64,000 nt of DNA from Trichoderma breve (lineage: Eukaryota > Ascomycota > Sordariomycetes > Hypocreales > Hypocreaceae). Both the position numbers and the translations under genes were made by a program. The notes under the pieces were generated by a model, which ran no database searches, was not told where the DNA came from, and saw only the letters and a program-made list of their open reading frames with translations. The stretch spans positions 1-64,000 of the forward strand of contig NC_079235.1 in assembly GCF_028502605.1 (NCBI RefSeq), given 5' to 3'. Positions 1 through 64,000 of this stretch are shown here, piece after piece (the stretch's first letter is position 1; the number at the start of each line of letters is the position of its first letter).

Positions 1-1047
1 TCAAAGTCTAGTAGACACTTACATATTTTTTATTACTTGTAGCCTTGGATCCGTTGCCGGCGGAGCAATTGTTGAACGATTCGGCTGGCGTTGGTTATAC
101 ATGGTTGTTTGCCCCAAGTTCCATCTCATTATGCGATTGAAAGCTGACCTGATTTGGTACACTTTCCAGATTCAAGTACCATTTTGCATCATCACCCTCA
201 TCATGGTTTACTTTTTCGTACCATCAAACACCGAAAACATGAGTGTAGAAGAAACAAACTTCCCATTAGACCTCAGACAGCTTCTTCATACATTTGACTG
301 GAAGGGCGCCTTGTTTCTTGTGAGCTTATCGATTGTTGGTTTTGTCTTTACGGTAACTAGCTAACGAGGAGCAGGTCCTAGTCTTGGGATTACTGATGTT
401 TGTCTTGGGAGTTGCAGGCAACGTTCTTCCCTGGACAAATCCATTCATACTACTGGCATCTGCACTGTTTCCTTTCATGGTGTACCTGCTTGCACGGGCT
501 GAAGTTGACGCTGCGAAACCTATCCTTCCACCCATACTCGCCGGATTTCCCTTCAGGAACATCATGATGAATGCCTTCCTCTTGTCCATGATCAATTACA
601 TTGTAAGTTGTATATACTTTATGAAAGAGAGCTGTCCGAGATTGACACCACTAATTTCTCACCTCTTGGCAGATAATGTATAATGCCACATTCTTCTTTC
701 AGAGTGTTCTGGTCGAATCTGCCACGTTGGCCAGCACTCACCTTGTCGTCCCTTCCATCGCATTCACATTGATCAGTGCCATTTCGGGAACAGCCATCGC
801 CAGATTGGAAACCCCTAAGCCAACCCTCCAGCTTAGCCAATTTCTTCTGCTCGGTGGTGCTGCCTGTCTCCTCCTCATGCCGACACTTCTACCGAGTCTC
901 CAAACCCCAGGTGTTGTATACGGCCTCTGCTTGGCAATGCCAATTCTGGGCGTTGGAATGATGGCACCAAGCGCCTTGCTTTTGCTGCTCGGTATGAGCA
1001 ACCGCGAAAATCACGCCACCATGAATGGCGCCGGACTGGGCCAGTAA
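1..1047 (+). CDS. MFS transporter, partial (5' end outside window, 3' end truncated)
   Basis: This is the middle of a multi-spanning drug/solute transporter of the 14-TM MFS type. Exons join cleanly: an acceptor near 42, an intron of about 110-172, an intron of about 320-374 (donor GTGAGC) and an intron of about 604-672. Hydrophobic helices run through the whole product, and a loop with GNVLPWTNP fits this family. The reading frame stops at 1045-1047, right after the conserved stretch SNRENHATMNGAG. In relatives this is followed by roughly a hundred more residues with the last helices. The last 37 nt overlap the convergent asparaginase gene on the other strand. The gene is therefore probably a broken remnant, although a donor-like GTAAGG at the stop leaves open an exon I cannot find. 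Confidence 0.7.
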
Positions 1048-2721
1048 GGGTCGATGTAAGATGAGGCCACCAATACGTCGCGGTAGCAGTAGCTTGAGCT
1101 CGGAGCCGACGATGACGGGGCTGACAGGGACAGGGGAGCAAGTTGCCGGCCCGCGAATAGCGACCAGCCTCCACTATGTAAGCCCATCCTTAGCGAAGCG
1201 TCCTTCTCCAGGGCTCGCTGGAACAGCTCCACAGCCCAGCGGATCTCGGCATCCCCAAGCAGCAACAGGCTGGCGTCCGCAACATCACCACCGTTGGTAG
1301 TACCAGTAGCCACGCGCTGCCGTATCGCCATGAATCCATCGCCAAATACTGTCTGGTAGTCTTCTGCTCTGTCTGTCTCGCTCTCGAATTCCCTTTTCGG
1401 CTCACCATCTTCGCCTATAGGGAACAAATGCCCCCCAGTGCAGCCAGCCCAGCTCACCATGGCCACGTCGGACGCTCCCGTGCTTTGAACAAGTGACTGG
1501 CAAATCCTTTTCAGTTTGCCAAAGAGCGCATACACCTGCTCTTCCGACATGTTGACCAGACTCAAATCTTGCTTGAGCTGGAATGTCAGCTGGTTCAGCC
1601 TCGTCGGATGCCTTGACACTCCCACTCGCATCAATTCGTCCTCGTAAAAACACAGAGGTGTTATAATTGGCATGGTGCAGGGTAGCAAACCGACATGGCT
1701 CGATCCCGACTTGCTGCCAGAGGACCCAATGTTGAAGATGCGGCTGTTGCATTGGGCCGTTTGTTGTCCATCAGCCGTAATAGCAATCACGCCGCACGAG
1801 ATGGTGGGAAACAGCTGTGAAGCATCCCGCATGGCCTGCTCAACTGCCTTGGCGATGGTGATGCCATTGCTGTACAGATTGGCGATGCGGCCTGCAAGCA
1901 TCGACGCCAGAATGGCCTCACCTCCGCCGCTGCTGTAATTGAACAACATGATTAGCAGAAATAACATTGGAAGGTACGAGCAAATAAAGCCATCATGTTT
2001 TGCGTACCAAGCTATAGCCACATTCTTGTCGGCATATAAACCAGAGCCCAACACTGCTGTATCTCCCACCCTCCCAACAGGTTTGAACATCATCCCGCCT
2101 GTTGAATTCGCTGCAGCAAGGTTGCCATGTACATCCAGCACCACCGCACCAACTGTGCCGTGCTCTGACATCTCGGCCTTCTTCTTATGCCAGTAGCTGG
2201 TTCGACTTTCGGTGGCAAAGTAGCTATTGGGCACTATTTCCAGTCCCAACTGCTTAGCTAGCTCATCGCCGCCAGAGCCAGCGATGAAGACGGGTGTGGT
2301 CGGCCCCGAGTTGTCCAGCATCGCTCTCGCCAGCTTAATTGGGTTTTTGGTCTCATGGAGGCATACAGCGGCACGGTATGCAGAGGTTGCGCCGTTAACA
2401 ATGCCTGCTTCTACCTACAACCCAGGTGGTCATGCTTGTTAACCAAGGATACAACAAACATTGAAGGAAGTCAAGTTGTACCTCAAAATTGCCATCAACA
2501 TTTACAGCAGCCCCCTTACCAGCGTTAAAGGCAGGATAGTCTTCCAGTTCCGCTACAACTTCTTCGGCCACGTCAACAGCGAGAGTCCCTTTTCCAAGTG
2601 ACGCCTCAGCCCTACTGACTAGGTCTTTAAGGAATGTATTCGTGGTGTGGTAGCTCTCCGCATTTCCTATCCACGATTCTGATGCTCCGCCATGGAGGAC
2701 AATTCCTCCACAAGCCAACAT
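1011..2721 (-). CDS. Isoaspartyl peptidase / L-asparaginase (Ntn-hydrolase, type 2)
   Basis: The enzyme hydrolyses asparagine or beta-aspartyl peptides after autocleavage before a threonine. Three exons fit: 2721-2482, 2414-2008 and 1932-1011, about 522 residues in all. The N-terminal half has the family block AFNAGKGAAVNVDG and then EAGIVNGATSAYRAAV. The catalytic region is GTVGAVVLD with the nucleophile Thr, followed by GSGLYAD. Splicing at 2007/1932 restores the family stretch NVAIACSGGGEAILAS. The first 420 or so residues look normal. The last 60 or so (Ser-rich, ending near 1011) do not resemble family C-termini, and the final dozen codons are simply antisense to the broken MFS gene. The tail may therefore be altered by a rearrangement. 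No signal peptide is evident, so a cytosolic role is likely. Confidence 0.85.
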
Positions 2722-3368
2722 GATTGATAAAAATGTTGATAATAATGGTTAATCTTTGCTTTTTTGGAGCGCGGGCCTGGATTTGAGCTTGTGTGATATT
2801 GGTCATAGACTATGTATTTTTTAAATAGCGTGTTGATGAATAAACACAAATCCAAGTTGTATCGTCAATTGACTAAAAATCGTCATATTGAAGGGATTCT
2901 GACTCTCAACTTCATACAAGCCCACGATGAGGTGTTAATCCACCGTTCTAGTTGTAGCCTTTTCGTCAGCCAAAGGTCGCTCGAGTAAATTCAAGGCTCT
3001 GCTTGAATACGTAATGTAAGGCCCCCAATTTAAGAAGGACTACTCTTAAGTTGGCCGTGCGTTGTGGTGGCAGGCCAGACTGTACTGGGGGCCTCACCTA
3101 AGCAGCCGCAGGAAGGTTGGTGGCATGCTCTAGCTACAGAGTACGAAGATGTGCCGTGAATCAAGAACAAACTTGTCGTCTATGGGGGCTTATGATATGG
3201 AAGTATTAATAGTCTGCTCTATCCTGCTTCCATCTGCCATTCTCATCCTCCTCATCCACCTCACACTCCTCATTTAATATACTCTACCAAAGAGCAGAAA
3301 CGTGTTCCTTACGTGACTCAATACCTTACAGTCCTGTTTATTTAAATAACCATCAAATTCATTTCAAA
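2722..3368. promoter_or_regulatory. Gene-free stretch; shared upstream region of asparaginase and repeat-peptide gene
   Basis: No convincing gene is seen. The two flanking genes are divergent, so this 647 bp holds both promoters. A pyrimidine-rich tract lies at about 3220-3280. An AT-rich TATA-like stretch (TTTATTTAAATA) lies about 30 bases before the ATG of the repeat-peptide gene at 3369. Confidence 0.45.
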
Positions 3369-4078
3369 ATGCGTTTCTCTACCATCCTCATTGCTGCCAC
3401 CGGCGCTGTTGCCGCTTCCCTTCCCGCTCGGGTAAGTCATTAACATGTGTACCACACCGAAAACAAAGGTCTAGCAGCAAGGCTTACTGATTATTCAAAG
3501 ACTGTCGAAAATGTCGCGAACGAGCTTGCCTGCGTTGCCCGCGGCGACATGGCCTGTGCCGGTCTTGTAGGCAAGCGCAGCGTCGATGAGATTGCCAATG
3601 AGCTCGCCTGCGTCGCCCGAGGTGACATGGCTTGTTCCGGTCTCGTCTCCAAGCGCGGCTCGGACTCCGTTGCTAACGAATTGGCTTGTGTCGCTCGTGG
3701 CGACATGGCATGCGCTGGCCTCGTTTCTAAGAAGCGTGCGACTGAGAATGCCGTCAATGAGCTCGCTTGCGTGGCTCGTGGCGATATGGCTTGTGCTGGC
3801 CTTGTTGGCAAGCGCTCCCCCGAGGAGATCAATGAACTCGCTTGCGTGGCTCGCGGCGACATGGCTTGCGCTGGCGTAAGTTGAAATCATTGACTCGAAT
3901 GAAGAATTGCTGTGCTCTAACGCCGAGATAGGCTGTTGCAAAGAAGAGATCTACTGCTGAGGTTGCGAACGAACTCGCTTGTGTTGCTCGCGGTGACATG
4001 GCCTGCTCGGGTGTAAGTAATATCACTCTTTTTTTGCCCAGAGCAGCATACTGAAAGACATTTTAGCTTGTTGCTTAA
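3369..4078 (+). CDS. Secreted Kex2-processed repeat precursor (KEP / RiPP-like) with six Cys-RGD-Cys cores
   Basis: Four exons (3369-3431, 3501-3875, 3932-4012, 4067-4078) give a 176-residue protein. Residues 1-17 form a signal peptide (MRFSTILIAATGAVAAS). Six tandem units follow, each with the core NELACVARGDMAC followed by A/S-G. Dibasic KR or KKR sites end the first five units at residues 46-47, 72-73, 98-100, 125-126 and 150-152. This is the layout of fungal Kex2-processed repeat proteins, which include alpha-pheromone and dikaritin (ustiloxin-type) precursors. After cleavage each peptide would carry two Cys seven residues apart around an RGD, likely a disulfide loop. It has no Tyr or Trp in the core and no neighbouring UstY (DUF3328) gene, so ustiloxin-type cyclisation is unlikely. 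It is not a typical alpha-pheromone, which has a Trp-Cys...Gly-Gln...Cys-Trp pattern. The target is unknown. Confidence 0.9.
3501..4012 (+). repeat. Six in-frame coding repeats of the core peptide
   Basis: Units of about 75-81 nt encode an identical 12-residue core (ELACVARGDMAC) while differing at many third codon positions. The spacers between cores (for example SVDEIA, GSDSVA, STAEVA) vary freely. The pattern shows protein-level conservation of the core, not a recent DNA duplication. Confidence 0.9.
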
Positions 4079-4647
4079 ACATTAGATGACTGTTTATACG
4101 ATAAAGAGTATAATCAAATGATGTTCAGCTTGTTTTGCATGGCTTATTTGTCTATGAGAGTCAGGGTTGTTAAGAAGAGGGTTGTTATGAGGAGAGCTGT
4201 TACATCCTTTGAAGACCCGGCTATGAATTATCTCGCCTAGGGTTATTAGAATATAATAGTTCTTTGCATGTCCACTTCGTTCTTCTAACTCTCAACTCCT
4301 GAGATTTACTCCAACATAATGATATCTGCTTTCTTGAGAAGAGCACCATACTTAAAGGGAGGGTATCTTCTGCCAAACATGTTTTTCACATCTAATCAAT
4401 GCTTCCGTGAAGGCTATGCGCAGAAATAGATCATGTAATATTAATCATGACGCCGACATTGCATTTATGGTTACGCGGCAGATTACAGGTAGGCAATAAA
4501 GAAAAAGGTAATTTGGCAGCAGCTGACGGTGAAATCCAAGGCCCATGTATTAACTTAATTTTTTGGTCTTTTGAATCTCATGCATAGTCTGGTAATCTGT
4601 GATCTTTTGTATCGCTGTCTTTCTTCCTAGGGAACCGGCTGGACCTC
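4079..4647. other. Gene-free stretch after the repeat-peptide gene
   Basis: AT-rich convergent 3' regions of the repeat-peptide gene and the C2H2 gene. I see no ORF with protein-like composition and no clear repeat. Confidence 0.4.
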
Positions 4648-5539
4648 CTACGACATGGTCTGGGAAACATGGTATTTTGGCGTTGCAGGTGCATCTTGAT
4701 GAAATGATTTCTCTATTATTTCAATTAAAAGACAATCCAAAAGAAGTGTGTGCACAGGATAGCTCACCATATTGTCAAGCCTGCTAAATACTCGGTTACA
4801 TGAAGGCACTATGCATGGTATATTGGGCTGGTGGGAGCGTGTATGCCGATCAAAGTCCTTCTTGGAGGCAAAGCCAGCACCTGAAGTCATGCACTCAGGC
4901 TGATTGCAAAAGAAGACTTTTACATGTGACTTGTAGTGTTTGCGGAGGTCGCACGCCCGTTCAAAGACAACTTGAGACGTACAGCCTGCGTATTTGCAAC
5001 TCCATGTACCATTATCATTTGGAAATCCCATCTCATAGACATCGGCAGGAAACCAGTCATCGGTAGTAGCCTCCAGAGATGGCTGAGGTGAGCTAGTGGT
5101 GCTAACATCACCTATCCATAGACCTGTACTATCAGATCCAGTTGAACCTGGCGCACTGTCGATAACCTCCGTAATTTGGCTGAGTAAACCAAAGGAGATG
5201 GCTGCAGGGTCCAGTAACAAGCTTGGATTTTCTGACAGCCTGCTACGGTTTGTCAAGCCTAGGGAGTTGGCAGATGGCATATCTAAAGGCTCCGACGAAT
5301 ACATTCTTGGGCACACTAAAGCATTACCAATCTCCAGACGACTTTGACTACCCAGCAGACTTGGCACATTCATGTGACCTTGCTCTGAAATAAAATCTCT
5401 ATCATCCCAGGCATGTGTATCCTATAAAGAACTCCGGTTAATTCAGTTGCTAGTATTAGATATATAAGGTGAAAGCTTATACCAAATGCTCATCGACGAA
5501 ATGTGTATTAGTTGACTGGAAAAAGACTGTGTTGTCCAT
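4648..5539 (-). CDS. C2H2 zinc-finger protein, probable transcription factor
   Basis: Exon 1 (5539-5483) encodes 19 residues from MDNTVFFQS. A 61-nt intron (5482-5422) joins it in frame to exon 2, which starts DTHAWDDRDF. Exon 2 carries a Ser/Thr-rich N-terminal half and then fingers: C-x4-C...H-x3-H beginning CKYAGC, a second beginning CNQPEC, and a third beginning CIVPSC that reaches SRLDNM at 4768. A donor-like GTGAGC follows at 4767, where relatives continue with the His pair of finger three. The last exon therefore lies downstream of 4768, and I could not place it. The simple read-through stops at 4648. The likely role is a nuclear regulator. It is convergent with the repeat-peptide gene. 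Confidence 0.75.
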
Positions 5540-7031
5540 GGTGATTTGTTCAGGTGTACAAGGTTTTAAGTACACGCGTGCCAACAGTGAGAACGACGGT
5601 AGTAGAAAGCCTAGCACGGCTAAGTTTAAAAGCAGTGTTCAGGATATTCCAATATGACTGTCAGTCAGAAGAGCAGATAAAAAACACTAACTTTTCGGCC
5701 TTTAATAATAAATTAGCTCCTCCTTTCGGCACATGCTATCGAATCCTTCTGCAGGCCTCAGGGAGCAACTCCGTACTCAACTGTCGGTTCACAGTCTAAG
5801 TAACCACCGAAAGATAACCAATACCGAACATAGGGTATAGTAGTTAGGTAGTCTTGCTACGTACTAGCGCCGTAGCACTGTTGACGTGGGAACGTGATGG
5901 GTTATGGAGACCGAGAATAGCTACTTATGTAACCCTAGTTTACTTTCAGAACCCGGTCTATCATAGCGTATCATTTCAGGTGCGATGATCCTTCTCGCTT
6001 CGTATATTCTGTCGTTGAAGTGATACGCAACGGCAAGGCAACTCCGTAAGCGTGTAGACTATGGAGTAGGTACATATATAAGTCTTCAAGATGCCGCGCT
6101 CCGCAGGACATCGGACGAATTGTACTACGCGACGCCGAACTACCTAGTAGTTGTGCTATTTGCAAATATGTTGGATCGTCTAAATCATTGGTAGTTTGGT
6201 GAGACCAGCCTGCCCTTCTTCTTTCGTGCAAGCCTGTCAAGGATCCTCTGGATATCTGACAAGAAGGATGCATGGAATCCTACCCCGTTATTCCGCTGCG
6301 GAGCTGTACTACGGCTCGCTGTCATTCTGGCTCGTGCGCTGCGGCCCTAGGCGGAAAGCAGCAGTAGCAGGGCACGGCTTGACGTATTAAGTGGCGCCCC
6401 AGCGCCAGCGCAGAGCTGTACCACGGCTTACTGTAATTCTAGCAGCTCAACCCAGCCGCTACCCCAGTTCATAACGGTGCCTTATCGTCATCTCCAGTCT
6501 TGCTCAGCGTCCATTATTGCCTTGCCACGTACCAATTCTACCCCAGAAAATGTATCTACTTGATCAGTATCCTGAATTACCCGTTGGTTCCACTTTGCAA
6601 GAGACCAACTGTGATGAGGGTAGCTCACAGTTGGTCTCTTGCAAAGTGGAACCAACGGGTATATAGAGTACAGAATACTTTTGAGATGTTGTTTCATCAC
6701 CAACCATAGAACTGGAACAAGGAGCCAGCGAATTAAACGTATTTTTCTCAAGTCCACTTTCTCAAATGCAAATAAAGCTAGACCATTCAAAGTTTACCAT
6801 AACTTATTCGTTAGAGTAAGTAAAATAGCAACGAATTAAACTACGCATACAAAATCCAAACATGGCCGTAATTTCCAAGACTATATGCCTCCTCAAGGCA
6901 GATCCTATGTGCACAAACCATGTATTGTAAATACACTGAGTTTAGGAGGCTGCCCAAGTCTTTGCCTAAGCACCAAACTTGGACTTTGTGCCTGAGACGA
7001 ATGTGGTTCTCCCGAAGAAACTTTGTGTATT
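5540..7031. other. Gene-poor stretch with repeats
   Basis: About 1.5 kb with no supportable gene. It holds two imperfect 28-bp direct repeats (6301-6328 and 6413-6440, 24 of 28 identical) in a GC-richer patch. It also holds the perfect inverted repeat at 6579-6660, annotated separately. It may be a decayed mobile element. Confidence 0.4.
6579..6660. repeat. Perfect 36-bp inverted repeat with 10-bp spacer
   Basis: The left arm 6579-6614 (ACCCGTTGGTTCCACTTTGC...) is the exact reverse complement of 6625-6660. The spacer is TGAGGGTAGC. Pairing continues imperfectly outside the arms (AGTATCCTG against AGTATTCTG). Transcribed RNA would form a long hairpin. It could be a foldback element, a miRNA-like precursor or a very recent inverted duplication. 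Confidence 0.9.
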
Positions 7032-7184
7032 TTAATGCTGAAATAACCAAGTGAGAAGTTTGCTCCTGAGGCATCCGTCTGCTCAAGTTGAACTTACACC
7101 GCAGTTCTTGCATGTACAATTCTGGCCACAGCTACAGTTGTTTGGACCAGTGCAGCTGCAAGTTGTTCCACAATCGCAAGCCAT
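7032..7184 (-). CDS. Small metallothionein
   Basis: A Cys-rich peptide starts at 7184 with MACDCGTTCSCTGPNNCSC and continues GQNCTCKNCG. It has nine Cys, eight of them in four Cys-x-Cys pairs, as in copper-binding fungal metallothioneins. After CG there is a consensus donor GTAAGT at 7097. Splicing to the acceptor TTTCAG (7038) adds a single His and stops at 7032-7034, giving 30 residues. Without splicing the frame reads VSST and stops at 7083, giving 33 residues. I favour the spliced form because donor and acceptor are strong and the 60-nt size is typical here. It would be a cytosolic metal buffer, probably for copper. Confidence 0.8.
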
Positions 7185-8014
7185 TGTATCTTATGAATAT
7201 TTGTCGTTGGTATTTGGGTATGATGAGCTAAAGGTCGCTCAAATTTTGTGTGGCGGCGTTCATCTTCCTTTTATAGGGTAATCGCCCCGTGTAAGAGCTC
7301 CGAGGCGTGACGTAATTATGAGACTACCCAAGCAACGAACATCATCTTTCTTGTGAAAGTGCGATGCAATAATGACAGCATGAGAGTTGGGACTCGATGT
7401 CAAAGTTTTGTAAGCAAAAATACGTGGGAAAAGTATGCTGCAAGATTCTGACAAGATCGGCCTTTCTTTAGGGTGCTTCCGTAGATTCCATCACTTTCTA
7501 CTCTAACGATATACTACCTTTTGAGCCAGTGATGTTATTCCGATAGGGCCGTTATCAGTAAATGAAGAGCCACTCAATTGCTTTCGTTTCAAGGTGTTCA
7601 ATGACCAGAAGATTGACATCCATACTAGATGTAAAATAATAAACGTTTGTTATAACGCCAGCCCATACTTGTATATTAAGTAGCCCCTTGCGTGATACTC
7701 AAAACAAGAGATATTGGCAGACGAACCTCGCCCCAGCTATTTTATCAATAACTTGTTGCTATATGAAGATGTGCTTTGTACATATGGGTTTCTTTCAGTC
7801 TGGCACTGCCATGGTCGATCCAGCGGTCTATGCAGCATGTCAAACAGCCCGTTGCGACGACTCTCATTGCTGGGTCTGAGGGTTGCCGCTCTCTATGCAG
7901 AGCGCCAATTAGCTCTGTGCTTCTCCGGTAGCTATGCCAACGCCTTTGCAGTAGTATATAGGAAACTAGGCTGTTACATTGCTAAAGATCCAACCAATAG
8001 ACAGAGAAAGTTAT
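7185..8014. other. Gene-free stretch
   Basis: Upstream region of the metallothionein (with an AT-rich TTTTATAGGG box near 7268) and the 3' flank of the FAD oxidase. The open frames here lack protein-like composition. Confidence 0.35.
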
Positions 8015-9465
8015 TTATAATTTTGCATGGGATTCTTCAGTGGACGTTTTCTCAGCTAAAAGTTCTGAGAGTTCCCGTTCTTTACCAATCCGCCAGGTAA
8101 CTTTATTACCCCATCCCTTCCCTTTAGCTACCTTGTTCTCATTTGGTAAGCTTCGCCAGCGCCAGCGAGGAATACGCTGGGCCCCATCTTGAAAAAGCGA
8201 GATAACCCATTCTCCAACTATGGGCGTCATCTTGAATCCGTGCCCTGAGTCTCCCGCAAGAACGACAAGAGAGCCGTTCCAGCCGGGGACATAGTCAATA
8301 CAGAAGTCAGAGTCTGCGGTATCCGAGAACCAACACAACTTCTTATCTATGAACGGTCGATCTGCTAGCCATGGCAAAGTATTGCGAAGTAGCAATCTTA
8401 GCTTCTGCTCGTCTTCCTTCGGCATGAACTCGTTCAACAGGTGGTCAGCTGGTGGCAATGATACGCCATCAGCTCTAGTGTTGGTATACCCAGCACCGAG
8501 AGGACAAAGTTTCAGCAGGCGGGTAGCAGGGTCTGGTTCGAAAAAGAAGCCGAGATCTCGAACATTCACGACCGGAATACCTCGGAGTAGGTCTGCCTCG
8601 TCCGCATGAAGAAGAATGTGGCCAACAGACCAGCATCGAGCGGTAGTAAAACTTGCCAGTTCTGGAACTAAAGATGCTCCAAATGCCCCTAGGGCGAGGA
8701 TTGTTGTTACAGAACGGTGCACCTTACCATCGGACGTTCTCACCCCAATGCATCGCTGTTCTCGCGGGCCCGTGGCTTCGTGCAATATCTCGATAACATT
8801 TCCTCGCTGCTCGCCCGTGATGAATTTAACTCCAGCCCGGGCACAGCGAAGAAACATTGCGCGGATAACGTCTCCCGAGTGTGCGTAACCTGCTATGCGA
8901 TTGAGGTAGCCTTTGAAGCCCAGCATCGGGCCCGAGAGCTGCCACGCACTGCGACGGAAGTCTGCCGGACTGTTCAGGGAGGATATTTCATTCGAAAATA
9001 GCGGATGGCTTTCCACTACCTGTAAAGACTTTTCGAGAGTTTCCGCTACTTTTGGGGGAGCTTGAGGCGACCTAGCGACGATGTAACCTGTTTGATGGTA
9101 GTGAGGAGCGAAGAGCGGCTGGCGCCAGCCATTTTCAATGGCTTTCTGTGCTTGTTTGTCAGTAGTTGATCGGAAGCCAAGATTGGAGGAGATTCAGTGT
9201 GACTGAGGTTGCAACTCACCAGCGTAAGGTCACGATAGAAAGGATCTTCGTATTCAGCTCGGATGATCTTATTGATATCGTTGGCAGCAGAGTACCGAGA
9301 GGGAATCTCATCACCCCTTTCTAGGACAGTGACATCTGTATAACCATCTCGTAAAAGATGTAAAGCTGTGGAAAGCCCAAAAGCTCCCGCGCCAACAATT
9401 ATTACAGAGTCATGTTTTGATGGTTGACGCCATTCCGCGGCTTGTGGCGCTTGAGGGGTAGCCAT
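8015..9465 (-). CDS. FAD-dependent amine/amino-acid oxidase (fructosyl-amino-acid or saccharopine oxidase type), peroxisomal
   Basis: Two exons (9465-9220 and 9145-8015, 74-nt intron) give about 458 residues. The N-terminal FAD-binding fold is VIIVGAGAFGLSTALHLL, with the acidic end of strand two at VLERGDEIP. Then comes the DAO-family stretch SSRY-like SRYSAANDINKIIRAEYEDP. The C-terminal part has CWFSDTADSDFCIDYVPG and AGDSGHGFKMTPIVGE, matching the sarcosine/fructosyl-amine oxidase family. The protein ends in AKL, a type-1 peroxisomal targeting signal, fitting an H2O2-producing oxidase. The true substrate (fructosyl amino acids, saccharopine, sarcosine or pipecolate-like) cannot be told from sequence alone. 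Confidence 0.88.
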
Positions 9466-10401
9466 AGGGAGGACAGTCAGGTGGAAGTCTTCACAGTGTA
9501 CTATTACAATAAAGGATATGCCAGGCCATAATCAGAGCGTTCGGCAGAGGACGAGTTCGCATTTATATACCAAATTAGTCACAATAAAGACATGCAATCC
9601 GGGAGTAGAAATTCGACTCAATCGTGGGCCAATATGAGAGTTTCCACTCAAACAGGCTAAAGAGGTCAAGCAACAGAAAAGCAGAATACGGACATACACT
9701 AAAATGGATGATGCTCGACAGATGATCAGTTATGTTTGGACCAAGGCTTCATAGAAAATTGGAGAGAAGGCGCTGCGCACTGCCGATTGGTCCAATTACC
9801 CGCAAGCCTCGTTAGTGCTGATGCTAGTGCCCTGATCGCTGGAGAGCAGGAGTGTTGCGAAATTGCAACACACGATGCCTATTGGAAGCCAACATAAAGA
9901 AAGCTCAAGGATATTATGAGAAATCCGATCTTGTTTTGTAGTTGTATCGGGGGCTTTCTATTAATTTTGTTTCGGTAGAATGAGGGCCCGCGGGGCGGTA
10001 GATTTACTGTAATCCTTATACTGGTATGGTACAAGGATTTGTTGCGGGTTAGGCCAATCAATCGCAGGTGTACTCCATAGCAATGATTGTAGAGGAGCAA
10101 GTTGCTCTACGAAGACCAGGTGATAATATAATAATATCTGCTTCATTAACAGGTGGGAAGGCATCTTTAAGCTGATTATCCTAAAGCTCAAAGGATATTT
10201 TCCTCGTGTATTTACTCCATATTTGATGTTTCATTTTACACGGCTAGGCTAGTTTCAGCTTGGTTAATATAAGTTGGGCGAGAAAATACACTTCATTCAA
10301 GATTGCCCATTGGAAGGTCTTTCTTTAATAACTAAAAAATCCCTATAATGCCTAAATCCATTAACTTTCACGAAACAATATTTGGAAAATCATTTCCAAA
10401 A
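9466..10401. other. Gene-free stretch between FAD oxidase and OPT gene
   Basis: About 940 bp of AT-rich sequence. I see nothing coding. It includes the FAD oxidase promoter and the 3' flank of the OPT gene. Confidence 0.35.
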
Positions 10402-13061
10402 TCATTTCCAAGAGCCTTCAGGCGGACCAAATGTTTCCCCAGATGCAACCTTCTTCAAGACATTTTGGCCAGAATTATAGTCCAGCGTCTGACTGGTAAT
10501 AGTGTTACCCCACCAGTTCGGAGGGCTTGTCTTGGTCAGATTAAGAGTAAGAAAGATCAGGATGCTGCAGAGTGCGAGTCCCACATCCAAGCCAGCGGAT
10601 GTAATGTAATTATAGCGAGCCCACCACCCTTGGTGCCGGTTTTTGATGACATAGGCGAAAAGAAAACCAACTATGGCCCAGCTGAGGTAGTTCAAGGGAG
10701 TAGCAGGCGGGATCCAACCGCAGCCCGCGAAAATCACAGGCGCCATAATGTATCTAATCTGCGAGCGTGGATAATTGCGGACTAGGAGGTAGAGAGTGAC
10801 GGGAAGGATAGCACCCGCCAAGAAGAACCAATAGAGACTGCTATAGAGCTGCCCTGGTGAAAAGATGCGAGCGGGACCGATTAAACCCCATATGACGGAA
10901 TTGGAGAAAAAGACGCGACCGCCAGGGCATGTAAAGTTATTGGATTGCTCAGGGGAGCATATGTCCTCGATCGAGCTGAATGCCCAGTTCATGACCGCAA
11001 TCTGCACAATCCCCGACCACAACGTTGCCACAACTTGTGACCAGAAGAGGGTGCAAGGTGGTACCTTCATGTAGTGCCCGAGCTTGAGGTCCTGAGCAAA
11101 ACTGAGGGCTTGGTACATGGTCATGTATCCATATGTTTTGAAGAGCATCATGGCCATCGGTCGTCCGGGGTAGATGTAGCCGACGATAAATTCAGTGAGG
11201 ACGTTAAGTCCAAGCCTGATGTCAATCATTGGCATTAGCCGTGTGGCTCGCGCTTACTACAGCCGTATTGGGAAGAGGGGAGGGAAGGGATCGGTTTACG
11301 GAGAGGAGGGTTTGACGTACTGCACGTTGGTCATCGCATGAACCATACCCATTGGAATAGTCCATACCAATGGTATAATAAAGGCGACAGTAAGGACCCA
11401 CCAAGGCATTTTGGTATCCCAAGCGTATAGGAGACCAAACGACAAAGCTAGCATAACGGCAGATAGAGTAGCATACCACCAGTCCGGTGCATCCGGATAT
11501 TTTTTCATCAGTCGCATATGCACATCATCTTCTTGCCTCCGAGCTAGCTTTGCCCGTAGCCAGATCTCAGAACCATGGAATAAACCGGTGTTGATCAAGA
11601 CTGAGATGACCATAGCGAATGAGACGCCGAATGAGAGTACTCAGGTCGTAGGGAGGAAAAGAGGCGAGTAAGCCTTGTATGCGTCTATATTTAAGGTGAT
11701 ATCGGGATTGAGGACCCGAGACACGTTATAAACTTTGCCAGTGTTATCGTATACACTGGAAGTTCCCATCGGAATGTACTTGGCGTACGAAACTCCAGAA
11801 AAATGTACCGCGATGGCAGTTATCCAGAAGAAGACAACAACGCCAACCAATGTATTTGCAATAGCGTACCTAATGAAATCAGCGTCTACTAGTAATGTGA
11901 CTGGATCTCTGTGAGTGCCTCATAAAGAGGCTGCATTAACACTTACCACGGCGGAATGAGGGGACTCAGCACATAGGCCGAGACAACAGTCCAATCCAAC
12001 GTCAGGGGTATCAGCGAAATTCCGCTGATTCCTCCAAATAGTTGGTTGACCACTGGGTCGTTCGGCTTGATCCATGTAACGAACGCGAAAACGCTCAGAC
12101 CTTCAAAGAGAAATCCGGGTACCCAGTACCAGACGAAGGAGCCCACGGCTACGTAGATAAAATACCGATAGCGGCCGACAGACCATTCATCGCTCTGTGA
12201 GGTATCCTCAGGCGCGTGGTCGTGAAGGGTGTACATTAGGGAAGTAGAAACCAGGTTAGAGGGCCAAATCATGGCTGCTGGCCAGCTTTGCGAGGTCAGC
12301 GTTACAATGATACGTCGAATTGGGCTTGAAGCGATTAGAAGTTCAAGCACTTACACAAGAAAGCGTCGACTTATTCCAGCTATACCGTAACCAATCATAG
12401 TCGAAGTCCACGTAAGGAGAAGTTGGAATCCCCATCCAAAGGACTGTCCATAAAACTTCTGCTGAGCTGTAAGGACATCGGTTGAATAAGCCGCCCCGAT
12501 ACCAAACCCAGCATTTGCCATCACGGTGACTACCACGTGCTCTTTCACATTAAAGGGCCCGGGATTGAGAGACCAACGGACTCCGAATGTCATGAATATT
12601 CGCTGGGGCATTGTAAGGGACCACAGGCGGCCGATGGGGTAAGCGAGAAACTGCGCGACGATAGTAGAAATCGATATTGCAGGCGACCGCAGGTGAAAGA
12701 GCATGTTCATTCCGCCACATATGGTGACAAGGAATAGACCAATCGCCCACGCACGAATGGTATTTGCTGGCATTTCCTCATCGTAATTGCGGACGGCTGC
12801 CTGGACTTCTGGGAATGGAGACGCGTCGACGCCAATCTTTTCAGATAATGGCACGTCGTTGCCGGGCTCACCATTCGAACGTTCAATCTCCTCAACCTTA
12901 GCTTTGCGAATATAATGATCTCCTACATTTTTTCCAAGATTGACAACAGTATCGTGCAATTCCTCTTCGAGATCGGCCTTGGACTCAATCTCATTTATTC
13001 GGGGGACATCGCTAATCATAGCCCCATCGATAGGAGTTATTTGACGAGCGGAGGGTGCCAT
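10402..13061 (-). pseudogene. OPT-family oligopeptide transporter with an in-frame TGA
   Basis: Four exons (13061-12355, 12285-11947, 11869-11321, 11215-10402) join in phase. They restore family blocks across each junction: RRFLVWPAAMIWPSNLV, LIPPWYAIANTLVG, and MTNVQLGLNVLTEFIVGY. The product would be 802 residues with many membrane helices, and it ends in the usual FGPPEGSW-type tail. It imports small peptides across the plasma membrane. Codon 425 is TGA (11643-11641), between YSPLFLPTT and VLSFGVSFA, where relatives have one residue. No intron boundary is possible there, since both sides are contiguous and in frame. Either it is a recent pseudogene, or the stop is a sequencing error or is read through. 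Everything else looks intact. Confidence 0.85.
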
Positions 13062-13454
13062 GGCAAAAGTAGAAACGAATGCACCGTTTGAATAGCCAGC
13101 ATATTCGAGAGCAACCGATGCATATCTAAGTGACTTATTTTATACATGAACGAATGGTGATTTCGATATGTTGCTGTTGAGTTTGATCCCGGGTATTCCG
13201 ACATGTAGATAGCAAGCACGTTGCTCATTCGCTAGAATATCCTAGCGTGAATGTAATCCCCCGCGATCCAGGAAGCTGAGCCAATGCTAGTTGTGCTAGC
13301 GCGCATGGTAGTTCCACTGTCGATTGGCATTTCTCCTCATCTTTTCCCCCGTACGAGATGTGAATTCCATTTTTCTATCAAAACCTCTGAGGCAGTAAGG
13401 TATGAATGGCTCTTACGTATATCTTGCCACACGGCTCAAGACAATATTGCGATT
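13062..13454. promoter_or_regulatory. Divergent promoter region, OPT gene / Zn2Cys6 regulator
   Basis: Gene-free 393 bp between two divergent genes. No operator motif stands out by eye. The layout suggests that the regulator could control the OPT gene. Confidence 0.3.
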
Positions 13455-15646
13455 ATGTCACAACCTAGCAAGAAGAGGTCCAAGAATGGTGAGCATTTAC
13501 GCTAATTCGAAGACGGCAGGCATACACGGCTAACACATGCATATTGGCTAGGATGCTGCGCCTGTAGAGAGAGACGAATTAAATGTGATGAAGGGTTACC
13601 AGCGTGTGGGCGGTGTACACGCTTAAGCTTGAATTGTTGTAAACCAGAACCATCAATCCCCCTTAGGCTCCGGCGACGTGGTTATGGCTCTATCAAGTCG
13701 CGAAATACCTGGGAGCCTCCGAACATTTTGCCGAATGTACAGCAGCAAAGTCCAAGTTCGCCTCTCAGTTCTCCAGCTCCCGAAGGAGACGGTGTCCCAC
13801 TGTCAGATGCCGGCTCGTCAATGAGCCGCGAGGATCAAGGCTTCTCTACAGCCAGCCGCGGTGCTTCTTCAGTCTCCCTGGTTACACCTGTGGTGATTGA
13901 GGATGCGTTATCCACCACACCAAGACCTCTATCCAGTGAAGCAATCACTGAGCCGCAGCAAGAGGCATATATGTTACTATCGCCTTCATGTGCTCGGTCC
14001 CATGTGCTACTGGATAATACTTTCGATATAATCCTTCCCGACAACGGCATGGAGGAGACATCTTGGCTTGGCGACAGTGATTTATGGGAACCGACTCTCC
14101 CTCCATTCCCTGCCGTCATTACAGGGACACCGAATATCCCTTCACAATCTCAGTGGATTGGGTGTATCAGCACTTTAGCCACTCCTGCATTTCAAGAAGG
14201 CATGACTGCCGCAGACTCGAATTCATCCACTTGGCCACATTCCATACAAGTATCCTCTGACCTACATCATCTCTCTTCGCCGAGATTATCTTTGCATTTT
14301 GACTTACCAGATGCTCTCAACCTCGACAATTACGAAAAGAGAGCGTTAGAATACTACCAGGGTCAATACACAGACTTACGTAGCGTAAAAGGATTTTCCT
14401 GGTCGGCTTATTCCATATTTCTTACTATTGCCTTGAAGGAAGAGGTGGTCCTTCGCTTGATGCTGGCTGTCTCACTACAAGGCATATCCCATCACAGTCA
14501 CGACAAAGGCATTTCGCTATCAAGTAAAGCGAACCTCAACAAGGGGCTGAAACTCCTACACCGAATTCTTCTACAGGAGCATCCTAACCACCTTGTTGTG
14601 ATGGTCTCATTCTGGCTGCTCATACTATGCACAATGGATAACGCTGCCTCTTCAACAGGACTGCAGAGGCGAGATCTCAATGCAAAGATCCACAATTATG
14701 TTATCACGCATCGCCTCTACGATCGGTGCAGTTCTGCTGCCGAAGACCATGTTGTGGAACCGAATAAAATCTTCAATAATGAGACAGCCTTTCATAGTCT
14801 CATCTACAAACTCCTTGGAATGCTCATCTATGCCGATGTGCAACTAAACTTCGTCTCACATGGGGGTAAACTCTCTGATCTTCTTCTCGAGGGTGACTGT
14901 ATGCGGCGCATACGACAAATATCTCGAAACTACCTATATCTCAATCATGGCGACAGATATCCGTCTTCAGAGCTCACTTACGATATAGAAAGTGTCGAGT
15001 GCTATGACGTATATCATGAGCAGCACAGGTTGTACCACCTGCTTAATCAACTGTTCTGGTTTGGGATGGGTAATTATCAAAGCATCCAAAGCGAGATTGA
15101 CACACTGGAAACAGTAAGTTCTACTTCGACAAATGAGTAGAGTATTACTGTTTGGGAGCTAAATACTGATTTCATCTCTCTTGGGGAGAGGTATAGAAAT
15201 ATAGCTCTTTTTTCCGCATAGCACATTGTGACACAATCGACGGGAGGTATCCGCGGATCCGTTTCCAGATTGATGCCGCGGTATGCGAATTTTATGCTAT
15301 TCGTTTGTATCACTTCCGCTGCCAGGACGTGCCGTCGCCTGATATCCGTATTCAAGATTCTGTTTCATCATTCCTGCAGATTGCACATCGCCTCCAGCGC
15401 ATGAAGGCCCGCTACAGCTGGTTTGACCGATCTCTTTTCCTCGTTGGTATTGAAACGCGTGATGCCATCCACAGGGATTGGATACAGGGACGGATGATTC
15501 GGGCTGACTTGATCCGAGCCTTGTCTAGGGTTTGGGAGGGCGAGAAGATGTATGGGCGGCGACTTAGCAAGGAGCAGATGCGGGTTATCCTGCGAGGAGA
15601 AGGGGTGCTGCATGATTCCGCTACAGTAGCATCAGCTTGGCAATAG
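13455..15646 (+). CDS. Zn2Cys6 transcription factor
   Basis: Three exons (13455-13488, 13552-15113, 15197-15646) give about 681 residues. The first intron falls just before the zinc cluster, which reads CCACRERRIKC then DEGLPACGRCTRLSLNC: Cx2Cx6Cx6Cx2Cx6C. It is followed by a Ser/Pro-rich linker and a long helical region typical of the fungal-specific regulator domain (around residues 250-650, with ALEYYQGQYTDLR). Splicing at 15113/15197 joins DTLET to KYSSFFRIAHC and keeps the frame to the end. It lies next to and divergent from the OPT transporter, a plausible target. Confidence 0.85.
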
Positions 15647-16026
15647 TTTTGTTCTAGGTTCCTGCTAAATGTCAAACACGTCCATCGATTGGTGATACGG
15701 ATTATTTGCTAGCCTTTCACTCCTCTTCCACATAGTTCATTTCTGAAGTTCAATTGGCCAGATTATCCATGACCGTGTTTAAATAAGTGTCTGTCTCCTG
15801 GGTATACGGGTTTGATGAAGTGGGATATTGTCGTTCAACTTGTTTCCAGCGGAACAATGCGATTGGCCAAAATATCCGCACTCACATCTCCTCTACTACA
15901 TAAAAGAGACAGCCTGGGGAATTACACCAGCTGTATCCCTATACATCGCTACTTTTCAGAATAACAGTAAATCTGAAGACCTAAGGCACCCTTTACGTTC
16001 GCTTCCTAGTATAAGTTACTCACAAG
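15647..16026. other. Gene-free stretch
   Basis: 380 bp upstream of the S9 peptidase gene. No gene or clear motif is seen. Confidence 0.3.
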
Positions 16027-18111
16027 ATGACTTTACGGACACTGGAGAATGGCGAGAGAGGCCAAAATAGTTGTGGTGTTCGAAATCATGACTATCCGCT
16101 TGCCGAGGTGCCCGATATTGCTGATTCGCAAATTTGGAAGCAAGTTGAAGGATTCTTCACCAAAGTCCATGCCCCGTCATTTGGCCAGCTGAGCAACGCC
16201 GAGGACTTGGCTGTATCGCCTGACGGCACAAGACTCGCATTTACTGGGTACATCTGGAGCTCGCTGAAGGACGGTCCCAAAGCACATGTTTACATTGTTG
16301 ATCTACCCGCAGGATCAAGCATGTCAGCAGATCCTGTGCCTATGGCTGTTTCTCATGGCCCGCATAACAACAAGAAACCCAAGTGGTCTCCCGACGGGAA
16401 GATGCTGGTCTTCCTATCAGACAGAATTCGAGCAGGGCAATATCAATTGTTCTACTTGAGATCCGATAGACTTGGAGAAGCGCAGCCCTTGGTCTCGGAA
16501 CCTCTCCAAGGCATCATCGAAGATTTTTCTTGGTCGCATGATGGTAGCAAAATACTTATAGGTCTCGCGGCGTTCGGTCTGCCCAAATCTGGCTTCGAAG
16601 GTTCTGGAACGCTCGTTGACCTGGATGTCCCTCGATCACAATGGACCCCGATTGTGAAAACAGACCATGCTGCGATGGATGTCCGCAGTCTTTGGCTCCA
16701 TGATTTACAAAGCCATCAGACGCGCCGGATTAGCCTCCCTGGAAGAAACATTTGGCGGTTCGCTTGGTGCGGTCCGCAGGATGCGGTTGCCATTGTCAGT
16801 GATCGACCTGGCGAAGGAGCGTACAAGGAATCTTCTCTTGTCAAAATATCACTCTCGAATTGCGTGGAACGTGTTATGGTTGAAAGAGGGGAATACTTTA
16901 TGGCGCAGCCAACTGCTTCACCTTCGGGTTCGAAAGTTGCTTTTGTTGAATCCGTCGGTGGGGACCGCACCAAGCTTGCTGGCTGTATCGTCTGCGTCGA
17001 TAGCAAGACCAATAAGCAGACGCGAATCGCCTCCAATGTCGACATTTCAAGTCTTGAGTGGTTCAATGAAGAGACTTTGTTTAGTATGGGCTTGAGAGAC
17101 CTCACATCGGTGGCTCTTAAGGTTGACGTGCTCACCCATGAGGTACGTGAGCTTTGGTCGACAGGCAATGCTTGTGGCCCTTCTTACCCTCAGCCAGCCG
17201 GCCTCCCTGGCGGAGGATTCGCTGTAGTTAGACAGGGCTGGGAGTTACAGCCGGAAATTGGATTGGTTAGCGAGGCCGGCGCATATACCCGAATACTCTC
17301 TTTCGAAGACGATGGTGGACGCTGGCTTCGGCCCCAGCTGGGCCAGAGCCACGCAGTCTCTTGGGAGTCTACAGACGGCTTAAAAATCCAGGGGTTCCTA
17401 TACCTCCCTCCCAAAGGACAGAAACCATACCCTCTGATTCTCAATGTTCATGGAGGTCCCATGAGCGCCTTTATTGACCAGTGGATGGGATATCGAACTT
17501 GGGTAGCCTTTTTAGTAGCTCAAGGATATGCGGTCCTCAACGCGAATCCTCGAGGCTCCCTTGGACGAGGTCGAAAGTTTACACAGGGCGTGGTAGGGGA
17601 CGTTGGGGGCGGTGATGCAACCGATCTCCTGAAAGGGCTTGACTATCTTGTCAGTTCTGGTGTTGCAGATGCCTCCCGATTGGGTGTCATTGGGGGTAGC
17701 TACGGTGGCTTTCAGTCAGCTTGGCTGACCACTTTGACAAACAGGTTCGCCGCCGCAATTCCTATTTCTCCTGTTAGCGACTGGAACTTGCAGTGGTTGT
17801 CCAGCGACCTTCGCCAGCGGACTCTGGACAATCGTCCTTACAATATAGAGAGTTTGTATTTTCGTCGAAGCCCACTGAGATATGTCCACCGTTGCAAGAC
17901 GCCAACGCTGCAACTAGTGGGAAAGGTAGACCAGTGCACTCCACCTGCCCAGGCACATTACTATCATACTGCGCTTCTGGATCATGGAGTTAAATCATGT
18001 ATTGTGGAATATCCGAAAGAGGGCCATGGCATTCGCCAATTTCCCGCTTTAATAGATGCTTGTTGCAGAATGATTAGCTGGTTTGGCCATTTTATGCCAG
18101 TAGATAAATAA
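16027..18111 (+). CDS. S9-family serine peptidase (prolyl oligopeptidase / acylaminoacyl-peptidase type)
   Basis: A single exon gives 694 residues. The N-terminal half has repeated propeller-like strands (AVSPDGTRLAFTG, PKWSPDGKMLVFLSD, FSWSHDGSKILIG). The C-terminal half is an alpha/beta-hydrolase with LILNVHGGP, the nucleophile motif GGSYGG (Ser558), Asp635 in GKVDQCTPP and His667 in EGHGI. It has no signal peptide, so it probably acts in the cytosol, cleaving short peptides with N-terminal acyl groups or proline. The start is the first ATG of the open frame, and the first 40 or so residues are weakly conserved, so a later start is possible. It fits with the peptide transporter and asparaginase nearby. 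Confidence 0.9.
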   Translation: MTLRTLENGERGQNSCGVRNHDYPLAEVPDIADSQIWKQVEGFFTKVHAPSFGQLSNAEDLAVSPDGTRLAFTGYIWSSLKDGPKAHVYIVDLPAGSSMSADPVPMAVSHGPHNNKKPKWSPDGKMLVFLSDRIRAGQYQLFYLRSDRLGEAQPLVSEPLQGIIEDFSWSHDGSKILIGLAAFGLPKSGFEGSGTLVDLDVPRSQWTPIVKTDHAAMDVRSLWLHDLQSHQTRRISLPGRNIWRFAWCGPQDAVAIVSDRPGEGAYKESSLVKISLSNCVERVMVERGEYFMAQPTASPSGSKVAFVESVGGDRTKLAGCIVCVDSKTNKQTRIASNVDISSLEWFNEETLFSMGLRDLTSVALKVDVLTHEVRELWSTGNACGPSYPQPAGLPGGGFAVVRQGWELQPEIGLVSEAGAYTRILSFEDDGGRWLRPQLGQSHAVSWESTDGLKIQGFLYLPPKGQKPYPLILNVHGGPMSAFIDQWMGYRTWVAFLVAQGYAVLNANPRGSLGRGRKFTQGVVGDVGGGDATDLLKGLDYLVSSGVADASRLGVIGGSYGGFQSAWLTTLTNRFAAAIPISPVSDWNLQWLSSDLRQRTLDNRPYNIESLYFRRSPLRYVHRCKTPTLQLVGKVDQCTPPAQAHYYHTALLDHGVKSCIVEYPKEGHGIRQFPALIDACCRMISWFGHFMPVDK

Positions 18112-18800
18112 ACTCAGTAATACAATTGATTTTTTATTTAATTGTACTTGATGTAAATTAATACGCCAGTGTTACATACCTGTTGAGAACTTTTTAAACA
18201 AACAAGACCCGCGATACAATGCCTGTCAGCACTACAGTGAGTTACTTCTAACGAACCATGTACAATATTCCAGCAGAGACTCAATTGATATATACATGTA
18301 CGCCCATATGCCCCTTACTATCAAGGCCATAATGGATCTTTGAGATCCTCTAAAAGCCTTTAGCGCAAATTCCGCTTGCTACAAGATAATTCTCAGGTAC
18401 GCGCGCAACAGCTGGTTGGCAGGGAGCTACGACAACATTCATAGTATATACTTTTTAGTAGCAAGGCTACAGGTACAGTAGACTTATCTGCAGCTGAGAA
18501 GTAACAACCCTGTCAAATAACACAGTCCATCTTGCTCTGCTAGATTATTATTGTATGACTTCGCCGAATGATGCTTTTGTGCTGCTGACATAATGCATAT
18601 ACAAATGCAGAAATCACTAATAATGAGCACGCAATCCGTTTCGCATATATTCCACTTTTGTCCTCTTACACACCACTCGATTTCTTGCCCTCCATTGAAG
18701 CCCTAGGTCTATCGACCAATACCTCACAATTTAATGCTTGCGACGATTTGGGGTTGAGCCAAGTAGAGTTTCCGTGAATATATCTCGAAGGTAGTTGAAC
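18112..18800. other. Gene-free stretch
   Basis: About 690 bp, AT-rich. No gene is seen. It contains the 3' flank of the S9 peptidase and the promoter of the dehydrogenase. Confidence 0.3.
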
Positions 18801-20085
18801 ATGGCCCCTACTGCAAATAGAACCCTCGACGGCCACAAGCTACTGGTCCTCCTAGGAGTAACAGGACCGCCAAAGTCGCTACTTGGCACGGAGTTCCGAC
18901 TCGAGTGGATAGCAGAGCTTAAAGAGCTGTTTCCTGGCCTGGAAATCGTCACTGTCAGAGACACAACATGGAATACGCCATCATTCCAGAAGAAATTCCC
19001 CAACGAAGAGTGGAAGGATGTCACTATCCTCGTCACCGGGAGTGCATTACCAACAGCGGACATTGCTCCAAAGCTGGAGTATGTGCAGCTGCAGAGTGCT
19101 GGTGCAAACCATGTTCTCGACCACCCTCTGATACGAGAAACAAATGTCGCTCTCTGTACAGCTAGTGGTGTGCATGGGTACGAACCTCCAAGATTTAAAT
19201 GAGTGAATCTGACATGCTGACTCGTCGTGAAGACCACAGATAGCTGAGTGGGTAGTAACAACATTTTTAGCCTTCCAACATCAAAGTCAAAAGTATAACA
19301 ACTCCATAAATTGGGAATAATGTCTAACTTGATTTCGTAGTTACTCGATACGTTGATATCCAGCGCCAAAGCCGGTGGCAGAAGTTGGCAGAGCCCGTGA
19401 ATGACGCAGTTCAACAGCGAGTGTAAGCTGAATCTGATCACCTAAGTGACAACATGAGATACAGTGAGTCTAATAAGTTCTCAGTGGCATTCTTGGGTAC
19501 GGCGCCGTCGGTCGCCAGGTAGCTCGAGTCTTGAAAGCATTAGGCATGGATGTCTACGTGTGTACTTTGCACCCGCGTCTCTCGCCTGAGTCGCGCAGAG
19601 ATGAGACTTATACGCCAGCAGGCCTCGGTGACCCTGAAGGCATCTTGCCTAGCAAATGGTTCTCGGCTGGGGATACTGAAGGCTTACATGAGTTTCTGAG
19701 CTCCGGCCTCGATCTACTTGTCATTACTCTTCCACTGACACGGAACACACGGGGTCTCATCTCACGAAACGAATTAGCTTTCCTTGCTAAACAGAAGACA
19801 TTTGTTTCAAATGTCGGCCGGGGAGAGATCATCAAAACAGATGACTTGATTGACGCGCTTGAAGACGGCGTAATCCGCGGAGCTGCACTTGATGTGACAG
19901 ATCCTGAACCATTGCCAGATGGCCACCGCTTGTGGAGCACGAAGAATCTGTTCATTTCACCGCACGTCAGTGGAGATTCTAGCGCTTACGCTCAAAGGAT
20001 ATATGAGGTTCTCAAGTATAACCTCATTCGACTTAGTGAAGGAAGAGAGCTCACGAATAAAGTGAACAGAAATGAAGGATATTAA
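18801..20085 (+). CDS. D-isomer-specific 2-hydroxyacid dehydrogenase
   Basis: An NAD(P)-dependent oxidoreductase that interconverts 2-keto acids and D-2-hydroxy acids. Exon 1 is 18801-19177. Splicing to 19233 restores ASGVHGPQIAEWVVTTFLAF. A third exon, with RYVDIQRQSRWQKLAEP, starts near 19342, but its exact acceptor is unclear to me. The last exon starts near 19485 with GILGYGAVGRQVARVLKALG, the GxGxxG dinucleotide fold. Catalytic residues are visible: Arg in NVGRGE, Glu in DVTDPEPLP and His in SPHVSGD. It may act in one pathway with the dioxygenase and the cyclodeaminase-like enzyme that follow. Confidence 0.85.
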
Positions 20086-20850
20086 AGAGCTCTATGCGAT
20101 ACTTGCCAAGTCCATCACTTCCTTATGTATATATCGGACATCAGCTTTTTCTATAGCCGACGTTATGCTGTTCACTATTGAAAACAAAACGTACTTCGAT
20201 CAGCTAGCGCAGCCTTTTTATGAGGCTGAATCCCGGGCTACCTATCCCGATAACTGAGGACTTGACAACAATCAAGCTCTTTCGAGAAGCAAACTACTGT
20301 ACTCTGGTTAAGAAGATTGTTGAGGCAAGCTTCAAGACGGGAGCCATAAACTACGGTGATGGATCGATTACAAAATAGGAAGATGATAGCCTGCGCTGTT
20401 CATGAGTAAACAATAAAAGCTCTACTGAACAGTAGTTTCTGGAGTAAATCTTCAACTGATAGCATTATATTAAGCCGTTGACAGAGCCTGCTGCACTGCA
20501 CGCACTTGTTCAATAGCCTTGCTAAAATAGCTCCGGTGGAGATTGATCGTTTCGGGTATGTTGATTTTGCCGTTTGAGTAAGCATGCAGAATACTGGTGT
20601 GGGCTTCAGATCGCGTGCGTGCTTGAACCAAAGAGTGGCGTGATAGACACTAACCATGATCTACAGGTGAAGATGGAATCTTTCTGATTTGTCCGTTATC
20701 GGCGAGAAGATGTGGATATACGTCTACTCGCAAATGTAACATACCGACATCACGATAAATCGAGACTAACAGTCTGGTTGTGGCCCAAGTCTTACTGCTG
20801 GTCCTCCTGTAAAAGACAAACCCTAGCCAATTGAGAACAACATTGCTTTC
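20086..20850. other. Gene-free stretch
   Basis: 765 bp with short open frames only. None has domain-like composition. It includes the promoter of the dioxygenase. Confidence 0.3.
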
Positions 20851-21924
20851 ATGATGGCAGCAGCTAGCATTGCGAGACCTCTACACATATCAGGTAAGCC
20901 ACTGGATGAACCGATTGAATCGGCATCGCAGGAAAAGCCAATTGCTTTTGATCCGCTCCAGCATCTATGCTACAATCGACCCTCTTCAACAATCAGCCTT
21001 CATGACCTTGGCCTCGATTTCCCAGAAGCCAGCTCACAAACGGCCATCACTGCACCATTCCCACTCTTAACTCCCTCTGGTGTTCGTGAGCTTCGTGCCG
21101 ACATCTTTCGCCCCGACATTGTTGGCAAATATGGCTCGTGGAAATATCCTGGCGTCTATCGCATCCGCGGATATGGGCCGGCCGCACCGTTTGCCTACTC
21201 CATGTGGCGAAGTCCCGAGATGCTGAAAGCTTGTTCTGACGCGGCTGGTGTGGACTTGGACATTATCATGGACTATGAAATTGGGCAGCTTAACGTTCAA
21301 CTGCCAAAACATGTCGACAAGAATGGTGCAATCACAGACAATCTACCCCCACCAGAGCCGCCAAAAGCGAGCAGCGACGATGTTGAACCAGATGAAGACG
21401 GTGCGGATCTCAAAGACCTTGTTTCGGCATGGCATCGCGACTCGTATCCGTGGGTATGCGTGCTAATGCTCTCTGATCCGGTCGGCATGTCGGGCGGCGA
21501 GACAGCCTTGCGCAAAGGCGATGGAGGCATCCTAAAGATGAGGCAGCCAGGCATGGGATATGCTGTCATGATGCAGGGGAGCATGGTCAAGCACGCTGCA
21601 CTGCGGACACTCGGCAGCGGCGAGCGCATCACCTTTGTCGTCTCGATGCGTCCACGGGATCCGATGCTGCGAGACACCAGCACGTTGCGCACCGTCAAGC
21701 CGATCAGCAATAACGACGAGCTTTTTCGACAGTGGGCGGACTATCGGCTGAATGTTGTAGCTCAGCGTCTGGCTAAGATGCGTGATACCTTGCAGGCCGA
21801 AGGAAGGCCAGCTGCTGAGACGCACCGGCTAACGAAGGAATGGGTTCAACAGCAGCTTGAGTATCTACAGACAACAGTGGATGAGATGGATCTAAGTGAT
21901 TATATAGCCCCGAATTTTAAATAG
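20851..21924 (+). CDS. 2-oxoglutarate/Fe(II)-dependent dioxygenase-like protein
   Basis: A single exon gives 357 residues. The iron-binding triad is plausible: His and Asp in AWHRDSYPW (around residues 195-197) and the distal His in GSMVKHAAL (around 250). Arg in GERITFVVSMRPR would bind 2-oxoglutarate. Between them lies the strand VCVLMLSD...GGETAL, typical of small-molecule hydroxylases. No signal peptide is seen. It converges with the cyclodeaminase-like gene, only 151 bp away. The substrate is unknown; given the neighbours, an amino acid or cyclic amine is a reasonable guess. Confidence 0.8.
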   Translation: MMAAASIARPLHISGKPLDEPIESASQEKPIAFDPLQHLCYNRPSSTISLHDLGLDFPEASSQTAITAPFPLLTPSGVRELRADIFRPDIVGKYGSWKYPGVYRIRGYGPAAPFAYSMWRSPEMLKACSDAAGVDLDIIMDYEIGQLNVQLPKHVDKNGAITDNLPPPEPPKASSDDVEPDEDGADLKDLVSAWHRDSYPWVCVLMLSDPVGMSGGETALRKGDGGILKMRQPGMGYAVMMQGSMVKHAALRTLGSGERITFVVSMRPRDPMLRDTSTLRTVKPISNNDELFRQWADYRLNVVAQRLAKMRDTLQAEGRPAAETHRLTKEWVQQQLEYLQTTVDEMDLSDYIAPNFK

Positions 21925-22075
21925 CATGCATAGGAGTATCACGATGCGAGGCAAAGCTTCATATTTACGGCAAGTTTGTGCTGGATATGGGCAATGTGAT
22001 GTAGTGAAAATTGTGTGTTGGAAAATTTGACCATCAGTTTCTACTCGGGTTTTTTTATGTATATGGCACTTTGCT

Positions 22076-23092
22076 TTAGGCATATCTCAATCGTTGTCCA
22101 ACGTCAAGCTTCGCCGCCTTGTCCAAAATGGCTGTTCCGAGCGCAATATCGCTAAGACTTAGTCCACGATGCCAGAACAATATCGTTTCGTCGTCGCTCT
22201 CTCTGCCCTTTTTCAAGCCCGCCACGATCTGGCCCATCTCCGCATGGAGATTCTCTTCTGTCAGCTTGTCGTTGTCCACATGCTGCCGCAAGGCCCCTAG
22301 TGGCAGACCCTTGCGACACTGGCCCCAGTCGTCGACGATCATTTTGTCCATAATGTCTGTCAGTGAAAGCTCCAGGGCACTCATTGTGCCATAGGGCATC
22401 ACCAGCGCACCCTTCTTTATCCAGCTTGTCTTCAGCAAAGGTTCGGGTGCTGGCAACCGTGACGCTTCAACGATAATGTCTGCTCCTACAATGGTCTCTT
22501 CCCAGTTATCCAGCACGCGGATTGGCCTCCCTAGCTCCTTTTCCAGTCTCGCACCCAGAGCTTCACGACTCTCTTTGCGCTTGGAATGGATGCGAATCTC
22601 ATCAAATTGGAAGAGACTGGCTAGTAGACGGATGTTCCAGTAGGAGCTGCCACGGGCGCCAATATGTCCCAAGATTTTAGGCTTACTGGGTGCCAGATAC
22701 TTTGCTCCCAGGGCTGTAACTGCGCCAGTGCGCATGTCCGTAATAGATGTCGCATCTATAACTGCCTTGGGCACGCCGGTGTCTGGGTCGAACAAGTTCA
22801 AGATACCAAACTCGGAGGGTAATCCGTGCTTGTAATTGTCAACAAAATCCCCGACAACCTTGACGCCTGCCGCATTAAGCGGATGAACGACGCCGCGTAG
22901 AACGTTGAAGTGGCCTTTGGCTGAATCGCGCGGCACAAGATGCACTCGTGGTTCAATGACTGCTTGCTTGCGTCCCTGCGCATCAAGCGCCTTCTCAACG
23001 GCCTCTAGTATCTCCGAATCAGTAAGCTCTAGTGCCGCAATATCTAGGCCATTGAGGTATGTGATATGAATGGGCTCTGTCGTCGCGACCAT
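22076..23092 (-). CDS. Ornithine cyclodeaminase / mu-crystallin family enzyme
   Basis: The open frame begins at 23146, but the first 18 residues are a hydrophobic stretch unlike the family. MVATTEPIHITYLNG at 23092 is the better start, giving about 338 residues. The Rossmann fold is ILGHIGARGSSYWNIRLLASL, preceded by DMRTGAVTALGAKYLAP, which is the family's substrate and cofactor region. Members make cyclic imino acids (proline-type) from diamino acids, or reduce ketimines with NAD(P)H. The function may be ketimine reductase or opine-like. It converges with the dioxygenase gene. Confidence 0.88.
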   Translation of the reverse strand: MVATTEPIHITYLNGLDIAALELTDSEILEAVEKALDAQGRKQAVIEPRVHLVPRDSAKGHFNVLRGVVHPLNAAGVKVVGDFVDNYKHGLPSEFGILNLFDPDTGVPKAVIDATSITDMRTGAVTALGAKYLAPSKPKILGHIGARGSSYWNIRLLASLFQFDEIRIHSKRKESREALGARLEKELGRPIRVLDNWEETIVGADIIVEASRLPAPEPLLKTSWIKKGALVMPYGTMSALELSLTDIMDKMIVDDWGQCRKGLPLGALRQHVDNDKLTEENLHAEMGQIVAGLKKGRESDDETILFWHRGLSLSDIALGTAILDKAAKLDVGQRLRYA

Positions 23093-24109
23093 CTTTGCTG
23101 CTGTTAGTACGTAGACTGCTATGCTCAAACAAAGTGCCGCAATCAATGGTAACTTTTACAAGACAAAATAGCTTTTTATATGTAGCGCGGCGGGTACAGC
23201 ATGGCTTAGGCCCTCATCTAATATCAAGTCACATTTTGCTGATGCAGACGGAGTACGCAGTATGGAGTCAGCGGTAGCATTGCGTGCTCTTCGATCTCCG
23301 CTCCGGGATCGGCAAGCATCTGTGCCATAATAAAGCAGTGGAGGTGTATGCAATAATCAGTCATCCGCGCGCTCTCGAGGGCCCATCTGGCAACCAAAAC
23401 GAATTGCTCCATTCTCGACTGTCCTGGAGGCTGTCTAGCAGAGACGCCATAACACTTGAAACGGTAGGTACCAGTCGAATGTGATTTCGACTTTGACAAT
23501 CGAAGCTACCAATTGGCTTCACTAGCTCATCATTGAGAGGGTAAATCTGCTAATCACTATAGGTGAACTTGCTCCGAGGTCTAGGATAATTTTTTAGATA
23601 AAAAAACTCCATTACTTTCATACTTGTCGAATATCGTGTGAAGGCAATGCTTGGTGCAACATCGTTATGACATTCCCTGACTTAGTTGCTCTTCAATTGA
23701 CGGACCAGATTCGCGGTGATGGCGTTAATTAGAATGCAATGTACGTTTCCTTGGAGGTCATGCAAGTGAGAACGGGCGAATTGCTTACAGTGTCGTTCCC
23801 GCGCATGGACAGCCAACAGCTCTGACTGATATTGCAAAGGATATACATGCTCACGGTAAAATTCACAAAGCGTTGCAACAAGTGGTAGCATTCACCTCAA
23901 ACAATTCATGACACTCGTAATAATTACTAGCTTTGGTGCAAAATAAACTATCAAAGTTTGAGGTTGCTCAAGCATTTAAAGATTAGCCAGGGCATGGCTG
24001 CTAAGACTTTTGCACATTGAACATGGCCACGCTCATCAAACTTTAAGGTTAACGCGACTAGTACACTTGCAAATGTAGATGATATAGTAATTTAGAGTTC
24101 GTATAAGGA
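23093..24109. other. Stretch without a supportable gene; possible decayed exons on minus strand
   Basis: About 1 kb. Two minus-strand open frames, around 23224-23499 (SARQPPGQSRMEQFVLVARW) and 23682-23891 (ATLCEFYREHVYPLQYQSE), have protein-like composition. They do not connect into one model, and I recognise no family. They could be remnants of a lost gene. Confidence 0.3.
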
Positions 24110-25430
24110 TTATCCCTCTATCCAAGTTTCGAGAACACCTCCTGGCAGGAATGCATGTATAGTGGCATATCTACTGTGATATAACCGCAAGTACGAGGAA
24201 ATAGAGGGGCATTCTACTCTAGCCCTCAGCTCAATCCACCATATACTGCGACCAGCTTTGCGATACCATAAATACATCAATAAAAGCGCAATAGGATCTT
24301 TTCTTTGCAATAAGGATTTGAAAGGGCCACATATACAGCGGGTGAAGACTTCTGTTTGCCCTATGGTGACCTGATTATCTGAGAGCCGTTGGATCTCAGA
24401 TACGGCATGAGCGGCTTTAAAATACGGGTTGTTTTCCGTTGTCGATGAGTCTTCAAGATGACAGACGCTAGCCAAGGCTGTTAACATGCCATCTATACCT
24501 TTCTCTGGTAGAGGAAAGTTCATTTCCGCGAAAGTTGACTTCATGATACAGAATAGACTGTCCGAGCGTAGCGGGTTAGCTATACACCATAGAGACATTT
24601 TACCCGTGTTGATGCGTAACCATTCCAGATCCGTGGGCTCAGTAGGTTTAAGGGGCCACGATTCTTCAGGTGTAGTAGCATCAGGAGTCGAAAAAGACAA
24701 GACGGCTAACGCAGCTGCTGTTCCCCAGATTGCATCCTTATCCTTGATTTCAATTGGTTCATTTAACCTTTTGTTGAAAATCGCTAAGCTTTGAGACCGG
24801 TGATAGCACTCTTCTACCGAGAGACGGCAGTCCGACGATTGAGTCAAATGACGGTCATACGCATAGGCCACTGCTATGGAGGCGTGCATCAAGAAAGGGT
24901 TCTGCGGAGATTTTATGTTACCATGGTCCCGGTAGTACAATGGAGTAGATATATAGCCTATCATCTGCTGAATATAGACAGGGCTCAGCCCTCTGACGAA
25001 ACTTACGAAGAAGGCTAAGGCCATGAGGCTGCGATTCACTTGGACCATTTTAGGGTCGTCTGGAGTAATGAGGCTTCTTCCTAGATACCTAGTCACAAAA
25101 TCCTGACACTTTGAGTCTAGTTGATAAAAGTTTGATCCATCAGATGTCCACACAGAGCTGCTGGGAGGTGCTTGAAGCACCGTTCCTTGTCTAGCGAGCT
25201 GCGATGCATATATAGCAGGATCACAGGTGAAGGGCTGCAGGTCAAGAACATCAAGTCTGAAGTTGCATAATACCCCGAATGAAATGCATCTCTTGCAGCA
25301 CGGTTTGCTTTCATCACACTACCAGCCCAAGAATGGGGTTAGCGATGTATCATTTTAGTAAACAGCCGAGATATACTACCTTGACTTTTCTGAGCTTGCA
25401 ATTCCGGCAGCCAAATCTCGACCTCGTCAT
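24110..25430 (-). CDS. Zn2Cys6 transcription factor (Upc2-like layout)
   Basis: Two exons (25430-25380 and 25318-24110) give about 419 residues. The intron splits the zinc cluster: exon 1 ends GCRNCKLRKVK and exon 2 begins CDESKPCCKRCISFGVLC. Joined, they make a full Cx2Cx6Cx6Cx2Cx6C motif. The C-terminal domain, with DAIWGTAAALAVLSFS and PLKPTEPTDLEWLRI, resembles the ligand-type domain of Upc2-like sterol and stress regulators. A CYP51 gene lies 9.3 kb away, so a sterol link is possible but unproven. The motif is invisible unless the intron is removed. Confidence 0.85.
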
Positions 25431-25934
25431 GAATCTGCGTTCCCGAACCTTTGCTGGACAAGTCGGCGCCATATTTGGCTTGTTTCTGATGCTGCGGAAG
25501 AGTAATACTGGAATAACTGTGAGGGTTTTTCACAGCTCGAAATGATGAGACGAGCTCCCATCTCCCTAGCCCTTTACCTGGATATACAAGATTCTGATTG
25601 GCGGACGGCTGCATGAGCGACCATATGCTAACCCTTTTTCGCATATCACTATTAGCGGTCTGGAGCTTTATACTAGCCACCATTCGGGTACAGAAGCCTC
25701 CGATTGGCCGTTAGTTCACTTACAACTTGTCTCGCGGAGCAGAAGAGAGGTGATAGACCTAACAATCTCGTAGTCTCACAATTGCTTAGAGATAAAGAAA
25801 TGGGTATTTAATGTCAATTTGATCCTCCTGAAGAGCTAGAATAACCTTTAACCTTCTCTCATGACTCTTTGACCTCAAATCAAGTTGTCCAACAGCGCAG
25901 AACTTCCACTAACCCCAACTCTAATACCTACAAC
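25431..25934. promoter_or_regulatory. Divergent upstream region, Zn2Cys6 regulator / SnoaL-like gene
   Basis: 504 bp between divergent starts. No clear motif is seen. A minus-strand open frame here is the 5' leader read in another frame. Confidence 0.3.
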
Positions 25935-26435
25935 ATGGCATCCTCCTTCTCACTCCCCGCGGCCCTCAACCTACCCACAACTAGCAGTGAGAGCGTTGCG
26001 GACACTATTTATCGCTGCGCTTTGGCTTGGGACTCAAACGATGCAGCCCTATTCGACTCCAGTTTCATGCCTGACGGCATATTCGAAGTCAATGATCACA
26101 CCATGCAAAGCTTACCCGAAATCCATGCCAAGGGGCTCGCCCTAATCTTCAAGCTTGATACGACGCACATAGTCACCAACGTGCGTGTCCAAATGAGAGA
26201 GGAAAGTCAGGCTAGCCTGACAGCTACTGTGCTGGTACAACATTTTGTCAAGGGCAAGGGCATGGAACCTGGTCAAAGGAGCCTGATGTCAGGTAGTCTC
26301 TATTGCGCCGAGCTAGCCAATGACACAGATGGGCTGTGGAAGTTCAAGCACCTAAAGATCAGGTCTATCTGGGTGGAGGGTGACTATAGCATTATTGAAG
26401 ACAACTTTAGCGAGGTTGGATGGCAAATGGAGTGA
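25935..26435 (+). CDS. SnoaL-like (NTF2-fold) protein
   Basis: 166 residues from MASSFSLPAALN. The start at 25935 is preferred over the upstream in-frame ATG at 25869 because the fold begins after it. SVADTIYRCALAWDSNDAALF, then the strands TTHIVTNVRVQMREESQASLTATVLVQHF and WKFKHLKIRSIWVEGD, match the cone-shaped alpha+beta barrel of SnoaL_4-type proteins. Members act as cyclases, dehydratases or hydrolases on small molecules. It is divergent from the adjacent Zn2Cys6 gene, its possible regulator. The specific reaction is unknown. Confidence 0.82.
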   Translation: MASSFSLPAALNLPTTSSESVADTIYRCALAWDSNDAALFDSSFMPDGIFEVNDHTMQSLPEIHAKGLALIFKLDTTHIVTNVRVQMREESQASLTATVLVQHFVKGKGMEPGQRSLMSGSLYCAELANDTDGLWKFKHLKIRSIWVEGDYSIIEDNFSEVGWQME

Positions 26436-27111
26436 AAAGTAATCTTGAATACTCTCCATCTTGACCTCATAGCCAGGTTAAGTAATATATATGAATAGAA
26501 ACAAAACATCGGCACTACAAGAACAATATTCTTGTGAAAGATTGTGGGAACCTAAGTGATATACTGCGCTGTTATGAAGAGATCTGGCTGAGAAGATGGA
26601 AAGAGATGTAAATAGAATGTTGTTACAAAATAAAAAGACTTGCTATAATATCTGTAGACTGGTATCATTTCGGGTTGTTATCTACTGCGGTGCTGGCAAG
26701 ATGTCGTCTTGCAGCTGTTGGACCTCACAGACGCGTCAGCCGACGACTCTACTTCAAATTCTTACGACACAGTTGCAATTGCTTGTAGGGTGATCTTCCA
26801 GTAACTTAGCAAAATAAATACAACGCCAGTGGGTGGGCTCAACACCCGCTAAGCCTGAGCAGTTACATCGTCAAGACTCTAGAACATGGAGCCGTTCAAC
26901 TGGATAGGTAGGAGCCTGCCTTCGAGCCAATGTACAGCTGTTGAGCCTCTGAAACACTTAAATCAGCCTGGAACTCGCCAAAATGGTGGTGAAGGAACTG
27001 AGACACGCTATGTTAAAACTGGAATAAAAGATTGCGCTACGCATTCAATCGATCGAGGTCAATTAGTTTACTCTATGAACAGGACTGCTGAATCAATTTA
27101 ATTAGATCGTT
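26436..27111. other. Gene-free stretch
   Basis: 676 bp between convergent genes. No gene or clear repeat is seen. Confidence 0.3.
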
Positions 27112-28596
27112 CTATAGCGCATTGCATCCCTCGACCAATTTGTGTCTGTCTAAGTCATAAGCGTCGCCATCATAACCCTCCACAGTTGTCTTTCCCCTCC
27201 GGTTTCTGATCTTGCCGCAAAATACTGACCAAATTCCCTGCATGTTCTCTCTAACGAATCGTCCCGGGTGCAATAGATTAAAGACAAGGATCGCAAACAT
27301 CATTGGTGTGGCTTCCAAAAGATAGAAATACGCTTCGTATTTCGTCAATGCATTTCCCTTGGTGATACCACTCGAAAACTCGCTAAACCGATATATGATT
27401 CGGACTGTAATCATGCAGAGTGCAACGTACAGCGCCGCCTGGAGCGGGCCCCATTCAGCGCGTAGCAGATCTTTGAGCATGCTGCCTCTCACGACCCTAA
27501 CCTGGTCCATCTGCCACTGGAAGCGCATGCAAAGTACTAGAAAAATGACAATGATGCATTGCTGGAACCCAATGCCCCCCATGTAGATTTGAAGTGCTCG
27601 CTGTTGGGCTGCTGCCGAGGCGGTCGGAGAGGCCATGCCGCCACCAATCAGCTGGATAACGAAGGATACAATGTCTAGAAAAACGAAAATTGCGGCTAGA
27701 GTGACGGCTGGGATGCCTAAGACAGATTTCGACGGGTGGAACGCGTAAACAATGCGGCCAAATGTCATGTATGCGAAGGCATTGACCCCTACATATAACA
27801 TACAATAAGTTAGTACAAAAGGCTACCATATGTGTTGAAGTGGTGCGAGGCGAAAGATGTGCTTCACATACAAAGAGGAGCGAGCAAAATAAAAATCTGA
27901 AAGCACAGATAGATGCCCTCACTCTGTTGGTCTCGAGTTCTGATTGCCCGGAAGCTGAAGGCCATCGTCTCCCAGATTGAAGCCATTATGATGACCCAGC
28001 ACCACTTCTTTCCCGTCAATTCGTAAGTCAGTCATAAAAGAACCCATAAATCGTCCTGCAGTCCTGAGAAAATGACAAGACTTACGCACTTTTTTGTATA
28101 TGATGGCCTGCCATAGATGGACGCCCAGCAACAAGGCAAATATGACTGCGAATGCGACAGCCGCTTTAAATGCCGGGTAATATGTCCAAATTGCGCCACA
28201 TGTTCCTGGTGGCACGTAGCCGTTATGATCCGGAGTGATGGTCTGATGGCATGTAGGAATGGCGATGGCGATAGTCTGGGGATGGATGGTAACGTAGCTG
28301 TCTGTCTTGCCAGGGATGATGTTGAGGATTGTGGTCGTGAAGCTGTCGATATCATCCACGGCGACGGTGGTTAATGCTACTTGTTCTCGAACGCGGAGAT
28401 CGAGATTAGGGGAAATGGTGGAACTAGTAGGACATATAGTCGTGGTGATGGTTGGTGATGGTCCTCTCTGCGGCTGTGTTCTTGTTTGGATGGCGACGGC
28501 AGACACCAATAAAGGGAGTGCGAGGAGACGGAAAAGAAACATATCTTGAGAAGATCGTGCCGTATCGTGATGAGATAGGGCTGGCGGTGTAAGCAT
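27112..28596 (-). CDS. RTA1-like seven-helix membrane protein with long N-terminal region
   Basis: Three exons (28596-28090, 28007-27872, 27788-27112) give about 439 residues, or 421 from the inner Met at 28542. The inner start begins a signal-peptide-like MFLFRLLALPLLVSAVAIQT. About 110 Thr-rich residues follow and then seven helices. Splicing restores KKWCWVIIMASIWE and LLAPLWVNAFAYMTFGRIVYAF, family hallmarks of lipid-translocating exporter-like (RTA1) proteins linked to resistance to membrane-active compounds. The first junction (28089/28008) is the less certain one. The N-terminal region would face outside or the lumen and is unusually long. Confidence 0.83.
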
Positions 28597-29124
28597 GGCG
28601 TATGGCTTTATGGCTCTATCATGATTATCCTGATCTTCAGCAAACTTACTTAGCCATAAAGGAGACCATGGCGGCTTTTATATGCGATAGTCTTAAGTCA
28701 TGAGTGACAAGACGCGAGACAGACTGTACCATCTCACCATGATGCCTCAAGGTTCTGGTTCTGCACAGCCCTATTTCTCAAACACGCCTAAGCCTTCTAG
28801 GGCTTGCAAAGGGGGAACCCGTAGAGCAGTTTGTTCATAACTTATAAGTCACAGCTTTATTGATAGGCTGCGAGTGAGCAATAGGGCCTGTCCAGAAATT
28901 CCAAGTCACTTCGTAAACTCGTTTAGTAAATATTAGCAAATTATACGGACATAGCTGATATATCGGAGTACACGCAGTTACGGTGCTCCATATGTCACAG
29001 TGGGGCCAGTCCGAGTCTGAGATTCCGAGAGAAGGTAGATATTTTGGCATTTAATGCCGTCACTCCGCCTCACAATTGGGTCCAATCCGAACTTCGGCGC
29101 TCTAGTAATGCTGATTGTTTGTTT
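28597..29124. other. Gene-free stretch
   Basis: 528 bp. Promoter of the RTA1-like gene and 3' flank of the next regulator. No gene is seen. Confidence 0.3.
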
Positions 29125-31107
29125 TTATCGAATTAATACCCAGTCTTGTCGGGCTTCGATGGCACCGGTCTTTGTCTTTACTAACAATGTGATTTTCCTC
29201 CTTACTTCATCTTCTCCCCAGCGAGGAATGCGGATGCGCTCGACGTCTTCTAAAGAGTAATCTAGGATCCTCATCCCATCACTTGGCAGGCTATTGAGAG
29301 AGGTTCTGTCGCCAATCGGCACCGGAATCTCAGCCACAGACGCTGACGTCCACGTCGTTGATGACGATGAAAAAGAGCTTGGAGAGTCAACGGCCGCCAC
29401 TACATCCAGTTTGATACCGTGCTCCATCTCGACAATACGCGTACCGATCGCACTCATTGTTGCGCAGTCCCACATTGACTCACGTAGGCAGGCGATGGCA
29501 GACTGGAGAGCGAGAGCCTCAAGTCTCAGTGGCAGATAGCGACACTTGAGCACGACAAAGTGAATTAAAGGACCGAACCCCATGGTGAAGGAAAAGATTC
29601 CACGTGAAGGCTCAACGAGACTGCTTGTCGTCCTCGCCCGCGTCTTCATCTTCATCTTGGCCCGTTTCGCTAGGTGAATGATGCGCTGAAAGCTGCCGAA
29701 GTGGGCGTCGTACTCCGTCTCATTCACGGTCAAGCACGTGCTGGACCAGATCTGGGCAACGAGCCAACGGACCTCCAGCAGGGCAAAAAACTCTTCATCA
29801 TTGTCATCATCATGCGCATGTGTATGCACCTTCATCTCTCGTTCATTCGATAGATTTAGTCGCAGTGGCATAGCGGAAAAGGCATACCACCACAAGGCCA
29901 GGTCGTCTTGCAACTTTTTTTGTTGCGCAATGAGAGTGCCCAAGTCTAATGAGAAATCTGGCTTCGTCTTGGTATTAAATTTGTGGCCAGCAGCCATGCG
30001 AACGAGCCTGACACTGCGACAGAGCAGCAAGTCGAGAGCCGCCTGAGCCTCTGTCTCGGAAACAAACGACGAGCCCACGGGAATACTGCCTATGTCGAAA
30101 GGCGATGGCATGTCTGGTATATCAGGGATACGCTCGCTGAAGAAGAAAGGGAAGATGCCCAAGTGACAGAAGAAGGAGGCTAGGGAAACCGAGAGTTCTG
30201 TCTTGGAGCTAGCGAGGGTAGGGTTATTGAGCAAAGTGAGTCCATGCGTGACATGTCGTATTGCTACATCGCCCTGGCCGGTGAGGAATTCAATACATAT
30301 AAAAATGACGCATGCGATGAGTACCGTCTCGACACTCATCGTCTTGGAGGCCACGAGGTGTTTGATGGCTGAATTGTATCGTCGGATGGCAGCGCCGTAA
30401 TGATGATGGCTTGTGTTCATGCTCACGCTCCTTGGAGACTGAGCAGCAGCATAAGATCTACTCTCCCACCGCTGTTGCCATTCGATCCGATGATACTCGT
30501 ATAAGAGACTGACCGCCAAAGTGGCTTCGCGAACCGCCACCTCTTGAAGATATACCCGAGGAACTGTGTGCGTCCAAAAGGAACCGCGCAGAGCCCCGTC
30601 CAGTGCCGGCGCCACAACCTCTACGAAGAAGTAGAACCCACGAAGCTCTGCCGCATCTGATCCTGCGGTGCTGGAAAGACCCATGGGCAGAGACATCGAC
30701 ACATTGAGAGCAACAGTTCCAGCAAATAGAGGAGGAGGAGCCACAACATTCATATTCTTTATGTTATTATTCGTATCAGATGCCTTCTGGCGAGGGCGGA
30801 GAAGTTCTTCCCAGGAGTAGTGGCCGGTGGGCTTGGCCTGGTAGCCTGCACACGCTCGGCCAGTAGACGTGCATTTGCAGCATGCTGGGCGTGTCTCATC
30901 GCACTTGATTTTACGTTTTCTGCGTGCATCAAGAATGCAAGATGAGCATCAGTGCATTATGACTAGGGCTTGTGACAAAACCCAATGGATCATCATCAGG
31001 GTCGAAGGGATAAAGGAGTAAAGTGGGCGTCAGATAGTCAGACTTCATGATACGTACTTGCATGTTATACAACCGGTGCGGACCTTGACGCTGCCTTTTC
31101 GGCCCAT
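29125..31107 (-). CDS. Zn2Cys6 transcription factor
   Basis: Two exons (31107-31058 and 30919-29125) give about 614 residues. Exon 1 starts MGRKGSVKVRTGCITC. The 138-nt intron interrupts the zinc cluster, and after splicing it reads GCITCKKRKIKC then DETRPACCKCTSTGRAC. Next comes YQAKPTGHYSWEELLRP and a long helical regulator domain (YNSAIKHLV...VLIACVIFICIEFLTG...AIRHVTHGLTLL). A start at the internal Met 30753 would lose the DNA-binding domain. The target is unknown; it lies beside the RTA1-like and SnoaL-like genes. Confidence 0.85.
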
Positions 31108-31765
31108 CCCGATGAAGTTTACACAAGAGGGTCAGAATGAGCACTTCTGAGTAGAGAGTGCATATAATGTGGAAAGAGAGTGGCCAGGCCATGTCATGTC
31201 ATAGAGCGCGGTTCAGAAAGAACAGAGAACAAGCAATCGTCCGCCAAGTTGGGCTTTTTTAGAGTTACAATAGACCACGAATCAATTCGTAACGGCGGCT
31301 AGTTTAATCTCCGCTGCGGGGCAAATGCGAGCAAAGTTGCCAAATTGGGTCTGGTTAGCCAAAGATGCGAAGGAATCGCCAAGCTGCGACGCGTTGCCGG
31401 CTTGGGGGTCTCTATAGTCCTCCTTGAGGCTCAATATTCACAGCCCCAAGGGCGTGGCTGCGCCTTCTTATCATTTGACGAAGCATCACGAATTGCGCAG
31501 TACTGGAAACAGAAATTTTGTACAATATACCACCTGCTAGCTAAGTACAGATTAATATCATCGAGAGCTGTCCCCGATTGATAGCAACACTTTCATGTAA
31601 GTGACTAATCCGTAAGTTTCGTACACTCTACTCCTCAAACACCATCCCAAACGCTATGGGTCATCATACGTTATTAAACCACAGACCAGCTTTCAAAACT
31701 CCGGGAATGACTGGGTCCGAGACACGGTTGAAGAGTGCCGCAGCGGTAAGAGAAGACAGCAGCGG
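31108..31765. other. Gene-free stretch
   Basis: 658 bp. A short plus-strand open frame (31345-31581) has no supporting features. Nothing else is seen. Confidence 0.3.
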
Positions 31766-32371
31766 CTAAACCGCTAGCTTTGCTCTTGCGACATCATTTA
31801 TTCTATCTTCTACCACCGTTTGGTCCATAAACACTTCCAAGTCTATAATTTTACCTCTGTGCATACTGTCTTCCAGAAGTGTGAAGACGCACGCGCATGG
31901 CACCAGAAACTCTTCTTCAGACGGGTCACCCCTAACACAGTATCGCACATCAAATACAGCCCATATCCTGGAGCCGGCCAAATCTGTTATGAGACTGTTA
32001 GTATGGCACATCGCTTACTTAGGGGAACATTGGAAGTGGCGCACCAAAATATCGATGCGTGTGAGACAATGAACTGAGGCTAGCGAACCGTGCTTTTACC
32101 ATTTCTTCAATCTTGCTCGCTCCAAGGATAGCTGGATAGGTTGAGAACCGCAGTGTTGCCTCTGGCGCGTAGACTGTACTTGTTTGGGTCGGATCCAATC
32201 CATCTTGACTAGAAGCAAAGTATATACTTTGTTAAAGTGAAGATCTTCTACAGGGTAGTTCAGTTAGAAATTCAACCTTTTCAACCACATATCGACTTCA
32301 TCGTGCGAAGTCGGAAAGAAAAGTTCGTTGTTGCTCTTTGTAACTTCTATGCCATCCGATGCCACTGCCAT
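31766..32371 (-). CDS. SnoaL-like (NTF2-fold) protein, second copy
   Basis: Three short exons (32371-32277, 32208-32045, 31983-31766) join in phase to give about 158 residues. The order fits the SnoaL fold: HDEVDMWLKSQDGLDPTQTS, then EATLRFSTYPAILGASKIEEM, FASLSSLSHTHRYFD, LAGSRIWAVFDVRYCVRGD and FLVPCACVFTLLED...GKIIDLEVFMDQ. It is not closely similar to the SnoaL-like protein at 25935. Such proteins are often tailoring enzymes in specialised-metabolite clusters. Only the last exon is visible as a plain open frame. Confidence 0.75.
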
Positions 32372-33136
32372 GTCCGTTTTACTGATAAAAATAACGTCGT
32401 GGCGTCTGTGTTGATCTGTTGCCAAAAAGTTATGTTAATTAACAAATCCTCAATCAAACACGCAGTTTGGCGAAATATTGGGTTTAGGCTACGTACCTTT
32501 AGTTGATAATATTGCAGCAATTGCTGTGCCTAGAGCAGAGAGTGAAGCCAAATCTTAAGACCATAATCTACTCTTATTCAAGATACTTTAGTAGCTTTTG
32601 TATACAGATCATGTCTCAATACGCACAAATACAGGCATGAGCTACTCAGCGTGAGGCTAAAGTGGGCACATTGTTTAGTGGCATTGACGATGTTAGTGGC
32701 GGAGAGAAGTGGATTCGGCTGGGCAGGCGAGCGTCTGGGGTAGTTACGAGTATTAATAATGAGGATGATGTATTTGCTGGTCCGGCGCCGATGAAGCGGA
32801 CGGTTGAGACTCGTTGCTAAGTTTACAGTGCATGTTGTTTCCAATCTATGAGAATTTACTTTAATATTGCTAAAAGATAGTCTATTCTATGGCTTTGTTA
32901 GACGATATTATATAACCATTTAATCCCACAAAGTTCTGTCATAAAGTGGCGTGTTTTCTGTATGATTTTGTAGCTATTAGTGGCAGCCGATGCAGCATTT
33001 TTCTTTGTACTGATACAAGACTCTTTCAAATGTAATTCCTATACTCCAGTTGACCAATTTGCTTATTCCAACAGATGCCCAGCTCGCAACGTACCATGAC
33101 TCCGGACAAGGACCGGTCGCCGTTCAGCTTGTTCTT
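32372..33136. other. Gene-free stretch
   Basis: 765 bp, AT-rich. Short open frames only, none supported. Confidence 0.3.
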
Positions 33137-34264
33137 TCAAGTAGTGTCGAAAGCGTTGGGTGGAACAATCTCAGTTACACCTTTGCATGCGACAAGGAGT
33201 AGTTTGGCAAACTCATCAATCTCCCCCAGTCTTCCATTTTCCCACTCTTGGACAAATTCGTAGTAAGTGACGATTTCCCTGGTATCAATTTGGCTCTCTG
33301 ATTGTAAGCCACTCCGGTGTACCCCCAGCGGCAGGCGGAGCGAGACGGGTAGATTCACGAGGTCACAAATAACATGACAGCTCTTATATTGCAGCACGCG
33401 ATTGATGCCACGAAGCAGGTATGATATCACGACCGCCCGACGTGCCGCCTCGCGGTGACACTCTGCCACTCTATCTGTCGGAGTCCCACTAGGGTCAAGA
33501 CACTGGGACTGTAGCGCGATGGTCGCCCGTTCTAACACACCCTCTTGTTTCTCGGCCAGAGCCCGCAATTGCGCGTCCCCACCAAAGAACATCAAAATAT
33601 AGTAGAGCAAAAGGGCCTGTAGCGCGGCTAATTGCTGCTCAAATGAGCTGTGCGGAATTGCTGTCGCTACTTTACAAACTTCGGCAACCAGAATCCGCTG
33701 AAACATACCATTGGTCGCATCTGTGCGAGCCAAGTAGGCTGCACAGACGCTAAATGCGGTTGTCACGATGTATGACATTGAGCCCGATTTGCCAATGAAA
33801 GGGTTTTCGCCAGTCTGAACGAACTGATTGGCAAATGACAAGAGCATCTGGGCACAAAAGCTCCAGGAACGTGTGTCATCCAGGCGCGGCCAGAGATCCA
33901 AGACTCTCATTTGCGCAAGAGCTGGAAATTCAAATAAGAGACTAAATTTGGGGTCGTCAATGCCGGGGAGGCCGGCCAGTTCCAGCAGAGCATAGTCAAA
34001 CGACTGCATCGCCACCGAGTCGGCGATGCCCAACGGTTGTGATTGCGGAGGGACGCCCGGGTCAGTGACATAGCTGCCCGTAGAACGAGGTAGCCTGACA
34101 GGCTGTCTCGTATTCCAATCCGAATTGGTCCGATGAGAAGGTGGAAAAGCATAATGACAGTCTAAAGACCGCTGCGAGCACCGCTCGCACTTTGGAGTAT
34201 CCCTGCTGCATCGCCGTTTAGCTGCAATGCAAGAGTTACAAGATGTCTTGAGAAGCGACGGCAT
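33137..34264 (-). CDS. Zn2Cys6 transcription factor, small
   Basis: A single exon gives 375 residues. The zinc cluster is at the very N-terminus: SCNSCIAAKRRCSRDTPKC then ERCSQRSLDC, a full Cx2Cx6Cx6Cx2Cx6C. It is followed by a Pro/Arg linker and a helical region (DYALLELAGLPG...LQALLLYYILMFFGGDAQLRALAEKQEGVLERA) seen in short cluster-associated regulators. It lies between the SnoaL-like gene and CYP51. Confidence 0.88.
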   Translation of the reverse strand: MPSLLKTSCNSCIAAKRRCSRDTPKCERCSQRSLDCHYAFPPSHRTNSDWNTRQPVRLPRSTGSYVTDPGVPPQSQPLGIADSVAMQSFDYALLELAGLPGIDDPKFSLLFEFPALAQMRVLDLWPRLDDTRSWSFCAQMLLSFANQFVQTGENPFIGKSGSMSYIVTTAFSVCAAYLARTDATNGMFQRILVAEVCKVATAIPHSSFEQQLAALQALLLYYILMFFGGDAQLRALAEKQEGVLERATIALQSQCLDPSGTPTDRVAECHREAARRAVVISYLLRGINRVLQYKSCHVICDLVNLPVSLRLPLGVHRSGLQSESQIDTREIVTYYEFVQEWENGRLGEIDEFAKLLLVACKGVTEIVPPNAFDTT

Positions 34265-34700
34265 AGTTTGATGGACTCATTTATATCGCTCGTCGTTGTA
34301 GTGGCACGCGCCTGCACATTTGACGTGGGCCAAGAGATTGTAGAACGACATTCGGCTTGCCGTCGAATTTACAATCACCGGAGGGGTGAAATAGTAGAAC
34401 AAACAGCACGGCCTATCTCATACAATTTTTATATGGCAGACCAGCGGTATTTACCAAATCAAAAGGCAGTGATGACTAATGGAATTTCAGCCAGCGTTGA
34501 TTGTTAATTCATATACTCGTGCTAACTCCCACACCCATTAATAGCCCAGTTGCTTGTAACGTTTTCGAATACGAATACGAGCCCAAGTCACCTGCAACGC
34601 CGACGCCGCCAGTGAAATTCTGAGACAAGAGTGCTTTAAAATCCAGCTTCCTTGAAGCATTTGAGAGGCTTAGACTATAGGTGACGACTCTTTTTTATCT
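34265..34700. other. Gene-free stretch
   Basis: 436 bp between the promoter of the regulator and the 3' end of CYP51. No gene is seen. Confidence 0.3.
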
Positions 34701-36348
34701 TTACGACGATGACCATCCATCTACTACTTGACGTCGGCGTTCCCAGCAAACTAAAGCTGGCTGCATTGGTCGAGAGAACAAAGATGAATAGTCCGTCTTG
34801 GGAACAGCCTTGCCTTCGTCCGACAAGTAGAATCGAAAGGAACGCACCATGGTGGCTACGATGACGCTGAGATTTACATATGCAAACTTCTCACCAATAC
34901 ACCGGTGCCGACCAGCGCCGAATGGTAAATATGGGCTCCTGGTTCCTTTGGATATGAACGGCTCTTCCATATCAGTCTTGGCATTCTCGTCCATTTCTCG
35001 ATGTTCCCATCGATGCGGGTTCCACTCTGTAGCACCAGGGAAGAACTCGTCGCTCAGTGCGGTTACCAGAGGCGATGCGAGCAGGACCTTGTCTGGTGTA
35101 ATGACATAGCCAGTTCCGGGAACTTCGATCGGCCGCTTGACTTTTCGCATGACGGAGTGAATTGACGAGTGGACTCGCAATGTTTCCCTGACCACATTGC
35201 GCAGCAGTGGCAGCTCATTCAGATCAGAGTACTGGAGCGGCGCGAGCCTCCCACCGCGGCCGAGTTTTGACAATTGCTCTTCATATAGTTGCTCCGCTAT
35301 ATCTGGGCGTGACGCTAGCCTGAGAATTGTCCACGAGCTAGCCGAAGATGAGGTATGCTGCCCAGCCATCAGCAGTGTGATCATCATATGTGCTATTTCC
35401 TTGTCGGGAACTGGTGTGCCATTCTTGTAAGTACAGTTCATCAGGTTCCATATCATGTCGGATCCCTCTTTTAGTCCGCTTCTTCGGCGACTCTCTATGA
35501 TATCCATGTATATGGTCCTCATCGTGGCATGTGCGGCGTCCCTCTTGCGATTCTGTGGAAGTGGCGCCCATGGCATTAAGAAGTTGATTGGCTGGAACCC
35601 CATATCAAGGTCATGGTATAATGTAGCAAATTCGGCAGTCAACTTGTCACGGACTTCCTGTCCTTGGAGAGCTCGAGACGCAGTGAAAATCGTGATTTCT
35701 GCTAAGCATTTAGAGACATCGATGGTGCCGGACTGTCCCTGAAATGACGGCTCGGTTCCAATATAGTTAACCACCTCTTGCTCAATAAGCGGAACGTGAC
35801 ACTCAAGGGCTCTTTGCGTCAAGCCGAATTTGACAAACTTTTTTTGCTCCATGAGTTTCGAGTTTGGGCAATCGTATACGACGTCGGAGCCGAAAACTGG
35901 CGTTGTCAACGGGGAATAGATTTCCTCGGCATTGAGATCCTCCTGTTTGCCATTGAGAATAAAATCGTTTCCGTCAATACCGAAATAACATGTGATTTTC
36001 TTGCCGAGAAAGATAAATGTAAAGACATCCCCGTACTTTCAACTTGTCAGCATACCTGTTTTCTTACGGGGTGGCATCTTGAACATTGATGCGCTTGCTT
36101 ACTTTGGCTCGGCACCTAGCAAAAAAGGCGGGAGGATCCATCCCGTACGACACCGCATTTCCGAGAAGAGGGACAATGTGGAATACAGTAGGCGGTTCTT
36201 TTCTGTTTTGTGGAAGTGCCTGTCGGAGGAGGTTGATAGCGACGAGAGCGCCGAAACTCCCAAAGATCAAGATGATGAAGCTCAGCGGCCCGTCCATTGT
36301 TTCAATAACGGTGTCCTGTCTAAAATTCGAGATAACAGTTGGAGTCAA
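34701..36348 (-). CDS. CYP51: Sterol 14-alpha-demethylase, cytochrome P450 family 51
   Basis: Two exons (36348-36103 and 36035-34701) give about 526 residues, the usual fungal length. There is an N-terminal membrane anchor ([18 protein letters not shown]). The B-C region [19 protein letters not shown] is strongly CYP51-like. The I-helix reads MAGQHTSSS with the CYP51-type His-Thr pair, the K-helix has ETLR, and the haem loop is [11 protein letters not shown] with Cys461. Known CYP51 enzymes remove the 14-alpha-methyl of lanosterol or eburicol in the ER during ergosterol synthesis, and they are azole targets. All key residues seem intact. The accessory setting suggests that it may be an extra paralogue. 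Confidence 0.93.
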
Positions 36349-36687
36349 AAGCTGGAGACATGCATGTAACTCGCTGTACGCTGGGTATAGAGCTTATTTT
36401 ATATTATTTCTCATCGCACTCCTGTGTCTCGGCCGACAGACCCTCTCTTGACAACGGACAGATATGGGCCCCTACATTTTACGATCAGTACAACATCCAC
36501 TGCTCGTATTCGCATAGAAAAACACTTCGTATTGAGTTGCTTCACCGTTGAAGCATAAGCGTAATAGGAATATAGGTAATAATTCTTTCTTTATGCAGCA
36601 ATCAGTCAGACTAGCGGTATGATACCTTTCACATTCCGGCATGTCCTCGAGCAGCGTTTAACTTGTTGAGTTGTAAGTATTTGACTC
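36349..36687. other. Gene-free stretch
   Basis: 339 bp upstream of CYP51 and downstream of the dehydrogenase. No sterol-response element is obvious by eye. Confidence 0.3.
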
Positions 36688-37542
36688 TTAGAAGCCGTTT
36701 TTAAATCCGTCTATGGTAGTCAAAAGAAGATTCTGCTCCAATATTTCCGTCTTTTTTGCCTTCAGTTTGTCTATATCCCACTCCGCCCATACAAATCTTC
36801 CGCTATGAAAATCTGCTTCTTCAGATATGAGCCATGCCAAGAATTGCCCTGTAACTACCCCGTCGGTCATTCCATCCCTTGGTACAGGTGATTTAGACTT
36901 GACAAAACCATCTGACTGTATGTTTCCGCGATGGATATTAATAAACCGGACTTCAGGGTGCTCGAATCGAATACTCTCAAAAATTCGAACTTGTCCTATC
37001 TTACTTCCATTATACCCCGAGAAACCTACTAAGGGAAATCGCATATGAGCACCCATGCTTGTCACATTAAGAACAACAGCAGTCTTTCCTTTAGGCTTAT
37101 TTCAAAGAAATTGCTGCGTTACAATTGCTGTGCCAAGAATGTTGGTCTCAAAGCCGGTCCACCAAGCTTTCAGATTCTGCTCAACGAACGGGCCATCATC
37201 TGAAAAAGTACCTGCGTTATTTATCAGAATACCAGGTGCGCCAAATGACTCGAAGACTGCGTGAATAGCTTCCTCATCCGTAATATCAGCCGTGAAAGCC
37301 TCAAAAGTTGTTCCAGTATAGGCTTTTGAAAATTTATCTCGTGCCGCAAAAATTCTAGGCTCATCTCGGCCAATAAGGCCTATCCGCTCAGCTCCGGCAA
37401 TTGCCATCCGATGGGTGATGTGTTCACCAACTCCACGGCCGGCGCCAGTAATGAGTATGACCTTGCCAGCCAACGGGTTTGCCGAGATCGCATTAACAAG
37501 CGCTGCATAAGGTGACTTGTGAATTTCAGCAAACGATGCCAT
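36688..37542 (-). pseudogene. Short-chain dehydrogenase/reductase with an in-frame TGA
   Basis: One continuous frame of 284 codons from MASFAEIHKSPYAAL holds a normal SDR: KVILITGAGRGVGEH (cofactor loop), ADITDEEAI, ILINNAGTF, and the active-site YNGSK preceded by LNVTSMG. Codon 147 (37104-37102) is TGA between VTQQFL and NKPKGKTAVV. Relatives carry an ordinary residue there, so CGA to TGA is a likely single change. No donor or acceptor can remove it. The rest shows no decay, so the break is recent, or the stop is a sequencing error or is read through. It sits directly upstream of CYP51 on the same strand. Confidence 0.82.
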
Positions 37543-39112
37543 TTTGATATGATGATCTTTCGGTGAGGACGGAGGAGGCAAGGTACACCAATAGGACAGC
37601 CGCGACTCTGTATGTTTCGATAATAATGATAAATGTGTTGAAGCCCACATAAGCGAAATAGGCTATTTTATATTGTAATTCTTCCCATATCCACACTACG
37701 ATGCTGTGAATGATGGTGAAGCTTACAAATCTGAATCCTATGAACTTCTTATGTCTCTCATGAGCTGGAACTCTGCTACTTATCCTTGCTGAGCTCCATA
37801 CCTGCTCTGCTCATGCCTGAATCAATATGGCTGTGTTCAGCCGCTAGTCTCGAGTTCAACTAGAGTCCTCAGTACTCGTATTCGTTGAATCAAGCTCTCA
37901 ACACGTGGCAGGCCGTTGCTGGCTAACCAGTCTGTGGATCTGTACGGTACACCATCTCTTCCGTGTAGCAATATGATAGGATCCGGAATATGAGCAAGCC
38001 CGATTATTAGAAGAAGTCCATGAGCATAGGTGTTTGGCAGATATACAAAGACATCGTACAGACTAGTGTCTGATCTTTATTCATTACCAAGTAGTGACCA
38101 GAAAACCAGGTAACCCGAGAGTTTTGAACACGCAAGATGATAACTATACACACATAAGAGCGTTAACTAGTTCACTCAAATAGTATTCTTAATGTTATTT
38201 TGTGTGCGAATATTCATTTGCAGTCTCTCTTTTTTGGATGACCGCTTGAGCATTTACTGTGTCTCTAAATGATTGGAGCGAATACTGAATGTAGGCTTAG
38301 CGCATGGCGGAGAGTTCCACCAAAGAATCCCAAGGGATCTCTGGATGGATGTCAAATTGGGGCTTGCTGGCCTAGCTCCACATCTTTCCGCAAGCCAAAT
38401 GTGCCAGACTCCGCAACTGTCCACAAATCCACTGGGGTTGCAGTTAGCGATGGCTCCGGTCCGCTCGAATTCGTATCGTCCCGAACTTTCCATGCTAAAT
38501 AAACACTATGTTATACATGGTAGCCTCGCGAGGCCTTATACAACTGTGTCATGCCAGACTATGCATGCTACATGACCAATAGCAGAGTATAGCGACTTAT
38601 CCGAAGGTTTCTACAACCACAGTGGTGATACCTACGACTCAGTCAATGCCCCGAATTTTCGTGGCAATATTTGCCGTTGCCGAGACTTCATCACACTTCC
38701 TCTGTGCCTATGCCATATGTATGCTTCCCAAATTCTTGCAGATGCTTCGTCCCGTACCCACGGATCTCCTCACAGGCCCCTCTTTCTCCGGAGAGGATCC
38801 ACCTGGCTCTAGGTGTCACATTATGGCGAGGTCCTGAAGCGCAGTGTAGTTACAACAGGGGGGCTCTGTAGATGCCAAAGAAGACATGCTACACGACTCT
38901 CAAAGATACAGCTTAAGCTTCTAACTGAACTTCGGATATGCCCAAGGGTGGCGAGATGCTGCTATATTCTGCATTAACGAAAGTTCGACAGGCCCTTTAG
39001 TCTATCATAACGAATCAAAATCCGCGCAAGAGCTTCAGTCCACCGTTTCCCCTGCATGAAAAGCCTACACATGTTGCTCCGCGTCGTTGCACATACTTCC
39101 AGGATCCAATTA
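37543..39112. other. Gene-free stretch of about 1.6 kb
   Basis: Open frames on both strands around 38254-38575 overlap each other and match no family I know. There is no repeat or RNA gene that I can support. Confidence 0.35.
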
Positions 39113-40060
39113 TTACATCTCGGCGTATGCAGCCCGCGTGCCCTTTAATCCAGCGATGCCCAGGTCTTCCTTGGTCAGGATAACGTCTTCGCCCGAGAAA
39201 CTCTTCTCCTTAGCCCACTCAGCGTATTCATGCATCCTATCCATTGCTTTGCCCCATTTGGGCCACAGGCTGTAATATGTCTCCTTGTCTACCTGCACGT
39301 ATTCTGCTTCGACGCCGTGCACCTCTGCCCATGTCGCAAGCATCTCTCCAGCCGTCATAACATCGGTCATGGCATACACGAATTTGCCGCCAAGTGTCTT
39401 GTCGGATTGCTCGATGATTGCTCTCGTGAAAAGGCCGACATTAACCGTCGCATCACCAACAAGTGGGAATTGTACTGATGCTGGACTTGGTTGGAGCTGG
39501 ATGTACTTCTTCTCCCCGGCCGTTGGAATTGGAAACGGACGATAAAATGGGTAGTTCATATTAGAAGCATAGACGGGGACCCAGAGAAATGTCGTCTTAG
39601 GGAGTAACACCGGATCCGACTTGATAAAGTCGTTGACCCTGTTCTTGCTCACATAATGGGGGATTGCGAATTTGCCTCCACTAATTCGATCTGTGTTGGG
39701 AAGAGTCGACCAGACGAGGTGCTCCAGTGTTGGTGTCACAGCTGCAGCTTTGGCAATGTTGATTCCGTGTCTTGTCTCAATCTCGGTAGCCTGTGCGGCA
39801 TCGTACTTCATAAAAGGCTCAAAAAAGTTTGTGGCCGCGAAAATAACCGATGTCCCAGAAAAGGCTGCCTGAAGCGCAGTAACATCGTCGAGGTTAGCCT
39901 CAACAATACGAACCCCCTGTAATGCGAGTTTCTTGGCTGCTTCGCTTTGGCTATTACGGGTGATGGCTGTAAGTGAGTAGGCGGGGTCTTTCACCAGAGC
40001 TCTGATGACAGACCCGCCCTGAATGCCTGTGGCGCCAATAACCGTGATTTGCCTGGTCAT
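39113..40060 (-). CDS. NmrA-like NAD(P)-binding protein
   Basis: A single exon gives 315 residues. The N-terminal dinucleotide motif ITVIGATGIQGGSVIRAL (GxxGxxG) is followed by AITRNSQSEAAKKLALQGVRIVEANLDD, typical of the NmrA/HSCARG branch of atypical short-chain dehydrogenases. ATNFFEPFMKYDAAQATEIETRHGINIAKAA and LEHLVWSTLPN also fit. Members sense redox state or act as reductases (isoflavone-reductase type). There is no signal peptide. It could act as a regulator or as a tailoring reductase beside CYP51. Confidence 0.9.
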   Translation of the reverse strand: MTRQITVIGATGIQGGSVIRALVKDPAYSLTAITRNSQSEAAKKLALQGVRIVEANLDDVTALQAAFSGTSVIFAATNFFEPFMKYDAAQATEIETRHGINIAKAAAVTPTLEHLVWSTLPNTDRISGGKFAIPHYVSKNRVNDFIKSDPVLLPKTTFLWVPVYASNMNYPFYRPFPIPTAGEKKYIQLQPSPASVQFPLVGDATVNVGLFTRAIIEQSDKTLGGKFVYAMTDVMTAGEMLATWAEVHGVEAEYVQVDKETYYSLWPKWGKAMDRMHEYAEWAKEKSFSGEDVILTKEDLGIAGLKGTRAAYAEM

Positions 40061-40976
40061 GATGCTGGTTTCCGGTGGTCAATTGAATCAAGAATAGTAT
40101 AACTCTTGATGTGAATGGTAGATTTGAGTAAACCGGATAGTGAATCGACTTTACGAATAGTTCGCGATATACCAACATATATGCGTTGCGCGCTTGCTAT
40201 TACGACAGTATCAATTAATATCTATTTACACACCGGCTCTCTTGATCCTATTCCATGACTTACAAATTGCTATTGTATCTCTGATTTGTAATGATAATCC
40301 ATAATGTAATACTCTACAGAAGAAATCAACTACGTGTAAATCGATCCACATACATCCGCAGCCAGCTGTGTTCTTTTGTTGCAGTGCTGAAACCTCATTG
40401 TAGATTGGTTCCCGCACTGATTTTGGCCATTCGTTAGGGACTTTACTGAGGTATGAACGCCGGGATTGCCGGAGCAGCGGACAATCTTCGCGTGTACTAA
40501 CACGCCGAAGATGTCTGCACCATAAACCTCGTTTAAACGTAGATTAGCAAGTACCAAGCCGCATGTCGTAACTCTGTTAAACAGCTTAGTATTCAAGTGG
40601 CATACTATACCCGACTTCCTTACGTACAATCAAGACCTAATCGCAGAACCATTTTTTTATCGTTGCGGAACGAGTGGTTAGCCTTTGGCATTCGCTTACA
40701 ACATGCGTCACAAGATAATAAACCTGTGCTAGCGTGAATCCCGCAGCGGAGAGAAGTGGCTCTGTGCGGAAAGAGACGGGGCCAGGGATATCGATCAAGT
40801 CTACGACTTCGATGACTTCGATATCCTTTCATAGCAGGTCTGCAGAGGCCTCCGAGCTTTCAGTATATTAAAGCGGACTGCGTACTATAATTTTTGAAAA
40901 GTGAAGATTAACTCGGATCTTATACATTTTTTGTCCCAGAAAATAGAGACTATTCAATCTGTTACTCTTTTTTGCT
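40061..40976. other. Gene-free stretch, divergent promoters
   Basis: 916 bp between the divergent NmrA-like and ABM-like genes. No supported coding sequence. Confidence 0.3.
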
Positions 40977-41744
40977 ATGGCGATTACGGAACTTATTTTC
41001 CCCAAGCTGAAGCTTGACCAGGCCTTGCTCAAAACGTTTGCCGAGACACTCCCAGCCGCCGCAAAAGAAACATTCTCAGGCCTTCCGGGCTTAACAAGTT
41101 ACTACAGGGGGAAAGTCATTGAAGCACGGAATGTTTCACAGGCCACAGACCTTGATCACAGTGGTTTAGTTATGGTTTTAGGTACGTCGTGTACTAATCT
41201 AGAACTGATATATGCGGTGTCATTCTGCCAGACAAGGCACAGGCTGATATAGTGCAGAATGGGACAAAATATCGTCATTCAATACATTCTGGGACTCGGA
41301 AAGATTTGCAGCATTTCGATCGGTAATGAAACCGTTTATGCTTAGCCCGGTCTCTCCAGAATTATATTACTCCGAAATTCCAGACTCTGGCAACACGACT
41401 GCCTGCAAATACACACAATATATCAAAGTGGATGGAGGACACAGCGAGAATAAAAGTGTAGAGAGTTCATGGGAGAAGTTGACTCAGGAGATTGGAATTG
41501 ATACCAAGTCTTTCCATGCTTGGGGTATCCAGGAAAGCGATGGCGCATTTATGGGAATGAATGGCTGGAGTAGCCTTGAGGTACGTTTCCTTCGGTCGGC
41601 TTACACTAAGGACTCTAAAATAACTGATATACACAGGACTTGAAATCGACGACTGAAAGAGATTCTGTACAAAAAGCTTTGCAAGAGTTGACTAAATATG
41701 GCCAAGTTACCACTTACATATTAGAATTAACAAAGCCATTTTAG
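40977..41744 (+). CDS. ABM-like dimeric alpha/beta-barrel protein (two ferredoxin-like units)
   Basis: Three exons (40977-41181, 41258-41580, 41637-41744) give about 211 residues. Splicing restores GLVMVLEWDKISSFNTFWDSE and SSLEDLKSTTERDS. The first half (PGLTSYYRGKVIE, then a W-D-x-F/Y strand-helix and FAAFRSVMKPFM) and the second half (SWEKLTQEIG...AWGIQESDGAFMGMNGWSSLEDL) look like two antibiotic-biosynthesis-monooxygenase-type units. Such proteins are small cofactor-free oxygenases, cyclases or stress proteins. The assignment is by fold pattern only. Confidence 0.7.
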
Positions 41745-42113
41745 TTATTATAAGTTAGCCTTTCGCCTGAGTAGTGTTACGGAGTGATGTATGGAGTAGC
41801 GGTACTTTTTGTAACAAGACCCAGTTGTGTTTTTCAGAAACTCAGCTAGAGAAGGAGACTTGCTGGGTTGACACTACAGTAATATGATTTATTAATAATA
41901 CTATTACTTAGGTATTTACCATTTTAAGTATGCCACCGATATGAATCTTCCCTTTGAAGTAGTTTTGCTTTTGTGTAAAAAAAAAGAAGGAAAAAAAAAT
42001 ACACTAGCTTATAGGGCCCCGTTCGTTATAGTTAGTAATGACTGGAACCATCCATTTTACTACTCCCAAACCATCCACTTCATCACCAATGTTCCGTCAG
42101 CGACACTGTTACA
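41745..42113. other. Gene-free stretch
   Basis: 369 bp with an A-rich run near 41980-42000 (poly-A with G). No gene is seen. Confidence 0.3.
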
Positions 42114-44144
42114 ATGGTTGGAAAGCAGACCTTACGTTACCCAGCACCCATGAAGCGTAAGACGATCTCGATACAGAGACACACCGCAAATCGGGTCACT
42201 CGTCGAAAGACGAACTACCCCCAAAAACGCGTCTCTATCGCCTGTGAAGTCTGTCGCTCGAGGAAGACTCGATGCGATGCGGCGCAGCCAACATGTTCGT
42301 TTTGTGCCCAGACCGGGGCGCTGTGTGAATACAGAAGCTCTCAAATGCCTGAAAGGTACGAGAAAATATTTTTTCCACCTGAGCCCCCTTGCTGGGATTG
42401 CTTGAAGGCTGCAAGTAAATGAGCCTGCATATTGTAACTGTGCCGGCAAGATCATCGCGAAAGACGACTCTGTCTACCCATTGAGTCTAGCATCCCTTTC
42501 CATGCTGACGGTTCCGCTAGTTCCGAAACGCATCTTGTACAGGATTCTGATCATGAGCTCTTCACTCGTCTAGATCGGATTGAAGGGCTTTTGCTAGAAG
42601 CAAAGTCTCATCGTTCCGCTCTAACCAAATCTCACCTCGCTGATCAGCCTTATGCTCCCCTAGATTACCAATTTCCAACTTTATCTAGCCGATTAGCGGA
42701 GAAACAACCTTGTGGAGAGACTGAAAACTCGGATGTCGTTGTCTTCGGCTTTGATCTTCACTGTCTCTCAAGTTTTGGTACCAAGGAGTTCCACCAAGCA
42801 CTTCTGCCCCTCCGTGTCAACGATTTCGAGGAGAGCTTAGAACAAGAGCTCAAAGAGGGTAAGTCCCTTTTTGAAGGAGATCAAGTTGAGCTTCTCGATC
42901 TCGACCTCAGTCCTCAAAATTGTGGGCGTCTTCAACAGCTCTTTGCACGACACGTATTACCTCAGCGGCCAATATTCGATCATGAAACTTCCGCCAAGTT
43001 GGTTGCTCGCGTGGCAAGAGAAAGGCCTCTTCCAAAGACCCTTGATACGGCCCTCACGTTACTCATCTTGGCACTCGGATCCATGTCAACAGACAGCCAA
43101 AATATGTCATATGATCCAGTGACCACGCCGGGGCTTGATTACTTCCGCGCCGCCTGCCAGATTGTCGACGGCGACCGGAAGTCCAACTACACATTGCAAC
43201 ATGTCCAATGCCACATCCTTATGAGCGTCTATTTCCAGAGCTGCCTCCTACCAATCCAGGCCTTTGAATCGATCAGGGTGGCTTCCGAAAAGATCGTTCT
43301 ACTTCTCCAAATGCGTAAGCGCATCGCCTCTGATAGGTCGTACGCCAGTCTCTGCCAGCGAGCATATTGGGCCTGTTATCTCATTGAACAAGACCTGCAA
43401 ATGTATATCTCGCACAGCTCTTGCTTACTGCAGAGCATCCATGAACTAGTACCACTTCCTACCAGCGACAGCGAGGAGCCTGGCTTCTACGGATTTCTGG
43501 CTGACATTGCATTGTGTCGAATTGTCTCAAGAGCCCGAAACGGCATCTCTTGGAATAGGGCTATGCTGAAAGAACCTGTCATCGTTCGCGAAATCATCCT
43601 GCAATTGTCTGAATGGTACGCTACCTTGCCTCCACCTATCAAATTCCCTCTGCTGGACCTTTGCCAAGCCGGTGTTTTCTCCAATGGTACACTTCTTGAC
43701 ACACAACAAGCCCAACTTCGTGCAAAGTTCTTTTCTACCCATGCTCTTTTGCACTGGCCAAACGTTGTACTTTTGCTCGAAATACAATCCCCTACCACGC
43801 GACAGGCTGATGATCAAGTCAACAACGATTTATCGCACATCCTAAACGGCGCAGCTAAGGCCCTCGAGTTCGCCATCATGTCCATTTACGCGTTTGAGTC
43901 TTTATATTCGAACCCCAACCTTCTTATGGATTCAAATGGTGGTACCTTTTACGCTATTATGATATTTCTACTATCCGTTTATAATGACCCATCACTGAAG
44001 ATGGTGCAGCATCCAAGAACGATGGAGGCTCTCTGTTCAGGTTGGCATCTCTTGAGCTATTGGCCTGATAAGCCAGCAGCTGAGAGTGGCCGGGAGAAGG
44101 TGGAACGGCTGTTCAGAGAAAAGGGAATTAAGCTACCTACCTAA
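42114..44144 (+). CDS. Zn2Cys6 transcription factor
   Basis: Two exons (42114-42355 and 42491-44144) give about 631 residues. The zinc cluster is ACEVCRSRKTRC then DAAQPTCSFCAQTGALC (residues ~44-72). After the 135-nt intron a coiled stretch FTRLDRIEGLLLEAK leads to a fungal-specific domain (LDLSPQNCGRLQQLFARHVLPQRPIFDH, then ALTLLILALGSM). The layout resembles sugar or specialised-metabolite regulators. It lies upstream of the sugar transporter, on the same strand. Confidence 0.87.
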
Positions 44145-44992
44145 CATAGGAATGCGGACATGGAGTTTGCTAGAGAACTTTAGAATTCGTTGGAACTTGA
44201 TGTTCCTGGCTAGACTCGTGATGAATAAACTGCCCTAGCTGTTCGTGAAGCCAACATCGCGCGAATTGCTGCGACGCCGCGGTATATGATGAACGAATAT
44301 GTGGGATTCAGCTGTAAATCTAGACCGATTAGGCGAAGAGTAAATCCGCTTTATCAGGTGTTTACTGTACGCTTCGCTGCCAAGGGAAAATGTCAGGACT
44401 TATCGGATGCTGGAGTGGGTTCCGAACCGACACTTCGACGCTAGAATTCAGTCTAATAGATACATGGCGCTATTGAATCATCTAGTACTGAAATAGAAAG
44501 AGTATTTATAGGTGAATGACTCCGCGTTTACACCGTGCGACGAGACACAACACCTATAAACACAAGTAATCTAAATTTTACCCCTTCAAGCTAATGAGAA
44601 TAGTTTTCTACTTGAATTCTAAAGCGGTTAACCATCCCTCCACTGGGAACTACTAAAATAGGCTGAACAATTAGAATCTGATGAGATACAAGTACTGTAT
44701 GTACCAAGAAACGTCAATCTCCATGTTCTAGACTGTATGCTTCATGGGAAAAGAGAATGGGCTTGGTGAGGCATGGATACCCCATGGGGTTGTCTAGAAC
44801 TACCCCGACCGTTTGTTGAAGCAATATTCCAAGCCACTGAGCATGGAAGAACTCCACATCATAGAACCGTTTATCTTGCTTTCTCAGGATTGGAGCATAT
44901 CGTATGTGAAAAGCTGATGCTAATATATATATTACTACGTTGTGACTAACGTTGAGACGACATATTTGGCCATCCGCAGGACCTTCTTCATC
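44145..44992. other. Gene-free stretch
   Basis: 848 bp between the regulator and the sugar transporter. A minus-strand open frame (44714-45064) overlaps the transporter's first exon and is not supported. Confidence 0.35.
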
Positions 44993-46759
44993 ATGGCAGG
45001 AAAAAATAATGAACCCATCAATGCTGTTCACCATGAGAAAACGGATGAAGTAAGACACTATCATTTCGATGATACCCCATAGCCAACCCTTCTCAATCGC
45101 TAACAGAATTAGAACGAGGCTATACCTCAGGTCATTGGAATAACCAATGCATTCGACCAGGCCATGGCACAGGAACCGCCTCGTATCTTTGAAAGGGGCC
45201 AGATGATGACCATTGGAGTCTCACTAGTCGGCTTCTGCTGCTCCACGGCCTCTGGCTACGATGCCTCCCTGATCAACAATCTCCTTCAAAACCCGTGGTT
45301 CAGAGAGACCTACAATGTTGAGAGCTCAGGTATCTGGGCTGGTATTGTGGCTTCCATGATGCAAGTTGGTGGCGTTGCTGCCATGCCATTTATCGGCCCA
45401 ACGATGGACTATTTCGGACGTCGAAGTGGCCTCTTTCTCGGAGCACTCTCCATCATCATAGGCACAATCATCCAAGGTACATCCACCAGCGCTTGTCAGT
45501 TCATGGGTGGCCGCTTTTTCATCGGGTTTGGCGCCATCATGAATGGTGCCAGTGGACCAATATACGTACTCGAGATCAATCACCCAGCTTATCGCTCAGT
45601 AATGGGTGCTTTATACAACACTCTATACTTCTCTGGGGCTATTATCGCTGCTGGTGCCGCGCGTGGTGGTCTTAACATCGGTGGAAATGCTTCGTGGCGT
45701 CTTATTACCTGGCTTCAATGTCTCTTCGCTGGAATTATCATCGTTTTGTCTCCTTGGATTCCCGAATCTCCTCGATGGCTCTACGTTCATAATAAGGGAG
45801 AAAAAGCAGTCGCCGTTCTCGCCAAGTATCATGGAAGGGGAAACTCTGAGTCACCTTGGGTCAAGCTCCAGCTTCAAGAGTACGAGGAATTTCTTAACTT
45901 GGATGGCAGTGACAAGAGGTGGTGGGACTACCGTGCCCTGTTTCATACTCGAGCCTCTGTATATCGGCTGTGTTGCAATCTCTGGGTTTCAGTCGCTGCT
46001 CAATGGGCTGGTAATTCCGTGCTTTCTTACTTTCTGGGCGCTGTCCTGGAGACGGCCGGTTACAGCGATCCAATTCAACAAGCAAACATTACCCTGATTA
46101 ATAATTGCCAGCAGTGGGCATTCGCAATTCTCGGAGCATGTTATGTCGAGCGAGTTGGTCGTCGGCCTCTACTTATGTTTGCCTTCATTGGCTGTAGTAT
46201 AACTTGGGCGGGCATGGCGATTGCTTCTTCTGAGTTTGCTAAATCTGGTGGAGGACTTAATCCAGATGGCTCTCCTTCAGTTGGTACTAACGTTGCTGCA
46301 TCCAAGGCTTCGCTCGGTCTGATCTTTATTTTTGGCTCGATCTTCTCCATCGGGATCACGCCTCTCCAAAGCCTTTATCCCATGGAGGTGCTCTCTTATG
46401 AAATGCGAGCAAAGGGGTCAGCACTCTCCACTCTAGTTATCAGCGCCGCCATGCTTCTCAACCAGTTTGCTTGGCCCGTTGCAATACGCAACATTACCTG
46501 GAAGACGTACATCATTTTTGCGGTCTGGAACATGGTGCAAGCGGCCACTATCTATTTCTTCATTCCTGAGACCAAAAACCGAACTGTAAGTAAGATTTGC
46601 TTCGAGATTTAAATATTCATGATTCAACTAACTTGGCCTTTCCAGCTTGAGGAGTTAGATGAAGTCTTTGAAGCAGCAAACCCTGTTAAGGTCTCTCTTG
46701 CCAATAGGGCTGTAATGGTTAATAATGAAGACCATTTTATTGCAGGTAGCGATGCATAA
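44993..46759 (+). CDS. MFS sugar transporter (hexose/lactose-permease type)
   Basis: Three exons (44993-45049, 45113-46585, 46646-46759) give about 547 residues with twelve helices. Sugar-porter signatures are present: DYFGRRSGLF after helix 2, PESPRWLY after helix 6, the mid-protein VERVGRRPLL and the C-terminal PETKNRT-LEELDEVFE, restored by the last splice. The gene sits 1.4 kb upstream of a beta-mannosidase, so uptake of mannose-containing oligosaccharides or other sugars is plausible. It is a plasma-membrane protein. Confidence 0.92.
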
Positions 46760-48199
46760 GTATAAGTACAAGCTTGAGCAACAATCACATGTTGCAAACC
46801 TAGTGGTAGACTTGTTACCTAGAGCAATAGATTATCGCTCATTAAACCGTATATAATCGTCTTTTCTAGCCATAAAACATGTCAAACGCTTCATAACTAC
46901 AATGTTACTTTAGGCTTCCGTTCGATTTCTTGATTATAGTTTCTTTTTCTCATCTTCCTTCTTTCTTTGTTCTAGGTTTTACTCTTATTTCTAGTTGTGA
47001 GTTCCCTTGTTAACCTAAGCGCAAATTTGCTTGTCACGGACGAATTGTAAAGCCTTATTCTGTCTCCTCCAGGTATGATGCGAAATGCGTCCGAGGTCAG
47101 ATTGTGTTCCTCATTGCTACTCCTGGCTAAGCATAATGAATTATGTAAAGGTAACAAGATGTGTGGGGAAAACTTGAGGGATAATACTCATTGGGTTGAG
47201 GGAGAGAGGTAGGCAACCTTCTAGCTTACTTCTAAGTAAACAGGATCACTTTGACAACCCTTCTAAAATAACCTTCGAAATAGCGGGGTTGCACAGACTG
47301 GCCTGTCTTAGCAATTTAGTTCAAATTGCTCATACGCTAAAGCGTCTCAGGCGTCAACTTTGACGCGCCAAGTCTCCCCATTCCGGCACATTAAGCGGAA
47401 AAGAGGACATAGTTCAGCTACAGTTTGATCTATTCCGCCAATGGATGTCGGTTCGGTTCGGATGCTGTGATCTAGTCATATAACTATGAAACTGGAGTCA
47501 GGCACTGCCGCGTCCTCGATACGCCTCTCAATTTCCATTGTTAGCCACAGGAATGACAGGTCCCTCCTTGCTTGCCAATCGTAGAATTCATTATACGATG
47601 GCAGTGCTACGCTAGCTGAATTTTGCAGTAATACCACCAAGTTGTTTCGGTTCAGTTCATCCTTCCGAACCGATACTCCGGGAGTGGAGCCACAGGCCGG
47701 GGACTTCCCATGAGCATTCAACCCGATGGCGGCACGAATTGCTGTTGACCGCTCTATCCACAGTATGAGTATTTCGGGCCGAAGGTAACGGTCAATTACA
47801 CACCAAACTCCATGAATTTCTAAATCTCGAGTTCCGTGGCTTGAGTAGTCCGATGAAGGCTATAACATGGTCCAGAAACAGAAATGCTACCCTCTTCCAT
47901 CCCAGGTACCGCTAAATGTGGGAAAACCGAGCTGGCTACTTGACGTCCAGTTTGTGGATCCACTCGCAATGTTACCCAAACGGATCCGAATCGTGTTCAC
48001 GGTGCCTTTACACACTTCAGAACAAAGCCAAGTCCACCGAGATCACTAGCTTCAGCTCAACCCTCTTCAGTATATTGTACAGACCGCTTAGACAATACAC
48101 GAATCAAGTATATAGAGTGTGCTGTCCCTCCGATTTCCATCATGTCGTGTCTCCATAAGCTGCACTATACTCGAAATCTGACGACCCTTACTACCAAAT
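46760..48199. other. Gene-free stretch of about 1.4 kb
   Basis: Short open frames only. A pyrimidine-rich tract (TTCTTTTTCTCATCTTCC) lies near 46940. It is the upstream region of the beta-mannosidase. Confidence 0.35.
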
Positions 48200-50967
48200 A
48201 TGCCGAAAGCCAAGTTACCTCTGACCGCCTGGCACTGGAGGCTGGCCAATTCAAACGGAAACAAAGATGCCGAAAATATGCCTGCTTTAAGGGAATGGAG
48301 TGCAGTGACAACTTTCCCATCTGTTATCCAGACCGAGCTCACAGCGAAGAAATTGATCCCAGATCTAAAGATTGCAGAGAACGAGTATCTGACCCTTTGG
48401 GTTGGCGAAGTTGATTGGGAGTATCAATGCTTCTTTAATACGCCTCCAGAAGCAACTGGTAATGACGAGGTCGATCTGATCATGGAGGGTCTCGATACCT
48501 TTGCCACCGTTTATCTTAATGGAGCTCAGATCTATAAGAGCGATAACATGTTTATCCCAGCCCGCGTTCCTATCAAGGCTGCCCTTCATTCGGTTGGTGC
48601 ACGAAACGAGCTGGCCATTCTGTTTGAGAGCCCAATGAAGGTGGGGACGGCGCTGCTCAAGAAGTACGAAGTACCGGACAATTTGCCCAAGGTAATGAAA
48701 AATCCCAGAAGAATGGCGGTGCGAAAGGCACAGGTATGATGTTTCCCATGAAAAGAGTACAGTTTTCGCACGGCTGAAAACGATCTTAGTGTCACTGGGG
48801 TTGGGATTGGGGCCCAGTTTGCCTAACTGCAGGGCCATATCTCCCGGTCTACCTTGAATCATATTGCTCGCGCATCAAAGATGTCTACATCGTGCCGAAA
48901 TTGGCTGAGGATCACTCGTCTGCCCAAGTCTTACTTAACATTGAAGTTGCTCAAGCAAGTAGCGCCGCTAGTCTGGACATCAGCATTCGTGATGCTCTCG
49001 GAGATGAGTTATATCAATCACAGATTGTTCTAGGTGATTCCGATAAGGTATCTCTAGAGTTTTCTGTGAGATCTCCAAAGCTGTGGTGGTCGAATGGATT
49101 GGGCGATCAGCATCTATACACGGCCAAGCTGATCTTGAGGAACTCTCTATCTAACGTTCTAGATGCAACAAGTCGTCGTTTTGGAATAAGAAACATCGAG
49201 GTAGTACAGAAACCTCTCGATGATGCTCCTGGAACTACCTTCATGTTTAGGATTAATGGCCGTGATATTTTCGCTCAAGGCGGAAACTGGATCCCCACAG
49301 ACACCATGCTTCCTACTATATCTCGACAGCGTTATTTCGAATGGATGAAGCTTGCCAAGTTCGGTAATCTAAACATGATCCGCGTGTGGGGTGGCGGGAT
49401 TTATGAATCCGACGACTTCTTTGACGCTTGCGACGAAATGGGCATTCTGGTTTGGCACGATTATGCCCTAGCCTGCGGAATATACCCTATTCATGAAGAA
49501 TTTCTCGACAGCATCAGAAAAGAGGCCGAGGCCCAGACTCTCAGAATGCGTGGCAGGGCGTCTCTTGCGTTACTAAGTGGTGGAAATGAAGACTTTATAC
49601 TTTTTGACCATTTTGGGTAGGTCGCGGATGCATGGTTGATATCCCGTTGTGCCACACAGAGCAACCCTGCTAATATACAACTTAGCTATGAATACGATCG
49701 AGATAACGTCACTGGGCCATGGGACGGCAAGCCTTTCTCTCATCGCAAGATATATCTAGATATCCTCCCCAATATTGCCGCAAAGCTAGCGCCGGAGACA
49801 CAATATTGGGCCAACTCTCCATATGGTGGTGCTACCGCAAATGATACCACCATCGGCGATGTTCATCAATGGGCTGTCTGGCATTTGGACCAACGCTCTT
49901 ATCAGGATTACAAAGATCTCAGCGGACGGTTTATCTCTGAATTTGGCATGCATGGCTTCCCCGTGAATCGAACGGTAAATTACTTCCTCCGAGGGACACC
50001 CAAGAGCGAGCAGTTCCCACAGTCTCGAGTCGTAGACTGCCATAATAAGTCCACGGGCGCACACATGCGTATTGCGCGATATCTAGCCGAGAACTTCCGT
50101 TTTGATATAGCTTCACTGAAGAATTTTGGCTACTCGTCTCAATTGATGCAATCAGAAGCCTACTCATATGCTCTAAGAGACTGGAAGCGCATGTTCAACG
50201 GACCCGGTGATGAACGATGTGCTGGAGCACTGATTTGGCAGTTTAACGACATCTATCCGGTCACATCCTGGGCCTTCGTCGACTATTTTTTGCGACCAAA
50301 GCCAGCTTTCTACTCCATTCGCCGTTATTTCGCACCCATTTCGGTTGGTATTGAGCGTACACCTAAGACTCGTTGCCCAGATCCAGATGAGCACCAAGAT
50401 TCTTACATTCCCTCATTCGAGATTTTTGCACACAATACATTGACCCAACACGTGGTTTGTGTTTTAATTCTACAGGCTTACGACCTAAAGACGAGCACTT
50501 GGACTCAACTTGAACCCTTGGACGCGAGCCGGGTGGTCACCCTCAGGGCGGGCTATAACACAGAGCTTGGGCATCTGGGAGCTCAGGCATCTTGGACAGA
50601 GGACTCGCTTGTTCTTGTAGAGGCAAGCCTTGTCGATATAGAATCTGGTGAGGTTCTTGCTCGTGAGATAAACTGGCCTGAGCCATTCCGTTATTTGGTT
50701 TGGCCGCACGATACAAAGCTCACTATCCGAGTCGAGGACGAACAAGGACTGGCCTGGGAGAACAAGGTCACTATAGTTTCGAATCAACCACTGAAGGGTG
50801 TTTGGTTAGAGGCAATTGATGATGGCACGGAGAGGGACGATGAGCTTGAACCACTTTGGGAGGATAATATGGTAGATCTGTTGCCAGGGCAGGAGATAAG
50901 TTGTCGAGTTAAAGGCCTGAAGGGAAAGAAGATTTCAGGAAGGTTTCTATATGATTGGGAGATTTAA
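48200..50967 (+). CDS. Beta-mannosidase, GH2 family, cytosolic type
   Basis: Three exons (48200-48733, 48790-49616, 49686-50967) give about 880 residues. The first splice restores RKAQCHWGWDWGP. The second removes an apparent TAG and gives FDHFGYEYDRDNVTGPWDGKPF. There is an N-terminal sugar-binding domain (LWVGEVDWEYQCFF...LIMEGLDTFATVYLNG), an immunoglobulin-like part and then a barrel with FAQGGNWIPTD and MIRVWGGGIYE. The acid/base Glu is in SGGNEDF (Glu445) and the nucleophile Glu in ISEFGMHG (Glu539). There is no signal peptide, so it is a clade-B type enzyme that trims beta-linked mannose from short oligosaccharides inside the cell. Confidence 0.93.
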
Positions 50968-51574
50968 TAAACTGATAGGTCATTTCCTAATATTAAGTAC
51001 AAATGTTATGGTTCATGTTCTTAGTGGAGTAAACCGCCCTCTTTCGTGGTAGGGCACTGGCTGATTGTAATTGCGATACTATGTCTCTTTATTCCTATGG
51101 CACTAATTGGACAAGAATATTCAATCAATAGTTGCAATTAAAGTAGTTATTGGAATGAAAGCAGCTGCGTATGGGGTACGAATCGTAACAGTAATAATAT
51201 AAATCGTTAGGACCTAGCCCCGGGGTTTTACTTCGCTTCCTCTCGGTCTTAAGTGGCTCGGAGCTAGCGGAACAAAATAAAAATGCTAAGAAGTTATGGC
51301 TATGTGCTCAGTGGTATTACCCGTTCCTCGTAGCCGGGCGGGTCGTTACCACATAGCTAGCTACTTTCTCCACCCTTCTTGCAACACTGGAGTAAAGGTA
51401 TTAAAACGAATTTGGAATGAGCAGCACTAATATGTTATTACAGCTACTGCATATACTCAATTATTCCTATCATTTGAGTCAAATGTGGTTCCGTCCATCT
51501 TCCGCATGTCAAAGAATATGCTTAACAGACTAACAGTAGCATATCCATCTATCAAACTTTGAACCCAAGACATC
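50968..51574. other. Gene-free stretch
   Basis: 607 bp with a GC-richer patch at about 51210-51360. No gene is seen. Confidence 0.3.
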
Positions 51575-53870
51575 ATGACGCCTCGATCCTGCTCAGATAC
51601 TACTATGCCCGCAAATCGGAAGACTTTAATACACGCCAGACGAAATCGCCAAGCTCGGAAATATGGGTTCGCGTGTGGTAATTGTAGGCGCCGCAAGGCT
51701 AGATGTGATGGGAATCAACCAAGCTGCGATCGATGCCTGGAGAACAAAGACATATGTCTTTACAACAAGTTAAGATTATACCCAATTGAGATAGTTACGG
51801 CCAAAACTTACAGCTCTTCTCAAGGGCTCCGTCAATAACATATGCTGTGGCGATGCAAGAGCGACTGGAGGCTCTTGAAAAGACATTACAGAGACTGAGA
51901 AATGCCACCGACCTCGAGCGCTCCAAATTACTGGAAGAGCATTTTAACAGTGATATAACGAGTCATGAAAATACAAACGTTTCAGGCCACAATGCTCTGC
52001 CTGTGGTTGAACGGAATACAGAAGTCTGCACTTCGGCAGATGATGATTTAGCAAATTTATTGGACGAAACCACCGTTACGAAGAATGGGCAGATAGATTT
52101 CTTCGGACCAACAAGCCACTACCACGTGCAACGAGAGAAGGGCGTACGAATCCCCAGTCGGCTCTCTGTGAGCAGGGAAACGGACATCTTGTACAGCTCT
52201 CTGACCATTCGTGGTATGCCAAATGCGGCATGCGCACCAGCGACTCGCCCGCGAGATGACTTGCGATCTGCCCTGTCACCAGAAATTCCAGAACCCTTAG
52301 TGGACGAGCTACTAGATGTGTATTGGTGTTGGCCACACCATTTCCATCTCGTTCTATGCCGAAAGATCTTCATGAGTTAGTGAACCGCAAAAGATACCAA
52401 TTATCAGATTACTGACAATACATAGGAGATTTAAGCATTTCTGGACCATTTGTGACAGTATTCCTTCTAAACTGCACATTATCTCAGGCAGCTCGGTTTT
52501 CGGACAGGCCTAATGCTCCAGAATCAAGTACTTTTTTTGCCAAGAAGGCACTAGAATGCCTACCCGAAGAACTAGAGAGAGGATCTTCAATCCCAACACT
52601 ACAGGGCCTGCTGATCCTATCAGCTAGAGAATGTACATACGGTCGAACTTCTCAAGGTTGGATATATTCTGGAATGGCATTTCGAATGATGCGCGATCTT
52701 GGCATCCATATTCACCCTCACTTGCTGAATCATCGCCTCGGAGGCCAACTCACCGCAGATGTTTTGGCATTACGGCAACAAATCTTCTGGAGTTGCTACA
52801 CATGGGATAAAGCTATCAGCATGTGCCTGGGACGCCCACCGATGATTCATGAAAGGCAAGAGGTACCGACTCCAGATGCTTGGCCCGATGGTGAAGAAAT
52901 GGATAATGATCCCTGGTGTCCTCTTTTACCAACTCCTCTCCCCCCCAACATAAGTCTGGCTCAAAAGTCGAATACTGCAACAAGATTTTCGGCTTATTGT
53001 CATCTATCTGTAATGATGAATGAGATTCTCGATACTTTGTACGCGCGCGTTCACACGGATCAAGAACTGCTGGATGGATATTTCGAACATACCATCAAAA
53101 AGCTTACCAGCTGGGCTGAATCCCTTCCAACTGACATATACTTGCAAGAAAGCACAAGGATAACATCTTGCCCCCCCTTACATATCCTCCTGTTCAACAT
53201 GGTATATCAGGCTACTATTGCCTTGTTGTGTCGCCCATTCCGTGCTCTGGACATCAATGCAAAAGATGCAGCTACAAAAGCTGCTCAAATGATCGATCAC
53301 CTTGCGACACTCCATATTCGCCGATTCGGCTTTCGAGTTCTAACCTACTTAGAAACATATACAATCTTCGTCGGAGCCACAGTTAATCTCTTGGACCTAA
53401 AAGAAGGAAATGAAGCAGAAGCAGAAGCCGCCAAAGCACGCTTGGCTTTTAACATTGCAATCCTTCGCAGCTCCCGGAGCACAATGTCAACTATTCAGAG
53501 TGCCGAAGTAATTGAACAGGCCCTAGCGGCCGATAATAGTTGTAAACCGACCATGATTACAAGCTGCACAGAACAGTTCCATCAAGACCCACCATCATCC
53601 CACTTGATCCAAGAAACGAATCCAGAGGTACAACCGGCAGGTATGGACGAAGCGTATAGGTCTATGTTTGTATCCCAGGATCAACAGTTTAGACCGATGA
53701 GTAACCAGAAAGACCTGGAAGAATTTAATGTCTTTTATAATCTGGATCTGGAAGAGGTAAGCCTTGAGCGGATGCTAGGATCTAACACCTTGGGTGATAT
53801 ACAAAACTTCCTCGCGGAGGTCGACTCAAGTGTCATAGCAGGCAATTGTGATTTAAATCACGACGGATAA
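51575..53870 (+). CDS. Zn2Cys6 transcription factor
   Basis: Three exons (51575-51768, 51825-52375, 52426-53870) give about 729 residues. The zinc cluster is ACGNCRRRKARC then DGNQPSCDRCLENKDIC. Splicing joins LYNK to APSITYAVAMQERLEALEKTLQRLR, the usual linker and coiled coil. The regulator domain follows (SISGPFVTVFLLNCTLSQAARFSD, then GRTSQGWIYSGMAFRMMRDLGIHI). It resembles XlnR/AmyR-like sugar-catabolism regulators in layout, and it lies between the beta-mannosidase and the acid-sugar kinase. Confidence 0.88.
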
Positions 53871-54310
53871 TTGTAGCGGGATATATGGGGCTTTAAGTTG
53901 AATATAATTAAGTAGCAGTAGCAATTGCTGTCACTTGGTGGAAGCCACGGTAATTTCGGCATTGTTCCGCTCAGAAATTGGATAGCGCTAACTCGTTTCA
54001 ATTTGTCTGCCAGGATAGATACGAGATTCCGGCGCACTAATAGAAACTCTCGGTATGTTGCCGTGATACTCTATGCTGAATAAGTTCGAGTGAAGTATAA
54101 TGATATGATATCTAAACGGAGATCTGGTCGTTGATAATGCCCGTCAGCGAGAGGAGGCTCCTAATGTGCCACGCTAGTCTACATCTCAAGAACATATATT
54201 GGGGAAGATTTTATATCAGCCAGACTCCAGCCCAATTGTATGCCCTTGTCAAATAAATGTGCTCATTTAAGCAAAAGATACTCAATTCATTAACCAACGA
54301 TTGTCTTCCA
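53871..54310. other. Gene-free stretch
   Basis: 440 bp upstream of the kinase. If translation began at 54257 instead of 54311, 18 more residues would be added. Confidence 0.3.
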
Positions 54311-55818
54311 ATGGACCTTCCAATTCTTAGCTACCAGGACACCCTGGAGAGGCTCCCACCCCCCGTTCTAGAAACAGATTTAGCCGAGAGAATTAACTAC
54401 CAGGTCCAAGGACGGCATTTAGGAACATTGGTTATTCTCGATGATGATCCGACAGGTACTCAAACGTGTCACGGCATTAAAGTCCTCACCACTTGGGATT
54501 TGGATATTCTAGTAGATGAATTTCAGTCCCACCCTTCAGGCTTTTTTATCTTGACCAACTCCCGCGCATTGCCATCCGGCGAAGCTTGCGCCCTCGTTCG
54601 TCAAATTTGTAAATCAGTTCAGCAAGCAGCTTACATCGCGAAGAAAACCTTTGAGATTGTTCTGCGTGGAGACTCGACTCTTCGAGGGCATTTCCCTAGC
54701 GAACTCGACGCGGTGGAGGATATTATCGGCAAAGCTGATCTCTGGATTTTTGCCCCCTTTTTTTCTCAAGGGCATCGTGTGACTATCGATGACGTCCATT
54801 ACATTACGGATATACAGTCAGACAAGTTGATCCCCGTAGCCAGGACTCCCTTTGCGGGTGACGCCACGTTCGGTTATCGGAATTCAAACCTCAAAGACTA
54901 CGTGCTGGAAAAGTCAGGAGGCCAGATAGCGACAAGTGCTATATTTTCAATCTCATTACAAGATTTGCGACTATCAGGTGTGTCAGGCGTGACACAAAAG
55001 TTGCTTAGTATGCCACCCCGGTCTGTTGTTATTGTGAATGCAGTGGCCGACGCAGATATGGGGATCTTTGTTCAGGGTTTGCTTGGAGGTAAGCTACACC
55101 AGCTCTATTCACACTGCAACATCGTTTCCAAGCTAAATATCTACCAGCGAAGGCCGTCGGAAGAAAGTGCACTTACCGCACAGCCGCGTCATTCGTCTCA
55201 ACGCGCCTAGGAATCCAGCCAACTCCGCCAATCGGTATTCAACAATTCCCGAGAGATGCTTCTTCTAGCAGCACTGGCGGGCTAATTTTCGCTGGATCCT
55301 ATGTACCTACCACTACCAGGCAGCTGACATCCCTCATCGATGGACGCGGGCCATTGCTTGCCACTGTAACCTTGGACGCGGAACAATTGCTTGCGGACAA
55401 TGAGCGTGCACGACACGCCATTCTTCATGCTGTTCGTTCTGTTAATCATCACATAGCCAATGGAGAAGACACCCTGGTAATGACGAGCCGGAAATTAATT
55501 GTTGGCGATGACGGTCATGCGAGTTTAAATATCGGAGGTATAATCGCCGAAGCTTTAGTGGCAGTCTTATCTGCATTAGAGACAAGGCCGCGATATATTA
55601 TTGCCAAGGGAGGGATAACTTCCTCCGATGCTGCGACAAAAGGGTTGCGTATACGACGTGCCAAAATTCTGGGGCAAGCAGCTCCAGGAATACCACTATG
55701 GAAATGTGATGAACCTGGCTCCAAATTTCCTAACCTACCCTTTGTCGTTTTCCCGGGAAACGTTGGCTCGGATACAACACTTAGAGATTTGGTTGCTGAT
55801 TGGGCTAGAGAGCTTTAG
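54311..55818 (+). CDS. Four-carbon acid sugar kinase (OtnK/DUF1537 family)
   Basis: Two exons (54311-55088 and 55148-55818) give about 482 residues. The N-terminal domain has VILDDDPTGTQTCHG and FEIVLRGDSTLRGHFPSE, the substrate-binding part. The splice restores KAVGRKCTYRTAASFVSTRLG. The C-terminal nucleotide-binding domain has GLIFAGSYVPTTTRQL, IAKGGITSSDAATKGL and VVFPGNVGS. Bacterial relatives phosphorylate 3-oxo-tetronate or threonate-derived acids. A matching dehydrogenase lies 4.1 kb downstream, consistent with a short acid-sugar breakdown route. Confidence 0.9.
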
Positions 55819-56043
55819 CTTGTACTGTTTATGAAACTTGATTGTAGCACCTTCTTGAAGAACACATCCTGCGACATATCTCGCACCAAGCTATGCAGCC
55901 AACATATAAAATCACATATTCGTCTGTTTGGGGGTCGGTAATATTTCTGCAAATTATAGTCAATTATATCAGCCCGTTCTATTACATGAGAAATAGAGGT
56001 ACAAAAAGTTCCAGTGCTTATATCTCGAACTACCTGGCTGTAA

Positions 56044-57027
56044 CTACAAATGCTTTTTCAAGAACTCGAGCTGAATTGCAATATTTTCCTCAAAGGACTC
56101 AAATCGGTATGGGCCAAAATGGCCACAGTTCTTCAAAATATGGAGCTGCTTGGGTTCGCGAGCCTTTGCAAAAGCCTGCAGCTGATGCGATGTAAGAACA
56201 CTGACGTCGTTGTCTCCTAGCACCATCAAGAACGGCGTTGGTGCTATACGATGAATATATTGTATAGGCTCAAACCGAAGCATTCTCAGAAGAGTCATGG
56301 TGGTAATTTTGTTTTGCCAATTGCCGCCTTGTGCATTACTATCCTGGAAGTATTGATATGCCACTGCATCCGAAAGCAGGACCTTTGCTGTCCCTGCTTC
56401 TGCTTCTTCAAGAGTTGAAGCAACAAGGTGAGTAAGTGGCCACTCTTCTCCGGCACATACGCGTGCGCGGTCTTGAAGAACCTCATCGAGGAAATTCATG
56501 TGTGTTTCAAATTGCAGTTCACCCGAAACAAAGGGCGCTTGAATAATTATTGCTTTAATGCGATGGTCGATCGCTGCGGCAGTCACGGCCACTCCTCCAG
56601 AGTAACTAGATCCCCAGTAGGCGACACGGTTAGGATCCACTTCTCGAAGAGATGCCACATAGTTAAAAGCGTCAAGATAATCATCCTGTGCTTTAACTGG
56701 GTCAGAATCATATCTCTGCCCATGGCTCTCTCCAAATCCTCGAGGGTCGTATAGTAGTGCATGGATGCCGGCTTCTTGAAATGCCATAGCAAACCTATCG
56801 ACAAAATGCTCCTTCAATGCCGTAAGCTATAAACGGACCAAAGTTAGCAGTAGCATTGCATCGGCTATAAAACTAGGGCAGTGGAGGCTATACTGCGTCC
56901 AGGATAGACATACGCCGGGAGTCATGATGACGCATGGGCCATTCTTGTCACTAGCAGGGAAAAACCATCCTTTGAGAGTAATACCGTCGACTGTGGGAAA
57001 CGCTACGTCTCTGCGATTAAGTGACAT
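56044..57027 (-). CDS. Alpha/beta hydrolase (DltE / PKS-cluster hydrolase type)
   Basis: Two exons (57027-56914 and 56826-56044) give about 298 residues. Exon 1 has DVAFPTVDGITLKGWFFPAS, and splicing gives MTPGLTALKEHFVDR. Catalytic elements are YWGSSYSGGV (nucleophile Ser), LGDNDVSVLT (Asp) and ILKNCGHFGPY (His). DPRGFGESHGQRYDSDPVKAQDDYLDAF is typical of this branch, which includes stand-alone thiohydrolases and esterases of fungal metabolite clusters. No signal peptide is seen. The substrate is unknown. Confidence 0.88.
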
Positions 57028-57773
57028 TGTGATACCGGTTGACAGTTTAAAAGTGTAGATCAAAAGATGGCGATGGCTTAAAGACAGCAGGTGAGATTCT
57101 AAACAGGTATAGAGTGTAGCGTTTACAATTATATACTTTGACCAAGCTATTATACAAGATGCTAGTGTCATGTTAACATGGCTACACTCCAAATAGTTTA
57201 AGTGCCGTGGTTTGAAGCCGAAACCACTCTAACAGGCAACAATAGAATGCCACCTGTACACAGCATTCAGAGAAGTGCGTATTGAGATAAATGCCGTGGT
57301 CTCTTGCCGTCGCCAAAGACGGATTTGTTTCAAAAGTTTGCTCCATGGAGTGACAAAATTACATCACTGACCACGATGCTCTCACAGAAAAGCTGCATGT
57401 GATTTATACTGGATGCTCACAATATTCCATCAATTTTATTTGTTTTTTTATCAGCTAACATACCGCGCAATTGTGGTGTCTCTTTAGTTACGCTATGCAT
57501 TACAACCGAACCGTCTTCTATGCATAATACAAGACGGAGCTGAAATCTTCACGCAATTAAAAGAGTGAAGCTGTTGAGCTGAGCAACGCTTTGACTACCG
57601 TTACGGAACTCTCGGTCAATATCCTTAACTATTCAAGAGACTTGTACAACATAGTGGGTTCCCCTCGGAGAGATGCTGCAACGCCTCTCTGGGGCTAATT
57701 TAAGACCACGGCATTGCGGCAATACAGATTTGATAGAGCATTTGTATACGAGGCTCTGCCACAACTATAGGAT
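57028..57773. other. Gene-free stretch with short terminal inverted repeats
   Basis: No gene. A 12-bp motif ATGCCGTGGTCT at 57291-57302 is exactly inverted at 57703-57714. A similar copy (GTGCCGTGGT) lies at 57202. An inner palindromic patch (CCGTCTT...AAGACGG) lies near 57508. It may be a small MITE-like element of about 424 bp. No clear target-site duplication is visible. Confidence 0.35.
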
Positions 57774-58154
57774 ATGCCTGTTTACCACATCGGTGAGTAT
57801 AACCCTTGATGGGTAGCAGTGCCCGCGGCTGACAACCCTCCAATTTTAGTACTTTTTCGCCTAAAGTCAGGCATTACGCGAGCTCAAATTTCGCAATGGA
57901 GCAACCTAGCTCAAGGAATGGTTGGCAAGATTCCAGGTCTCATTACTCTCTCCGCCAATCCGCCTGTGCCATTCAGCGCATTTCGTTCAAAGGGCTTTGA
58001 TATGGGAATTGTGGCGGTTTTAGAATCTTCTGAACACCTAGTTTCCTATGCTACGCACCCAGCCCATCTTGCGTTTGTCTGGTATAATCGATTCTTCGCT
58101 TCAGGAGCTAATCAGAGTCCACAGAGTCCACACAATGAGGGAGGAATTATGTGA
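57774..58154 (+). CDS. Stress-responsive dimeric A/B-barrel (Dabb) domain protein
   Basis: Two exons (57774-57792 and 57850-58154, 57-nt intron) give about 107 residues. The tiny first exon gives MPVYHI, and the join yields MPVYHIVLFRLKSGITRAQI, the classic Dabb start. QGMVGKIPGL and the later DMGIVAVLESSEHLVSYATHPAHLAF complete the fold. Members are small homodimers acting as cyclases, or proteins of stress response with unknown chemistry. A downstream Met would give a shorter, wrong N-terminus. Confidence 0.85.
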
Positions 58155-58979
58155 AGATACTTTGGCATATGATCTTGAGTTTTAGCCTTTTTTTCTCGGC
58201 TTGAAACGACTCCTTTTCTCCTGAAAATAGATTGAGAGCTACAGTGGACGTAACAGTACATGTATTCATTTCCCCTGTGTGGACTTCGCCTCATAAATTA
58301 AAGTGAAAATCTCAATATCTCAGTGACTTGCGCCGAGTAAAAGCAAATCTTTAGTTTAAAGAAGATCGATATCTAGTCGGAAATGCGTCGAATGTTATAT
58401 AGTTCAATAGGGTAGATAACTAGGATTGTTGAGTTGTTCACGAATCAACCTATATTAGGCTACTATAATATGCAACATACTTGATCATCAACTCAGGAGA
58501 CTAGAGCTATAACAAGGTATAATCCAGGGTGGGATCTTGTTGGCTGTAGACTACCCGGGGGTTTATTCCATGGTGTCATTGCTATTATTGCAGTACAAGT
58601 TACTGATTTGCAAACATAATAATCGCAGATTAGTATCCCGAGGATAATTTCTTGCAACAATGTATGAAGATAATTCGGCGCGGTAAGATAGCCAACTCCT
58701 ATCTCCGGTGGCGAATCTTTTGTCTATGTGTGAGCTCATGGAAAGCCTGTCATCCGGCATCTCTCCGATGAGTTTGGCATTATGTGGCCTACTCATGATA
58801 ACTGCCCCACTCACAGTCTTTTACCCAATAATAGTAATTTCCAATTTGATGCAGCAATGTCATAGGCAAGCAGACGCTTAAATGAATCGTGATCTGCAGT
58901 GTGAGGCAAAACTGGTCTGGTATCTTATTCGTGTGGAATTTCGTCCAAACTGGTCACAAATTCCAAAGAACTATTCGTC
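58155..58979. other. Gene-free stretch
   Basis: 825 bp. Nothing supported. Upstream exons of the next unknown gene could lie here. Confidence 0.3.
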
Positions 58980-59748
58980 ATGCTGGCATCTAATGAAGCC
59001 GATAGAGCTTTTGAATGGCTATTGCCATTTTATATCCGACGATTTGAGTCTGAAAGTCCTCGGCTTAACACTCCCTTACGCAAATGCCTGCGGTTGCTGG
59101 CAGCTCAGCATGCACTGCAGTTCAGAGTACGTCCGTATATCGGATCGCTATGTCATCATTAATAAATACCATGCGTTAATTATTGGTTAGCAAGATAATG
59201 TTGGGAACATCTACTTAAGCAGCCCTGGCCGTGACCCGCAACTGCCGCCGATAGGTATATGTTTCCATCTTGATGATTCCAAGTCCCCAGGGACATTTGA
59301 AGGGGCTCTTCGAGCATTCTTCGCCCTACAGTCTTCCAGTTTGATGTGCGGGGTTTTTTTAACCGGATGGTCCTCTTTATATGAAAAAGGCCTGGGCCAT
59401 GACATCTGGTTGGGTCGATCGGCAGCTGAAGAACTTTACTCTTCTTATCCGGATCTCAAACAATTCGCATTGATGACTGACGTTGCTGAATTCTCCATGT
59501 CTGCTACTTTTGAGATAGTCAAGTCGCGTTCTAACCCAACTCATATTCGAGGAAGCCCCGTGCTAGTACAAAAAGCACAGGAGGCCGCGAACGCTGTTAG
59601 CGATGTTTCTACTTCATCATCGGTTATCACGTCGGACTCTAGAGCTCCAGAAATTCGAATAGAAGGAGATCATGCTATTCAACTTGGTATATCAGCAGTT
59701 CAGATATACAGCGGGTATATACAGGCAATCTTCGATAATTTCGACTAG
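58980..59748 (+). CDS. Protein of unknown function
   Basis: I do not recognise this family. Two exons (58980-59126 and 59191-59748) give about 234 residues, starting MLASNEADRAFEWLLPFYI and joining ALQFR to QDNVGNIYLSS in phase. The composition is protein-like: PPIGICFHLDD, GALRAFFALQSS, GVFLTGWSSLYEKGLGHDIWLG, then HAIQLGISAVQIYSGYIQAIFDNFD near the C-terminus. There is no signal peptide or membrane helix. The start and possible upstream exons are uncertain. It lies between the Dabb protein and the dehydrogenase. Confidence 0.5.
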
Positions 59749-59941
59749 GGCTTGTCTATTGTTTGACTAATAAGAAGGAAATTGATACAGGTGATTACAG
59801 GCTGCTCTCGGAAGTTCAAATTCAGCAGTGAAATATGACCTGAATCAATTTAATGTGTCTACTATTCTCCATTGTTCTCTTTTCACACAATGTACGCTAT
59901 CTATCCATCTCTCCTTCATTCAGGAATGGAAAGAAACAGCG

Positions 59942-60959
59942 TTAGTGTTTTGCAGCAGAGCCATTATCAAGGCTAAAATCCTCCCCATTAAATGGTTTAA
60001 GCCCGGCACTCACTCTCATACCTACCGCACATGCACTCCAATCAAGCCCTGGACCTCCTATTGTTACTGCTGTAGTTAAGTGGTTCCATGCCAGATCAAC
60101 TATGGGAGTTGGAGTTGAGGTAACAGACCCAAGCCGACGGATATACGAAGCATCTTTCATTCCACCGGGCAATGTAAAGCCTGTCTTGCCGCTAAAAGCA
60201 CCATCTCGTATTTTCTTCCCATAATTAAGCCATGCGGGCGTTGGGAACCATTTTTCTTTTCGGTTTTCAGCATACTATTGAGTTGAATGAAAAAGAGTAA
60301 GAGGTAGACGACTTACGAATGAAGTTATAAAAGACGTTCAGGTCGAAGTTTGTCTTCTCAGCCAGTGCGAAACTCTCTGACAGAAGCTCAATGGTGCCCA
60401 AAATACAACTATTTCCGAGTAACTTGAGTGTAGCCCCATGCGTTGTTGCATCCCCACAGTCTATCAAGTCTTTTCCAAGTGAGGGAACGAGATATTTTTT
60501 CACACTTTCTCGAGCTTCAGCGTCGCCAGACAGTACCACAAGCAACTCTGCTGACTTTGCCGCCGCGGGGGGGCCAAAAACTGGACAGGATAGAAAATAC
60601 ACGCCATTCTTTTGAGCTTCGGCTTGGAGCGTCTTGGAGGTTGTAGGGTATAGAGTCGAGTGATCCACGTAGATGGAGCCTTTATTCTGGATTTTGAACA
60701 GCTCTCTATAGATAGCCAACGCAACGTCATCATTGGCAAGGCATCCATGAACAATATTGCAGTTAGAGCCAATTTCGTGGAGAGAAGCTGCAATTTGGTA
60801 GTAACCCGGTGCCAAGTCCTTTGCCTTTGCGGCTGTGCGGTTCCAAACGCGAATTTGGGGGTGATGATGCCGCTCCGCGTAGGTGGCCAGATTCAAAGCC
60901 ATGCTTGAACCCATGTTTCCCAGCCCTACCCACCCAAACGCTTGTCCACCGTACTCCAT
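59942..60959 (-). CDS. 3-hydroxyisobutyrate dehydrogenase-like (threonate dehydrogenase type) enzyme
   Basis: Two exons (60959-60317 and 60255-59942) give about 318 residues. The start MEYGGQAFGWVGLGNMGSS is used because the cofactor motif GxGxMG follows directly; an upstream in-frame Met at 61100 would add a spurious leader. VDHSTLYPTTSKTLQ, VYFLSCPVFGPPAAA and the catalytic-type KLLGNSCILGTIELL fit the beta-hydroxyacid dehydrogenase family. Splicing gives VFYNFIQKWFPTPAWLNYGKK. In bacteria such enzymes oxidise L-threonate or D-erythronate before the OtnK kinase step, matching the kinase at 54311. Confidence 0.88.
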
Positions 60960-61707
60960 TTGGTATTGAAGAAACGCGTTTATGAATGATTCACAAATAA
61001 GAGGTGAAAGACTAATGATATGGAAAAGAAGAATAAATATTGGGATATGTCTTATCTCTGCTCGATTTATGTCTCCCGATTCCCATACTTGATGATTCAA
61101 CAGGAACTACTTTATATTGCTTCTTTCACTTTGTTGTGGACCCGCGCCCCGTGCTCCGAAATTGTAGTCTTGGATATAGAATGCGCATCGAGGTGTATGT
61201 GAGAATATCGGATAACCTCATACGCAGCTTTAGTAAGCCGCTCTTTTGCTGCCCGGCAACTATCCGCAAGGTATCCCCACGTCGCCCGGTCCTTACGTCG
61301 GCATCTCTCCGTTCACATGGTGATGGCAAGTCATGGAGCCCATTACAGCCTAGAATCAAAGAGTGCAAGCCCCTATTCAACCTGACATGATCCGCCAATG
61401 CCAACTAACTACAGCGGTTCCCCGCGTTCCCCGCGATGCTAACCAATCGACCTTGATGGTGGCAATCGGCACGGGGACGGGTATCACTTAAAGAACTCCG
61501 ATGAGCAGCTTTTCAAGTTATACCTCAATGCAGTACATGGAAGTTCACTCAACTATTTACCATTGTGCAAGTCTCTCAGATCGGAGAGACCATTTGCCGC
61601 AACAATACATATATATCTGCACCATACGTCTTTGTCCAGGCTAAGAAGCAGCCAAGCATTCGAGTCACATCTATATAACCATCTTTGCTAAGTCGCCTCA
61701 CCACATC
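60960..61707. promoter_or_regulatory. Divergent upstream region, dehydrogenase / amidohydrolase
   Basis: 748 bp between divergent genes. No supported coding sequence and no operator recognised by eye. Confidence 0.3.
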
Positions 61708-63135
61708 ATGTCTGCTACGGATCACACAGTTACTGCTGGTGTTGAACATTTTAAGCCTACCCCAGCGGACATTGAGATACATAATCATCTGCCCGGAGAT
61801 CCAACTACGGTACTGTTTAAGAATGTCAACATTCTAGATTCTACGGGCAAAAGTCCTTATCTAGGAGATGTTCTGATAGAAGGGGAGCGCATCACCAGAG
61901 TTGGTTTGGTTGAAACAGCTACCGTGCTAGGCACACTCATTGTGGATGGACAAGGGAGGAAGACGCTCATGTCGGGTCTGTGTGATGCTCACACTCACCT
62001 GAGCTGGACTGATTCTCCCACCCTGGATGGTATCGCCCGAATTCCCCTAGAAGAACACGTACTGTACACGGCTCGTTCGGCAAAGATGTATCTTGACTAC
62101 GGCTTCACTATGTGCTTTGGCGCCGCATCAGCTCGACCCCGGCTCGACATCGCCATCAAGGGCGCCATCAAGCAAGGAATGATCCCGGGTCCTCGAACGC
62201 TTGCAAACGCCCAAGAAATTTCTACTACGGGTGGCGCCATTGGCCCTTCCATAACCAAGTTTGCAGACGGTGTGGATCAGATGCGTAAGGCAGTCCGCGA
62301 GTTTCTGGCACTGGGAGTCGACAACATTAAACTATCAATGACTGGAGACTACGTCCACGAACACATGGGTAGTGAAGAGACATATTTTACTCTGGCAGAA
62401 ACTCGCGCAGCGGTTGAGGAAGCGCACAGCCGGGGAAAGCGCGTGTGTGCACACGCACGAAGTGCTGCGTCCGTCAAGCTCTGCGCAATGACTGGTGTAG
62501 ACGTCATTTATCACGCATCTTATGTTGATGATGAGGGCATGAAGCTTCTGGAATCAATCAAGGATCGGGTCTTTGTTGCTCCCGCCATCAACTTTCCTCT
62601 CACTTCCTGCACAGGCGAAGCCATCCCCTTCGGTCTTACACCGGAGATGGCAGCAAAGAAGAAGTTGAAGGAAGAAGTGGAGATCGCCTCAAGGGCAATG
62701 ATCAAGATGCGCGAGAGAGGTATTAAAATACTTCCCGGTGGTGATTACGGGTTTGCTTGGGCACCTCATGGAACATATGCGAGGGATCTTGCTCATTTTG
62801 TCAACCTTTTTGGATTCACTCCCATGGAAGCAATTATATCGGCCACTGCATGGGGAGGAGAGCTTATGGGACATCCAGACGAACTTGGGAAGATCCTACC
62901 AGGCTACTACGCGGATGTCATTCTTGTAGACGGCAACCCGTTGGAAGATATAGAGATCCTTCAAGACAAGGACCGCATTCATACCATCGTCTTAAACGGA
63001 CATGTGCATAAGAATGTCACTGGCGAGGGACAGCCTCAGAGGGTTCCGAAACCGACCACCTTACCGGTAATGAATGCCGATGGGTCATTTGACTGGAAGA
63101 TCAAAAGGGAAGTAGTGCAACCAATCATGAAATAG
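61708..63135 (+). CDS. Metal-dependent amidohydrolase (imidazolonepropionase / prolidase-like)
   Basis: A single exon gives 475 residues. The metal-binding HxH is in SGLCDAHTHLSW (His95 and His97). An active-site Lys-like region VDNIKLSMTGDY follows, then His residues in RVCAHARSAASVKL and DVIYHASYVDD, and the final Asp region PGGDYGFAW. The C-terminal GKILPGYYADVILVDGNPLEDI is the standard small beta-domain return. Members hydrolyse cyclic amides, dipeptides or lactams. No signal peptide, so cytosolic. The substrate is unknown. Confidence 0.92.
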   Translation: MSATDHTVTAGVEHFKPTPADIEIHNHLPGDPTTVLFKNVNILDSTGKSPYLGDVLIEGERITRVGLVETATVLGTLIVDGQGRKTLMSGLCDAHTHLSWTDSPTLDGIARIPLEEHVLYTARSAKMYLDYGFTMCFGAASARPRLDIAIKGAIKQGMIPGPRTLANAQEISTTGGAIGPSITKFADGVDQMRKAVREFLALGVDNIKLSMTGDYVHEHMGSEETYFTLAETRAAVEEAHSRGKRVCAHARSAASVKLCAMTGVDVIYHASYVDDEGMKLLESIKDRVFVAPAINFPLTSCTGEAIPFGLTPEMAAKKKLKEEVEIASRAMIKMRERGIKILPGGDYGFAWAPHGTYARDLAHFVNLFGFTPMEAIISATAWGGELMGHPDELGKILPGYYADVILVDGNPLEDIEILQDKDRIHTIVLNGHVHKNVTGEGQPQRVPKPTTLPVMNADGSFDWKIKREVVQPIMK

Positions 63136-64000
63136 TGTTCTTACGAAGGCAAAATTGCATCGTGAGAATAAGCTTCCAATCGCGTTCTATCTCAGAGAAG
63201 ACAGTGCATGAGAGAGCAAGCCATTGAACTAGCAAACATCTCAAAGGGAGAGCAAGCCTTTTTAGAAGGTGGATAGGTCAGTCGCAAGTGTTGAAGAGGA
63301 AAATGGAAACTACATGTACCCAAATTAAGAGAGGAGAAGGGCTACGTGGTTTACATTGGCTCGTTCTTCTGTGTCGCATTATAATTTGTACCATGTCAAA
63401 ACCCTTTGGTCGACGAGAATATTAATAACTGTAGTTCCAACTTAACTATTAAGACTGGCAAGCCCCTTTGAATATTACTTTTCAACTCCTCATCTGAAGT
63501 GGATAACCTGAAAAAATGTTTTGAAGGCGTAGAGATGCAGAGGGCTAGGTTATCGTAAGTAGATGGCTAGAGTAGCGGACGAGCGGCTCCTTGGGGCGTT
63601 TAGCTTCAATCTACATTTAGATATGTTATTGGAGAGAATACGGCTACATCCGTGGCTATCCCCGTCCATGATCAATTGGAACGACTGGAATTCCTTTATT
63701 GCTGGATGATTTTTTTCGTTCACGGTCACTAAGAACACCGACGTCATGGTGTAACGTCGCAATAGTATCTCGTGATAATGAACTTGCTGTTTCTCAAATA
63801 CCGGACTCCAAATACATCAATGATGCTTTGACTATGCTGATGTATGTTAATTGTATGACTATGTCTAGTGGTGGTGTCGGTGCTGCTGGCTTAAAGCTCA
63901 CTTCGCATAATACGTAGTAGTTCTGGCTGGACTTATGAGCTCTATCTCCCTCCGCCAATGGCTTTCGCACTTGTATATCCCACCTTTTTTACTAGATCGT
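63136..64000. other. Gene-free stretch to window end
   Basis: 865 bp, AT-rich. Short open frames only, none with a recognised pattern. Confidence 0.3.

Follow-up and report, generated by a model that had tools for sequence, protein, structure and literature searches.

A probable KEX2-processed repeat protein gene of Trichoderma breve with six copies of a constant two-cysteine core

The window analysed here, the first 64 kb of contig C4 of the Trichoderma breve genome, contains a four-exon gene at positions 3369-4078 of the plus strand, with its ATG at 3369, its TAA ending at 4078 and a predicted product of 176 residues. The start and end given in the initial annotation are exact, and the four exons join in one open frame in the spliced translation. 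A divergent Asparaginase_2 gene is found about 0.6 kb upstream, and 5' of this gene a stretch which by eye resembles a membrane transporter runs off the contig. By eye, positions 1-900 of the window show no telomere repeat. One Cel7A exon of the genome aligns over 233 residues with the PDB entries 2yok and 2y9n, which are from T. harzianum, with five differences, one of them at the edge of the exon; the next sequences had a clearly lower score (463.9 bits compared with 527.9), and 1cel is the T. reesei enzyme. This match places the genome in or near the Harzianum group, and a 5.8S rRNA search gave no match. The gene and its nearest neighbours consist of the following features.

approximately 1011..2748, minus strand: Asparaginase_2 gene, divergent
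3369..3431, plus strand: exon 1, start codon and signal-peptide-like N-terminus MRFSTILIAATGAVAAS, followed by LPAR
3432..3500, plus strand: intron 1, 69 nt, GTAAGT..AAG, with a branch-like CTGAT
3501..3875, plus strand: exon 2, the first four units and the greater part of the fifth
3876..3931, plus strand: intron 2, 56 nt, GTAAGT..TAG, with a branch-like CTAAC, immediately 3' of the Gly codon of unit 5
3932..4012, plus strand: exon 3, 81 nt or 27 codons, one unit in length, starting past the Gly of unit 5 and ending with that of unit 6
4013..4066, plus strand: intron 3, 54 nt, at the position in unit 6 which intron 2 has in unit 5
4067..4078, plus strand: exon 4, LVA and stop codon
4648..5421, downstream and convergent: ORF with C2H2-like fingers (by eye), without a Pfam family at 0.001

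The N-terminus of the precursor was judged by eye to resemble a signal peptide. All three introns start with GTAAGT, end with AG and have a branch-like CTGA or CTAA site beginning 14-16 bases before the 3' end. According to conceptual translation, retention of intron 1 would shorten the protein to 24 residues, and retention of intron 2 would result in a five-unit form ending in MACAGVS, an end which also fits the pattern of the units. The matching places of introns 2 and 3 in units 5 and 6 suggest duplication of an exon; the sequences of the two introns show no likeness beyond that of shuffled sequences (849 of 1000 shuffles scored as high). Coding on the minus strand, where two long open frames are present, was considered and dropped because the residues vary in those frames.

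The core ELACVARGDMAC is present in all six units, at a spacing of 25-27 residues, and five separators of the Kex2 type, in the order KR, KR, KKR, KR and KKR, lie between them, in agreement with the initial annotation. The positions of the cores are from the spliced translation.

3522..3557, plus strand: core ELACVARGDMAC of unit 1; the unit is (A)SLPARTVENVANELACVARGDMACAGLVG, then KR
3573..3578, plus strand: Kex2-type site 1, KR
3600..3635, plus strand: core of unit 2; the unit is SVDEIANELACVARGDMACSGLVS, then KR
3651..3656, plus strand: Kex2-type site 2, KR
3678..3713, plus strand: core of unit 3; the unit is GSDSVANELACVARGDMACAGLVS, then KKR
3729..3737, plus strand: Kex2-type site 3, KKR
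3759..3794, plus strand: core of unit 4; the unit is ATENAVNELACVARGDMACAGLVG, then KR
3810..3815, plus strand: Kex2-type site 4, KR
3834..3869, plus strand: core of unit 5; the unit is SPEEINELACVARGDMACAGAVA, then KKR
3941..3949, plus strand: Kex2-type site 5, KKR
3971..4006, plus strand: core of unit 6; the unit is STAEVANELACVARGDMACSGLVA, then the stop codon

The constant stretch consists of 13 residues, NELACVARGDMAC, and is thus one residue longer than ELACVARGDMAC; the Gly two residues past the last Cys is also invariant in the six units. The units differ in their N-terminal 4-6 residues and at A/S and L/A positions, so that the six identical peptides initially proposed would instead be six related peptides with a constant core. 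Predicted peptides bounded by dibasic sites on both sides, or by a dibasic site and the stop codon, have 23-24 residues. For SVDEIANELACVARGDMACSGLVS the computed oxidised mass is 2407.082, and the reduced form would be heavier by 2.016. No dibasic site is present between the signal peptide and unit 1 in the translated precursor. Unit 6 has no KR and ends with SGLVA at the stop codon, and the other five units, without their KR or KKR, end with AGLVG, SGLVS, AGLVS, AGLVG and AGAVA. The five sites are followed by SV, GS, AT, SP and ST. The net charge of the units is -2 to -3, and F, W, Y and H are absent from all six, which bears out the earlier remark that aromatic residues for ustiloxin-type cyclisation are missing.

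In pairwise comparison of the copies (15 pairs), third codon positions of the core differ at a mean of 0.549. At second positions there is no difference, and first positions differ at 0.026, only between TTG and CTN codons for Leu. Twelve of the 13 codons vary; the minimum number of nucleotide changes is 17, of which 16 fall at third positions, and no residue is changed. The comparison of synonymous and non-synonymous change suggested in the initial annotation gave a mean pS of 0.82 and a mean pN of 0.011 for the six copies of the core, the latter value arising from intermediate steps counted between TTG and CTN leucine codons, so that the divergence of the core is purely synonymous. In the flanks, pN was 0.53 in the four codons 5' of the core and 0.15 in the four codons 3' of it. 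The computed probability that a random change in the core codons is synonymous was about 0.22, and the pattern therefore goes beyond unconstrained drift. When the core was read in all six frames, frame 0 of the plus strand alone was constant (identity 1.00), the next being a frame of the minus strand (0.87). Because the high pS of the core is found without residue change, as against the pN of the preceding codons, constraint acts on the core and not on the spacer, as had been proposed from the divergence of third positions with fixed residues, and the units are old and without recent homogenisation. The repeat exceeds chance: in one unspliced ORF the commonest seven-residue word occurred five times in 3001-4500, whereas no such word came up more than once in any of 500 second-order Markov sequences or elsewhere in the window.

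KEX2-processed repeat proteins (KEPs) have been defined by at least three similar fragments between KR, RR or KK sites and by repeats covering more than 15 % of the protein (PMC6339444). Members of the class also have an N-terminal signal peptide and lack a membrane domain; for the present protein the start MRFSTILIAATGAVAAS was judged by eye. Our own detector of dibasic fragments called six of the six fragments of the spliced protein alike, and an own-genome profile search found a kexin P-domain gene (P_proprotein) at C2:5855657-5855987 with two exon matches, both of which agree with the Kex2-type repeat precursor originally proposed. As in the KEPs described (PMC6339444, PMC7329392), the product has a start which by eye is signal-peptide-like, near-identical units, KR or KKR between all of them and a small size. 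It is probable, on balance, that the gene encodes a KEP whose secreted and trimmed peptides, unmodified except for a single disulfide, act extracellularly as a ligand.

The route which we infer consists of secretion, cleavage, trimming, disulfide formation and action as a ligand. The signal peptide would bring the chain into the secretory pathway, kexin would cut 3' of each KR or KKR, and a Kex1-like carboxypeptidase would strip the basic residues; such trimming is supported by unit 6, which has no KR and ends as the other units would after removal of theirs. Five peptides of 23-24 residues would be exported together with a somewhat longer first one, on which a few extra residues would remain once the signal peptide is removed. 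Their form would be 4-6 variable residues, then NELACVARGDMAC, then (A/S)G(L/A)V(G/S/A). One disulfide would most likely close over the seven residues VARGDMA and place R-G-D where a small hairpin turns. The unmodified peptide would work outside the cell, either as a signal within the species or in contact with a partner, host or competitor. A signalling or interaction role is favoured because all 13 residues of the core are fixed and its flanks drift, and a cationic, membrane-active role is disfavoured because the peptides are acidic. Harzianum-group Trichoderma are used in biocontrol. We regard as rather doubtful, and put forward only tentatively, the further idea that the CVARGDMAC helical hairpin, made in six copies per precursor, represents a new class of fungal peptide hormone with a receptor of its own, in Trichoderma or in a fungus or plant which it meets.

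A single unit was modelled with AlphaFold2 as one 30-residue stretch, with an alignment of the six units, two of which were cut at introns. The five models had pLDDT values of 62.7-73.5, and the best of them (mean pLDDT 73.5) contained a helix at residues 2-14, a turn at G15-D16 and a second helix at 17-23. The variable N-terminal residues often follow S/T-x-x-E, by eye a helix-capping pattern, which is clear in units 2, 5 and 6. The segment of the first helix is amphipathic, with a hydrophobic moment above that of shuffled sequences in four of the six units (p ≤ 0.022; the remaining units had p values of 0.069 and 0.175). When exon 2 (125 residues) was modelled, the result was beta strands along the whole stretch, as a beta-solenoid with a pLDDT of 87.4 in one of the five models and with values of 44-48 in the other four. 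Beta-solenoids that AlphaFold2 predicts with confidence for perfect repeats have been described as unrealistic artefacts (PMC11795689). Since the solenoid with high pLDDT appeared in only one of five models and is of this known artefact type, we lean, with only moderate confidence, towards a single-unit fold predicted to be a hairpin whose two Cys are bonded to each other.

A protein search, which among fungi covered the own genome, found only the gene itself, as three exon matches, and the suggestion of a new peptide family is unsupported as it was worded, since a family needs relatives. The pattern C-x2-[R/S]-G-[D/E/H/Q]-x2-C had 63 forward and 61 reverse matches in the genome; the reversed control gave 39 and 49. 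Among the pattern matches listed, six were the studied gene, and none of eight other loci chosen for RGD, RGE or RGQ coded for a repeat precursor when read in the matching frame. One of these eight, at about 259 kb on C4, does contain another KEP, in a frame other than the matching one. No relative was found in viral and prokaryote contigs, as is expected of a fungal gene, and a PDB sequence search gave no match at E values up to 1. The Pfam family V4R (PF02830) scored 34 bits for the whole protein, against a cut-off of 31, over five stretches; it was rejected as a repeat artefact because the best stretch covered only positions 30-57 of the 62 in the profile. Five further Pfam families were all below their own cut-offs, and three NCBIfam families, searched with exon 2 only, were far below the cut-off.

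Six overlapping strings of the core were absent from the texts of the papers searched, and the core may well be catalogued in supplementary tables of individual KEPs. It is not among the motifs named in a section of PMC6339444 that is limited to peptides found in four or more species and in more than one genus, and by that paper's own account its set held too few mycoparasites. The main text of a paper on Trichoderma RiPPs (PMC7099791) contains neither an RGD nor an ELAC string. KEP-derived peptides have been reported from mushrooms, and knockouts of kep genes in Coprinopsis were without phenotype (PMC9769878). Thousands of KEPs have been listed (7878, of which 2560 are without homologues) and few of them have a function (PMC7329392). 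The gene described here, known from its sequence, would add an unusual core to this known kind, and a clean core under visible purifying selection could provide a handle on what a KEP that is neither pheromone nor dikaritin precursor does.

Dikaritin precursors, such as those of ustiloxin, phomopsin and asperipin, and pheromone precursors are also secreted repeat proteins with Kex2 sites, and other genes of these kinds were found in the genome. A UstYa profile search of nine contigs (38,549,885 bases) gave 46 exon-level matches, which were grouped by eye into 18 places. The detector was applied at 16 of these. At eight it covered both flanks (about 9 kb each) and at a ninth a single flank; at C4:255.5-259 kb it was run on the surrounding 12 kb or so, and at the remaining six on a short locus of 3.3-3.7 kb. 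Repeat ORFs were flagged beside five UstYa places, all of them with Y or W in the unit:

C4, approximately 258,997-259,522: four units of the GGGCGYY type (GGGCGYYGKR), signal-peptide-like start by eye
C6, approximately 3,312,980-3,313,580: DTVVPDKQHYDKR-type units, 13 of 13 fragments, beside a UstYa gene
C2, approximately 7,095,416-7,095,820: AGDEAWKEANLGKR-type units, 7 of 8 fragments, beside a UstYa gene
C2, approximately 4,239,400: TDGVASYEWKK-type units, beside a UstYa gene
C6, approximately 3,200,800: AGWGKR units (GDTSVDLADNEAGWGKR/GTAVDPTNNQAGWGRR), signal-peptide-like start by eye, beside a UstYa gene

The dikaritin-like precursor on C4 is about 3 kb from the UstYa gene at C4:255,564-256,109, on the same contig as the studied gene. 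The ORF at about 3,313 kb on C6 has a signal-peptide-like stretch upstream in another frame (by eye). The detector also picked out the studied gene and, on C7, an alpha-pheromone precursor. Five more frames which it flagged, two at 7095 kb on C2, one at 4239 kb on C2 and two on C7, were overlapping or shadow frames. The precursor on C7 (1,121,672-1,122,655) is of the Trichoderma type, with five WC-x6-CW repeats; these include four different sequences, compared with the identical copies reported for PPG1 of T. reesei (PMC3068285). The genome thus appears to make both dikaritin-like and pheromone-type precursors, and the gene in the window would resemble neither, being set apart by units without F, W, Y and H.

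As a dikaritin-type RiPP precursor, the product would have its cores excised and cyclised by oxidases of the UstYa (DUF3328) family. The architecture of the precursor is shared with dikaritins, and KEP-like repeats are found near at least five of the 18 UstYa places in this genome. Tyr is present in 65.6 % of the repeat sequences linked to DUF3328 genes (PMC7329392), and since about one third are without it, the missing Tyr alone would be no bar. We looked for a UstYa/DUF3328 gene within about 15 genes, for which the downstream side is readable. The 46 matches all lie outside the window, and on this contig C4:255,564 is the closest of them; the upstream flank ends with the contig after 3.4 kb, beyond which a modification gene might lie. 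In the same survey, 22 % of the KEPs had DUF3328 genes nearby, on average 3.09 genes away, and of seven abundant linked types four have Y, two are di-histidine and one has W with P (PMC7329392), none of which is found here: no core offers a cyclisable aromatic residue or His, in contrast to the Y or W in all five repeat ORFs beside UstYa genes. A dikaritin is accordingly the kind of product to which we give hardly any credence. A second sexual pheromone of the alpha type, seen by a Ste2-like receptor, is very unlikely. It would account for the two-Cys peptide repeated between Kex2-type sites and for its central Gly, features shared with the ppg1 precursors of Trichoderma (PMC3068285), and here the Gly is followed by Asp; in the repeats on C7 it is followed by Glu in two of five and by Met in three. 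However, the units have no Trp and have seven residues instead of six between the Cys (CX7C), so that the consensus WCXXGXXCW (PMC3068285) is not found in them, and the dipeptides after the five KR or KKR sites include one XP and no run of the XA/XP kind cut by Ste13. T. reesei has a single alpha-type gene (PMC3068285), and in T. breve such a gene is already present on C7. A mating role is disfavoured by these three points, the consensus, the Ste13 runs and the gene elsewhere. HPP1 of Trichoderma also has repeats and Kex2 sites, but its (LI)GC(TS)VM motifs and C-terminal CAAX (PMC3068285) are both absent from the present protein, which ends with SGLVA.

Three further alternatives concern the secreted product itself. 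The Rep1 repellents of Ustilago are amphipathic peptides which assemble on hyphae. Rep1 is mentioned in PMC6339444, and by analogy the units might be structural surface peptides, for which the amphipathic segment of the first helix, the Ala/Val-rich composition and a multi-copy production suited to bulk supply could speak. The units are, however, short and acidic, and a 13-residue core without any variation is stricter than bulk structural use would seem to require; we consider a surface role unlikely. That the chain remains uncut, as a secreted tandem-repeat protein in which KR is a mere part of the linker, is quite unlikely. The solenoid model would fit such a protein, but it was one model of five and of an artefact type, KR or KKR is found at every boundary between units, and the last unit, without KR, ends exactly where trimming would leave the others. 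For mimicry of RGD-mediated adhesion, with an integrin-like protein of a partner organism as target, the chance is very small. The RGD triplet is indeed kept in all six copies, as initially noted, and is predicted to lie at the turn between the two Cys, but it is conserved no better than its neighbours (13 of 13 residues constant), so that the data do not single it out. A motif of three letters picked out afterwards carries little weight, which leaves the host interaction that was read from it a guess. A search for RGD together with Kex2 repeats gave, among the matches listed (titles and starts of abstracts), no paper on such a peptide. An unmodified, disulfide-closed KEP peptide acting as a ligand is the reading which we prefer.

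The neighbours of the gene were scanned with Pfam in 19 of the 41 listed ORFs and in one shorter piece, up to 40.1 kb, and no sign of a modification cluster around the gene was seen among them. Further downstream the scan found an FAD oxidoreductase, an OPT oligopeptide transporter, Zn-cluster regulators, an S9 peptidase, a 2-hydroxyacid dehydrogenase and an ornithine cyclodeaminase, and also SnoaL, RTA1, P450, short-chain dehydrogenase and NmrA families. The FAD oxidoreductase, the oligopeptide transporter, a Zn-cluster regulator, the S9 peptidase, the 2-hydroxyacid dehydrogenase and the ornithine cyclodeaminase are clustered at 8015-23155 of the window and perhaps form a cluster for the breakdown of peptides or amino acids.
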